Assembly (NCBI GenBank): GCA_963971425.1 | Contig: CAXARX010000001.1 | Location: 1-64,000 of the forward strand | Length of the DNA: 64,000 bases | Direction: 5' to 3' | Source of the DNA: Bryoerythrophyllum caledonicum | Lineage: Eukaryota > Streptophyta > Bryopsida > Pottiales > Pottiaceae | The notes under the pieces: model-generated | What the model was told of the DNA's origin: nothing | Databases searched by the model: none | The model's input: the letters and a program-made list of their open reading frames with translations, nothing else | Part shown: positions 1 to 64,000 of the stretch, in pieces | Layout: the number at the start of each line of letters is the position of its first letter | Position numbering within the stretch: position 1 is the first letter of the stretch | Translations under genes and position numbers: made by a program

Positions 1-250
1 AGACGCAAGCCCGGCGGGCGGGCGGTCGGCCAGGCTTGGCCGACGGCCGGTTCGGACGGCCGGCCCATTGGCCGACCACCGGTCCGATGGGCCCGTCCGA
101 TTGGCCGTCCGCCGGTTCGGACAGCTGCCCGGTTAGGTTAGGCAGCCGTCCGCATATACATGCGGACGTCCACTTATTTTTTCCTCACTTCCTCTCCTCT
201 CATGCCGAGTCGGATGTGCTGCAATTACATTTTTCTGTACTTGTTGCGCT
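1..250. repeat. GC-rich subterminal-type repeat block, left
   Basis: This block is dense in GGCCGTCCG, CGGACGGCC and GGTCGGCC words in both orientations, with a short palindrome (GTCCGCATATACATGCGGAC) near 150-170. The same words recur at about 8740-9000. Clusters of short repeats just inside the ends are usual for hAT elements, and a hAT transposase lies between the two blocks. I infer it is the left subterminal region of that element. The true left terminus would lie outside the window, so no TIR or target duplication can be shown. Confidence 0.5.
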
Positions 251-340
251 TACTAGGTGAGGAGACGGGGGTCCTTTTAATGTGACCGGATAAACCGTTT
301 CTTAATTTCCCGAACCATTCACTCACAAATTAATACCGGA

Positions 341-975
341 GTGTCCGTGCTTGTTTTTTTAGAAACAAGCGTTGTCATGGCGACGGAGAAGAGGACCGTG
401 GGGGAGGATGTGAGTGAAATTGGAACGAGAGGGTCGAAGAAACGGTTCAGACAGAAAGGTGCTACTGTTGATCTACGGTGGGAGATTTTGGACAATGAAG
501 ACATTCAAGCGGAGGGAGGTTGGGAGGCTGAAATGGAGGATTATTGGGTATCCAAGACATGCAAGAAATACGTGAAGATGTACCACATCGATAAACTTTG
601 GCCAAGAGATTGCCACATAAGTCATACAACTTACTTTGCTTGCAAGCCGTGGATGTGCAAAGATTACCACTTCATTTATCGTGCGCAAGAGGTTTGGCGG
701 GCTTTGTTTGGGAATCGCTCAAGAAACAAAGGGTTTTTTAATTACAGCCTACTATCAATGGTATACACCGAGGTCGTGTTGAAACAAAAGGTGGATTGGA
801 GCACGTTTCCGACTACTGCACAATATCCGCTTAGAATTGGGCAAAAACAGAAGCATATTCCTGATTTATTCAATCCTGAATCGACTTTGACCAAGGCTAT
901 TTTGGATGAGTTGAAAAAAAAGCCTTGTCAGATGAGCAATGTGGATACCATGCCGAAAATACAACCATCGGTGGA
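341..975 (+). pseudogene. RING passenger gene, N-terminal part
   Basis: The reading frame is open from ATG 341 to the CACTA insertion at 976, giving about 211 residues. I recognise no domain. The part is rich in charged and aromatic residues, with several Cys and His (around residues 75-110) but no clear zinc-finger spacing. A second in-frame ATG at 377 (MATEKRT) is an equally good start. If the CACTA element and one copy of its GGA duplication are set aside, codon 971-973 (GTG) continues without a break into the frame at 2341. So this is the front end of the gene at 2341-4909. It lies just inside the GC-rich left block of the presumed hAT element and probably travels with it. Confidence 0.5.
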
Positions 976-2337
976 CACTATAAGAAACCCGTGATTTTTG
1001 TGACGTTAGCTGTGATCTAGTGTGTTTTTCAAAACATGTTTTTGCGAACGGGCCGTGCCTTGGGCTTTCGGATTCTGGTGGATGTTGCACCAAACATGAA
1101 AAATTGGTGGAAAAACGCAGAGATGTTAGCATAAACGTATTTGTTTTGCGGGACGTCCTAGTGAACATAGTCATGTTTTAGACAACGTCCTCAGAAAGGT
1201 GACAATGCCACGTCGGCAGGGGGATTTCAGATTCACTGTGAGTAACTTCGAGATTGTTACTGCAACCTCCCGTAAAACACTACCCAACGGTTAAAACACA
1301 ATGGAGATGGGCTCACCCCTACAAAAATAAAAACGTGGATGTCGTTACTGACGTCACAAAAAACGTGTTTGAGCCACGTAGGCAAGGTAGAAATTGGATT
1401 CTTTTTAAAATGTTTGTGCCACGTAGGCAAGGTTGAAATCAGCTGCCACGTAGGCAAAGAGGATGTTGGAACAGACGTCTGGATGGACGTCTACTGTGAC
1501 ATTTTAATGTTTATGCTAACACGAGGCTAACACCATGACAAATCCAATAATCCCATATGGATTGTCACCACTTGTGCATCCCATCGTATATATATGTAAG
1601 GCCTTCTCTCCTATCTCATCACACTTGAATCAAGAGTGATTCACTTTCATCCATCTATTTGGATGAATTTGAATTACCCTTGAAACTTAAAGTGACACGG
1701 TACTTTTTGATGACATGGTGCTCCTTTTTGGTGACGTGGCGCTTCTTTTTGGTGACATGGCACTTGCTTTTGCTGACTTGGTGCTTGCTTTCGGTGACCT
1801 CCATCTCAACGAACGTCACAGAAAACGTCATAACGAACGTCACAGAAAACATACCGTGTTAGAAATGACGTCCCAGTTTACACTGTCCACAATTAATTAT
1901 TGCATTAAACTATGCTGATTGGACATGCCACGTCATATTTTAAAAAGTGACACGTCATATTTTAAAGGTGCCACGTCATAAAATGGCGGGTCCACGTATG
2001 CAAGCCTAGTCACAATCGTATGCCACGTCATGCGCCACATCATGGGCCACATTACCAAGGGCCCGGATGAAAAAATTGGGGATGTGGCACTGCCCGTCCA
2101 TGTGGCGATGACGTGGACGCAACGTGGCAGCCACATGGCAGATTTTTAACACCTTTGACCCCCAAGTTTTCGTAACGTTTTAAAAAACGTGGGCCTGTTT
2201 TTTGAGATTTTGGCATGTTTTTCGCATGTCAATTATAACGGATTTTTTTGGACGTCAACGTTGACGTGCCGGATGCTGCACAAAACGTAATTGCACGTTA
2301 GTTGCCCTGTCACAAAAAACACGGGTTTCTTATAGTG
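976..2337. mobile_element. Non-autonomous CACTA-type (En/Spm) element, 1362 bp
   Basis: The ends are terminal inverted repeats of about 28 bp that begin CACTATAAGAAACCCGTG and differ at one position. The right copy is the reverse complement ending at 2337. The element is flanked by the 3-bp duplication GGA (973-975 and 2338-2340). CACTA at the tips plus a 3-bp duplication is the hallmark of the CACTA superfamily. No transposase can be seen inside, so it would depend on a partner elsewhere. The interior has many short CACGT-containing repeats near both ends, the usual place for CACTA transposase binding sites. It sits inside a coding exon of the RING passenger gene. Confidence 0.88.
1370..1460. 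repeat. CACTA subterminal repeats, GCCACGTAGGCAA
   Basis: Three copies of GCCACGTAGGCAA lie at about 1374, 1419 and 1444. A related TGCCACGTCGGCAG lies at 1206, and a series of CCACGTCA or ACACGTCAT words lies between about 1926 and 2120. By analogy with other CACTA elements these would be transposase-binding subterminal repeats. That role is inferred from position and repetition only. Confidence 0.55.
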
Positions 2338-2340
2338 GGA

Positions 2341-3696
2341 GGAGGTTGCCGTTGTGATGGAGTCTGACAAACATTTGGACATTGTGGTCGACAATATATT
2401 GTCAACCACAATCCCCAAAGAGACTTTGGAGGTAACGACGGTAGAAGACCTCGTACAATCAGATATTCCAAATATTGTGATTGTAGGAGGTGAAGACGAT
2501 GGTAACGCCGAACTAGGGGGGAATACGGATGGAGAAGAAACCGCTCTTCCAAACGTTCAAACTTTGGAAGGTATGGCACCAGAGACAATGGATGCCGGAC
2601 CAAACACTTCAACGCGGGGAATATTGGAACCAATTTCCAATGACCCGATGATTGACAAGGGTACTTTGATTTTCGATATTGAAAAAATGCTTCGACCATG
2701 CCAAACAAGGATAAGTTCAAAGACTTGTTCGACTTCAGTGTTAAGTGGACTAAAGCGTGCGTTGAAGCAAAGGAATTTTGTGATCTAGTTGATCTGCGAA
2801 GTGATTCGAGGGAATGGGCCGAAATACATGAAGTAGTGGGAGTGGCTTATGATTTGAAGAACGGGGCTGAAACTCTTGCAGCAATGGCTCCTTCTCTTCT
2901 AAAAATGGCTCATACGTTTTCAAGTATCACTCCGTATGTGCTACGAGGCGCTAATGGCTTCGACAAATTGGCTTCCTCTCTACTGCCAATGTTACGAGAA
3001 AGGGTCGCTTTAACTCAGAAAGTGATGGATATAGAGGAGGAGGCCCATAAAAATGAAATCCTCACTAGACGCCTTAATTGGGAATTGGAAGGGAACAAGT
3101 GGGAGCTAGTCGCCAGTGAGAGAGTCCTTAAGAAGATGTCGAAGAAGATGAATGCGAAGGTGCCTGTGGTGGATGTGCTAGTCATTGAGGACAGCGACGG
3201 AACTTCGGACGACCTCGCTCTTTCCAAGTTTGGAGGGAACGATGCAGAGGATGCCACATTGGTCAAATCTAGCAGAACCGCTGGACCTTCTTCTATTCAA
3301 TTGGCAGTACCATCTGGGAGTAGCCAAGTACGGCCAGAAGTGCCTGGAAAAGGGAAGGTAATAATGGAATGTGAAGGGGAGACGGAATTGATGTTACAGA
3401 AGTTGGAGGTGGCAAATAAGGAGAGGGACGAGGCAAGAGCAGAACTACAGACACTGCGGAGGACATTGAGATCGGTGGACGACATACGATGGAACGAGAA
3501 TACAATGCCTTGGTTGGGTTGGGTTCATCGCCTTTGGGATAGGGAGACCATGGTTTCGAAAGCACAACATAATCTCAAGAAATTTGCCGCCAAATCACAA
3601 AAATCATGTGAACTTGTGGATACCTCATTGGAGAGATTGAAAAAATTCGTTGAACAACATGGACATGAGTCCACAAAAGGTTACTATTTGGGGTGA
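2341..3696 (+). pseudogene. RING passenger gene, central coiled-coil part
   Basis: This continues the frame broken at 975. The first stretch (2341 to about 2690) is acidic and low in structure. The frame then shifts by one base in the A6 run at 2682-2687, and the next open stretch runs to 3696. Residues from 2698 onward are helical and charged, with two coiled-coil-like segments (about 2990-3160 and 3380-3470; the second includes KLEVANKERDEARAELQTLR). A Ser/Thr/Pro-rich linker lies between them. A second slip near 3693 (TTGGGGTGATG) moves the frame into the RING part. Two small indels in one gene point to a decayed copy. No family is recognised for this section. Confidence 0.5.
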
Positions 3697-4336
3697 TGTA
3701 CCGGAGATGATGGATCGCACAAACTATCATCGGAAAAGAAAGAGCCATGGTATTGACTGGGCTTTAGAAGTGGAGGAAGGATGGATGCCCTACAATATCT
3801 TCTCATCACATTTTGTAGAATCGGAGCAAAGAGTAATCCATATTTGCGACCATGTCCCGGCATTCTTCTATGACAAATGTAGTTTGTGCCAAGATCATTT
3901 CGGTCCGGAGGGAGCGTATACGTTGGGCAAATGTGGCCATAACTTTCATATTACTTGCATTTCCACAGGTTCTATGATACAATCGGCGTGTCCTATGTAT
4001 CGCTCTCCAATTAGCACAAGATTCTACAAAGTGATGGGGATAAGAGATGTTATGCCACCAAGGCACGAGTTCAACCGATGGAATCTCCCCTTGGATCAAC
4101 TTCCAAAGAAATCCTTGAACTATCGTGAGTGGGGAAAACCACTTATGTGGAAAAGTGGGTTATTTTGTCATCAACTATACGAGGAGTATGGGATGGAAAT
4201 TGATTCATTATTTTGGATGACACAAGACTATGAGGTGGAGTTACGGGCGCGAGAGATTGAAGATGGCAAGCAACAAGAGTTGTTTTGCCGCAACTTTAGG
4301 GGGCATTGGAGCACTGAACACAAGCGTTTCTTCTAA
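3650..4336 (+). pseudogene. RING-H2 finger part of the passenger gene
   Basis: A RING-H2-like zinc finger is visible in the open frame: C77-x2-C80, C95-x-H97-x2-H100-x2-C103, then C114-x2 followed by Tyr117 where the eighth ligand Cys is expected (TAT at 3998-4000; TGT would give Cys). RING-H2 domains normally act as E3 ubiquitin ligases by binding an E2 enzyme, so this copy has probably lost proper zinc binding at one site. The part after the finger (residues about 125-228) is rich in Trp and charged residues and matches nothing I know. The TAA at 4334-4336 is followed by a pyrimidine-rich TTTCCTTCCAG, so it may lie in a short intron. It may equally be a plain nonsense change. Confidence 0.6.
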
Positions 4337-4909
4337 TTTCCTTCCAGGAGAGCTGAGAAGGAAGAAGATTGTATATGGCATGAGGTAAACGATGGCATTG
4401 AGTTGAGAGATGAGTACAAGAAATACAATCGTAATTTGGTGGGAAGAGCCTTGGTCCTTGCAAAGTTGGAAGAGGCCGCAAAGCTACGGAGTTCAACGAA
4501 AGAGGATTCTTTTAAAGACGTAGACTGTTCTTATTGGGATGCGGTGCAAGCATTTGATCGGAGGATTGGGGACATCATTGGCTATTGGCGGAACGTGCTA
4601 CAGAAATCCAAAGGACAATTATTGGTATCATTCCCAGAGAATGACGCTTTTGTGAACAATGTGGTGGAACGAATAAAAAAGGCAATAGAAATCTTTGCGG
4701 CAAAGAAGGTGGATCCTGGCGGGAAGCGGAAGAGGGATGATGGCAATGACGGCGACGATAGTTGGTGGTCGGAGATGCATAGGGAAATTGCAGCCGTGGA
4801 TCGAGAGTTCGAAGAGGGGGGCAAGATTCCTAGGCCAAGCAAGAGACTGCGGACTCGTAGTAGCACTCGAACGGATCATACCGACGAGCCTTCTTCTTCA
4901 AGGCAATAG
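4337..4909 (+). pseudogene. RING passenger gene, C-terminal nuclear-type tail
   Basis: The frame of the RING part stays open beyond 4336 to the TAG at 4907-4909; the first ATG in it is at 4403. The sequence is charged and helical, and ends with basic clusters (GGKRKRDDG, then RPSKRLRTRS) that look like nuclear localisation signals, followed by a Ser-rich tail. No domain is recognised. It lies in the same frame and directly downstream of the RING part, so I treat it as the C-terminus of that gene rather than a separate gene. It is followed by a short AT-rich region and then the convergent 3' end of the hAT transposase gene. Confidence 0.5.
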
Positions 4910-5424
4910 AATGGGGTAGATGAATGTAAAGCTTAGCGTAGTTGTTGTTTAAGGAATGGTGTGGCAAGAAGTTGGAAGCATGCCGTGGTGGGGCATACTT
5001 TTTAAAATAAAGGTTTATAATTTATAAGATATTTTTTCAACTTGTTAATTCTTTAATTGTATGTGGGTGTTAGAAATGTTGTGGTGCATGAGGTGGATGC
5101 AAAGCAGTGAAATGAATAGAAGTTTGCAAACTCAAATTACATTCTGCATACAACAAAAATGTCATGTTTAAGTCATTTCGTATGGGATGACTAAATCCAT
5201 ACACAAAACACAAGACAATAGAATAGCAAAAGAGGTGGATATTAAACTTGTGCATATATGAAAAAACTTTATTGATATTCGGAATAAATCCAAGAATCAA
5301 TTGAGACAATAGAAGCTTTTAATGCATACGCGGAACGACTATAATGTACCCTAAACTCGAACTACACTATTTACAAACAAAATAAGTGCGATGAATGCAT
5401 AGTACGTAAATGGCCCAAATTTTC
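4910..5424. other. Convergent intergenic region
   Basis: This lies between the 3' end of the plus-strand RING gene and the 3' side of the minus-strand transposase gene. It is AT-rich. The AATAAA-like word at about 5009-5014 (TAAAATAAAGG) could serve as a polyadenylation signal for the plus-strand gene. Nothing else is recognised. Confidence 0.35.
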
Positions 5425-5631
5425 CTACTCATTCACGTCGGTTGGAAGTTCGTAATTGTTGTCTTCTTTTATTTCAGCTCCACTAGATCCCGAAGGATCG
5501 TCTTCATTATTCGTGGCGACTTCTTCTTTGATTCTCTGTTTGATCAACAATGTTTTAATGGTTTTGAATCTCTTGCAAGTTTCAATGACATTAGTGGGAT
5601 TACCAAGTCGCGTGCGAAGAAATGGATGCAT
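5425..5631 (-). CDS. Possible C-terminal tail or last exon of the hAT gene
   Basis: A 68-residue open stretch reads MHPFLRTRLGNPTNVIETC at its start and is basic at first, then acidic and Asn-rich. The frame is open a little further upstream (KKRKAP precedes the Met). It lies on the same strand as, and downstream of, the hAT transposase, and its acidic tail resembles the low-complexity ends of plant hAT proteins. I cannot tell whether it is a separate exon, a small independent gene or chance. Confidence is low. Confidence 0.25.
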   Translation of the reverse strand: MHPFLRTRLGNPTNVIETCKRFKTIKTLLIKQRIKEEVATNNEDDPSGSSGAEIKEDNNYELPTDVNE

Positions 5632-6079
5632 GGGAGCTTTACGTTTCTTCGTATCGTTTGTAGGCCCCCTAGGTTGTCACCGTAAACCTCCCTGAACCTT
5701 GGGGTGATGTATGAAGAGCTTAGACAGAGGTACATTGCCATCACTAGGTATGCCATCAGATTGACGTTGCGGCGTTTGGGATCGCACATGTTATAAAAGG
5801 GACACCAAACCGTGGGAGGATTTCAAATTGGTTGTAGTGACCGTTGCAAGAGGGGTTGCAAATAGAGATGGCAACGCGCGACCATGCAAGAATGATTGAT
5901 CCTTAGATGAGGATGTCTTCTTCTCCGTAACGTGAATGGGACTCCTTATACCGCCGTAAGTATCGCCCTCCATAGTTTTCTCCCCGAGAACAACCGTGTC
6001 GTCTAGGAATGGCTCTTTTGTTGTTTTCTCGGGTTCTCCGCAAGTGCGAGACCGTGGTGCTTGCTTTCCTCTACACTCT

Positions 6080-8446
6080 TCACTGAGGGCCCTTGCATTT
6101 TTTGCCCGTGTAGTGCCGTTGCACGTGAGGATGATACTCTTCTCCTCCCTTGTCCTTCGTGTCTTCCGGAAGCGGAGTCGGACCACGAAGAAGGATATTA
6201 TTGCTATTGACCATGCCGTCTCCATTCAAGTACCGCACTATGGGTAACAAGTCATCTTCTTTCTCTGCAATAACGTCGTCATCGACAAAATCATACTCGG
6301 TGATTAGAGCGTCGTAAGTATGATCCATACGTTGAGAAGGGTTGCTATCGATGTCATCGTCTAGATGCTCTGCATCGTAATTGGCAAGGGCACCGATGCT
6401 TGAATTGTCAAAGTAGTCCGGGTCATCCGACTCACGTGGTTGTGGATCCTCTAAATCCAAGTTCTCCGCGTACCACCTCTTCTCATCCGTCAACTTTGCA
6501 TTCGCGAGCAACTTCGAGTTCGTATACACAAAGACCAAGTCATCAGCCCTTCCTGGTAATAACCAATTCCGTTTCTTGTCATAGACGAAAGAGTAGCTAC
6601 TCCAATTGCGTTCGCAAGAAGAAGATGACATTGTCTACGCTAGTATTGTCTTTGCAATTGGTACAAGGAGCTTTCCACAAGCACCTTCAAAATTCCACCA
6701 AGCATACGGAGAACATTTTTGGACCTTAGCATCCAACATGTCATGGAATGGTACATCTTGTTTTGAAATGCGAGGAACTAGTTCACCACGTCCGGGTAAG
6801 TCTTAGGATTACATAGCTTTTGTAGTACTCGTTTGCATGCCGTGATGACATCCGGATCATCGGCCAACTTTTTGTCATGGAGTATATAAGGATTGAGAAG
6901 TGCACCAGCGGAACGTAAATCCGTTGTCATCATCCGTTTCCGTGCGTAGAACTTGTCCTCAGCAATGACCGCTAAATCGCTATCGAGACAAAATGGTTCT
7001 TTATACAACGCTAGGACATGCTTCTCGAGGTCGCGAAGGATGTGCAAAACCTTGGGCATGCAAGGTTCCTTGGCATCGAGTTTCTGAAGCGCATATACTA
7101 CAGGGGCTATCATCTCTTGGAAGTACGTGCACCGCTCCCATGAACGCTCATCTAGACCCACTCTTTTGATGGCTCGAGAGATGACTACTTTATCTCTAGC
7201 CGAAAGTGACTTCTTGGAGGCGTATGCCCGCCATTCAGGATCAACGACGGTTTCTTCCAATGATTTCTTGACCATCAATAGGCGATCTATCATTGTGAAA
7301 TTACATGCAAATCCTGTTTGTCCAGGCAGCAATAGGCTGAACTTGGCCTTGTGTTTACGAAACACGGCGAGGGGCATTTGCCGATTCTTGACAAACTTAA
7401 CCAAGAACTTGGCCTTCTCGAGAGTTTCTTTTATCCATGTAGCCTTCCCCCAGTCCTCCAACAATAAGTCCATGGCATGCCCGGCACATCCTTGAATGTA
7501 TATGTGTGGATATTTCTTGACGACTAATTCCGAGGCATTGAGCATGACTGGAGCATTGTCAGTACACACCTGAACAATGTTGTGGGGGCCAACTTGTTCA
7601 ATGAACTTGAACATGATGGATGCCAGGTACGCAACATTCTTTTCTTTGCCCGAAGTATCTACAGCTCCCAAGAAGAGCACTCCAGCGAGAGACACAAGCA
7701 TTGCATTGCACAAAGGGCGACTAGTCACAGATGTCCACCCATCTATGGCTAGAGTTCCTCCAAACTTCCGAACACTCTCGAACAATCTTTTATTGAGTTG
7801 TGCTTCCAAATTAGCCTTCGCTTGTCCCAACAATCTTGTCCGAATGTCATGGTAAGAAGGTGGGACATATGGTTTTTTGAAAGAGGCAGTCTTCATCACG
7901 GCTTCCTTGAACGCAACATTCCTTGCCATAGCAAACGACACGTTTTCTTCGTAGAAAAACTTCGCCCATACTTTGTCTAGCTCCCGCCGCTCTACTTTTT
8001 GAAAGCCATCTTCGAGCATGGATTGCCTCATCAATCTCGGGAAGGTGGCACCTATACTCCCTTGTTCGGTGAAGTCGTAGAAGGTGGGGGTCGGTTCAAC
8101 CATGGTTGATGGTAAAATCACGGGGGGGGGGCTTGAGTGGACCCTATACAAGAATCTCCACCACTGGACTTGGCGTGCTATATTATGAGGCAGGCGCAGA
8201 TTTCAATGGTGGGGTGGGGCAATGTTCGGAGAAAAGTTCTCCATTGTATTTCGGGTAGTGGCCACGACAATTTTTAAATAAAGTTTGTACGTGGGTTGTC
8301 AATTTGGTGTAGAGGCCAACATCACTATTGCGTTTGCCAGGGAGTTCTTCGTACCCGAGATGACTTAGCTGTCGTTGTAGCCTTCTTGCTAAAATGCGGT
8401 GACAAAGATTGCATTGGAGCGAGTCGGTCTTCCTGCCTTGTACTTC
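6080..8446 (-). pseudogene. hAT transposase, BED-like finger + DUF659 + C-terminal dimerisation region, broken
   Basis: This would be the cut-and-paste transposase that moves the surrounding element. The core open stretch (8151-6778, 457 aa) has the DUF659/hAT signatures: IDGWTS with Asp137, CTDNAPVM with Asp198, and the CxxH motif GCAGHAMDLLLEDW (Cys222, His225). The C-terminal hAT region follows with WWNFEGACG and SSSSCERNWSSYSF, which holds the third catalytic acidic residue, in the 6631-6080 stretch. Upstream, near 8420-8390, another frame shows QCNLCHRIL, a BED-type zinc-finger start. Breaks include a stop at the end of the core stretch (just below 6780), a frame change near 6745, TAG at 6635-6637, and stops between the BED part and the core. 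The gene is antisense to, and convergent with, the RING passenger gene. Family assignment is firm; the start is not. Confidence 0.82.
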
Positions 8447-8739
8447 AGTGATTTCGATATATCAAAGAGACCAAGGTTTGGTGGCCATTCTGATGGGTGT
8501 AGTATCGAGAAATGAACGAACATGATAGGTAGTATGTGGAAGAAATATCAAGAGTTCCAAAAGGAACTCTGATATTCAAGACTTCCGAACTCGATGATTA
8601 CCAAGCAATGGATACATAATGCAGCTCAAAGCTCTTGGAAAACAAAAGTTCAGAAGTAAAGTGAGGCTCCGTGTCCTGTTTTCTTTATACTCACGGTGAT
8701 TCTCACCGTTGGGAGACGATAGATTGTCAATCTAATAGC

Positions 8740-9000
8740 GGACGGGGGAGTTGTCGTGAGAGGGCCGTCTGCCGCGGCGGACGACAGTCGGGCGGTCGGC
8801 CGAGCGGACGACTTGACGGACGGCCAGGCGGACGATGGACGACCCTGTGATCGGCCCAAGCGGACGGAATGGGCGGTGGGCCAGGGCTGCGGACGCCTAT
8901 TTATCTCCGAGTAAACTGACGAAACTCGTTATGTCACCGGACGTCCTAATAGGCCCGAGGACGTCCTCCGTCCGGACGTCAGGGACGTCGAGCGTCTTGA
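8740..9000. repeat. GC-rich subterminal-type repeat block, right
   Basis: This is a second dense cluster of CGGACG, GGCCGTCCG-like and GGCGGTCGGCC words, matching the word set at 1-250. GGGCGGTCGGCC occurs in both blocks in the same orientation. I infer it is the right subterminal region of the hAT element. The outer end cannot be pinned down because the copia remnant starts within or just after it. Confidence 0.5.
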
Positions 9001-10120
9001 CAACCTTGACCTCTACGGACCCTTAGACGCTGACATCTGCATCAAGCCACCTCTTGGTTTCATCCTTGACAATAAATCTGGAATAGTACCACTTGCTTCT
9101 ATTCTAGGAAAATTCTCCGGACTTAAACTATAGCGTACACTATATCGGCTTAACAAGCCGGACAAATGTGGTACCAACACCTACGGGATTTCTCACTAAA
9201 CCATGGATTCCAACATGACCCAACGCTGCCGTGTATATTTACCCTAAGAGAAAGCAAGGGTTTTGTGATCATTGCCGTGAACGTAGACAACCTTAACTTG
9301 ATAGAAACAATGCATGCATGCAAATATTTGTCGAGTTACTCACAGGTTAATTCGAGATGAAGCTACTCGGCACAACCACGTTCTTCCTAGGTCTCCAGAT
9401 CACCCACCTTGACAATCGCAGCATACCCATGCATCAGACTGCTTAAACCAAGCACCTCATCAAGACCTTCAATATGGACCAAGCAAACCCACTTGTAGCC
9501 TTGATGATCGGAAGGAGCAAGACGTCTGACGACCCCTACCGCGCTTGCGAGGAGGAGGAGGAATAATTTACCGACAAATCTAAGTACCTCACAGCGGTTG
9601 AAGCTCTACTCTATTTATGTACCTACATGAGACCAAATATATCCTTCGCCACAAGTGTATTAGCGCGACACAGTCAGAAACAAGCCACAAGACACTGGAA
9701 CGGAGTGAAACATCTCTTCTGACACATGCGAGGGACAAAGAACCTGGGACTCCACTACACGAAGAACGGAGCACTAGAGATTGTTGGGTATGCTGACTCA
9801 GGATTCAAGACTAATGAGATCTCCGGCAAATCCCAGACAGGTTACATTTTCCTGAAGAACAACCCACCGATCTCATGGAAATCAGTCAAGCAAACCGTAA
9901 CAGCAACATCCACGAATCACGCGGAGTTGATCACTCTTCATAAAATAGCACGTGAAGTTGTATGGCTGCGAACCTTGGACAAGATTCTCATGAAGCAATG
10001 TGGAATAAACTCAAGCAACGGACCAACCATCGTCTTCGAAGATAATGCAACATGCATTACACAAGTCACAGCACGATTCATCAAGGCTGATCGGACCAAG
10101 CACATCAACCCTCAGATCTT
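8975..10120 (+). mobile_element. Ty1/copia-type remnant: RT and RNase H parts
   Basis: This is an old fragment of a copia-family LTR element. The reverse-transcriptase part (about 8975-9480) reads DADICIKPPLGF and then WYQHLRDF. The RNase H part (about 9600-10115) includes GYADSGFKTN and the AELITL region. No LTR, gag, protease or integrase is seen, so only the 3' part of the coding region survives. It is broken in several places (roughly four or more) and looks old. It directly follows the GC-rich block that I take as the hAT right end. Confidence 0.8.
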
Positions 10121-11940
10121 TGGAAATATATGGTTTAATAATTTGCAAGTATTTAGAATAAATATAAATTATTATCTATTGAATTATCTATTATCTATTG
10201 AATATATATTTTTTTGCAAATACATCTATTGAATCGAATTTGGTCTTCAAACTTCAATTCAATCATCCTCCCCATCTCTTTCGAGCCATCTTCAAATAGA
10301 CCTTCAAATCTAAACTTCTTGTACTATATAGTCCACAACTTCAAACACTTCTTGTAAGTTTTTACAATTCTATAACTTGAAACACTTCTTAATTTTTTTT
10401 TATCAATGGCGCAATAATTTATACCATTCCTTTTTGCACCCTACAAATTTCATGTTCTACTGCATATGTACACTGTCTTTATTATCTAGTATATATATAT
10501 GACTTTTTCAAAACTAGAATAAAAGATACATTGTATGATATGTGTACAAGACTTAGAGAAAATAAATAACCGATAAGGTGCACATACAAATAAAAGAAGT
10601 GGAATAAGAATAATAGGAGGCATTTTTTTTAGATTCCTTGCAAAGCATATTGAAGAAGAAGAATTGCGTAGTCAAAATCAAATTTTATATTAGTGATACA
10701 AAGTTGAAATGCCATTGGAGCATTTCAATAAAGGAAAAAGTGCTTTGGCACAACAAAGGAGTGGATTAGGTCAATCTAGCAATACAAGTTTATTGAAGAT
10801 TTGAGAAGTAATAGAAGAAAAAATGCTAGTGCATTTTCTGAAGTAAGATAAGTATTTCACTAGAAATGCCATTAAGAAATAAACGTACATCCTTGAAAGC
10901 TTCCTTGCAATTTTATCGCAGCTCCAGAATATCTATCGCGCGCTTCTGTCCGATATCCTAGGGAAAATACCTTGAGTTGCAAGAGATCCTCCCCGGACAT
11001 TCACCAAGAGCTACAAGATTAGCATGTGATCTAACATAATGATTGAATTTATTTTTTTGGTTGACATATATAATATGTATTCTAAGGTTGTTGAAGAGAT
11101 TGTAAATATAATGAAAAAGGCATTTTGTGCCAAAATCTCTAAGAATAATTTGCCTAGATAGCATTGAGTTTTTTATATTTAAATATTTAAATATTTGAAA
11201 CAAAAAAATTTGCAAAAAATGATTATATATTTTTATGATAATTTGTAATTTTAGGTATTTTAAATATATCATATATTTTAAACTATTTTTTTATTAACAA
11301 ATATTTATTATGTTTACTTTGAAGATATTTTTATATGAACATATTTCATTTCTAAATGATGATAAGATTGTATAAATTATAAATTATTTATCTTTCAAAT
11401 AAAATTAATAATTGATTCTAAATTGATCAAATATAAGAATCTTATTTATAATCTATATATCAATCTGCATTATCTCAATATATAACAAAACTACATGATC
11501 CTTGTTGTTTCCAAAGGGCCCATTATCCTTCATTTTTGGCTTCTACGTCTCGCAGCCTGAGGTGTTCTCCACAACTCCGTCCATGACAAAACTCACCGTT
11601 TTCTCTCAACTCATGCTACCCAAGCCCAATTGTTGATTATCCAATGGCTAATCAAACCCTATTGTCATGAAAAGATTGATTTCGACTCAACTGAGCATTT
11701 TTCAACACTAATTTAACTAAAAACGCCCAAGCATTGCCAAAATGTTGAAATTAAGAAACTCACTCAACAAAATCCACAACCATATGATTTAAAATCAAAC
11801 CTTGAAAACCACCATGAATCCCAACACATCCACCCACCATAGAATTTTAAAGGAGGCACACCGCATGAACCTTCTGAACCCTCATCACACTCGACCTCTT
11901 TTTCATTCTTCTCAAAGGATGACTTTTGTGTATCCCAATA
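10121..11940. other. AT-rich stretch with no recognised gene
   Basis: This is strongly AT-rich DNA with many short homopolymer runs and TATA microsatellite words. I see no coding frame of interest, RNA gene or mobile-element end in it. Confidence 0.4.
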
Positions 11941-13544
11941 CATGCCATGAAAAGCATCAACATAATGTGAAAAACACGAGAATTTTGTTGGAAAATGTTG
12001 AATTCATTCATAATAGAAATGGAAATGAAGATACCAATTTAAATTTAAATTGTTTGTTACCAATCTTATATATATTTTTATAATATTTTTTATTTAAAAA
12101 TAGTTTTTGTAAATTACTTGTAATTAAAATATTTGCCTCTACTCTACATGTCACTTCATGTTGTAACAAAGACATGACAAAATTTTGAAAGTAGAAAGAC
12201 ATAAAAAATAATCAATTCAATGGGAATGCATATTTTACTACCTACTCTGACAATAGATTTCATGAATTTCAAGCTTTAGTAGATCCTAAACCATTATTTT
12301 TTTTCCTTCTTTTACATTTTGAATGCAAACCCAATATAAATTTGGTTCAAAAAATAAAGGATAGACTTTGAATTAAAATCAATTGAGTATTCAACATGTG
12401 TTCTTTAATTTGTATACAATACACATAATATAACATTAAAATATACATTATAATGTAGTTAACTATGAAAAAATAGTTATTGAATATTTTCATTTAGTAC
12501 ATGTACATTTTTGTGGATAAATTTTGAATACAAAGAGAGATATTAAATCATATTTATTTTTAAAACAAGAGATGTATTGTACAGTACATATATCATTTTA
12601 TCACTTAAACTAGATAGATTATAACTATATAAAAGTTAAGCATATAATGCAATAGCCATAATGCAGCAGTACATTAATGATGTGATACTTTTCATTTTAA
12701 ATTTAAGTAACTTTTTTTTTGGCTTAAAAATATATTTTTTTTGAAGAAACTATATATATTCTACTCTTAACATATATTTTGTTTACAAAAATCAAATTTT
12801 AGATTTACAATTTGTAAACTATAAAAAAAACTTTTATGAATAATTCTGAATTATATCACTATTTTTAGTTAATTTTTAAAAATGATACTCTAATAATTGT
12901 AATGAGAAGTGCAAAGAGTATATAGCAAGTTAACAATAAGTTTTTAAGAAGAAGTTGAAATGAAATATGCCACTACTATTGTATAAATTAATATACCATT
13001 TTACTACCTATATTTTTAAATGGTTTGGACATATGCCGTAAAGATACCTAAACTTTCAAAACATATATATTTTTTAAATGCATAAAAATTTATTATTTAA
13101 AGTGAAAATTTTCCAATTAGATTTTTTCTGTGCAAACTTGTGAAAATCCCAATACATGACATTCAGATGCATGTCAATGACAATAACAATAATGGTTATG
13201 ATCTACAAAAGCTTGAAATTCATGTAATCTATTGCCAGAGTTGGTTGTCAAATATGCATTCCCTTTGAATTGATTATTTGCTATGTTTTACTCCTTTCAA
13301 ATTTTTATCATGTCTTTGTTACATCATGAAGTAGCATACAGAGCAGAGGCAAATATTTGAATTACAAGTAATTCTCAAAAATATTAAAAATAAAAAATAT
13401 TATAAAAATGAATATATAAGATTGGTGAAATAACAATTTAAAATTAAAATGGCATCTACATTTCCTTTTGCATCATGACTAAATTCAGTATTTTCCAACA
13501 AAATTCACATTTTTTTCACATTATGTTGGTCTTTTCATGGCATG
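11941..13544. repeat. Long imperfect inverted repeat, arms about 357 bp
   Basis: The left arm (11941-12297) and right arm (13189-13544) are reverse complements over about 356 bp with scattered mismatches and small gaps. The arms begin CATGCCATGAAAAG, share AACATAATGTGAAAAA, TTACTTGTAATT and AATTTCAAGCTTT, and end near a common AACCATTATT. The roughly 890-bp centre is AT-rich and has no coding frame. It could be a non-autonomous foldback or long-TIR element, or an inverted duplication. No clear target duplication was found at the outer edges. Confidence 0.75.
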
Positions 13545-13855
13545 TTTTGAGATTGACAAAATTATTATGTCACCTAAACACATAAAATCTTAACATTTTC
13601 TTGTTAAAATCCAAGCAATGTATGAGGTAGGACAATCCAAAACCGACTAGCAATCAAATATTGCTCCCTTCTATACCCTTTCTAGATTCTAGGATAAAAT
13701 CTAGCATGTATTTACATGACTTATGTATTGATCAATGAATTTATAAGTAACTAATATAATGACTTGTTGTCCCCAAGGGCGCAACAAGGCAACGTAGCAA
13801 TTCTCTTTCTTTCCTCGTTCCTAACCCCTTGCTCCCCTTGGAGTTCACTTATTAA

Positions 13856-14655
13856 CCCTTTAGCGCCCAGGGATGTTTATGGAAAAACCAAGATTTCTGC
13901 TCATTATTTTCTTTGAATCGAAATTGATGGAAATACAATGACTAATATTAATATCTAACCTTACAAAATTGAACTTAAACCATGATCTCAACTTTGGGGA
14001 TATTTTGCACAACATCCAACCGTTGATGGAATAGGTTATAGTGTTTAAAGTTATCGTATATTGGTAGTGAAAACTATGGAATTCGGAGGGTGTACTACTT
14101 TAACTATCAATAGAGTATTGCAAGAATTTTTTTACTTTGAATTAAAGCGGTTCACATGTGCACTAGGTTGATAGCTTCGCATTGACATATTATATGTGAA
14201 GAAAACATTTATACCCAATTATTGGTGATTTTTTTTCTTTTTTCAACTTGGTTGTATACAAAAATGTTCCAACCTTATACGAATCAAAACTAAAGTTTCG
14301 TATGTGAGGAGAGAGATCATTAATCACAAAACAATGAAGAATGTCTTAAAGACCAAGTTCAATCAAAATTTAAGACCAAAATCAATGTGCATGTGTGTGA
14401 AATACAACATAGTATGTGGCATAGTATTCACTGTATTCACTGTATTCGAGTGTATTTGGTGTATTTTGGGTTGTATTCCTAGCTTTTCCAAGAGTTCTAT
14501 AAGTCCAAATCATGATCCGATTGTTGGAGAGTGTTCGTGTAACGAGTGCGCAAATCTGAACCTCGTATCTCGAAGCTTAGTTCCTCATAGATTTCATGCA
14601 AATTGAGTTTGAGCACCTCCGGAGTCCCATTTCGGGCTTCCTGGGCGCTAAAGGG
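13856..14655. mobile_element. piggyBac-like non-autonomous element, 800 bp
   Basis: The element is bounded by TTAA on both sides (13852-13855 and 14656-14659). Its tips are perfect 16-bp inverted repeats, CCCTTTAGCGCCCAGG and its reverse complement. CCC-type tips next to a TTAA target are typical of the piggyBac superfamily. The interior has no transposase. A small plus-strand frame at 14304-14606 shows no family match and is probably chance. A diverged inverted copy lies at 63212-63915, so this is a dispersed family. Confidence 0.75.
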
Positions 14656-14964
14656 TTAAGCAAAGTAAAATCCAAAGGTTCCATCCCAGGAACTTCCAAA
14701 TTTTAAACTGCGGTGATATTTATTCGTTGTCCTCACTTGCAACATTCCAATATTCCTTCACCATCGCAGTTGCACATACACAAGTCTCGTTTCTATCCTT
14801 GGATTAAGGCCCTCTCCGTCTCATGTACATCGTACCAACTAAAGTCTAGGTTTTTCTGGAATCATGACAAAATTAGGTACAATGGCAGGTTTGTATATCG
14901 GCTTTCGGTGCCTGTAGGAAGCTCTATTTAGACCATTTGATCATTTTCGCTTCTTGAATCTGTA

Positions 14965-16274
14965 CAGTACCCACCAATAAGTATACGTTCATTTTGCATA
15001 CGTACGTTTCCACTCTACACTGCTGCCAACTTTGACACCCTTTTAAAGGCTGAAAAATTGTCATTTCACCATGAAATTTTTGGCACAAGATTGTTTCTAC
15101 GTTGACAACATGTGTGCAAAATTTCAAGGTCGGAAGTTGAATTAAAAAAAAGATATTCAAGATCTACCAACATGGGTAGCACTAAGAAAAGTTTCATAGC
15201 TACGAACTTTGACACCCTCCCAAGGATTGAATTTTTTTGTTTTTGCCCATGTAATTTTTGGCATGGGACGGCCTCTCTGTTTATTACATGTTTAAAGTCT
15301 AAAACATCCACACAAAGAGACATATTTAAAATCTAGCAACATGTGTAGTTGTGAGTGTAGTTGTAAGAAACATTTCACTCCTGGCCAACTTTGACACACT
15401 CCCAAGGATTAACTCTTTTGTTTTTGCGCATGAAATTTTTGGCATGAAACCATTTCTATATCGAATACATGTGTGCCAAGTTTTAAGGCGAGAATACCTA
15501 CATAGCAAAAAAAAATTGAAATCTACCAACATGTGTAGTTGTGAGAAACATTTCACTCTTGCCAAATTTGACACCCTCCCATGGATTGAGTTCTATATTT
15601 TTTCCCATGAGATTTTGGACATGAGACCATCTCTATGTTGATTACATGTGTGCTTAATTTCAAGTCTAAAATATCCACGATAGAAAAGAAAAAATTCAAA
15701 ATCTACCAACGTGCTAATTGTGACAAACAACCAAGGGTACCATTTCAACTTTGGCACCTTCCCTAGGTTTGAAAAATTGTTATTTTACTATGAAATTTTT
15801 ATCACATGATCACTTCTATGAATATAACATGTGCGCCAATTTTCAAGGCCAGAAGATGAATAAAGAAACCCATATTCAAAATCTACCAACATGTGTAACT
15901 ATGAGAAACAATCTTGTGTATCTATTATTGTATTCATCACATGGCTTTGAAATTTAACACACATGTTATGAGCATAGAGATGATCTTTTGATAAAACTTT
16001 CATGGTAAAATATCAATTTTTCAGCCCTCAAGAGGGTGTCAAAATTGGCAGTAGTGAATGGCTTACAACTACACATGTTGGTAAATTTGGTATATCTTTT
16101 TCTATTTTCATCTTCTGGCCTTGAAATTTGGCACACATGTTGTCAACATAGAAATGATCTTGTGCCAAAAATTTCATGGTAAAATGACATTTTTTTAGCC
16201 CTCAGGAGGGTGTCAAAGTTGGCAGCAATGTAGTGTGGAAACGTTCATGAACGTATACTTATTGGTAGGTACTG
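14965..16274. mobile_element. Non-autonomous Tc1/mariner-like element built of 180-bp repeats
   Basis: The tips are inverted repeats that begin CAGTACC(C/T)ACCAATAAGT and extend, with gaps, for about 250 bp. The element is flanked by TA (14963-14964 and 16275-16276). Inside are five direct copies of a roughly 180-bp unit, with start words such as CTTTGACACCCTCCCA near 15023, 15204, 15384, 15560 and 15744. Two copies in the reverse direction lie near 16185-16230 and 16010-16055. There is no coding capacity. The TA target and CAGT start fit the Tc1/mariner superfamily, but the TIR differs from that of the neighbouring Tc1 after CAGT. Its right edge abuts the Tc1 element at 16277 and shares the TA. 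Confidence 0.7.
15020..15900 (+). repeat. Tandem repeat, about 180-bp unit, five copies
   Basis: Each diverged copy carries, in order, a CTTTGACACCCTCCCA-like start, an AAATTTTTGGCA core, a TTACATGTGTGCCAA-like part and an ATCTACCAACATGTGTAG end. Spacings between starts are about 181, 180, 176 and 184 bp. The array fills the left two thirds of the TIR element at 14965-16274, and two more units lie inverted to its right. Confidence 0.75.
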
Positions 16275-16276
16275 TA

Positions 16277-17603
16277 CAGTTCCCTTCGGAAAGTCTTCGG
16301 ACAAATCGAATCTAGGGTTCTTCAGAGTTCTCGCACTACTGACTTCAAACGGCTCCCATTTCTTCAGCCGGCCTTCAAACCCTAGATTTCTTTTCACAAC
16401 ATGGTGTACACAGGAGAGGAAAAGGCTCAAGTGGTTGGGATGTTCAAGGGTGGCTGCAGAGTGAGTGAAATTGCCGTTTCTTTAGGTATATCTAAACAGA
16501 GTATTTCTGACATTCTGAAGAAGTACCGCATTGAAAACACCGTGGAGACCTCGCAATGCAGTGGAAGGCCAAAGAAGTTGTCAGAGCGGGATACTAGAGC
16601 AATTGTTCGAGTAGCCAAGCAGAACAGGAGGGCAACATTGGCAGACATCACGAATTCTTCGCCTATCCAAGTAAGTCATACTGTTGTGAGACAAGCATTG
16701 AAAGATTCTGGTTTGCAAAGTAGAATTGCTCGCAAAAAGCCATTTCTTTCACGTGTTCACAAAGAGAAGCGACTTGCTTTTGCGAAAAGTCATGTCAATT
16801 GGACCGTAGAGCAGTGGAAGAATGTGATTTGGACAGACGAGGCAACCTTTGAAATTGGCAAAAATTTCCGGCAAATTCGGGTGTGGCGTAGCACCAAAGA
16901 AACTTACGAACCGGACTGTTTGGCTCCAACTTTCAAGAGCGGTAGGACTTCAGTGATGATCTGGGGTGCTTTCTACAATAATCTAAGGTCATCATTAGGG
17001 TTTATGATACCAGGAAAGCGAACTGCTCTTGATTTTGTGGATATAGTTTACGAAGGGCCTCTGAAAGAATTTTTGTTGTTAGTTCCTGGGGCAATTCTCA
17101 TGGAAGATGGTGCTCCTGTGCATCGTAGTCTTGCACCAAAAAAATGGAGAGAAGATCGAGGATTGCAGAAGCTTGAATGGCCGGCACAGTCACCAGATTT
17201 GAATCCGATTGAAAATGTGTAGGCCATGATGAAGAGCAGTATACAGAATCGCTCAACACCAATTACAAACATTGCAGACATGAAGATAGCTCTGCAAGAG
17301 GTGTGGGTAGGCTTAGACATTGAGAACTTTGAAACTTTGATTGTAAGTTTGCCCACCAGAATGGCTGCTGTGATCAAGGCCAAGGGAGGAGCAACTCGAT
17401 GGCAAATTGGTATACTTGCAGAAAGAGATTCTCAATTGACTCAAGATTTTTCTTGTATTTTCATGTGTTGGTTGTCGATGAGTATAAAAAATTTGAGGTC
17501 AGTGCATGGATTTCGGATTGTGCTACATCAAATTTGATGCCAAGTGATGCGGCTGTCCAGAGTCAGTTTTCTTGGTTGTCCGAAGACTTTCTGAAGGGGA
17601 CTG
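16277..17603 (+). mobile_element. Tc1-type DNA transposon, 1327 bp
   Basis: The element starts CAGTTCCCTTCGGAAAGTCT and ends with a matching inverted repeat (about 27 bp, two mismatches, sharing AAAGTCTTCGGACAA). It is flanked by TA at 16275-16276 and 17604-17605. It encodes one Tc1-family transposase on the plus strand. Length, TIR, TA target and DD34E protein all agree with the Tc1 family. Its left edge directly abuts the TIR element at 14965-16274, with the TA shared, so one of the two inserted at the other's target TA. Confidence 0.92.
16401..17537 (+). pseudogene. Tc1 family transposase, DD34E, one nonsense codon
   Basis: This transposase would cut the element out and insert it at TA. 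From ATG 16401, a helix-turn-helix region comes first (residues about 8-48, SEIAVSLGISKQSISDILKK). The GRPKK AT-hook-like linker follows (55-59), then a second helix-turn-helix. The catalytic domain has Asp146 (IWTDEATFE), Asp236 (MEDGAPVH) and Glu271 (DLNPIENV), with 34 residues between the last two. TAG at 17220-17222 stands where Tc1 proteins usually have Trp (NPIENVW), so it is most simply TGG to TAG. Downstream the same frame stays open to 17537 with the expected ending LPTRMAAVIKAKGG. Apart from this stop the protein looks complete, so the element is probably young. DD34E Tc1 elements are unusual in land plants, whose mariners are mostly DD39D. Confidence 0.93.
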
Positions 17604-17639
17604 TACATGCTCCAAATGGTTTCTGTAAAATGTGACTAC

Positions 17640-18042
17640 ACCCCGCAACAAGTTCCTCGTTACGTGTAAGTTTGATCAACAAATGGGCTAACTTCAGCAA
17701 CAAGGCTTTTTTTTTTGGCGACACTCTGATAGATTTGCTTTGCTGCCAGACGTGGGTTGGGTAAAATTTTGGAAGGAAGATATGTCACTGGCCGAAAGGG
17801 AATCTAGCGAATAAAAAAAAATCGTTGTTCGGCAACCAACGAGGCGTAATATATAATACCAAGTGCTTGCGCCATGACACTTGGGGCCAAAGCGGTATCA
17901 CTAGGTAGGATGACAAGGTATAATCCCTTGTGCACTAATGTTGAGGGATTTGATGACACTTGTCACATTTCCTCTATGAATCTAAGAAGAGTATAGAAGG
18001 GAGAGGTATTGGAGTCGCCGGTCGGTTTTGGGTAGTCCTACC
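17640..18042. other. No recognised gene
   Basis: Mixed-composition DNA between the Tc1 element and the foldback MITE. I see no coding frame or element end in it. Confidence 0.3.
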
Positions 18043-18045
18043 ACT

Positions 18046-18264
18046 ACACTAAACATCGCATTTAGTGTAGCGCCCAGTAAATGACTTGTAAATGCTATAA
18101 GTTTTCACTTTAAGGGAATATTTTTACCAACTATGTTTATGATGATCCTCTTATTTGAATACTTTAGAGAGTTGTGCTCTGGGTAAAAATTGGCATCAAG
18201 AGTACAAACTTATAGCATTTACAAGTCATTTACTGGGCGCTTCACTAAATGCGATGTTTAGTGT
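18046..18264. mobile_element. Foldback MITE, 219 bp
   Basis: The two arms (about 60 bp each) are nearly perfect reverse complements. They begin ACACTAAACATCGCATTTAG, pass through GCGCCCAGTAAATGACTT and end at GCTATAAGTTT, around a centre of about 100 bp. The 3-bp sequence ACT flanks both sides (18043-18045 and 18265-18267) and is a candidate target duplication. No coding capacity. The superfamily is uncertain: the CACTA-like start and 3-bp duplication hint at CACTA, but the tip begins one base earlier. Confidence 0.75.
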
Positions 18265-19204
18265 ACTAAGAAGCAACAAATATGATACCAATGTTGTGGG
18301 TGATAACCGACTCGCTGTTAATACTCAGGTGATATCCACACCACCCGAGTATCAACAGGTCTTGACTCGCAGACTTCATCAGGATCCGTATCAAAGTACA
18401 CACGATCGAGGAGCAAAGAGTGAAGGTACTACTCATGTGTCTGGTTCAAATTTGCGCGCCCGATCGAGCATTTTGCATCTCCGTAGCCGGCGACAGACTC
18501 CATAGCCAAGAGATCCGTTCAGCATGCGAGAGCATACTACTTCATCGGGATTCCTCACCGTGTAAGTCTCGTACTGCGCATTTCTTTCGCTTGGATTGTT
18601 TGCGGCTCCTGCTTCAAGAATTCCGAATCTCAAACCTGCTGCGATGTTTACTTGTACTCTCTTCCTCACAGCCTGTCACGTGTGCTGTGAACTGCCTGGA
18701 CGCGGTATTTATGCGCTGTACATTAGTTAGAAGCGATTGCAATAACCTACTAACTTACAATGATGTTTGCTATTTCCATTTCTTACGATCAGCAACATCA
18801 GCTGTGTGATAGCTCTACAGTAAATTGTATGAGAAAGGACTATCTTCTCAAGGACGGCTTCGACTTTACGCCGTCTGAGACAACAGTTACGCCTCGGCAG
18901 GACAAGGAAATAATACGTACGGGTGGCCTGAACAACAGTGTACCAACTCAGTAATTCAGCTACAGTGACTGTTCTATTGTATTGATGTGATGTGGCAGTT
19001 GTTGTAACCCTTGCCGATGATAAACTCTTTGGTTTTCCAGCTCTTGCGAGCAGTGTGCACAATAACCTGTGAGATCTCTCTCCTTCGATATGTGGATCAT
19101 CACAAGATTGGAATTAGTTACGTTAGGTTCGCCTCTGAAGAGAGGAAATGGTGTTCCGTGGAGGAGGCGAGTGGAGGAGGGAGAAGAGACGAGTAGGTTT
19201 TGAC

Positions 19205-19925
19205 ATCAACGACTTCCTAGAGTTTCTCCGCGACGGCAGAAACGCTCCGTGTTGCGCCGATGGGGTGAGGCTCCTTTCCTGCTTTCTTTGAATTGAGGCA
19301 TGTAACTTAACGAAAATGGACTTTGCATAGTTGCTTCAGTGGCGACTGTTGGCCGTCTGAAATCATAGAGTAGGCAGAGCAACCGGCCCAGGAAAGGGTA
19401 CAGCGTGCGGCGGCTCGCGGGGGACGGTGGTGGAGGCAAGGGTGCCAAGAGCGGGGCTAAAAGTCGGTTGCAACAAGTGTAATTATATATCTGCGAGGCA
19501 GAAGAAATGCGTCGGCGTTGTTACGTACCTCTTTCAAGGGTTCCCTTCTCGACGGCAGAAACTTCATTTCGTTTCTTGCCAAAGTAGAGGTGAGGCAGCT
19601 CCTCATCTACTTCTTTACTTCTCATAGTTTAAATGAGACATGTGCTTTGTTGCATCATGAGAATGGACTAAACTGTTCCGATTGCTTAACTTGGAACGGT
19701 GCTCAGGAAAAGGAACGTCTTTTTCACCGTGTAGGAAGGAGTGGGGTCGAGGGTGAAGTAGGAGGCTAGAACGCATACTGCCACTGGCTGAGAATAGCTG
19801 TGAAGACAAAATCGCTGATCGGAAAAAACCAGTACGCGGAATCTGAAATGTTACGCGTCTTCCAAGGCTTCTCCCAAGACGTGAAAAGGTTTTTTGGTGT
19901 TTTCTTGCCAAACTAGAGACCAAGA
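19205..19925 (+). repeat. Degenerate tandem repeat, about 320-bp unit
   Basis: Three loosely similar units start near 19205, 19520 and 19845. Shared words include CGACGGCAGAAAC (first two), GTGAGGC(T/A)(C/G)CTC (first two) and TTTCTTGCCAAA(C/G)TAGAG (last two). The similarity is partial, so the unit boundaries are uncertain. Confidence 0.35.
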
Positions 19926-20174
19926 TAAAGCAAAGTAGAATACTATGACTATGAGATGCTTTGGTTGAGTATCTACTGATTCTACTTTATTTGTGCAGGA
20001 GGTGACTGCGATGTTTTTCATCGATTCTTGATCTTTCTAGGTCATCGATTGTACAATATTCAACATCGCCTGGATCATATGAGGATGTACTTATGATTCA
20101 AGCAAGAATTTCATATAATTTGTCGTTAATTTATCTGAAGAATGCTTCCACTAGGTCAGCCTTATTAAAGAGGA

Positions 20175-20468
20175 GTGGAGGCCACCAGGAGAAGTTTTGG
20201 TTATCACCAGGAAGTTCTCGGGAGAGGCGAGGGAATGGTGCGGAAGATAGATGTTGATTCTTTCAAAGCTCCTGGGTTCCTCAAATTAGCCAAACTGCGC
20301 AAGCAAGCAGAACACTCTCATGGTGGTGAGGCGACAATCCCTGAGGAAAAAGGATACACAGTGCATGGCCTCTCGCCTCAGGCACACTGCCTGTCATTCC
20401 ACATGGCTGGCATTCTCTGCAAGTCCAGAATACATTTACCTAAACATTCTGTTGTATGTTGCAAGTAA
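20175..20468 (+). CDS. Unrecognised small open frame, 97 aa
   Basis: This short frame contains VDSFKAPGFLKLAKLRKQAE and a Cys/His-rich tail (SPQAHCLSFHMAGILCKS). It matches no family I know. It could be an exon of the possible spliced unit in this region, since the sequence after it includes AATTAAGGTGAGA, a fair donor site at about 20560. Equally it may be a chance frame. Confidence 0.2.
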   Translation: MEATRRSFGYHQEVLGRGEGMVRKIDVDSFKAPGFLKLAKLRKQAEHSHGGEATIPEEKGYTVHGLSPQAHCLSFHMAGILCKSRIHLPKHSVVCCK

Positions 20469-23400
20469 CGAGTTCTCAAGAGAAGCATGGGAGCAACGAC
20501 AGATCTGCTGTCACACAATCAGCAGCAAAGATCGGATAAACACTGGGAATACAATTAAGGTGAGAGGTGAATATCTGTTCATTTTGTAATTTATCTCATC
20601 TCAACAGAATTCATAGACCAATATTGTCTTCTAATGCCACATTTACATAGCATTCTCGTGCTAGAAAAAACATCTTCGATCTATAAGTCAATCATTTGGA
20701 TTAGAACTGTCGAGGAAAATGAGGCATCACTTGCATCATTGGGTCAGAAGCGCGACCATTCCATTGGCGAGTGTGGTCCAGCTGCAGTTACGCCGCTACG
20801 ACCTATCTGAAAGAGAAACAGCCGATGTTTCGCAAGTTGAAAGGATTGTTGATTGAATTTCGTGGTCGTTACAACAGAGACGAAGGCCAATAAATCCATT
20901 TTAAAAGATGGAGTTATTCCCTCGTGCTCCGTTGACCATGTGCAATTTGAAACATTGCACTTCATTATGATATCTTTCATAGCTCGGTCGATTGTCACAC
21001 AATCCTTCGTAGTAGTATTGTAGCACGTCTCTCTTCATCTCTAGGGTACCCGCCGCTATGTTCGTTTGTGAAACACAAGCGTGTTGATGCTAGGCAAAAG
21101 GCTGTCTCCCTACGTCCTATCCTCTCCACTGGATCCGCGTAAGGTAGAATTGTGTTTCCTTCCATGGAATGATACTCTGTAGTGGTTCGTCTGGCGCGCC
21201 TTCAGCTGGGGAATGTATTCTTTACCTGTAGCTTGTGACGACGTTAGAAATTACGTTAGGTGGACTTGCAAATGTGGGCTCATGTTTCTGTGTCGAATTT
21301 GCATTTAATTTAGGTCTGCAGCAGAATGAGCAGCAAGATGGGAAGGATCGGTATTAAGCACCGTACGTGAGGAACTTATCTTGATGACTGGCCAACCATC
21401 ATCTCTGAGTCTCTTTATCTACAAAACTAGGAAATAGATGCGAGTCACGTCTAGACTTCTTGGAGTTCCTGCATTGTCTAACACTTCACTAATCGGTTTC
21501 TGTATTTTCTACCCTTCAGTTTCACTTAACAGTTGGTGCGAATTTTATCCCAGGAGTACCATCTAGTATGTGATGAACTAGCTTTTAGAAGGGGATGTGC
21601 TGCTCCGTCAAGGCAATACCTCCATGTCCGCCGTCCACCATATGGCACTGCTGGTGAGCAATCAAAGATGTTACAACGAAGTTACACACACAAGATGTAA
21701 CATCGGATATCTACGACTCTTAAGGTACTAATACTTCTACCTTTGAGGGGATGTCTTTCACTTCTTTCTGTACGCCAGTGCGTCGTTAGTTGCATTAGTT
21801 TCAAGATTACAAGTCTATCAAAGATTTGCCTGCAGCAAATGATTGTTCAAATAAAGCAAAAATCAATCGAAACAAGTCATAATAACGAAATATGCTATCT
21901 GGCTGACAATAAGATATGTATTCAAAGTAACTATGCGCCCACCAGTAAGTTACTGTATCAGCTCTTGTAAACTCTCTTGTCCCGAAAATGAACGTTTACT
22001 GAAAAGTGCGATTGTGGCACTCTCTCATTGATTGCCAGGTAGGTTCTACCGGGAGTATTAATGTCCGGTTAATATTCAGATGCTGAGATCAATCAGGTAT
22101 CTACATACTGTCCAGTTTATATTTATTTCATCCTTCTTTGAACCAAAAATGATTACATTGGCAGACGTAACTACACAATCACCAGTCCAGACGTACCGAC
22201 TTGCTGTCCATTTTCTACTGACTTAAATTTAGAAAAGGGAATAGTAGATTCTCTATTTCCATATTTAGACAGACATCGGAATTACATCCTCTACATCTAG
22301 AAAGAAGTTAACAGGCACAAGCACTATCCCTTTAAGAGAAGTACAGTACTTGACTCAGAAAGTGTGGCCCATAGTTTTTTTAATATTGCAAAGCTTTACG
22401 TTTTTGAATGTGATTGTAGGTTGGGATAATCACCTACGTCAGGACCTGCATTTAATATTTATTTAATTGGGACTGGCGGTTGCCAGCACCTTCTATCTAG
22501 TGGGCTCAAAATCTGACAGAATCTCGAGGGACAGAAATACCTGCAGTATGCGCTCATCAAACTCTGAACCTAGGACATTATGTTCAAGCCATTGGAGAAC
22601 TGTTGTCTAGAGGATTTGGATCCTGGGAACACAGCATAACCTGCAATAATCATCGACTACACTGACCGCAATTGACCTTCTACAATTTAGGCATTGAGCA
22701 GATAACCAAATTACCCAGTGTGGTGAGCAGATATTCATGCGTCATTCTGCTTTGATTTTTTTAGGTCTCCAAACTCTAGCTTTGTAACGGAATACGTAGT
22801 GAGCGACAGCTTCAATAGATTCAGCCCCTTTGAGCGCCCAGAAGGTTATATTTAATTTTTTGCTGTGTGTGTTGTCGCATGCATGGAAAACACAGAGATC
22901 AGCAAATCGTGTTGCGGTTACTGCTTATCGATTCTGTCTTGCAAGGTAACTGATCACTACCTTCCAAATTTTGAGTAATCGAGTTGAGAGTTTTCCAATT
23001 GAGGGGTCTTACCTTAATTTATGCCTTATTGTCAGGCTCTTTGATTTTCTTGCTCCTCGTAAACGGTGATTACCATCATTGTGCCATAAGTGTCAAGGGA
23101 GTATCAGTATTCATTGTCACCTGTTCACTCTGCTTCCCTTGCACTTCGAGGTAATAGAACCAGTCCTACTGAGGTGAAGTGTGAGTTTACCTGGCAGTGA
23201 TAAGAAAAACCATGTCCTGATCTATTCGTGTATCATCTTGTTTTCTACTATATATATATGGCTCAGCAGATTCTTGCAGCATGTGTTATTAGCAACCTGA
23301 AACACCACCAGATTAGTGTAGTGTACTTGTATGAATGAATTTTATATTTAACGATGCTGTATATGTATACCACTTCGAACTGCATGGTATGGCTTGGATT

Positions 23401-24680
23401 TGATCGCCTACAAAGCCGGACCACCGAACCAGGCAAAGAAGAATTGATGTCATGGTTTGTTCATGTCATGTGTCATGGAAAACTTCTGATATATTTTGTG
23501 ATGATATTATCCGAGCACTCTGTTAGAGAGCATCATTTTCACACTTGAAATTACCGGCCGTGTACAGCAGGAGGTCCCACGCTCCCTCGTTTTCCAAGCT
23601 GCCTTGAGCCAATATCGCCACTGTAGGTGTCTGCGCTTTAAAGGTGGGCCTAATGGTTGCGACCTGATTTCACATGTCTAGTTTTAGAAGGACGTGTCCA
23701 TCCTGAATCCATGTTGTCTACGTGATCTGTCGTTGCACAGAAATCTGCAAATCTCCAATCTAAATTGCTTAATCAGGTGATATTTTTGAGTTTGATCTTG
23801 TTCAAATATGCCAGATTCAGATCGACTTCATAGACGTTCTCTGAGGGATCACTTTCTGTAGTTATTATGGTAGGAGTGATGTCTCAATGATGGTTATAGG
23901 CGGAAGTGTTGTAGCATATTAGTTATTGGACACTCTTATTACAATATGCTGAGAGAATTACTCGAAATCTAGTTCGATGGGGTGATGTGATATGAACCGC
24001 TAGGTCGTAGCACTTATTCTAGCATTTGAACGGCTTACATGGTTTTGACGGTCAACAAAGAAATAACCGTGTCCCCACTTTGATCAACTGTCTGTATTCC
24101 TGAATCGTCAAGACGATTTCTATCAATCCAGTTGAATTTGCAAGTTGGTCGCGCTGGTGAGGGAGCATACACTTGACTCTCAACTTACTGTTAAGATCAT
24201 CCAGGTTACGATCCACAAACTAGACGGCTGTTTCACACGAGGCTTCAGGCGAAGTACAAGATGCTGCTCGTGTTGCATCATTAGCTCGGGTAACAGCCTG
24301 TCCCTTATTCTAACGTGTGGCAGCTACAGTACCCAGTGCTTCATGATTGGAAACAGAACCTGGAAAGAAAGTTGAATGGGTGGGCCCATGGAAGGCTAGG
24401 GCAACAAGTTTCCGGAATTGATGCTAGAGCATGTTGTTCCCACCTTTTAAAACTCTAAGTCATGCTAAGTCATGTTCATATCGCGATTAAGATTACGATG
24501 TTGCATATTAGTGATGTGAATGAAATCCTTGCTTCAAATCTATACGGTGGTACATATCACAGAGTTTATTAAAAATCTAGCAATGATTACAGTTTGTCGT
24601 TAGACCCACTTTGTAAGGTCACATGGCTATTTATGAAGTGGTCCCTCAATTAAATACTCTATCGTTGTTCTTTATTGCAG

Positions 24681-24891
24681 CTCTGTCGGTTTGCATTTCT
24701 AGAACCACACACCAGGCGTATGGTCGAGACCACGAGGACCTTCAGACGACTCCATATCACTTTGCCCAAGAGAACATCATTTTGCAAGCAACAAGGACGT
24801 ACAAAGATCAAAGTCAAGATCTCCTGCATCAGACCAAGTTCCAAAAAATAAGAAACTTCTGGCAGGACTCAAAGAGTCGTGTTACTCGGTG
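24681..24891 (+). CDS. Candidate internal exon with good splice borders
   Basis: The segment is preceded by TTATTGCAG and followed by GTGAGT, both close to consensus, and one frame is open right through it (about 70 codons; the same frame has an upstream ATG at 24623 with a hydrophobic stretch LSLFFIAALSVCI). The peptide is polar, Gln-rich and unrecognised. A second possible exon ends at about 25103, also before GTGAGT. This is the best exon-like signal in the 18-25 kb region but has no homology support. Confidence 0.25.
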
Positions 24892-26043
24892 AGTCAAAAC
24901 TGGCGATTCAACGTCGTCGTAGGCTCGGATCATAGCTTCTTTGAATCGGCCAACGCAATACAAACGACGAAGATCTCCAACAAAGAATAATCTGGCACAA
25001 GAATTTGTTATCAACGAACTTTCGCACGACATGTTTTGTGTCCCAAAGTAATCAATTCAAACCAACTCATGCTTCTCCGAAACGGACCCCTGCCGAAGCC
25101 CCTGGTGAGTTTACATCGTACCAATTTCAGCTTGTCTGGGAGTCAACTAGTTATCCTTCCCCGAAGCAAAAAAAAAGTTCAATTATTTGATATGGTCTAT
25201 TCATAAGACACTTTCGGGCTATTTATTGCATCCAAACAATAATTGGTGGCATATCCCTAGGGAGAAATTCAGATTTTAAGATAAGCTACTGCGGTGTCCT
25301 GCTCGGTGTCCTATGCAGAGAAAGTGGGCGCATCCCATCGAGGTGTAATCTCTCCGGCGATTGTGCTGGCAAAGTGTCGATCTCTGGCAGACCGGAGTAT
25401 TCACGTGTTTAGCAACTAGAGGTACCATTGACGTCCGTTATCAAACCTCAGCAGCAGTAGTACTTGAGGAAAGGGTTGAGAATCCAGATATGAAGTACAC
25501 GCAATCACAGGAAGTTGCCAAGGCCCTGGCATTCCAACCCTCACTTAATTGAAAGCCTATCATAAGTCAGAAAGCATCATGTTCATAGTTAGTCCATTAG
25601 ACTCGATTGGAAAAAACTAGCTCCAGTTTTAATTGGTGGCAGAACTAACTGTGATGTGAGAATCCCATTTGTGGGCCTTCCTGAAATATACATCACGGTC
25701 GCTGAATCAAGAAGGAGCAGCTGCTGGAGTAGATTGTGTAAGAGAATGTTTGCTCTAAAACTGCTGCTCGCGACGAGGCTGGGCCCTTTGCTGTAGGGGG
25801 CCACTTTTGTGGATCTTCCTTTTATACGTCAACAGGTGACAACTTACTAACTTCGTCGCCAAATTTAGACATTTCAGTTGGCAGCCTAGAAGAATAATAT
25901 TTTTGTTCTTTGGTTTCTGCATTGGAGTTCATCATGAAAGTTTTATTAGAAGCGGGAAAAGGGGGTGAACTCCGGACAGAAACAGAGCTTGAATGGATCT
26001 CATGCGCAATATTTCTGCTTAGACAAAATGCATGAGTAGTTAG

Positions 26044-26470
26044 AGCATCTCCACTCAGAGACGCCAGCCTGGCCACGGTGGGGGTGGGGACGTCCTTGTG
26101 AAGCGATGCCCGTGACGTGCTTGTCGTGCATGAGCATGCACCGCCTCCGGGAACCAAAGTGCAACACATGGGATAACGTGACGTAATCTAACGTTTTTCC
26201 CGGGGCTCAAACTTGGAGCCCCGGGAAGTGAAGTCAAGTACATCTTATGCGAAGTGGGAGGGCCAGGTGCCCTCCGACAATTGGTTGCTGCCCTCGGCAA
26301 AATTCTCCATGCGACCGGCAAAGTTAGTCAATTTCCCATTTGGGCTCTAACTCGTCGCCGCCCCGCTTAGTTGGGGTGCCGTGCCCGTTTGTCATGATGG
26401 GCCTGCACCATCGAGATAGATCATCAAGTTAGGGCTCTCTACCATGGTGGTGGGCCCCAATGGAGATGCT
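26044..26470. mobile_element. MITE with AGCATCTCCA tips, about 427 bp
   Basis: The left tip reads AGCATCTCCACT and the right tip is its near reverse complement (AATGGAGATGCT). Flanks TTAG and TTGA leave the target duplication unclear, possibly a degraded TTA. An AGCATCTCCA start is common among plant MITEs. The interior has a 12-bp perfect hairpin (26197-26208 with 26216-26227, TTCCCGGGGCTC). Another start of the same type is seen at 28914 (GAGCATCTCCACCCC), with no partner end found. Confidence 0.55.
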
Positions 26471-26622
26471 TGAAGGGTTATCAATATCCAAGTTTGTCCC
26501 TATCCAACACAAGTTGGAGCTTCTCCATAATACTCTAAGCTTCGTAAATGTTGATTGGGAGTTCCGTTGCACCTCTCTCAATCCATGGCAACCTTTCCAT
26601 GTGGTCCCCCTTATTATCTTAA

Positions 26623-26886
26623 CCCTTTAACTCCTAACTAGACCACGAAGACCTCACATAATTGACAAGCATGATTGATTATGTTGAACATCATATACAC
26701 AACGGATACATGTCATCACGACCACACTTCACGGAAATCACTGTACTTTGCCAATGCCTGCATCGATTAGAGATCAAGGAGATGCATTGGAGGCCAACGT
26801 GGGTTTTGGAAAGAGCACCATGGGAAAAGTTACAGTACCTAGAGCACCAAAATCGACCCTTCTAGTGCTTTGTAGGTCTAAAAGAG
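26623..26886. repeat. Short TTAA-bordered repeat, 264 bp
   Basis: Bordered by TTAA on both sides (26619-26622 and 26887-26890), with tips CCCTTTAACTCC and TCTAAAAGAG that pair only loosely. Its inside shares words such as CACTTCACGGAAATCA and ATACACAACGGATACAT with the segments at 58831-59116 and 63062-63207, so it is a dispersed family. The TTAA border suggests piggyBac-like mobility, but the short, weak tips keep this tentative. Confidence 0.45.
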
Positions 26887-27309
26887 TTAAGAGAACAAAG
26901 TAGGGGTGACAAATGGGATCATGCCCCTCCCAACTTTTTAACCTATTCATCTGTTTCTTCAAAAAGTTCCATACAAAGGAACAGTGTTTGAAGTTGTTTT
27001 ATAGGGCTGAAGGATTGCAAGTTTTGAATAGTTGGCAGCCCTGGAATTGTGGAAATGGTTCTAGAATGTGATGAGAAGAGGATACTTGCAGTGGGTGAAT
27101 ATGAATATTGTAAGTGAATAGTGCCAGGTGGCAGCTTTCTTTCCCCCCAAAAGCCTGACACATGATTGGGACTATAGCCTATGGTGGTGTGATGCTGAGG
27201 TTAGACAGGCATGCATGACTTGCCTCACCAGAGTCTGCTCTGCTTCCTCCCCACCTCGCCTTCCTCGCTGTTCCAAACAAATACCCTACTTGCGAGTCAC
27301 TTTTGTACA

Positions 27310-27430
27310 TTGTAATCTCACAATGGAGTGTCCAAAAAATTTGGAGATTTGTCCATGTGATAGCCATGTAATACCAAGGTCATACCCATGTAATGTCAGG
27401 GTGATAACCATGTTTATGTCTAAGTGATAC
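27310..27430. repeat. Short GATAnCCATGTAAT repeat segment, copy 1
   Basis: Contains CACAATGGAG followed by two or three imperfect copies of a roughly 21-bp phrase (GATAGCCATGTAATACCAAGG and variants). A related segment lies at about 38910-39000 (CACAATGGAGAGTATCC, then GATACTCATGTAATATCAAGG). It is a dispersed low-copy repeat with no known identity. Confidence 0.4.
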
Positions 27431-27747
27431 CATTGTACTGAAGTCATCCTTTGAAGAAAAAAGAAATATTTAGTAGAAGTCTATCAAATCTGACCCCTAC
27501 GTACAATATTCCCTTTGGTTTAACGTCACAAGGTGCCATGGGTGGCCACAATATTCTACATGTATGGCGTCATACTTGAACAAAATAAGATTCAGATTGG
27601 TTGAAATGACCTCCAAATGAAAGATGTCAGTTGAAGAGTCTTCAATCCAAAGGTGTAAGTCTTGCTAAATTTTTAATGCATGTTTGTATTCCAGAAAATA
27701 GAATATGTGCATGTATATACAGTTTATGAGAAACAATTGAGAATTAA

Positions 27748-27800
27748 CCCTAAAAATCTTTGACAATTTCACACTAAAACACTTCAAAGCGCATTTATAA
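27748..27800 (+). repeat. Fragment of the 945-bp TTAA repeat family
   Basis: Starts directly after TTAA (27744-27747) with CCCTAAAAATCTTTGACAAT and continues ACACTAAAACACTTCAAA, matching the start of the copies at 37552 and 39591. Only the first 50 or so bases are recognisable. Confidence 0.5.
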
Positions 27801-27864
27801 ATGACCTGTGCAGGTCCTAGATAGAAATATTATCCTTCACCTTGCAATAGGAATCCCTTTATTT

Positions 27865-28112
27865 ACCCTCGGTCGAGTGTGCCAAGCCTCACCCTTGGGT
27901 AGGTCCATTTTTCTAGCCTTCTCATTTTTGGGGCTCTAGAGAAATTTATTTTGAATTTTTTTTGCCATATTTGGAGCGTGTGGCCCCAAATTACCCGCAC
28001 GAGCCCCTCTTTGATCAAGTAGGGTCCCCTCCAACATAAAAATAGGGGCCGGGCCGGTTTTGTCCCCACCCTTCGGAGCCTCAGGCTTGGTGCAACACTC
28101 AACCATGGGTAT
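27865..28112. mobile_element. MITE with ACCC(TC/AT)GGT(C/T)GAGTGT tips, about 248 bp
   Basis: The left end, ACCCTCGGTCGAGTGT then CCAAGCCTCA, is mirrored by the right end, whose reverse complement reads ACCCATGGTTGAGTGT then CCAAGCCTGAG. The inverted repeats are about 35 bp with several differences. TTTA-like flanks on both sides may be the target. No coding capacity. Confidence 0.55.
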
Positions 28113-29039
28113 TTAGTGGGATCTTTGCAAAAGTTACAACAAAGAGCATAATGTGATTGGGTGCCACCTGCAAATATCTAATATGGGATTCAGCACTTTA
28201 CGTCGAAAGTTCTATAACTACATGTGAAGTTTGAGAAGAATGGAATCATCGGGTGTGTACTGGAACAGGACAAACTCATGTGTAATTAATATTGTCAATA
28301 GACATTGGAAACGCATGCTTGTTATGGGTGCATTTTTCTTTTAAAAACCATGTTGTACTAGAGAAGTTACAGTAGTGGTTCTTTTTGTCTTTTACAGAAC
28401 GGGGTTGTACTTGGAGGTTCTAATCCAATGGAATGTAGGAGGACAGGAATACGTAGATTTTTTTAGTTGAGCTTGAGTGAAGATGCCTGTACTAACACTG
28501 CCGTAATTCGCTCAGGCATTTCTAAGCTTGAAACTATCATGTTGGATATGAGCACAACTTGGATGTTAAAGCAGGATCATTGCATTCGGCTGTGTTCAGG
28601 TATTGCTAAATTCCAGAAGTCTAATGCATTAAAACTCCATGTTTCTAGGTACAGCACACAATGGGACAGGTTCCCAGTTTTGAGGAAAACAATATGCCTA
28701 TTTCCTCAATAGCCAACCCACTATTCAAATGTAACTTAGATCATACACATTGCTTTTTGGAACAACGAGCCAATTATGATAGTTTATCCGAATTATCCTC
28801 ATGGTCAAGATTTGACAACTGACGGTTTCGGAAGCATGGTTTGTTGGAAGTCTGAATTAGAAATGAGCATGCAGGATTCGTTCTTGTACATTTTTCTTAG
28901 TGCTAAGAGCATCTCCACCCCTTCAGGAAAAGAGCCTCGTCAAGGCGGAGAATGACCATGAAATGCGGGGACGGAGGTCTCTGTAGCCGGACGAAAGCAC
29001 ACCATGCTTGGAAATGAATAGGAAATTAGCAGCATGTCG

Positions 29040-29606
29040 TGTGAAGAAAGATCAATAACCACAACAGGTCGAGAGTCTAATCAACATCAAATAAACAAAA
29101 AACATACACTAAAACAAGTATACATAGTACACCCTCAAGGAATAACTAGTAAATCACAAGAATAGTCAAGCGTCTCGCGCTTCTCAAAGGAAGAATCAAC
29201 GGGTGCAAGTAATATAAGTGGATGCAGAGCCTTTATTAATGATAAACAATCACTTACAAGCAAAGGTATTCACTAAACACTCTCAAACTCACTCTCAAAG
29301 CTTAAATTGACAAAGGCGTCAAGTCAAGGACGTGTGCAGCGCTATACGCACATACACACGATCCGAAGAGGATGAAAATCATCCGTGTATGAATGCGGTG
29401 GGCCACCGTATGTCCGGAATCCCGTAGATTAGTAAGAAACTAATCTTTGCTAAAGCACTACGACGCGGAGAGGCCCTTGATGCCACGTCTCGTGACACCT
29501 ATTGTGTAAAAAAAGATCGATAACCACAACATATCGAGAGTCACAACCAACACCAAATAAACAAAAAAACATACACTAAAACAGGTATATGTAGTACACC
29601 CTCAAG
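29040..29606 (-). repeat. LTR-related end of the gypsy fossil with internal duplication
   Basis: Contains the stretch shared with 34168-34246 (positions 29312-29393). A roughly 100-bp segment is also present twice, at 29040-29137 and 29503-29606 (sharing AACATACACTAAAACA and AGTACACCCTCAAG). The duplication may mark the two borders of the LTR or a tandem copy. The exact LTR edges are not resolved. Confidence 0.5.
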
Positions 29607-29961
29607 TGCCCCTGTAGCGAATATAAAGACCTTTTATCCAGCTAGAACCAAACAACTCTAACAAGACTAAACGCCACGGTGATGTCGTTGCAACAACTGT
29701 ACGTATCCAGTCGAAGATGTCGCCTATCGTCAAATCAATAAGCATATGAAGAAGCAACAAAGAGAGGGTAGGTCGGGTGCAATGTGAGCCCCATTTTTAA
29801 TCGCCTTACGCAACTTTGTTGCCAATCCCTTTGTCAATCTCCACATTGCCTATCCCTGAAGGCTGAATTGAAACCTCAAACCCCAAGTGGATGGCAACGC
29901 ACCACACAAGGACAAGTCCACAAGGAATTCGGCTCAAGGACCTCCGACAATGAGGGCAAGT

Positions 29962-30231
29962 TCAATCCCCAAACGGTAGAGTAAAAAGAGGCGGCGTTAA
30001 GCAAACCATATGCCTACCACGTTTGCAATGGTCACAAAGCAATATGGCAGCCGCGCCCTTCTTCTCTCCACACACCAAACACGGAAGACCATTTGGCACA
30101 ACGGTCAACTCCGGATGAACAGAGCCATCAATGGCTAAATGGCATGGAGCACAATTCTTGAAGTGCTCTCGACACTCCCAGCCATCATTGCCTTCCAGCA
30201 ACAAAATGCCACAGGGCAATACATCGTTCAC
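29962..30231 (-). pseudogene. PHD-type zinc finger region of the gypsy fossil
   Basis: A Cys/His pattern CLVCG-x10-CDHC-x4-H-x2-C is readable on the minus strand, followed by LTPPL, which is the usual PHD-finger arrangement. PHD fingers read histone H3 tails, so in an element this module could guide insertion to particular chromatin; that is inference. It lies downstream of the integrase in coding order, where some gypsy elements carry chromatin-reading modules (usually chromodomains). Part of a broken element. Confidence 0.65.
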
Positions 30232-31200
30232 GCAAAGAAATTAAGCATAGTACGCCATGCCTTGACGTCCAACGTCGTACACGCCTCACGTTGCAGATAA
30301 ACGTAATCTCTCGTGGAGAAACGTCGCAGCTGAGGTCGGTAGGCACCGCTACAAATATGAGCATACCGTGAGGTGTCACGGTGCTGAGCAATGAACAAGT
30401 TTTTCATGGCGATAGGCATGATCCGCTTGAAGAACTTTGCTCGATCCCGTAAACATTGAGCCCATACCTCTGGATTGTTCAAATCCACAACTCGAGCCAA
30501 CTTTTCCCAAACAGAACTCGGTAAAATTGGCTCCCGCGCGTACAACAACTGATACGAACCGAAAGCAACCAACGAAGCGTGTCAGCTAAACCGGTACCTT
30601 GTGGCGATTAATGGTACCATTAGATTTCAATCACGGTGGCTATCGTGAAGTAATCCATACTTTTGTAGGCCCTGCTTCACAGTTTGAACCACAAGCTTCT
30701 CCAAACCGTTCGCTTTTGGGGATTCCCGAGAAGTGGTACGATGGTCAATCAAAGCCTTGGCATACAAAGCTTCAAAAGCCTCAAGGAACTCACGTCCCTG
30801 GTCAGTCAAAACCTCAAGTAGGGCTCCAAAATAAGCCAATACCTGATTGAGGAATGTCATAGCTTTCGCCTCTGAAGAGTTGTGCAAAAATGCCTCGGGC
30901 TCAATCAACTTACTGAAATGCTCCACAATCACCAAGACATACTTGGTATTGCATGGAGTCACAACAAGTGGACCAGCAAAGTCTAGAGACCATTAGTATC
31001 CTAGCCACATAATGGGTAAAGGCTGCAACCCTGGAGACAAGGTGTTGAAGCTAGATCTAACCCAATCACAATCTTCATACGGAAAAACTTACATGGCAAC
31101 CTGTTGATACATGCCGGTCCACCAATACTGGTTGCGCAACATCGAGTGAGTCCGTCGAACACCAAAATGTCCTAGGTCTTTGTGTACTTGCCACATCAAC
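30228..31200 (-). pseudogene. Integrase region of the gypsy fossil
   Basis: Readable pieces include the core integrase signature with the words VEHFSK, LTDQGREF and ESPKANG, in the usual spacing of a gypsy integrase core, and a C-terminal part (REPILPSS, DYVYLQREA). An N-terminal stretch with words like NQYWWTGMY precedes it. The region is broken and belongs to the element at 29040-34246. Confidence 0.75.
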
Positions 31201-31369
31201 GAAGCTTTCTAATTTGCCCTTCGAACTATGCGTCTAGTCCTATCTAGCCACACCCAAAATAGAAGGCCGTTCTCCCAACAGAACCTTGCTATTCGGTGCC
31301 CAACAGTTCGATCAGGCTCCATCGCAGAAAGAGGTAGGGGAAGTGTCCCAAGTTGTAGCTTGTACAGGA

Positions 31370-32760
31370 CTAGACCGTCTTCCCACACATCGCTAACAAC
31401 TTAAGGACACTATCAGGTTGTTCATTCGATGCCAAAATAGGCAACGTTGATGCAAAGCTAGGTATCAATGTGAGGTAAGCCGCTGCATGCCATCCCGAGA
31501 TTAACTCTTTGTCACAATCTCCATGCCACATGACACTAGTCGGATCCTCCTCTGATAGACTTAGATTGCAAGATAGACCATCCGCATCCAAGTTCGTGAT
31601 TCCAACCCGCTGTAAAACCTCAAAGACATACTCCTGAAGCAACAAATCTGTTTGTAAGCTTGTCTGACTTCATGAGCCACTTCAAAGGCTGATGGTCAAC
31701 GACCTACTTAAAATGTTGCTTATACAGATAGAGCCTAAAATGGGCTATGGCCCAAACCGCGGCCAAAGTCTTCCCATTGTAGGATGACTAGTTGGACTTT
31801 GCGTAGTTGTTGCTCCTAGAAGCAAACGCTACAATGTACTTCCGTCCCTCATCATCCTTTTAAGTCAACATTGACTCGAATCGCACAACACTCTAGTCTC
31901 TATAGAACTCAAAGAGGCATATGGCATAAGACGTCGCAGCACAAGCGCTGAACCAAGTTTCAGCTTTAAAGTAGCAAGCATCTGTTGTTGCTTTCATCTC
32001 CAAGTCCATGGCTGATCCTTTCGTGTGAAAATAGTCAACGACTTAGAAATCAAACTAAAGTTCTTGACAAATCAGTGATAGTAATTTGCGAAGCCAAGAA
32101 AAGCTCGAAGCCGAGACACGTCGGTTGGGACAGAAATCTTCTGCAATACATCCACCTTGGCATGTTGTACGCCAAGACCTTGTAGAACAATCATATGTCC
32201 CAAATATAACAACCGGTTGTGGAAGAATTTGCACTTGCCATGGTGCAAGCGCAATCTCCACTGCCGTAATCCCTTGAAAACCGCCTAAAGATGCCTCACA
32301 TGCTCCTGTGAGCTACTACTAAAAATGATAACATCATCAATGTAGCATTGGCAAATAGTAAATCAGTCAACACCCGGTCCATCACCCTCTGAAACTCAGC
32401 GGGTGCGTTCTTGAGGCCAAATGGGAGAAACTTCTAATGGTAAAGTTGATCTCTCGTATCCTGATCAACTCCCGAGAATGTAGTCTTTATCCGGTCATCC
32501 ACCATCAATGCTAACTGGTGGTAACCAGACCGCAAATCTAGAGTACAAAATATCTAGTGTGACCCACCGCATCAAACAACTCCTCCGGCATGGGCATGGA
32601 ATACCGGTCTGACTTGGTCTTGCGATTGACCGGCCTATAATCTCGACACATCCGCTTCCTCGACTAATTGCTAAAGATATCCTTCTTCGATGGCATAACC
32701 GTGGCACAAGCGTACTCGCCATCGGAGAGCTCAATCAAGCTAGCGGCAAACAACTCCTAA
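31370..32760 (-). pseudogene. Reverse transcriptase and RNase H region of the gypsy fossil
   Basis: Pieces typical of gypsy RT are readable (for example LHHGKCKFFHNRLLYLGHMI and LRAFLGFANYY), as are pieces of the RNase H side (DHQPLKWLM, NLDADGLS). Order and orientation agree with the rest of the element. It is broken in several frames and looks old. Confidence 0.8.
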
Positions 32761-33319
32761 CAAAGAGTCTGCACCCCAACTTTCTCTGAAAGACTGAGCT
32801 TGTAAGATCGTCGAAAGATCAGGTGGTCATCTTCCAATTAAATGTGAATGGGCTTGCCTTTGTAGCCCTCCAAATTATGGAGACTGAAGGCAAAACAACT
32901 ACAATATAAACGTATAGTCACTCGTACTTTCCGTGCCTCGGCACCGGTGAAATGTGGCTCCAAATCCAAAGGCCAATCATCAAACTCTGTGGTCTCTTCT
33001 CCAACGTAGAAGACTCGCCGCGTGTAGGCTTGACCGGTGATTTCTACTTGGTAGCAGTGAAGGTATTAATGCCCCTCATTCACGAGATCTACAGAAAATC
33101 ATGAGTCGTAATAATAAAATTGGAAAAAATATCTCGGGCATCCTAATGATCAAAGTCCTTGGCCAAGGCTGCAAAGAGACACTGAACACAAAGCTCCTCA
33201 GTTGCATGCCTCTTTAATAGTTCCACTTCCTCGATCTCTATGAGATGTGGCACCGCTGCCCCTTGACCATCAAAGTCTACCTCCATTATGCGTGGATGGT
33301 CACATGAACGGCGCTGAAC

Positions 33320-34140
33320 AGCAAAATAGAGGCCACAAATCCAAACAAGAGTGTTGAGGTCAATGCCTTGACTTAACAAATAATGACCTTGACCCTCAAA
33401 GTAATCTAGTGCGGCGGTGGTGTCTGTCAAAAAGCCCATCGCCCACTCCATTTCATTGGTAGGAGGCTCCTCCTAAGTTTGGGAAGTAGAATCCCAAACC
33501 ATACCCGGCCCGTTTGTCCTAAAGGCAAAAGACCTTGGGCAGCACATCAAGGTGGGAAGTGCCCTTCAAGTGAAACCAACGCGGTTCACCACCATCAATG
33601 GTGGCTCATCATCCTTAGTACCTCCATGGAAACACGATGGTTGTCCAACATGGCATCGACCTCACGGCGCATGGGCCATTGTACTTGAGCAAGTGCATGG
33701 GTGAGCATTGCCGATGATGCCATGTTGGTCCAAATTCAACGTGGCCAATGGGCGTAAGAGCCCAACACTGCGGCATCTACAAGCATGGTAGGACCAAGAA
33801 TATGATGGATGTATGTCCCATCCTCACGCACCTTCATTCATATATTCCCTATTGGGGGTACATTCTCAAGAATGTATTGTGGTGTCGATTGGTGGGTAAT
33901 CCACCACTGGATGAGCTTGAGCAAATCTGCAAAGAGCCTCAACCGTGGATCATCCAAGCCACATCCACTTCTTGTCCGTGAATGGCCTTGGCAAGGCCAT
34001 CCGGCAATCACCAAGTCCACGTGACCTAACCGGCGTAGATCATCCTCACTAACCAATGTCACATCCCATGGCAGTTTGCCAAAACACCCTCAAATGGCAA
34101 AAGGTAGTAACTCCTCCCTTTGTGGAGTGCAAGACGTTTT
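33320..34140 (-). pseudogene. C5 cytosine methyltransferase domain within the gypsy fossil
   Basis: On the minus strand the motif IV block reads DLVIAGWPCQGHSRTRSG, with the Pro-Cys-Gln of the catalytic site, followed by DDPRLRLFADLL and the ENV block of motif VI. Further along are pieces of the expected later motifs (VDAAVLGSYAHWPRW, and then MGFLTDTT and GIDLNTLVW near the domain end). C5 methyltransferases add methyl groups to cytosine in DNA. The domain sits at the 5' side of the element, just inside the LTR-related end and upstream of RT. It is broken. Whether it came from a host Dnmt/DRM type gene is not clear from sequence alone. Confidence 0.72.
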
Positions 34141-34167
34141 ACTACTCTTGTGATTTATTGATTATTC

Positions 34168-34246
34168 ACTTGACAAAGACGTCAAGTCAAGGACGTGTGC
34201 AGTGCTATGCGCAGACACACACAACCCAAAGCGGATGAAAATCATC
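34168..34246 (-). repeat. Second LTR-related end of the gypsy fossil
   Basis: Shares ACGTCAAGTCAAGGACGTGT and GATGAAAATCATCC with 29312-29393 in the same orientation. The similarity stops at 34246, where LINE ORF1 sequence begins. Confidence 0.6.
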
Positions 34247-35454
34247 CCACGCTTCTCCGGAGTCCATTTTGATACAAAAGCGGTGATCACCACTCTTATC
34301 CTTGCTTCGAGTTTCTCCTAGGACTTCCCCGATTTCCAGCGCGATGTCTTTGATGATGCCGCTCAAGTCCTCTGGCACATGCCTAAGCGTCACCTAAGTA
34401 GGTAATTTCATTCTCCTTGCAAAACCTCCTTGATTGTTTGGTTGGTCAAAGTTGTCGCTATATGGGTCGAAGCCTGGTATCCACCTCTGAAAAATGCAAA
34501 TGCCATCGTGTGTTCTGTATGGAGTCAATAACAACATCTTATTGATAGTTTCAGGCTTTTCTGCTTTGAGTAGGAGGAAACCCTTACCTAGGTGTCGTCC
34601 AAGTTTGATATTCTCACCAACTTTCCGTTGCAGCTCTTCGCACCATAGCTGGAGATGGTGTTCTTTGGGGCGACCTCCAAGGAAGAAGGCTATAGAGTTG
34701 AATAGTTGCAAGTACTTCGACTTGTTGCGGATCGCCTTTTGATTGACCGAGATTTCTCTTTTTAGGTCTTTGAGAAGAAAGCCAGCATAGATCCGTTTGT
34801 ATCCAACCGGAAGCTCCTCTCCCGGGGTCGCAATCGTGAGGTGTAGTCCGGTAATTACAGTACGTTGGTCATTTAGTATCTGCTCCATGGAATCGTGCGA
34901 CATTGTCTCCATGGGGGCTGGTACTTGTTGAATTTGGATTCCAGACTCCTCTAGTATGTTGGCGGCCTTCCTTGGCGTGTCTGCGTAAGAGGCCATCTTG
35001 GCAGAGATGGCCTCTTCGTGTCTGTGGTAAGCTCCCCACTTGTGCGGGAAAGGTGTGGTTACCCTCTAGAAGGTATGTTTCCGTACTGAAAATATGGTGC
35101 CCCGCTCTTGTGTGCCAACGTCTGTTTTCTAAGCTTTATGTTTCCTTTCTAAGTCGTGAGAAAACTTAGTGCTACACGTAGAAGAAACCACGTTGCAAAA
35201 CTGCAGTATCTGATTGAGGGGGCATGTTTTGTCCTGCCTTGTCGTGGGTCCTCCTCTACGCTCCTTTCTGCGTCCTCTTGTTCCGTTTTTGTCTTCACTG
35301 TTTGCAGATCACGAAGAGATATGAGTCCTCGTGCCTCCGTTTTGGGCTTCGGCTCCCTTGTGCCGCGCTTGTTTGGTACCTAGTGCAAGCTGAGGCACCG
35401 AGAGGGCCTCCCCGTGTTCCTTTCCCTGCGCCGTCCCTATCCCGTTGATCGAGT
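34247..35454 (-). mobile_element. 5' fragment of an L1-type LINE, ORF1 and leader
   Basis: This is a minus-strand LINE fragment holding the leader (about 35454-34997), most of ORF1 (34996-34394) and a further ORF1 stretch in another frame (34393 to about 34247). The ORF1 protein has a DUF4283-like RNA-binding arrangement: FLGGRPKEHHLQLWCEEL, then LLTPYRTHDGICIFQRWIPG, then VTLRHVPEDLSGI. In plant L1 elements this protein binds the element RNA. No ORF2 follows; the fragment is cut at the edge of the gypsy fossil. A dispersed repeat begins at about 35455. Confidence 0.7.
34394..34996 (-). pseudogene. LINE ORF1 protein (DUF4283-like), N-terminal part
   Basis: A 200-residue frame from ATG 34996 (MASYADTPRKAAN). 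The first 80 or so residues are variable. Residues about 85-185 carry the DUF4283-like fold words (SIAFFLGGRP, VGENIKLGRHLGKGFLLLK, GICIFQRWIPGFDP). The frame closes at 34394, and matching ORF1 sequence continues in another frame (VPEDLSGIIKDIALEIGEVL), so there is a small indel. The family is inferred from its likeness to plant LINE ORF1 proteins and to the inverted ORF1 at 52523-51687, which has the same order of motifs. Confidence 0.65.
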
Positions 35455-37547
35455 TGGAAAATTATGCCATCATTTTGAGTCAAATCACGTAATCCCTATC
35501 GGCAAAGGGTAGAAAAGAACTATATTATTGCTTCCTCAAATTGCATGTATATAAAAATTGGCACAATCAAGTTTATGGAAGTTTTTTGAGTGTCTTCTTG
35601 TGTTACTAAAATTCAACATACATTGCTAAAATCAGAAAATAAGTTGAAATAAAGTCAAACTTATTATGTAGCTCAAATGATACCAAAAGCGCATCCCTTG
35701 TATCTAATAATGAATCATGTCCCTATTCATTTTATTGCATTGTATAGACTTCCAAATATCTAAAGATTTTTAAAACATCTATCCAAGGTTTAAACAACAT
35801 TGCAAAAATGGACAAGGTGTTCTATCAGGCCGGGATGTAGAATCTTTTTTTAATTCTCGCAATTGATTGTGGACAAAGATACTAGATCCATTTATTTATG
35901 TAAAAATAATTGTGTTTTAGTAATGCATCTTCAAAATTTTGTGGATATTAAACTTTTATCAAATCAAATTATAACCTTGTTACAAGTCTTTATATTTTTT
36001 AAGTTTATGGTCAATTTTATAAATTTTGAAAAAAAAATCCTCCATGGTTATCATTGAGAACCAAACAATGCTCAATAATCTGTGATTTATGCACAAGTTA
36101 CTTCTATAGTAACAAGAAAACATTATTTGATTTTGGATTTAGATTTTTTTTTAAAAATTGTATGGGAGGTTTTGAGATTTGTCTATTTATGAAGTGATGA
36201 TGAAAGTGAGACAAAAAGTGCATCAAATTAAGACTTACAAACTTACTTATCATTTATATATGAAGGTTATTAGCACAAAGAAGTTGATGTATTCGTGGCA
36301 ATCAAAGGACTTGAAGGCATGCTTGTTGTTATTCTTTAATTAGAAGATCAATGTATCTTTTATGGTTGGTTGTTGTGAAAACACCAAGTAACTTTAACTC
36401 CTAAAGGATGTAGTGTGCATGTTGGGTACATGTTAAGTTTTAATAGGTTCCTTAAAATAAAAATTTTGATGATTAAGTTTTGAAATGTTTATTGAGAATA
36501 GGAATATTGGTTACCTTTGGGGGATTTGTTAAGTTTATTTTTAGACTTTGTAAGAAAAATGTTTTGGTATTTCAAACATCAAATCTTGGACTTTGGAGTA
36601 GCTTGGCAAGGTATTGATGAATTGAATATTAGTACTATAGTGCTAAATAGTACAATTTTTTTTGAGGCAGATAGCAATGACGGAAAGTTATTGGAAACCC
36701 GGTGCATTGTTTTACATAAAATTCATAGAAATTAAGGATTTTTTTTCTTTCAATTTTTTTCCTCTAATTGAAGAAGGCGTGATGATTTTATCTATTGTTT
36801 GGATTTTATGTTCAACTATTATGTGTTCAACTAACAAATAGAAATTGCTATGCTAAAGAAATGGCCGCTTTGCCTATTCATTGCAAGATCTATTTCTTTA
36901 TCCTAAACCGCTCCATCACTTGTTTTTTTGGGCTTGCAATGACCTAAAGCAATGTAGAACATCCGTACATTGGACTGATGCAAGGATTAGTGGAAAATCA
37001 TGCTATCATTTTGAGTCAAAATACGTTGACTCTGTCTACGCAGAGTAGAAAAAAACTACATTGCATTCTTTAGGTGCATACATTTTACTACTATATGATC
37101 AAATTACTGAGTACATTATTGTAGTACTAAACTTCAAGATCTTACTATTAGTCTATTCGTGAGGTCAAAATATTGAGTATCTTCTTGTAGTGCTAAACTT
37201 CAGGATCCTACATTTGAAAATAGTTTTTTTTTTAACATTAGTCTCATAATATTGCTTCTTAAAGAGGTGTTTTTGAGATGGTTCTCGTAAAACATAGTCA
37301 CGGTCCTTTGAAGGTTATACCTAAATAATATATTATACAACAACCCTTCAATTCATGGCAACCCTTCATTGTAGGGTAGAAATATAGCTTCAAACTACGT
37401 GGCTTACTTTATTAGGTTACAAAACGTAAGACAATTAATTTTGATGTGAAATGAAGGGCAATTGTAGATGATACAATTCAATGTCACGCAATGGTAAGTT
37501 CTCACCAATCAACCATACCCTACATGCCTTTTAGTCTTTGTACATAA
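35455..37547. other. AT-rich region with two copies of a dispersed repeat
   Basis: No gene is recognised. Two copies of a dispersed repeat are present. The first, at about 35455-35560, contains CCATCATTTTGAGTC then AAAGAACTATATTATTGC. The second, at about 36900-37330, contains CTATCATTTTGAGTC then AAACTACATTGCATTC. A third copy lies at about 40600-41000. The rest is AT-rich with no clear structure. Confidence 0.45.
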
Positions 37548-37551
37548 TTAA

Positions 37552-38901
37552 CTCCTGAATTTCTTTGACAATTTCGCACCAAAAACACTTCAAAACTGCT
37601 TGTTTAGGGTAATGAGTGAGGACAAAACAAAAACTTTTATTCCTAGTTTAAATCGTAGGATCCCAATTATGACTCATTAAGTAATTTACATAAAAAATTC
37701 CATAAAGTTTAACCACACAATTGTAATATTATAGTGTTTGAAGTAGAGAAAAGGGTCCATTTTCTTCCTTGTGTTTAGTAGATCAACAGACTTTTACTTC
37801 ACTTGGTGTCAAATTTTAGCACTACACAAGGTCTAAATCCATTTCCATCATGTTAAGGATAATATTAGTTCCTTGTACTCCAATTTTTAGAGGTAGAGAA
37901 AGAGTATAGAATATTCAAAAAAATTGTGCAAAGAGTGGAGGTTCCAAAATTGTCAATTTGCGTTATATTTTTTTGTGAACTTAGTTTGTTTTAGAATGAG
38001 AATCCAAATGGTCGATAAGAAGGTTTACACCTCATAATGCTGCGGAGAAATAAAAAGTAAAAAATATGATGATCTCAAAGTTTTATGTGGAAAAGAAGAA
38101 GTTTTTTTGGTACGTTGCTCAACAAAGTGCAATAATGTGTGAAAATGTTTGACTTGGATTTATGTGCTTTTCTTCACTAAAGACAAGAGATTTCTTTTGA
38201 CAAAATGAAAGAAAATAATATTATTAGCTATTATTGAAAATATTACATTCAATAGAGTGTCCTAGCAAAAGTGTTTGGAGTTGCCCGACGTGCCCGCCTC
38301 TCCCCTTTTGAACTTCAAAACCCTGTAAGTTTTCCACTTAATGTTGGATTTTGGGAAAAAATTGGACCCAAAATTCTAAGAGCCCTAAATTTCAATTGGG
38401 AGTTCCCTAGGGAGTCCTAAAATTGGAGTCCTAAATTTAGGAGTCCTAAAATTGGAGTACAAGGAACTAATATCATGTTTAACATGATGGAAATGGATTT
38501 AGCCCTTGTGTAGTGCAAAAATTTGACACCAAGTGAAGTCAAAGTCTGCTAATCCATGAAATGCAAGGAAGAAAATGGACCCTTTCCTCTAATTCAAACA
38601 CTATGATATTACAATTCGTGAGGTCAAACTTTAAGAATTTTTTTATATAAGTTACTTAACAAGTCTTAATTGAGATCCTACGGATAAAACTAGAACTAAA
38701 AGTTTCTTGAGTCATCCTTACTCATTGCACTAAAAAGAGCAGTTTTGAAGTGTTTTGGTGTGAAGTTGTCAAAGAAATTTAGTTTTTTTTTTTGGCACAA
38801 AAACAAAACGGAGTTTGAATTGCAAAAGAAACCAAGGGAAACAACACAGAAACAAGAGGCCCGCCAAGGCCGGCAGCGCAGAAGGCAAAGAAATTTAGGA
38901 G
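37552..38901. mobile_element. Palindromic copy of the 945-bp TTAA repeat family, with a LINE insertion
   Basis: The left end after TTAA (37548-37551) reads CTCCTGAATTTCTTTG and the right end reads CAAAGAAATTTAGGAG before ATAA (a decayed TTAA). The left part runs in the same direction as the copy at 39591. The right part (about 38455 onward) is the reverse complement of the same family start, so this copy is a head-to-head form. A 103-bp LINE 3' end plus its 13-bp duplication lies inside near the right tip. Confidence 0.6.
38783..38885 (-). mobile_element. 103-bp LINE 3' end with 13-bp target duplication
   Basis: On the minus strand it reads as a LINE 3' end: GGCCTTGGCGGGCCTCTTGT, then TTTGTGCC and an A-run, like the ends at 48764 and 57746. 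It is flanked by perfect 13-bp copies of CAAAGAAATTTAG (38770-38782 and 38886-38898). That is a target-site duplication of a target-primed insertion cut off very near its 3' end. Confidence 0.85.
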
Positions 38902-39000
38902 ATAATTCACAATGGAGAGTATCCAAAAAAAAATTGGAAAATCCAAGAGGTTTATTTAGGTGATACTCATGTAATATCAAGGAGATACCTGTAATGCCCA

Positions 39001-39586
39001 AACTCATGCGAAAGGGGAAAATGATTATTTCGGCAGCTAGAAACAGACCCCAATGTAGGGTATTTGGAAACATGGACGAGGAAGTTCCTTAAAAAAAATG
39101 AAGCAAGTTTGAGGTGCTGGCAGACATCATGAAAGAGCTCGAGAAATGCAAAAGCATGGTACTTTCATTAAAGTTGTGTGGAATGTTTCGTTCTTCTGCC
39201 GCTCACCAAATGAACTGACAGAGAAAGTGTTGAGTTCTGTGACGTCTTGAATGTACAAAACACTATATTATTTTGATTCCATTTCCTTGGGACCAACAGT
39301 GGTTGTGTTTTATGAGAGAATATCAACAACTTAACATTCTGTGCAGTGGTGGGGGCCGGATGCGACACCAGGGTAGTGCACAAGCAAAACACCATATGAA
39401 CTGACAGAAGAAGAAAACAGTCTGTAATATGCTTTCTTGAATATATAAAAGTAGTATATTATTTGTTCTATTATTTGGTCCATCATAGATTACATTTTTT
39501 TGCCAGAGAATGTTCACACCTTATGAGTAAATTGGGTTCATGTGAAACAAAGGCAGAAGAGTTATTCATAAACTTATGGTAGCCCC
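39001..39586. other. No recognised gene
   Basis: AT-rich DNA between two copies of the TTAA repeat family. The phrase CTGACAGA-x2-AAG and an AATATAT-rich part occur twice (about 39215-39260 and 39398-39450), which suggests a weak duplication. No coding frame is supported. Confidence 0.3.
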
Positions 39587-39590
39587 TTAA

Positions 39591-40535
39591 CCCCTAATGT
39601 ACCATGACAGTTTTACACCAAAAACACTTCAAAATTCTTGGATTCTAGTGCATTGAACAAAGAAGGAAACAAAAACTTTGATTTCTAGTTTTGACCGTAG
39701 GATCTCAATTAAGACTTGTTAAGTAATATATAACCAATATTTTCATAAACTTTGACCGCACGGATTGAAAGATTATAGTGTTTGAAGTCAAGCAAATGGC
39801 TCATTTTCTTCCCTGCGTTGAGTGGATCAACAGACTTTGACTTCACTTGGTGTCAAATTTCTGCACGACACAAGGTCTAAATCCATTACCATCTTGTTGA
39901 GCATGATGTTAGTTCCTTATACACCAATTTTTAGAAGTAGAGGATGGGTGTAGCATGTTCAAAACAACTCTGCAAGGAGTGGAGGTTCAAAATTTGCCCA
40001 TTCACACTTTAATTTTTGTGAACTTAATATGTTTTAGATTGATAATCCGAATGGTCGATTAGAAGGTTTACACCACATGTTGTTGTGGAAAAAATGAAAA
40101 GTGAAAAATATAAAGATATCTACGTTTAATGTGGAAAAGAAGAAGTTTTTTTGGTACCTTGCCCGACAATGAGTGACAATGTGTGGAGATGTTTGACTTG
40201 AGTTGGTATGTTGTTTTTCACTAAAGACAAGAACTTTTTTTTGACAATATGAAGGGGAACAATATTACTTGCAAGTATTGAAAATCTCACATTCAATAGA
40301 GTGTCCTAGCAAAAGTTTTTGGAGGTGCCTGAGGTGCCTCCTCTCCCCATTTGAAATTCAAAACCCTATAACTTTTTCATCAAATGTCCAGTTTAGGAAA
40401 AAATTGTTTTCCCACTATGGTCTTGGTAATGCCTTTCTATTGTAAGAATTTCAAAGAGGAATGTTGGAAATTGACAGCATAGGAACCTGACCAAATTTTC
40501 AAAAAGCCCATTTTTGACACTTGGTCCTCTAGGGG
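39591..40535 (+). mobile_element. piggyBac-like non-autonomous repeat, copy A, 945 bp
   Basis: Bounded by TTAA (39587-39590 and 40536-40539), with tips CCCCTAATGTACCA and, reversed, CCCCTAGAGGACCA. It shares its whole length with copies B (57881-58826, inverted) and C (59121-60046, same direction). There is no coding frame, so it is non-autonomous. TTAA target plus CCC tips fit piggyBac; no autonomous partner is in the window. Confidence 0.7.
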
Positions 40536-40599
40536 TTAAGGACCATTTGTACGTGTGGGATACAAATTGATTTTGGGCACGTTCCTAGAAATTTCTTTT

Positions 40600-41000
40600 T
40601 TACATGAACTTTCTCATTGTAAACACCACCATAACTTGTGATTTTGGCGTGCGATGACCTAACACAAGGTAGAACATAGATCCATTGAGTTTATGGCATG
40701 TGTGGTGCAAAATTATGCCATTATCTTGAGTCAAAGTACGTTGGCCTTGTCCAGGCTAGGTGGGAAAAACTATATTGCACTCTTCAAATGCATGTATCTT
40801 ACAATCTCCGCGGTCAAAGTTTTCAAAAAAAATTGGATGTCTTCTTGTAGTAGTTAGTTTGAAGATCCTACAATTGAGAATAATAAACGATCTAATAATA
40901 TCTCATAATATCTAACAATATCTCATCTCAAAGTGGCAATTTTGGTGTGGTTTTGGTGAAGCATAAGGCATGATCCTTTATGGATTAATGTGTGTATATA
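40600..41000 (+). repeat. Dispersed repeat, third copy
   Basis: Matches about 36890-37330 through TTGGCGTGCGATGACCTAAC, TTATCTTGAGTCAAAGTACG and the CATAATAT region near its end. No terminal repeat or duplication was seen. Confidence 0.5.
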
Positions 41001-44000
41001 TCTAACACACCCTCCCCGTTAAAAATAGGTGTGTGCATTAGTTTGTTGTACAACTAATGTTGTTGGTTTTTGAGGCCATTTCAAGGCATATTCAGCATTT
41101 TGGGTGGCACTTGGTTGATACTTGGCTTGTCGGATAATGCGGACCTTGCTTGCAATGAGGAGGAAGTGTGCTTTTTCTTTCAGTGGTTGATTCTTAATAT
41201 GCCTCATCTGATGCCGAGGCATACTTTGGTGGTTCATAGCCTTTTCTTATGTATTTGTACAATTACCTAATATGGTAATATAGTATGATGTGTGTAGAAC
41301 AAATTCACCTTGAAAGGACAAAAAGGCTGGAAAGTTACAAGTTTCTAAGCCTTGAACATCACCAAGGCTCGTGGGAGCTATTTAGAAGTTGTTGAAAACC
41401 TTGAGGGTTAGGTGGGATGGAGAAGGAACAATATTCCGATGGATGACCAAGGAACTAGGTAAAGTTCTTCTCGCGGCTTCATCCACAGAGCCCCGGAGCT
41501 TGAGTCCATGTCATCTATTTTTGTGCTCCAATGATGAATTTAAAGCACTTGGGCTTAAAGATGAATGTGACACATTTTTACCAAGGCTATCACACCTCTA
41601 AGGTTGAGCGCCTTTGAAGTGGAATAGTATTGGGATGTATGACCTCCTAAGAAGTACCGCTTCTTCATCCATTTTGATCCAGATTCAAACTTGTTTATTT
41701 TTTCACTGTTTTTATTAGATAGTCATAGGATTGGCCAAGATTGCCATTATAAATCAAAATTCAAAGCTACACTTTAAAATCCATATAGAATATATGTGTA
41801 TTCTAACTTTTCTTTTGTTTATTCTTGTATGTATTCAAACTAATCTGTGTTTTAAAAACAAGCATCCTTCCATGTATTGGTTTACCTTTGGATATACAAT
41901 CTCATCTTTGAATTTTTGAATTATATCTAGATAAGTTGATATTTAGCTACAATATGGAGTTTATTACCTATGGCTCATGGACAAAAGTTTATTAGCTTCC
42001 ACCGATCAAATTATTGTATGGAGGTCATGTAACAATCTAATGGACATTACACAAGAGCCCACACTCCAAAGCTTGTTGTATTTAAAATTCCTAGTACGTG
42101 GTTGTACTTTTGAGAATTATGGCACTAGAACCCAAAGATTTTTTTAAGAGCATACCAAATATTTTCATGAAATGTGCATAAGAAGACAAGATTTTGGATA
42201 GAAAATAGACACTCTACAAAATTCATCATGAAGAAAGAAAGATTAACCCCAAACTCTTGACAAGAATGAGTCTAATGATTATAGTGTTTGTTCATTCCTA
42301 TTGCTATGCTTTTGTCCATAGGACAAAGGTAAGTGGAGGGGGAACTATTGCCCCCTTGCAACAATAGGCACTTCTAGAGCAAGCAATCACTGAGTAGTAA
42401 CCAATCACCAATAATTGGAAGAAGAGAAGGGTTCTCACATTAACTACCTTGAAGATTGTTGTTTTGTTGTTTGTTGATTTTGTTTTATTGTCTATTGGTT
42501 TGTTGATATTTATATTGGTTTTTATAGCAGATCATGCCATTTTGGAGTAGATGGTTGTTTTCTAGTTGTTATTTGTGTACAAGTATGAACATGGCATGGT
42601 GTATAGCAATGGTATTGATATTTTTGAATGTGTTGCGTATAGAAGAGATGGAGATTTCAAATCTATCTACAAGTGATGTCATAGGTGGTATGTGCGTCGT
42701 AGTTTTGGCACTTTCATGGGTTGTATATGCGTTGCAACTCCAGCCCTATAGTGATGACAATAATAGCATCAAGTTTCCATCTAAGAACCCTAATGTTGGC
42801 TATTTATGGTTGAAACTTCTTTGTAGGGATTAATGGATAGCCTTTGAATAAAGATATTCAAATGATTGGAGAGAGTGCTTGTTTCAATCACTCGACGACA
42901 AATGTATGGATTTTGATTGGTGGTTGAATTGTTGATTGCCATTACAACGGATTGAAGGCTCTTAATTCAAAAACTAGCTTTAGACATCTCTACTATATAC
43001 GTTTTTAGATGGGATAATTCTTAGGATGTTACCTACAAGTGCAATGAATTTCAAAAGTTGAATTATTAGCGATAAAAAAATGGCACTTAGTACTAAGTTT
43101 TGGTTGTAAGTACTAAGTGAGCACAATTGTTAGACTTGGGTTGTGAGCACGTCACTTTAATATTAGAGCTTTTGATTGATTTTCTCAATTTTTGTAGTGA
43201 GAATTTGAAGATGACAAATAGGCTTTCGTTTTAGCATTTAGATTTGTATTCCCTATCAAATTAAACTCACAAGACAAAAAATCTATGTTGGGAAATTTGG
43301 AACCTCCTTCCTTCTCACAATTTTCATGAAAATATCATATCCTTCTTCTTATTAAAATTGGTGTTTTAAAATTAGTGTTATATGTACCATGTTGGTTATA
43401 TTTTGAAAACTTTTAAGGCAAAAAACTAACACAAAGTGTAGTCAAAGTATGATTCTCTTTACGTACAAAACAATTGGTTCTTTCTTCTCACTTCAAATAC
43501 TATATCTTCTAATCCACGAGCCAATGTCTATGGATTCTTTGAGGCATTTTCTTTCAATAGTGTAGAATAAGATTCACAAATGGCTCAAATTTGAAATTGA
43601 ACTTTACTTTTTCCTTGTCCGCTCTATGCACTAAATGGATAATTTTGACACTTTTTTCACAAAAGATAGTTGAGAAATGTTAGGAATTAAGTACCAAGCG
43701 TTCATAAAAAAAATTAATCAATTTTCTTTTATAAAAAATAATCCTTGGTGAGTACAATGTAAAAAAGTGGAAGGTTTGTGGCACCTTCCCTAATAGAGTG
43801 TAGAAACGACTTAGTGCACTTGGCTAAGGTAAAATTGCTTATTTGCTTGTTCTATATATCCATGGAGTACTATACCAAGATACACCATTAGATAATATAA
43901 ACCATGACCTTAATAATCCAAAAAAAATATTAGATTCACATACTTTAATGAAAATTGTTTGCCTCAAATACTCGGAAATAAAATACAGAAGTACCTATCA

Positions 44001-44374
44001 CTTATAAATAATATCATTGCATGCAAATGGAAAATCAATCCCTTCATAGTCATCATGGCTAAGGCAAGAGCAACTATACACATTCCATCTATGATCTTCA
44101 ATAAAAAAAAACTTCAAAATATCTACTAATTATATTAGAAATATATACAAAAATTTGAGCACTTAGAAATATATACAAACCTAGCGTACAATTTTTCATT
44201 TATGCAATGCCCAACCTACTACATACTCTACAATTGTGTAAACAAGTGGGCTAGGTTTTGAACTTAAACTTGTTCTATTAAATAAGGGCCCTCATTGAAC
44301 CAACAAAAGCTCATGGCTTGACAAACAAGAACCTCGTAAAGTACTATTTACATCCCTTTCAAAATCTCAAATGA
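41001..44374. other. Unassigned AT-rich region
   Basis: No recognised gene. A 99-residue plus-strand frame at 42534-42833 has two hydrophobic stretches (CIAMVLIFLNVL and GGMCVVVLALSWVVYAL) but no known match and no supporting signals. Around 43380-43830 there are words related to the 945-bp repeat family, strongly diverged. Confidence 0.3.
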
Positions 44375-44390
44375 ATATCGATCACTATCA

Positions 44391-47236
44391 ATGAAGAAGG
44401 AGCTGGGAAGGGCGGGATCGCCATGTGGATCTCACCTAAGCTCAGCCATCTTGTCACAGAATATGGTCATACCCAAAGCGATAATACGCAGTGGGTTCGA
44501 CTGTCCGGCATCCCTAGAGGCGACTTGGCCATTCTCAACACTTACTGTCCACATTCTCCGAACGAAAGAAGCCAACTTTGGCGAGAGCTGCTCGGCTCCA
44601 TCCCACGCGATTGCAAGTGGATTCTCACAGGTGATTGGAACTTCGTGGAGACACAAAGGGATAAATCAAACCTATGTGAATCATACAGGACAGAAGAAGA
44701 TAAGTAGCTCTTCCAAGAGCTATTGGATGCCTTAGATGTGGAGGATATCTTCCCAAGTAGCAATCGAATCAGGTTTTCTTGGGATAGCAAGCGTCGGGAC
44801 GGAAGGAGGGTGCTAGCAAGACTAGATCGAGCGTACACCTTCCGAGAGTGCAAACCTAGAAGCACGTATGCTTCCTATTGCATCTTAGGGGATTCGGTCC
44901 ACTCCGATCATCTCCCTGTATGGCGTGAAGTATGGCTGGAGGCACAACAACCTCGTCAATCCCACTACACCATGAATGCGTCATGGCTGCAAGAACCGAT
45001 AGTACAATGTAGCATAAGAGACATATGGGCCAGGCATTCTCACCTCTCCTTTTCTGGAAAGATCAGGAGGGCGGTTAAATTCTACAAAACATTTTGCATT
45101 AACAAAGCAAGAGAGAGCAAACAGGAGGAGACTCGGCTAAGGGGAGAACTCGAGGCATCCATATCCGAGCTGCAAGTAGACCCAGGCAACCCTATTGCCC
45201 AAGCCCATCTAGCCTTTGTAACATACCAACTACAAGGCTTAGAGAAAAGAAAGGTGGAGGGGCAGAGGTTGAGAAGTAGGATGAAATGGATGAAGACATG
45301 TGATAGATGCTCAAAGGAGTTCTTCTCCTCCCACAGGTCAAGGTCGTCAGCGTCACACATTATGGAATTGGTAGACAAGGAGGGATGTGTACAGACCTCA
45401 CGAGACGGCCTGGAACACACATGCCAAACCTACTACCAAGAATTATACACCGCGCGGGCCACGCCAGCTGAGACGAGCTTGGGGGAGCAAGAAGTTTTAG
45501 GTTTTCTTCCTGCGAAACTCTCACCCCACATGAAGGCCTCCCTCCAAGAACCGATCACAGAACAAGAGCTACACAAAGCTCTAAAAGACATGAAACGCAG
45601 GAAGTCTCCAGGCCCAGACGGGATTGTTCTGGAATTTTACTGCGCTTTTTGGGACTTGTTGGGGACAGAGTACACACACATGATTCAGGACAATATTAGC
45701 AGAGGCAAGCTTCCCCCCGGAGTTAATCAAGGATTGTTGGCATTAGTGCACAAAGGAGGCATCCGCAGTACCCTTACTAACTGGCGACCGATCTCGCTTC
45801 TCAACTTGGCCTATAAAGTCTATGTGAAGGCCTTACAGCTTTGACTCCAACCCATTTTGATGGAGGTAATTAGCTCAGAACAATCGGCGTTCCTACCGCT
45901 GAGATTCATATTGGATAATTTGATACTCACATATGAAACTATGTCGTGGGCAAAGCACTCGAGCCAATCTCTCCTTTTTTTCAAACTGGACTTTACTAAG
46001 GCGTATGATATGGTCAACTCGAATTTTTTGTTTCATATCCTAGGAGCTTTTGGCTTCTCGACTGAATTCGTGAGGATGGTTTGGCTCCTATTCCAGGACG
46101 CCTCTTCCGCTGTCAAGGTTAACGGGGTCCCTTCGCCGGCATTCGTGATAGGAAGAGGTGTACGCCAAGGTTGTCCCTTGGCACCATACCTCTTTCTTAT
46201 AATCGTTGAGGCACTAAACATCATAGTGCGAATGGAAACAAGAGCTGGCAGGATTAGAGGCATTACGTTACCGGGAGAAGACAGACAGCAAGTCATGGCC
46301 CAATACGCAGATGATACTTCGTTCACGCTACTCGGCCACAAGAACTCGGTCAAGCACCTCGTTCACATTCTGGATGTATTTTGTGTCGCAACCGGTCTGG
46401 TGATCAATTGGAACAAATCCAGTGGGTACTGGCAAGACTGGAGCGGATCGGATCGTCCCCAATAGACAGATCAGTTGGGAATTGCGTGGGCTAACAATAC
46501 CGAAGTTAGCAAGCTACTTGGAGCTCCTTTTGGCATGTCTCTCTCCACACAATTAGTGGATGAGTTTTTGTACAATAGGATTGCCAAGAAGTTGGTAATG
46601 TGGAGTTCAACAAAATTGAACCCCACAGGTAGGAGCATCATCGCGAACCATGTCTTGCTTTCTGCACCACTCTTTTTTCTATTAATCTCGGGAGGTTCGA
46701 AAAAAGGAATATAAAAGGTATGCAGCCTCGTGATGAATTATCTCTCATCAGGTACCATGCGGAGATCAAAAGCGAGAGTCAGTTGGCTCCAGTGCTGCCA
46801 AACTAAAGCGAAAGGGGGACTTAATTTGGTCAACCTGGAAGAAGCCACCACGGCTCTGATGGTAAAGTGGATACTGAAAGCACTCGAGCCAGGGGAGTCT
46901 AATCTCCACATTCTCCTCCGCTTCAAGTTGGTGTTGTATCAACCGTACAAAGGTGGCAGGTGGCCCAACAGTCTGGACTACTTCACCTTACCAAAGCACC
47001 AAATGAAGAAAGGGTCGAAAGTATGGAATCAAGCCTCTACGGCATGGAAACTGATCCTCCCATTCGTGGAGAACGTGCAGCCCACGAACATGGACGAGTT
47101 TCTTAATTGTAGCTTCTGGCACCACCCTGGGATTCACACTGTGGGGTACGGTTTTCTAGACTACGTGCCCTCTCCCTGTATCGGAAAGGGATCAGAAGGT
47201 ACAGAGATGTTTGGTGTCAGGGTGGTAGATTCATGA
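44391..47236 (+). pseudogene. LINE ORF2: endonuclease C-part and reverse transcriptase
   Basis: One frame carries everything here. First is the end of the AP-like endonuclease (ILTGDWNFVE, then DSVHSDHLPVW with the catalytic SDH). A linker follows, then the reverse transcriptase: KSPGPDGI, WRPISLLN, FKLDFTKAYDMV, VRQGCPLAPYLF, QYADDTSF with the catalytic Asp pair intact, and the thumb region. The frame is crossed by TAG 44705-44707, TGA 45842-45844, TAG 46463-46465 and TAA 46712-46714. Compared with the second LINE, the first two are a Gln codon and an Arg codon changed by C to T. The enzyme would nick DNA and copy the element RNA there; this copy cannot make it whole. Confidence 0.92.
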
Positions 47237-47331
47237 ATTTCGGGGAGGTTCAGCAACGCTTCGTGCTCCAGGTCGAAGAATAGGGCGCTTGGGAAGGCAT
47301 GATCAGGGACCTGACCATTGCATAGAGGGGC

Positions 47332-48620
47332 GTGTTCTACCGAGCCATGCACACGCACGTGAGTAGCGGAGAGTGGATTGTTGTTTTCGTTGACGTTAAC
47401 GCTGTAGAACCGGAACTGGTCCTTCAAGCTGGAGACACGTGCAAGTTACAATTGGGGTGGGGGACAGTTGAGATCCCTCTCAGCGTGGATACCTTTGTCG
47501 TAAGCAGGTTGTTGTCATGCCTGCAAAGAGTCTCATGGGAAGCCCGCGCGAGGACCGCCGCTTGGGATGCTAGCGGTGATGATCTGGCGACTAGGCACAC
47601 AGGATTCTTCAGAAGAATTTGTGTTGTTGAAGTTCTGAGAGGGCAGAAGAAGACATCCATCTTGTTTTACTATGGGAGGATTGATCTTCTGAACTGGGAC
47701 CCTGCTCGCTTTCACTGGAACACTGGCGTTCCACTTATGAAATTCACCACGGCTCTGGGACAACAGCTACTTCGCAGTCGCAACGAGGTCCCTTTGGTGG
47801 TGGTGAACAAGTGGACTGGGATCCTGTCCAATTCTTATAAACTCCGTTGGCTGAGTGTGTGGGACTCCGAACGTGTTCAGAAGGAAGCAGGTCTTATGTG
47901 GATGATCTGGCATAGAGCCGTTGCGGTAAACGTTTGGAGAAGAGATGTCAAGAAACACTCGACGTTCAATGCCCGATCTATGATCGTGATGTGCCCGAAT
48001 TTGTACTCCACAGATTCTGGGAATGCGAGTTCGTGTAGAGGGCATGGAAGTGGGGCGAGCTGATCATGATTAGCATGCTTCCGCTGAAACGTACTCTCTT
48101 GCACCCCCTGGTGCATCTGAGGCCTTTATCATGTGGTAGGTCAGTTTGTGGAAGGCCGAGCCTGGGAGAGGAGGACCATACGCCGCCCCCTTCGACGTCA
48201 GGCAAGAACGAGACTGTTACCGCGGACAGTGAGGACGATCATTCCTTGCCCTGGAAGCGCGGCATCTTTGCCCACCGCGTTCAAAATAGGTTTAAGCCTT
48301 TCAACAGAATCTGGATCCTGCTTAGGGGCCTTATCATCTGGACCAGTTGGATTGAGAAAAACGATGTGGTTTACAACAATACTCGGTGGCAGAGACAAAA
48401 GGTCCATGCCAAGATCTGGTTGGGGCTCGTGGATTATGGTAGGAGTGCGTGGGTTAATACCCTCAACCTCTGCAAACAAGCCCCTGAGAAGAGCGAGCTC
48501 TATGCCAACCGCTTCAAGAACCAGTGGTATTGCAACAAGATTCTTGCCTCTTGGACTGATAAGAGACCTAATTGGAAGCCCTTCTTTAGTCACTGCACTA
48601 GATGTAGGGATAGTAATTAG
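47332..48620 (+). pseudogene. LINE ORF2 C-terminal region with zf-RVT-like part
   Basis: After 47236 the frame changes; the rest of ORF2 is read in two or more frames. The 47332-48063 stretch ends with LMWMIWHRAVAVNVW, which resembles the zf-RVT region at the end of plant LINE ORF2 proteins. The next stretch (48066-48620) carries a conserved tail (GIFAHRV, RIWILLRGLIIWTSWIEKND, KIWLGLVDYGRSAW) that the second LINE shares as GIFGHRI and KVWLSLVDYGRAAW. The role of this C-terminal part is not well defined. Confidence 0.7.
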
Positions 48621-48777
48621 GTCTTACTCTAACCCTTGTTCTTCTAACCACTAACCTGGCCCGGGACATGTCCCGTCGGCCTCGCCGGCCCTGGCGGAGG
48701 CCTGCCTTGTTCTTTTATCTCCTTGCAGTAAAAGTCCTCTTTACTTGTGTCAAAAAATATATATATATCGATCACTA

Positions 48778-49915
48778 CTGAACCTTACTATTATAAGTTG
48801 CATTTATTCATATGTTAGTGTTTATCCTCAAAAGGAGACGATACTTTTATACCACTAAACTCATGTCACGTCAACATAGGCTCACTACTATAACAACTAC
48901 ACTAGATTAATCATAAAAGTGAAGAAGCAAATTCCCTATTCTCACATGGGTGATATTCTACCACACCCTCGGCAAAAACGGAGAATTTGATCAAAATTTG
49001 AAAAAAAAAAATTACATTTTTGTCAATTGGTGGTAAAAGTTAACTTGATTCTACATGTAGACCTAACTTTTTTGTTATTTGATGCCTTGTACAAGGATTT
49101 GTTTTTAAAAAGTTAAACATAAAAGGAGGGAAATTGTGACACTAAAAATTCCTAATTTTGAATTTACAGTTATTTCAACAACGAATTAATTAAAAAAAAA
49201 TTAGAAGTACATGTAAAATCTTGTTAATATAATCTTTCAATCAACAAAAGTGTTAAAAAAAATTATTTTTGATTTTTTAATAGAATTACCCATTTTTTTA
49301 GTGATTCTAGTGAATAAAACCAAATATTGATTACAAATGGCAAATTGCCCTTGGACCCTAGGATCCATTAGTAATTTTAGTCATTCCTCCACATTCAGTA
49401 TTGTAATTTTCTTCATTTATGTACCCTTAAAACGAATAAATAGTGTTTTTCATGATTTTGTGACACTCGTGACACCAAAAATGGAGTAGTCTAGTAGAAT
49501 ATCACCCACCTCCTACTTTGGCACTCTTATGATAATATATGGGACCACATGGAGAAGGTGACTTGGCTTGGATGAGTTGTGGGAGAACCACCACTCAACT
49601 CTTTGGAAACTTGCAGTACTATGCGGGAGCTTTAGTATGCGTTGGTTGAGGTCTAATTTTGATTCTCATATACAACTCATGCACTTCATTGGTGTAAAAA
49701 TAGAAAAGAACTTGCAATGTGTTCATGCTCTACTTGTTTCCATATCTAAGTCTCACCTTATCTACCACCCCCTCTATCTTCTTATGAAAGGAATTTCAAG
49801 ATTACATTATATTACTTAGGCGAGTCTCAAAATATTATTACTAATGAAATTTGGGTCAAAGGGCTCAATTGCAACCTTGATATGTAGCCAAGTGTTGTTG
49901 GAGAGGGAAGTAGTG
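48778..49915. other. AT-rich region with no recognised gene
   Basis: Between the LINE and a MITE. It has many T/A homopolymers and short frames only. Nothing is recognised. Confidence 0.35.
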
Positions 49916-49918
49916 TTA

Positions 49919-50441
49919 GGGCCGCTTCACACTTGATGGCCAAGTCAAGTGGCCGTCAATTTCCACTACTGAGATTGCTAGAATGGGCAAAGTCTAGACT
50001 TTGGGCCTTCACACTTGTGCCCAAACTCCGAAGGCCGTCGTCCTACATGGCAGCACTTTTGGGTTGTTTTGGCGCCAAAGCGACGGCCTCTCGAACAAAA
50101 CTTGGGTCGCTCATTATAGCAGACCTAAGCTACAATCGAGAGTGCGTCAATTTTTTTAATAAAACGATAAAAAACTGACAAGATCTGGGCCGTTAGATGA
50201 AAGAGGCCAATTTTTTTGATTGATTTTTATTGGCTGATTTTCTGGGCTGATTTTTTTTGGCGTAATGATATGGGGTTTGGACTTTGAACTTGGCCTTTGG
50301 AGCTTCACACCACGACCGGCCAAACCTTCAATCTATATTATTTATTATATTTTTTTGGCAAAAAAATTTCGCCTCTCGCCACAGTTTGGCCACTCATTTT
50401 GACGGACGGTCACTCGACTTGGGCATAGTGTGAAGCGGCCC
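49919..50441. mobile_element. PIF/Harbinger-like MITE, 523 bp
   Basis: Inverted tips of about 40 bp: GGGCCGCTTCACACT at the left, and its reverse complement at the right (AGTGTGAAGCGGCCC). CCAAGTC(A/G)AGTG(G/A)CCGTC follows inside each. TTA flanks both sides (49916-49918 and 50442-50444). A TTA duplication with a GGGCC-type tip fits Tourist-like MITEs of the PIF/Harbinger superfamily. No coding capacity. Confidence 0.8.
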
Positions 50442-50563
50442 TTATATTACTAAACTTATGTCCGGTGGGCATTGATTCAATTGTGGAACAAAGACTTTAT
50501 TCCCGCCAACCTCCTCCAAACACCAATTTCTTCTCTTTCTTTAATCCGCAAAGGCCCATTTAA

Positions 50564-51120
50564 CTTTAGGGGGACACTTTTCATTTTGGGCAGGTTCCTA
50601 TGGTCTCAATTTTGATCATGAATATCTAGAATTTCTAATGAAGATGCAGCATAACAGTACCTTGTTGGAATATAATTTTTTTTTTCACATTGGACCTTTA
50701 AAAGGAAAATTATGCTTTTCTAAGTGCAAGATTGGGAACTTCGTGAGCTCAAAAGTTTTGCTAGGAGTTTCAATTGACCTTAAGACTTTCCGTTGAATAT
50801 AAAATATTGCCCTCTTTGAAGGTGTCAAAAAACGGTTTTTGCCTTCGGTGTTAAAAAAGCATTTTAACCCAAGTCAAACATTTTCACACATTGTTAGGCA
50901 AGGGGGAAAAAGAAAATTTCCTTGCATTTCAAACGTTATAATTCTTATATCCATGGGGTGAATTGCAACCAAAAGAATGTGGCATGTTCATATAGAAGTC
51001 TATTTAAAGATCTTACAGCTAAAAGTTCAAAATTCAACTTCAAATTAGATTTCCATGCCACTTTTTAAAGTGGCAGTTTTTGAGTGTTTCTTAAGGGAAG
51101 ATGCTTTGGGCCTGTAGGGG
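50564..51120 (-). mobile_element. Shortened copy of the 945-bp TTAA repeat family
   Basis: Starts after TTAA (50560-50563) and ends GTAGGGG just before TTTAA (51121-51125). GGGCAGGTTCCTATGGT near 50590 and CATTTTCACACATTGT near 50880 match copy B at 57881. About 390 bp shorter than the full copies and diverged. Confidence 0.55.
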
Positions 51121-51152
51121 TTTAATAAAGACTCAATCATTTAAAAAGAAAG

Positions 51153-51190
<38 letters not shown>
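51153..51190. repeat. Poly(A) run of 38
   Basis: A pure A-run next to GAAAGG, directly left of the inverted 5' part of the second LINE. It could be the tail of an older retroposed sequence or a slipped homopolymer. Confidence 0.8.
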
Positions 51191-51192
<2 letters not shown>

Positions 51193-51313
51193 AAGGAATG
51201 GTAAGGGAGAGGGTATTGCTCACATTATGAAAGGTTTCTGACTTGAAGGCTTTCAATGTCTCTTGAGGTCGTCATATCTTGTACCTGCCTGGAACCTACC
51301 TGGCTTGCGGTGC

Positions 51314-52523
51314 CTATTGTTTCTTGAAGTGACGTCTCGCATGTTTGTGGTGGTGCCAATCTGGGACGCGACGAAGGCGGCATCTACTCTTGCGTTGGAA
51401 GCTGGTCTGGTGCCTCAGCCTCTCACCGGTTCTTCTCTGTCGGCGTCCGTGTTCTGTCGCTTGTTGATGCACTCTATTCGATGATGTGACTCTTGATCCT
51501 TTGTTGCGCCCTTGCTGAGTTCCGCTCACGAGTAGCCGGGAGCTCTTTATCTCCTTGTTGTCTCAACGTCTGTCTGGCATGTGGATTCTGTAGCGCGCGA
51601 CACTCCCTCCTCAGTTGCGACGTGGTTAAGTAGTGTCTGCATCTTATTGGGAGATTGTTATAGTCCACTGCTAGCAACACCATCTCTCAAAATACATGAT
51701 TCATGACGTTGATATTCATGACGAACAGTTTGGCCGTATCGATGTTGTTACAGAACTTCTGATCTGCAAAATGCCGGTTACCTTTGTGCTTGCCCACTAC
51801 CCGACCGATGCATCTGGCAATGTCATGAATGTTGTTGCACATCTTGTCCGGTACCGCCTTGAGGGTGATCCACACCGGCATTTGTGCTTTGACGGAAGCA
51901 CTAGGGTCGAAGCCAGCTAACCATGGTTGCAGTATACATGTCCCCCACCGCGAGGTGTGTGGAGTAAGCATGAGTAGCTGCTGAGTGGCACAGACGTCTT
52001 TGGTGACGATCTGGAAGAAATCGTTACCTAGGTTGCGCTCGAACTCACATTCTGCTTGGGCGTCCCTTGATAGTGTTGCTAACCAAGCTTGGATAGGCTT
52101 CCACCTCGCTTTGCCACCTACAAAATACGCAATTACTGTGATTCGTTGGAAATGTTTCATCTCCTTCTTCACCTTGTTCTCATCAAGCGTGAACACATCA
52201 GCTTGTTTGCACAGTAAATACCCCGACATGCTATGGAATAGTGAGTCTGGAAGGATCTCACCAGGGTTGCTTTTGAGGAATTGAATTTGGTATGACTCCC
52301 AAGGTGTGCCAGTGCCGCAACTACTTCTGGTTCCGGTAATTCGTGCTTCAGAAGTGCTTCCGCTTTCCTTCTTTCCTCGAGAGCTAAAAGTTTGATAGGA
52401 GCATGAGCAATGTGCATAAGCAAAGCTGATCGGCGGAGTTGTTGGATTTACCTGCTGATCACCCACGACCACACCTGGGGCGAGCGGGGAGGAAGAAGAT
52501 GGCGGAGGAGGTGGATCCGTCAT
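51314..52523 (-). pseudogene. LINE ORF1 protein, in the inverted part
   Basis: From ATG 52523 (MTDPPPPPSSSS) a 278-residue frame carries the DUF4283-like set: VIAYFVGGKARWKPIQAWL, then LLMLTPHTSRWGTCILQPWL, then GFDPSASVKAQMPVWITLK and an IARCIGRVVG stretch. After the stop at 51687-51689, an in-register continuation in another frame (LAVDYNNLPIRCRHYLTTSQ) looks like the zinc-knuckle part with one Cys replaced. Function: ORF1 binds the element RNA. The protein order is the same as in the fragment at 34996-34247. It is antisense to ORF2, as expected from a 5' inversion. Confidence 0.7.
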
Positions 52524-53047
52524 GGCTGTGAAGTCATCGCAAATTGTTGCGCTCGCTTCTGCAGCGTGTCTTAAAGCCTTGCTAACTCCGTCTGTTGCTT
52601 CGTCTTCTGTACGGTATAATTGTTTGTAGTCACGGAGCGCCGATCCTTGTGCCCTGTTGCAGCTGATTGCTCGACCTTAGATGAACCGATTCAACTGTTG
52701 CCCCCTAGATCGTGAGCGAGAAGGACTTAGCCGAACACCACAAATTAGAGATCTAGTACTGAACCCAAATTCTGAACCCTAATTTCTATTCCCTAATTCT
52801 TATTACTTCTGTGTTGTGCGCTTAACCCTAACCTATCCCAAATTGTTCCACTCTTCGTATGATAACCGTGTGCACTGCTCGGTGCGTGTAGATCTCTACA
52901 TACGTTGAATTGATCGACCTAGACACTAAATTGTTATCACATTGATACACTGCTTCACTCAGTTGCGAGCTCGCAACTGCCCTCGGACTCTCATCGCACC
53001 GTGAATCAGGTTGAATCAGGGAGCTCTGAAGGAGCCTGGAAGCTCAT

Positions 53048-53584
53048 ATGTCAACGGCATCGGTGTTGCAGAAGAGGAATGGTAAAGGTAGCAGAACAAA
53101 ATATGGCACTTTCATACTCCCGGTGAACACATGCATTCACAGTCAGGGTACCGGCCAACAACATGGCAGTGGCGCAAGCGGCGCACGGTCGGAGGAGCAT
53201 ATATCGGCCTCTTTGGCGGACTCAGGGTTACCAACATCGGCACCAAGTCACACGAGGGCGGAGGCGGCGGCATATACAATTGCCGGTTTCTTCTCCTCAC
53301 CAACAGGGGAAGCATGTCTTCTACAAACTAACCAAAACATTGATATGGACATGATGCAAGCAGTAACATACGCTAAGCCTACTAAGGAGGGAGCACAACA
53401 TACTGCATGGAGAAAGGAGGAGTATTCGAGGCAGACGGGGAAGGAGTCGGACGATCTCAGCCTCGGCCGAGTTGACAACCAAGGAGTAATGGAATTTTTA
53501 GGAGGCCCGAACAAGAAAAGTCGAGCCCCAGCCCCTGCCGTCCTAAGATCGGTATACAATCAATGGCTACGTGATCAAGGGTAG
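53048..53584 (+). pseudogene. Probable ORF1 C-terminal part of the second LINE
   Basis: A 178-residue frame just right of the inversion junction and about 135 bp upstream of ORF2. It is polar and low in structure (GTGQQHGSGASGARSEEH and so on) with no domain. Its position, between the junction and ORF2, is where the C-terminal part of ORF1 would be. Function unknown. Confidence 0.45.
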
Positions 53585-53718
53585 GAAGATGTGATGGATA
53601 TAAACTCTCCAGGCAAGACACGCGCCTCATCTCAGCCTAGCGGAGATTATCAAGCGAGTCAACTGCCTGCGCAAATGAACAAGGAAGTCTGGTTTAGTAC
53701 GGCGTTAAATACCGCAAA

Positions 53719-56700
53719 ATGTATGCAGGTCCCATTCGCTCCTCCTTCCCCTTGTGCATAAGAGTATCCATTGTGACACATAATGTCCAAGGTATGAATG
53801 AAGGAATGAAGAGGGATACGATTAGAGATTACTATTCTAGGTTACTAGGAAAACTAGACATCATCTGCTTTCAGGAAACTAAATTAAGAGGAAGTAAATA
53901 TCAAGCGCTAGCAAGGTTGTTTTGGCATGGAGCCTATTTCATAGGCCAGGAAGCTGCGGTGGCCTATAATAATGATGGCAGCAAAGAAGGAGCTGGGAGT
54001 GGACGGACAAGGATGTCGGTGTCCCCCAAGATCTCGCACATGATTTGTAGCCAAGGGCAGGCTCAAGGGGGCAGTGCAAAATGGATAAAACTTCAAGGAC
54101 CGTCTGGGGGCGATATTGCAGTCCTTAACGTGTATTGTCGACACGCCTCGACGGAGCGTTGCGCTCTCTGGAGAGATCTGCTTCAGTCACTCCCGAGAGT
54201 GTGTTGGTAGATTTTGACGGGAGACTGGAACTTTGTAGAAAAAAGAAAGATAAGTCTAACTTGTGTGAATCATATAGATCTATTGAGGATAAACAACTGT
54301 TCCAAGAATTAAAAGGAGTCCTTGCTGTGGAAGATGCATTTCCCGCGAGGAGCCGAATTTGGTTCTCGTGAGACAGTAGGAGGCGCGATGGACGAAGATT
54401 TCTGGCAAGACTCGACAGGACATACTCGTTTCTAGGAGCGCGTCCGCATGCAACTAGTGATACGTACAAAATTCTTGGTGATACGTCACTATCGAACCAT
54501 CTTCCTGTGTGGAAAGAGATTCAGTTGGAACCCGTTCAACAACGTAAATCGACGTATGTTATGAACGCTTTTCTACTGAAGCATCTTGAGGCCCAATTTG
54601 GTATTAGACAAACTTGGATGAGATGCTCACACCTGCCCTTCTGTGGTATACTCAGGAGAGTGGTTCTTTTCTTTAAACGATTCTGCGTGGAAAAAGCGCT
54701 AGAAAGCAAGAGAGAAGAGATCTGGGTTAGGAAGGAGGTAGAGAAGGCGCACATATAGCTTCAATGCGACGTGGGTAACCAGACGGCACAAGAGCATCTG
54801 GATGAGCTCTCCACCCGCCTTCAAGCGCTGGAGATGAAGAAGGCGGTTGGGGCGTGCCTAAGAAGTCGCCTCAAATGGCTGGAAGTAGGCGATAAGTGTT
54901 CGCGTGAATTCTTTAATTCACACAAAGCGCGTTCATCTACGTCGATCATCTCGGAGTTAGAAGACAAGGAAGAGCGGTTGGAGTCCTCCAGAGCCGGTCT
55001 GGAGAAAATTTGTCACGATTTTTATCAACGCCTGTACAAGGCCCGCCCTACATCACAGGCAGCAGAGGAGGCATTAAGCACAATGTTGGAGTACCTTAGT
55101 GACAGACTTAACGATCGTATGAAGAGTGTGTTAAGTGCTACAATCACTGAAGACGAACTGAGGGCAGCGTTGGGCGAGATGAGACCGGGAAAGTCTCCGG
55201 GATCCGATGGAGTGGGAGTTGAGTTCTACCTCATCTACTGGGACCTCATCGGCTCTGAATTCACCAGAATGATCAACACCAGTATCAACGAGGGCAAACT
55301 TCCGAGTGGTATGACACATGGCGTACTAGCGCTACTACACAAGGGGGGAGAACGTCGGTCCTTATCTAATTGGAGATCGATATCCCTACTAAACACCACG
55401 TACAAGATCTTCGCCAAAGCTCTACAGAAGCGGCTGCAACGGATCTTGATGGACATCATCAGCTCCAATCAGTCCGCGTTTCTTCCCCTCCGTTACATTC
55501 TCGACAACCTTTTGCTCACATACAAAACCATGTCATGGGCAGAACAATCCAGTCAACCTCTCCTTTTTCTAAAGCTTGACTTCACCAAAGCCTATGACAT
55601 AGTAAACTGGGAGTGTTTGTATAAGATTATGGGCACTTTCGGTTTTCTCAAAGCATTCATTCAAATGATCAAGATCCTTCTCCTTGACACCACTTCGGCG
55701 GTCAAGTTGAATGGCAAACCCGACATGTCATTCAGCATCGAAAGAGGAGTCCGCCAAGGCTGCCCACTGGCTCCGTACCTCTTCATCATAGTGGCAGAAG
55801 CATTTAACACAATGGTTAAAGCGGAAGTGACCAAAGGGCGAATAGAGGGCATCCCTCATCCAGTCGGCAGCAGTTCATTGCACAGTACGCCCATGACACC
55901 TCGTTTACTCTACTCACGAAGGAAGAACCGGTGAGATTCCTGATTAATCTGATACACGAATTTTGTTTGGCAACGAGCCTGGTCATAAACTAGAATAAGT
56001 CGTGCGGCTATTGGCAAGACTGGAGAGGCTCACGAAGACCACTATAGACAGAACAGTTGGGGGTTACATGGGCGGGACTCGATGATATCAACAAGCTACT
56101 CGGATCCCCGTTTGGCATGACGTTGGACACGAAATCAGTGGACGATTTTCTTTACGATTGAATGGCTAAGAAACTGGTGTATTGGAGTTCAATGAAGCTT
56201 TACCTAACCGGGTCGAGCGTGATTGTGAATAGCGTCCTTTTGTCAGCACCACTTTTCTTCCTATCAATCTTGGGTGGTACGGATAAAGGAATTTTGCAGG
56301 TCAAAGGCTTAATCATGAATTACTTGGTCACCGGCACGGCGAGGCATTCTCGCACTCGTGTGAGTTAGGTGCAGTGCTGTCAACCTAAGGCTCGAGGAGG
56401 ATTAAATGTGATTAACATTATTGATGCATCAACGGCACTAATGACAAAGTGGGTGGTGAAGGCGTTGGAACGAGGGTACTCGAACCTTCATCACATGCTT
56501 AGATACCGACTTGTGTCGTTCCAGCCTGTCTCTAAAGGCAGATGGGAAGCTAGATTGGAGTTCTTCACGTTACATAAACACCAGGCGAAGAAGGGCTCCA
56601 ATGTGGAACAGGGTGTCCACCGCCTGGAAGACCATGCTGTCGAACTTGAAATACAACCCGCCGACTACACTTGAAGAATTGTTGCGTAGCAGTCTATGGC

Positions 56701-57529
56701 TATGCTCGGCGATCCAGTCCATCGGCCCAGGGTTCTCTCATGCGCAGGCTACGGAGTTACACAAAAGAAGGATTAGGGTTTAGGGTTTAGGGTTATGGCA
56801 TAAGGCTACTGTTGTGAATGTGTGGAGAGGGAAGACTCACCCCTCCATTGATCAAAATTGCGCGGTATGTGAGGTTAGAGTCCCGAAGACGGTCCTTCAC
56901 GGGTTCTGGGAGTGTACGTCTGCCTAGGAGACTTGGACATGGGGTGCCAATTTGTTGACGAGTTTGCTGCCGCGGCAAGCCGTCAACCAAGAAGAGAGGA
57001 GGTTAATGAACAACTCGGATTTTATGAGGAGCAGCACGTGGCGTCGCCGGAAAGGGGTTCCCAGAAGGAACAACGACGTGTTGCTCAACGTTGTGCAGGA
57101 GGCCCCCCCGTCTCCGGACGAGGATTCTGGTAGTTCCAGTGGGGCGGAGGGAGCCTATTGTGGATAGTAATGCAGTGGTTACGTTCAATGGTTACATTGG
57201 TGATGCCCCATGACCTCATGTTGACGTGGAAGCAGGGGATCTTCGGGCATAGGATTTCGAGGAGATTCACCCCTTGCAACAGGATTTGGCTCCTCTTGAG
57301 GGGCATCATTATGTGGCACCTGTGGAGTGAGAGAAATGACGCTGCTTTTAACGAGATCAAATGGAACAAACAGAAACTTAGGGCTAAAGTTTGGCTTAGT
57401 CTAGTGGACTACGGTCGTGCGGCCTGGGCCAGGACTCTTTCTAGATGTTCTCAAGCCTCTGAGAAGAGCATGAAGTTTTCGAAGCGGTTCAAAGAGCTTT
57501 GGTGCTGTAACGACATTCTAGCCTCTTAG
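53719..57529 (+). pseudogene. LINE ORF2: endonuclease, reverse transcriptase, C-terminal tail
   Basis: The endonuclease starts with IVTHNVQGM and has IICFQETKL with the catalytic Glu. The reverse transcriptase shows KSPGSDGV, WRSISLLN, LKLDFTKAYDIV, VRQGCPLAPYLF and QYAHDTSF, where His replaces the first catalytic Asp. Breaks include TAG 54208-54210 and TGA 54369-54371 (both at Trp codons in the first LINE), a one-base loss near 54240, a stop near 54756, a frame change near 55865, TAG 55991-55993, TAG 56045-56047, TGA 56159-56161 and TAG 56366-56368. The tail (GIFGHRI, LLLRGIIMWHLW, KVWLSLVDYGRAAW) lies at 57158-57529. Dead as a source of protein. Confidence 0.92.
56773..56794 (+). repeat. 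Three plant-type telomere units inside the LINE
   Basis: TTAGGG followed by TTTAGGG twice and TT. It sits exactly where ORF2 of this LINE lacks about 715 bp that the first LINE has (its 47195 to about 47909). Telomere-repeat filler at a repaired break is the simplest reading. Confidence 0.9.
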
Positions 57530-57880
57530 GTCGACATGAAGCCACATTGGCACTCGTACGCTAGGTATCTTAGTACTGTCTCTAGGTCTAACCCTCCCAC
57601 TAACTTCTAACCCCGGTCCAGGTGCTCACCCGGCCTCGCCGGACCTCGCGGGGTCTGCTCGGGCCTCCTGTGTGTTCTCTCTCTTCCCTTTGCAAGAAAA
57701 GGTATCTTTACTTGTGTGAAAAACCAAAAAAAAAAAAAAAAAAAAATTCTGACAAGTGATGGTGTGGTCTCCTCAAGTTATGTCTATTTAGAGGATGTGT
57801 TTCAACGTAGCCAAATCCCATTTAAAGTACATTACCCATATCCAAATTCATGAATTATAACATCTCTATTAACCCTTTAA

Positions 57881-58826
57881 CCCCTAAAGGACCAAGTTTC
57901 AAAAATGGGCTTTTTGAAAGTTTGGTCAGGTTCCTATGGTGTCAATTTCCAACATTCCTTTTTGAAATTTTTACTATAGAAAGGCATTACCAAGACCATA
58001 GTGGGATTTTTTTTTTCCTAAATTGGACATTTGATGAAAAAGTAATAGGGTTTTGAATTTCAAATGGGGAGAGCGGGCACCTCGGGCACCTCCAAAAACT
58101 TTTGCTAGGACACTCTATTGAATGTGAGATTTTTTGTACTCTCAAGTAAGATTATTTCCCTTCATACTGTCAAAAAAAAGTTCTTGTCTTTAGTGAAAAA
58201 TAGCATACCAACCCAAGTCAAACATTTTCACACATTGTCACTCATTGTCAGGCAAGGTACCAAAAAAACTTCTTCTTTTCCACATAAAACCCAGATGTCT
58301 TTTTATTTTTCACTTTTTATTTTTTTCACAACAATACGTGGTGTAAACCTTCTTGTTGACCATTCAGATTATCAATCTAAAACATATTAAGTTCACAAAA
58401 AATAAAAGTGTGAATTAACAAATTTCGATCCTCCACTCCTTGCACAATTGTTTTGATTATGCTACACCCATCCTCTACCCCTAAAAATTGGTGTATAAGG
58501 AACTAACATCATGCTTAACAAGATGGTAATGGATTTAGACCTTGTGTAGTGCAAAAATTTGACATCAAATAAAGTCAAAGTCTGTTGATCCACTGAACGC
58601 AAAGAAGAATATGAACCATTTGCTTGACTTCAAACACTATAATCTTTCAAACCGTGTAGTCAAAGTTTATGAAATTTTAATTATATATTAATTACTTAAT
58701 AAGTCTTAATTGAGATCCTACAATCAAAACTAGAAATTAAAGTTTTTGTTTCCTTCTTGTTCATTGCACTAGAATCCAAGCAATTTGAAGTGTTTTTGGT
58801 GTAAAAATGTCACGGTACCGTAGGGG
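57881..58826 (-). mobile_element. piggyBac-like non-autonomous repeat, copy B, 946 bp
   Basis: Starts CCCCTAAAGGACCAAG after TTAA (57877-57880) and ends GTACCGTAGGGG before CTAA (decayed TTAA, 58827-58830). Reverse orientation to copies A and C. A second TTAACCCTTTAA sits just outside the left tip. Confidence 0.7.
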
Positions 58827-58830
58827 CTAA

Positions 58831-59116
58831 GGTCAATGAGCTATTTTAGCATGAGAGAATCTACAAGTGTTCTAGATCATGCAGGATGACATCTACGCAT
58901 TGGATACATTTCAGCACAAAATCTACAACCCCACTTCACAAAAATCGTTGTAGCTCACAAATGCTTGCACTGATTTTTTGTGGCAATGGTCTCAATAGAT
59001 TGAGACCCATGACCTTCCTCCACCTATATGTCCTTGTTTAATTTTTTTGGAGGTGGCCTATAGCATTTGCTATCAAGATTATCATGTCAAAATGACCCGA
59101 AAATAGACTTTAGGCT
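58831..59116. repeat. Short dispersed repeat between copies B and C
   Basis: Shares GAGAGAATCTAC-, GGATACATTT- and CCACTTCACA-type words, in order, with 60750-60840, 63062-63207 and 26650-26780. Together with the neighbours it forms a chain of TTAA-type elements placed end to end. Confidence 0.4.
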
Positions 59117-59120
59117 TGAA

Positions 59121-60046
59121 CCCCTAAGGTACCATTACAATTTCACACCAAAAACACTTCAAAACTATTGGATTCATGTGCAATGAATAAAGAAGGAAAC
59201 AAAAAGTTTTATTTCTAGTTTTGACCGTAGGATCTCAATTAAGACTTATTAACTAATATACTCACAAAATTTCATAAACTTTGACTGCACGGGTTGAAAG
59301 ATTATAGTGTTTGAAGTCAAGAAAATGGATTATTTTCTTTCGTTTAGTGGATCAACAGACTTTGGCTTTACTTGGTGTTAGATTTTTGCGCAACACAAGG
59401 TCTAAATCCATTACTATTATGTTACGCATGTTATTAGTTCCTTGTACACCAATTTTTAGAGGTAGAAAAATGGTGTAGCATATTCAAAACAATTGTGCAA
59501 GGAGTGGAAGTTCAACAATTGCCAACTCATATTTAATGTTTTTGTGAACTCAATATGTTTTAGATTGTTAATCCAAATGGTCAATAAGAAAGTTTACAAT
59601 GCATAATGTTGTGGAAAAAATGAAAAGTAAAAAATATGAAGATCTCTAAGTTCTATATGGAAAAGTAGAAGTTTTTTTGGTACCTTGCCCAACAAAGTGT
59701 GACAATGTGTGAAAATGTTTGACTTGGATTAATATGCTATTTTCCCCTAAAGACAAGAACTTTTTTTTGACAATATGAAGGGAAATAATATTACTTGCTA
59801 GTGTTGAAATCTCACATTCAATAAAGTGTCTTAGCAAAAAAATTAGGAGGTGCCCGCTCTATCCATTTGAACTACAAACCCTATAACTTTTTCATCAAAT
59901 CAAATTTAGGAAAAAACTGTTCTCCCACTAAGGCCTTAGTAATGCCCTTCTACAGTAAAAATTTGAAAGGGGAATGTTGGAAATTGACACGATAGGAACT
60001 TGACCGAACTCTCAAGAAGCCCATTTTTTACATTGGTCCTTTAGGG
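59121..60046 (+). mobile_element. piggyBac-like non-autonomous repeat, copy C, 926 bp
   Basis: Starts CCCCTAAGGTACCATTAC after TGAA (decayed TTAA) and ends GGTCCTTTAGGG before TTAA (60047-60050). Same direction as copy A, opposite to copy B, about 290 bp from B. Confidence 0.7.
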
Positions 60047-60067
60047 TTAAAGAGTTAACAAATTAAG

Positions 60068-60231
60068 GGCCGCTTTATACTATGTTGGGGAAGGTCATGG
60101 GTCAAGAATTCAAGGGGAATTCTAGAATACGATTGGCCAAGAGTGAAATAGTCTCAAACTTGGCCATCATATTCCTGAATTTCCCTTAAATTCTTGACTC
60201 ATCGCCTTCTCCACCATGGTATAAAGCAGAC
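60068..60231. mobile_element. MITE with GGCCGCTTTATAC tips, 164 bp
   Basis: The left tip GGCCGCTTTATACTATG and the right tip (reversed: GTCTGCTTTATACCATGG) pair over about 45 bp, continuing GTCAAGAATT(C/T)AAGGG. TTAAG flanks both sides (60063-60067 and 60232-60236). The tip resembles the 523-bp MITE at 49919, so both may belong to one superfamily. Confidence 0.7.
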
Positions 60232-60239
60232 TTAAGAGT

Positions 60240-61010
60240 TGTCTCGTGGGCTTTAAAATCTCTGATTGGTCTACCTAGGTGTATAATTTGGGTTCGTACT
60301 AGGAAAAAACAACAGAATGACTACAAAGATTGAAGTCGTTTAGAAGATCAAAAAGTTATTTCAAGTGGATATTGTTCAAGGACTACTGGATAGAGTGGCA
60401 AGAAAGGCAACAATGACTATCTTGTTTTTGAATCCAAAACATGATGGCATGAAAATTGTTTTAAAATCAATTAGGAACTTTACGTAACAAATAAATTTTT
60501 ATATCATGATGTGGTTATTTTGAATTCATACCCATTGAAAATTTACATTTGGGATTTAAGTGTGGGAGAAGAGGTGGCCAGAGATCTTGAAGAAATACAT
60601 TAAAAAATCAACAAGGATATATGTCCAAAAATATAAATTAAACCCATCTACTTTTTGGGCACATTGCTATCCCTCAAGGTCCACATCTAGTTCATTTTAT
60701 ATGGTTAAAATGTCAAAGGGGTTTAATCCTTTAAGGACAAGCAAACGTTGGATATGAGAGAATCTATGAGCGTAGTAGATTACGTAGACATCATCAAGGC
60801 AGTGGATACATTTCACTTTCCATCAAGGGTCGCTCATCCTAAAAGGATTCAATTTATACACACATTAAATGGTAATCGATAGTTTTTGCTTGAGACAAGC
60901 CATTGGTATTCATGAGCCTTCTTGTAAAATATCATAATTAAACCCAAAATGAGAAAAGTCCCAAGGTGGCTTTTGCATATCTTGAGCACATTTCCATGGT
61001 TGCAATTTCT
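60240..61010. other. Mostly unassigned; part of a short dispersed repeat
   Basis: No gene is recognised. At about 60720-60840 the segment GAGAGAATCTATGAGCGTAG and the following words match the short dispersed repeat at 58831 and 63062. Confidence 0.3.
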
Positions 61011-61091
61011 TTTGAAAAGTCTTGAAATTTTGTAAAAAGATGCAAGAAGGTACAAAATGCATCTTTTTACAAAATTTCAAGACTTTTCAAA
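61011..61091. repeat. Perfect hairpin, 34-bp arms, 13-nt loop
   Basis: The arms at 61011-61044 and 61058-61091 are exact reverse complements (starting TTTGAAAAGTCTTGAAATTT), with loop AGAAGGTACAAAA. No mismatch in 34 bp means it is recent or kept. It could be a foldback scar from template switching, or the stem of a small RNA; nothing else in the area supports the latter. Confidence 0.9.
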
Positions 61092-61160
61092 GGTACATGA
61101 GGTACATGGGAATGTACATGGGAATGTACTTTTGACAAGAGGTACATGGGAATGTAGTTT
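61092..61160 (+). repeat. Short tandem repeat, GGTACATGGGAATGTA
   Basis: About four imperfect copies of GGTACATGGGAATGTA or shortened forms (GGTACATGA, GTACATGGGAATGTAC) directly after the hairpin. Confidence 0.7.
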
Positions 61161-61217
61161 TTATTTTTATCGGACATATAGAAAAAAAAGTTATGCCATC
61201 TTAAAGAAAAACTTTTT

Positions 61218-61969
61218 GAGTGTGGGCACATCGGGCAACTCCAAAAGCTTTTTCTAGGACACTTTATTAAATGTGAGATTTTCAATACTAGCAAGTAATA
61301 TTAGTTCCTTTAATATTTTTTAAAAAAATCTTGTCTTTGATGAAAAATATCATTCTAACCTAAGGCAAACATTATTACACATTGTCCGGCAAGGTACCAA
61401 AAAAAATTCTTCTTTCCACATAAATCTTAAAGGTCTTCATATTGTTTACTTTTTTTTTTCTACTACAAGATTTGGTGTAAACCTTCTTTTTTATTGTTTA
61501 AATTTTCATTGTAAAACTCATATGATTCACCAAAAAGAAAAAACGCAAATTGGAATTTTTTTGAACCTCTACTCCTTGGATAATTGTTTTGCATATGCTA
61601 CACCCCTTATGTACCTTTAAAATTGGTATACAATGAACGAATATCATGCTTGACATGGTGGTAATGAATTTAGGCCTTGTGTAGTGCAAAGATTTGACTC
61701 AAAGTGAAGTCAAGTCTCTTAATCCACTAACCACATGGAAGAAACAAAACGTTTTCTCTACTTCAGACGTTGTAATCTTTCAATCCGTGCGGTCAAAAGT
61801 GTATGAAATTTTGTGAGTATAATACTTCATAAGTTCTAAATTATTTTGAATTTTGTGAGTATATTACTTCATAAATTCAAATAAAAGTTTTCGTATCCTT
61901 TTTAAATCATTGCACTAGAATGAGCAATTTACGGTGTTTTCATGTGAAATTGTCAAAGAAATTTAGGGG
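61218..61969 (-). mobile_element. Partial copy of the 945-bp TTAA repeat family
   Basis: Matches copy B from its position 58066 onward (GGGCA-CTCCAAAA, TAGGACACT-TATT-AATGTGAG) to an end CAAAGAAATTTAGGGG at 61969. The first 185 bp or so are missing. Confidence 0.55.
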
Positions 61970-63061
61970 AAATTTTACATGGAGTTTGGAAGGTCAGTAT
62001 TTTCCATAAACCTAAAATATACAAGAGTTTCAAAAGGCTGCATTATTTACTGCAGCGGTTATGGGCTGGTTTACCTTCAAAGGGAACAACAAAATCTTAT
62101 GACATATTTTACATGGCAGATGAACATGTGAAACTAACTGAAGCTGTAGGTTACCGTCTTCCAAAGGTACAACTCTCATAAATTTGACTTGGTCTAGATC
62201 CCAACAACTATGTCAAAACGGGTCCATCGTGGAAATTTTACCACGGAGACCATCAAGAAATTTATTTGATTTATCATGGCATGAATGTGGCAGATAGGCA
62301 ATTTAAACCTAGACATGTCTACTGCCAACTGCAGTAAAAGTTGTAAAATTACCCTGACTTTAACTTATTGGATGGCTTGTTTTGCTGCAACAAACAATAA
62401 ATGTTCACTTGTGTAAAAACATAAATTTACTTTTAAATTACCAAATTGGCTGAAATCTATTCACACAGAGGCAAGTTTATTTCAAAGGTTCTGTACATAG
62501 TGTTAATTTTAACATTTGAGAATGAATCGAAAACACAAGGTGAAGAAAATCAATCTACCCTCTTCATATACTGGAATAACACAAGTATTTTTTTTTAAAT
62601 AAAAGATTATAAATAAATAATTTAAAATTACCATATTATTTCAAGATTACCATAATAGTTTATAAATTTACCAAAGTTGTAATTTTCAACACGTGGATAT
62701 AGATTTAGTGGTAGATCAAACAAACACTCTATTCACGCTAGCCGAAGTTTTTTTTCGTCATACAATCTTCATCACTCTCTAGAATGAAGAATTTTATCCT
62801 TTGAAAATAGAGAACGCCATCTCAGATAGATATTAGCGACACATAATTATTGGTCTCTAGAGTAAAAGTGAGTATTGATTTTTATTTTTTTTAATTCTTC
62901 AAACACACATGTTACTTTTACTAGTTGCGGCAATCTCAAAAGTTTCTTGCAATTCATGGTTAGGGCTTCATAAAAATGCTCAATCAATTATGGCAAAGAT
63001 GAAACCATCAAACTCTAAAATGCTCCTACAACACCCTAAGGCGAGTGCGTAATCTAACCTT
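61970..63061. other. Unassigned
   Basis: No coding frame of note. At about 62385-62410, AAATGTTCACTTGTGTAAAAAC faintly resembles the LINE 3' end (TTTACTTGTGTCAAAAAA), but the sequence around it does not. Confidence 0.3.
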
Positions 63062-63207
63062 GTAAGGCCGATGAGCTCACAAGGCATGGGAGAATCCACG
63101 AGCATAATAGATTATACAAAACATCATCTACACAACATATACATTTCCTCGCCGCCCCACTTCACGGAAATCATTGCTAGCAAAAATGGACATTCGGCCT
63201 TAAAGGG
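63062..63207. repeat. Copy of the short dispersed repeat, TTAA-adjacent
   Basis: Contains GGGAGAATCCACGAGCATAA and CCCACTTCACGGAAATCA. Its right edge CCTTAAAGGG abuts TTAA at 63208-63211, which the next element also uses. Confidence 0.45.
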
Positions 63208-63211
63208 TTAA

Positions 63212-63912
63212 TCCTTAAGTGCTCACAAGACCCAAAATGGGACTCTAGAGGTGCTAAAACTCAATTTGCATGAATCCATTAGGAATTAGGTTGTGAAATC
63301 TGAAGTTCATATTTGCGCACACATTACATGAACATTCTCCAAAAAATGATCATGATTTGGAGTTATAGAGTTCATGGAAAAGCTAGGAATACAACACAAA
63401 ATACATCAAATACACTAAAATACAATGGAGACCATGCTGCATACTATGTTGTATTTCACACAAATGCAAAATGATTTTGATTTGAAACTTTGATTGAAAT
63501 CAATCTTTAAGAGATTCTTCATTGTATTGTGATTGTCGATCTCTCTCATTGCATAAAAAACTTCCGTTTTAATTTGTATAAGTTTGGAAATTTTTTTTGT
63601 ATACAATCAAGGAGACAAAGTAAAAAATTCAATAATAATCATGTATAAATGTTTTCTTCACATATGATATGTTAATGCAGAGCTATCAACCTAGTGCACA
63701 TGCAAACCTCTTTAATTCAAAGTACAAAAATTATTGCAAGAATCAATTGATCGATAAAGTAGTATTCCCTCCAAAGTCCACAGTTTTCATTACCAATATA
63801 TGGTAACTTTAAACACTATAATCTATCCCATCAACCGTTGGATGTTGTGCAAAATTTCCCTAAAGTTGAGGTCATGGTTTGAGTTCAATTTTATAAGGTT
63901 GGATATTAAAAT

Positions 63913-63915
<3 letters not shown>
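63212..63915 (-). mobile_element. Diverged inverted copy of the 13.9-kb piggyBac-like MITE
   Basis: Begins after TTAA (63208-63211) and is reverse complementary to about 13970-14655. Shared words include GTAGTAT with the flanking ACTTTAAACACTATAA, CAACCGTTGGATG and TAGCTATCAACCTAGTGCAC-type parts. It breaks off at about 63915, about 115 bp before its expected far tip, where a LINE tail begins. Confidence 0.75.
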
Positions 63916-63970
<55 letters not shown>

Positions 63971-64000
63971 TTTTTGACACAAGCAAAGAGAAACTTTACT
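63916..64000 (-). mobile_element. LINE 3' end with (TA)n tail, continuing beyond the window
   Basis: On the minus strand it reads TTTCTCTTTGCTTGTGTCAA, an A-run, then AAATTAT and more than 20 TA units (63919 to about 63963). The same order, 3' end, A-run, TA-run, is seen at 48740-48764. It has inserted into the MITE copy at 63212-63915. Confidence 0.75.

What the first reader, a model, noticed from the sequence alone, without database searches (positions are those of the whole stretch)
29040..34246. Gypsy fossil carrying both a DNA methyltransferase and a PHD finger
A minus-strand gypsy-family element shows a C5 cytosine methyltransferase domain on its 5' side (GWPCQGHS with the catalytic Cys, and the ENV block) and a PHD-type zinc finger downstream of integrase. 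Methyltransferase capture by retrotransposons has been reported in charophyte algae and dinoflagellates. A methyl-writer and a histone-reader in one element would let it mark and choose chromatin. The pairing is what I have not seen described. The element is old, with well over ten breaks.
Basis: partly seen in the sequence, partly recalled or inferred. Interest (0 to 1): 0.82.

Follow-up and report, generated by a model that had tools for sequence, protein, structure and literature searches.

The report
Jumping gene with methylation writer-reader pair
The window holds a decayed copy of a plant-type jumping gene whose intact relatives carry both an enzyme of the kind that writes DNA methylation marks and a finger domain of the kind that reads histones, so the odd pairing is a real, conserved design and not a chance of decay.

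Summary
The minus strand at 29030-34247 is a broken Ty3/gypsy-type element: methyltransferase (Pfam E 9e-9), RT, RNase H, integrase and PHD finger (E 5e-7), with about 24 stops and 8 frame changes. The pairing is not chance. The same genome gave 150 scored methyltransferase matches, the window's included; of 20 fetched copies 19 have the PHD downstream and 3 have both reading frames open. Of 31 integrase relatives, 27 carry a complete PHD and 9 hold methyltransferase, integrase and PHD in one protein. Both extra domains show purifying selection like RT and integrase. The methyltransferase is Dnmt3-type; the PHD resembles readers of unmodified H3. Intact copies have DIRS-like split repeats, TG...CA ends, 4-bp target duplications (3 of 4), an in-frame UAG-CAA-UCA between gag-PR-DNMT and RT-RH-INT-PHD, and a self-complementary site after the left repeat (4 of 5). 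The nearest described relative, KnitGypsy-Dnmt3 of Klebsormidium, shares methyltransferase and split repeats; that paper's text does not mention PHD. New variant of a known kind; function of both domains is inferred.

The parts
34165..34247 (-). remnant of left repeat A1, 83 nt, truncated on both sides; joined at 34247 to a LINE-like ORF remnant
   Evidence: 83 nt matching 29302-29384 and positions 117-199 of the 364-nt A repeat of copy L044
33280..34116 (-). Dnmt3-type C5 cytosine methyltransferase, C-terminal part of ORF1, lacking motif I; frameshifted
   Evidence: Pfam PF00145 E 9e-9; tblastn of P0023 residues 972-1140 and 1139-1309, 73% and 68% identity; frames
32189..32663 (-). reverse transcriptase
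   Evidence: tblastn of P0032 residues 10-368, 75-79% identity, with the RVT_1 domain at P0032 124-282
31628..32002 (-). RNase H
   Evidence: P0032 residues 345-474
30720..31217 (-). integrase: H2C2 zinc-binding domain and catalytic core
   Evidence: rve E 1e-8 in 30627-30992; P0032 residues 611-776
29947..30084 (-). PHD finger at the end of the integrase protein, C4HC3 ligands complete, with a stop before the last ligand pair
   Evidence: PF00628 E 5e-7; P0032 residues 985-1030, 78% identity over residues 934-1035
29493..29606 (-). repeat B1
   Evidence: matches B2 over about 101 nt with 11 differences; 87% to B1 of L044
29164..29500 (-). repeat A2
   Evidence: 80% to the A repeat of L044 over 339 columns
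29030..29139 (-). right terminal repeat B2, ending ...CACACGACA
   Evidence: 91% to B1 of L044

Best explanation
It is a dead copy of a Ty3/gypsy-type retrotransposon family with split direct repeats. Intact members code for gag-protease-Dnmt3 methyltransferase, then, past one in-frame UAG, for RT-RNase H-integrase-PHD (shown in three copies with both frames open). Most likely working (inferred): most ribosomes stop at the UAG and make Gag-PR-DNMT; a minority read through in the CAR-YYA context and add RT, RNase H, integrase and PHD, so writer and reader enter the particle in one fusion protein. The RNA 5' end folds back on the site just after A1 and primes reverse transcription. The integrase inserts DNA ending TG...CA with a 4-bp target duplication, and its C-terminal PHD, of the type that binds H3 unmodified at lysine 4, steers it to silent chromatin, as chromodomains do in chromoviruses. 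The Dnmt3-type enzyme then methylates the new copy or its surroundings de novo. Together they would rebuild, in separate parts, the catalytic-plus-ADD logic of animal DNMT3A/B (recalled).
For: Domains and order in the window. Host genome: 150 scored methyltransferase matches of 1229 candidates, the window's own included, 9 with a 1353-aa open frame; 19 of 20 fetched copies have the PHD downstream. Elsewhere: 27 of 31 integrase relatives (E 1e-10 or better, of 927 candidates) have a PHD after integrase; 9 have DNMT, integrase and PHD in one open protein. Selection: median dN/dS in pairs with dS above 0.08 is 0.14 DNMT, 0.12 PHD, 0.12 RT, 0.125 integrase. DNMT3A is the best PDB profile match, E 9e-24, and the 50 structural matches shown are all DNMT3 entries. 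PHD profile: CHD4, KMT2D, ATXR5, KDM5A, DPF3, PHF21A, BAZ2A, UHRF1, AIRE among others. UAG-CAA-UCA at 13 of 14 homologous junctions read. Exact 4-bp duplication in 3 of 4 copies. 13-nt complement of the site after A1 inside A1 in 4 of 5 copies.
Against: No biochemistry. The isolated KnitGypsy-Dnmt3 domain did not methylate yeast DNA, which its authors call inconclusive (PMC5890265, section read). The integrase-PHD model is poor (pLDDT 57), so binding is judged from sequence class only. One of four copies lacks an exact target duplication; L040 lacks the primer-site motif. PHD dN/dS pooled over all pairs is 0.30, higher than the other domains, on a very short domain; some copies used carry stops (DNMT 2, RT 5, RNase H 1, integrase 4). 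In 7 of 8 layout II relatives the Pro before the catalytic Cys is Glu, so those enzymes may not work. The fossil decayed by C-to-T at CHG as well as CG sites, which fits host silencing and says nothing about self-methylation.
Confidence: 0.66

Rival explanations
1. The methyltransferase serves disguise or stability of the element's own cDNA (methylating it in the particle, or mimicking host-marked DNA) and has no functional link to the PHD, which only targets integration.
For: In the host copies DNMT sits with gag and protease in ORF1, before the UAG, and would be made in excess over the PHD. In layout II it sits elsewhere in pol while the PHD stays put, so the two are not tied in position.
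Against: 9 of 31 proteins hold both in one chain, and in the host copies the read-through product would too.
Confidence: 0.2
2. The PHD is a structural zinc module of the integrase C-terminus (dimerisation, DNA contact or folding) and not a histone reader.
For: It follows the integrase C-terminal part with a conserved N..(A/P)..CHLP-like motif; no binding was tested.
Against: 27 of 27 PHDs keep the full C4HC3 set, and 25 of 27 have an acidic residue after the third ligand, Asp in 23, as the solved histone-binding PHDs that match best do (for those judged from the few alignments shown and recall).
Confidence: 0.1
3. The methyltransferase is inactive cargo or binds DNA without methylating.
For: KnitGypsy-Dnmt3 domain gave no methylation in yeast (PMC5890265). 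In layout II relatives 7 of 8 have Glu-Cys instead of Pro-Cys at the catalytic site.
Against: Catalytic Cys, EN, RxR and FxG of motif I are kept in all 11 aligned enzymes, the window's own branch keeps Pro-Cys, and dN/dS is about 0.14.
Confidence: 0.03
4. The domains came together by chance nesting of unrelated fragments in a decayed locus.
For: The window copy is heavily broken and abuts a LINE-like remnant at 34247.
Against: Same order in 19 of 20 host copies and both domains in one open protein in 9 relatives.
Confidence: 0.01

Closest known systems
KnitGypsy-Dnmt3 of Klebsormidium nitens (de Mendoza et al. 2018, PMC5890265; parts 1 and 2 of 7, sections 9 and 10 and search passages read)
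   Same: Gypsy domain set with an unrearranged Dnmt3-type methyltransferase; repeats arranged as in DIRS elements; methyltransferase under purifying selection.
   Different: The paper puts the methyltransferase in the Pol ORF; here it ends a gag-protease ORF before an in-frame UAG. The text contains no mention of PHD; its Fig. 4c drawing could not be seen, so a PHD there is not excluded.
Chromoviruses (chromodomain Ty3/gypsy elements; recalled)
   Same: A chromatin-reader-type domain at the integrase C-terminus.
   Different: PHD instead of chromodomain; methyltransferase present; split repeats.
Tf1/Sushi and Tcn1 elements (self-primed; passages of PMC6317226 read)
   Same: Primer site matches the element's own 5' region. 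For a tRNA primer site only a few motifs were looked for, in one copy.
   Different: Chromodomain type, ordinary LTRs, no methyltransferase (recalled).
DIRS/Ngaro/PAT tyrosine-recombinase elements, incl. SymbioDIRS-Dnmt3 of Symbiodinium (PMC5890265)
   Same: A-ORFs-B-A-B repeats; Dnmt3 captured in SymbioDIRS.
   Different: Tyrosine recombinase there; here a DDE integrase with 4-bp target duplications.
CR1-like non-LTR elements with PHD (Kapitonov and Jurka 2003; seen only as a reference-list entry)
   Same: PHD captured by a retrotransposon.
   Different: Non-LTR element; no integrase; no methyltransferase (recalled).

Membership tests
Ty3/gypsy LTR-type retrotransposon | RT-RNase H-integrase order with rve core and H2C2 domain | tested here: met
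Ty3/gypsy LTR-type retrotransposon | two plain identical LTRs at both ends | tested here: not met
   A1 at left in the 5 copies with left ends in hand and A2 between B1 and B2 at right; B1/B2 in 17 of 20
Ty3/gypsy LTR-type retrotransposon | short target site duplication and TG...CA ends | tested here: met
   TG...CA in 4 of 4; exact 4-bp duplication in 3 of 4, one mismatch in the fourth
KnitGypsy-Dnmt3-like element | unrearranged Dnmt3-type methyltransferase in the coding region | tested here: met
KnitGypsy-Dnmt3-like element | DIRS-like split repeats | tested here: met
   definition from the paper's Fig. 1 and Fig. 4 legends
KnitGypsy-Dnmt3-like element | common descent of RT/integrase with KnitGypsy | not tested
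   no named Klebsormidium sequence was at hand
DIRS order | tyrosine recombinase | tested here: not met
   rve integrase present; no tyrosine recombinase among the Pfam matches of the 28 of 40 long relatives that were scanned
Dnmt3 family | best profile and fold match to DNMT3, motifs not rearranged | tested here: met
   DNMT3A 9e-24; next outside DNMT3 4onj at 4e-12 (listed as 'DNA methyltransferase', a DRM by recall), HhaI 5e-9, chains named DRM2 7e-9, DNMT2 6e-5, no DNMT1 or CMT at 0.01 or better
PHD finger | C4HC3 zinc ligands | tested here: met
   27 of 31 relatives; the other 4 have no PHD in hand; window
H3K4me0-reading PHD subclass | binding to unmodified H3 tail | not testable with these tools
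   only sequence resemblance
Chromovirus | chromodomain after integrase | tested here: not met
   PHD in that place; no chromodomain among the matches of the relatives scanned
Self-primed (Tf1-like) element | primer site complementary to the RNA 5' end | tested here: inconclusive
   13-nt complement within A1 in 4 of 5 copies; transcription start unknown

The most novel reading that the evidence does not exclude
A retroelement clade, apparently of streptophytes, has rebuilt the animal DNMT3 design from two captured parts: a Dnmt3 catalytic domain and a PHD that reads H3 unmodified at lysine 4, delivered by one read-through polyprotein, so that the element integrates into silent chromatin and writes DNA methylation there. 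Its integrase acts on a circle-like B-A junction, which would explain why a DDE-integrase element carries DIRS-type split repeats: cutting a two-LTR circle inside one LTR leaves exactly A1-ORFs-B1-A2-B2.
Probability: 0.3. Interest if true: 0.88.

Novelty: new variant of a known kind. Interest (0 to 1): 0.74.

Why it matters
Methyltransferase-bearing retrotransposons raise the question why a parasite carries the enzyme that silences it. A conserved partner of histone-reader type in the same protein suggests an answer that can be tested: the element chooses silent chromatin and seals itself there. It also offers a possible reason why the isolated KnitGypsy-Dnmt3 domain showed no activity in yeast: only the catalytic domain was expressed (the link to a PHD is inference). 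And it gives a DDE-integrase element with split repeats and a target duplication, a case that plain LTR and DIRS replication schemes do not cover.

Tried and rejected
Chance nesting: rejected by 19 of 20 host copies and by relatives elsewhere. CMT or Dnmt1 origin: no such chain at E 0.01 or better. Plain LTRs: rejected by B2 beyond A2 (17 of 20 copies). Viral contigs: 24 pattern matches, none confirmed. Structure of integrase end plus PHD: too poor to use. A rooted methyltransferase tree against Dnmt1, CMT and DRM was not built: no outgroup sequences were fetched; profile and fold ranking stand in. Unrooted DNMT and integrase trees of 12 same-element rows (9 proteins, 3 host copies) both group the host copies with P0038; the eight layout II proteins form the other side in the DNMT tree, while in the integrase tree P0052 sits with the host group on weak support (78/83); P0038 is a long branch in the DNMT tree, and single versus double capture is open. 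A genome-wide count of PHD copies could not be made: the machine did not answer. Host species was not established; names among the relatives are Sphagnum fallax, Calypogeia fissa, Closterium, a EukProt transcriptome and a Burkholderiaceae MAG. Papers: nine searches listed no paper that I recognised as describing DNMT plus PHD in one retroelement; most were seen only as listings. PMC5890265: parts 1 and 2 of 7, sections 9 and 10 and passages. PMC6338049, PMC5408684, PMC3286476, PMC12344493, PMC9915684, PMC6317226: passages only.
Full report
WHAT IS THERE. On the minus strand the pieces of a Ty3/gypsy-type element follow each other from 34247 down to 29030. Pfam finds a C5 cytosine methyltransferase (PF00145, E 9.2e-9), an integrase core (E 1.2e-8) and a PHD finger (PF00628, E 5.4e-7), all above the curated cut-offs, and a weak trace of RT. 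Reading the frames shows the methyltransferase running on from GWPCQGHS and ENV to its C-terminal block in a second frame. tblastn with relatives covers P0023 residues 972-1323 and P0032 residues 10-1035 at 63-79% identity, apart from one 18-residue piece at 56%, and none of the 40 long relatives matches elsewhere in the window. Within these stretches there are about 24 in-frame stops and 8 changes of frame (overlapping pieces could count a stop twice). Gag, protease and the first part of the methyltransferase are missing.

ENDS. Two pairs of direct repeats frame it. A1 (34165-34247, truncated) matches part of A2 (29164-29500), and B1 (29493-29606) matches B2 (29030-29139). Divergence is about 0.15 for the A pair over 83 nt and 0.12 for the B pair over 101 nt (K2P). 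At 34247 the left repeat is cut off and abuts a LINE-like ORF remnant.

THE FAMILY IN THE HOST GENOME. The window lies on an 86.6-kb contig of a 437-Mb assembly of 894 contigs; the methyltransferase piece has 1229 candidates there, of which 150 were scored and all 150 match, the window's own included; 9 have a 1353-aa open frame. I fetched 20 copies of 9.9 kb, 17 of them with open frames of 1174 aa or more, so the sample is biased to young copies. In 19 of 20 the PHD lies downstream of the methyltransferase; the exception, L050, is broken before it. Three of 20 (L033, L036, L037) have ORF1 (1353 aa: gag, protease, methyltransferase) and ORF2 (1047 aa: RT, RNase H, integrase, PHD) both open.

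ANATOMY OF INTACT COPIES. Order: A1 (about 364 nt, starting TGTCAC), about 1.5 kb of leader in L033, ORF1, stop, ORF2, B1 (about 106 nt), two nucleotides, A2, B2 (ending ACGACA). B1/B2 were seen in 17 of 20 copies at 95.7-100% identity; not in L046, L047, L050. A1/A2 were seen in the five copies with left ends in hand, at 97.1-99.7%. This is the arrangement the literature gives for DIRS elements and for KnitGypsy-Dnmt3. The ends are TG...CA in the four copies where both were read; exact 4-bp target duplications were found in L036, L037 and L044, and one mismatch in L033. ORF1 and ORF2 are in the same frame with a single stop between them; of 14 homologous junctions read, 13 are TAG-CAA-TCA and one TAA-CAA-TCA; L044 has an unrelated stop there and five copies gave no stop at that place. 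UAG-CAR-YYA is the tobacco-mosaic-type leaky stop context (recalled). Directly after A1 stands ACTTGACAAAGAC, whose exact 13-nt complement lies about 170 nt upstream inside A1 in 4 of 5 copies (not L040), and the predicted fold pairs at least ten of these bases in those four; a shuffled A contained that complement in 1 of 20000 trials. A run of G lies just before B1 in L033, as a polypurine tract should. By ordinary reverse-transcription logic the LTR would be B plus A; the integrated form looks like a two-LTR circle cut between B and A of one LTR. That is inference.

THE METHYLTRANSFERASE. A profile of 11 enzymes finds DNMT3A first (E 8.8e-24) and DNMT3B next; outside DNMT3 come 4onj (listed as 'DNA methyltransferase', a DRM by recall) at 4e-12, HhaI at 5e-9, chains named DRM2 at 7e-9 and DNMT2 at 6e-5, and no DNMT1 or CMT chain at 0.01 or better. 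The AlphaFold2 model of the P0023 domain (pLDDT 87) matches DNMT3 entries in all 50 rows shown of 188 with E 0.001 or better. The motif order is not rearranged, unlike DRM. Catalytic Cys, EN of ENV and RxR are invariant in the 11. The window and its near relatives have Pro before the Cys; 7 of 8 layout II relatives have Glu there.

THE PHD. The integrase part was used as query, so hits were not selected for PHD: of 31 proteins at E 1e-10 or better (927 candidates), 27 have PF00628 and a complete C4HC3 set after integrase; P0060, P0061 and P0062 end just after the integrase core and P0053 (Closterium) has a different tail. The PHD part of the profile matches CHD4, KMT2D, MLL3, ATXR5, KDM5A/B, WSTF, PHF12, DPF3, PHF21A, BAZ2A, UHRF1 and AIRE among the best 60 of 89 chains, most of which read H3 unmodified at K4 or R2 (recalled). 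An aromatic cage for K4me3 is not evident (judged by eye). Nine of the 31 also carry a complete methyltransferase by my own profile: P0038, P0046, P0048, P0049, P0050, P0052, P0055, P0057, P0058; P0061 (Sphagnum fallax) has it in pieces and P0059 only its end. Pfam's own model passes its cut-off in three of these nine: P0038, P0046, P0049. In P0038 it precedes RT as in the window; in the other eight it precedes integrase, behind RNase H in the seven where RNase H is present. So the PHD keeps its place while the methyltransferase has two.

SELECTION AND DECAY. Among the fetched copies (17 or 18 per domain) dN/dS in pairs with dS above 0.08 has medians of 0.14 (DNMT, 90 pairs), 0.12 (PHD, 35), 0.12 (RT, 105), 0.14 (RNase H, 68), 0.125 (integrase, 60), 0.065 (protease, 100) and 0.08 (gag, 104); pairs are not independent, stop codons were skipped, and the pooled PHD ratio is 0.30. 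Gag dS of about 0.8 beside RT dS of 0.02-0.16 between the same copies suggests recombination between subfamilies. Compared with L033 the fossil has turned C to T (or G to A) at 23.5% of CG, 24.5% of CHG and 11.6% of CHH sites, against 6.2, 9.6 and 5.4% in reverse; three other copies give the same picture. This fits long CG and CHG methylation by a plant-type host; it does not show self-methylation.

HOW IT PROBABLY WORKS. Shown: gene order, open frames, conservation, selection, ends. Inferred: read-through, self-priming, histone reading, DNA methylation by the element. The most economical reading is that the PHD replaces the chromodomain as the targeting part of the integrase and that the Dnmt3 enzyme marks the landing site or the new copy. 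Literature on KnitGypsy-Dnmt3 reports purifying selection on the methyltransferase and an inconclusive negative yeast test of the isolated domain.

NOVELTY. Methyltransferase capture and DIRS-like repeats in a gypsy element are in print; the PHD partner, the UAG junction, the target duplication and the primer site of this kind of element were not met in nine literature searches, which cover open-licence papers only and were read mostly as listings; the figure of the key paper could not be seen.

Noticed in passing
window 34248-35065, minus: ORF remnant (223 aa and its continuation) resembling LINE ORF1 proteins, with a DUF4283 match below cut-off (E 0.03); the gypsy element's left end is cut off against it at 34247.
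   Followed up: partly
window 44340-46465, 53698-55934 plus; 51687-52676 minus: Pieces that read like LINE ORFs; of the two scanned, 54759-55934 is RVT_1 (E 1.8e-23) and 44708-45844 had no match at 0.01.
   Followed up: partly
window 6778-8202 minus: 474-aa open frame with DUF659 (E 7.5e-37), a hAT-transposase-associated domain (association recalled).
   Followed up: partly
window 16386-17222 plus: Tc1/mariner-type transposase (HTH_Tnp_Tc3_2 E 8.5e-19, DDE_3 E 9.5e-9), 278 aa open.
   Followed up: partly
window 3641-4336 plus: 231-aa frame with a RING finger (zf-RING_2 E 1.6e-6), next to long open frames at 2683-3696 and 4337-4909.
   Followed up: partly
P0048 and P0055 tails after the PHD: These two layout II proteins carry 596 and 244 residues after the PHD; the P0055 tail reads DPWCGSGG...SPWF, which looks like a second SAM-dependent methyltransferase, but Pfam finds nothing there.
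   Followed up: partly
P0046, P0048, P0050, P0052, P0055, P0057, P0058: Pro-Cys of methyltransferase motif IV is Glu-Cys in these 7 of 8 layout II proteins (P0049 keeps Pro), which is odd for an active C5 enzyme.
   Followed up: no
L031-L049: Gag is far more diverged between copies (dS about 0.8) than pol (RT dS 0.02-0.16), as if subfamilies swapped halves.
   Followed up: no
PMC9915684 passage: Zygnema SAG 698-1a is reported with a PHD family at least 9-fold larger and 73% repeats; elements of this kind could be what was counted (inference).
   Followed up: no
P0059: A 'Burkholderiaceae' MAG protein with the same integrase-PHD layout, most likely eukaryotic contamination of the bin (inference).
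   Followed up: no
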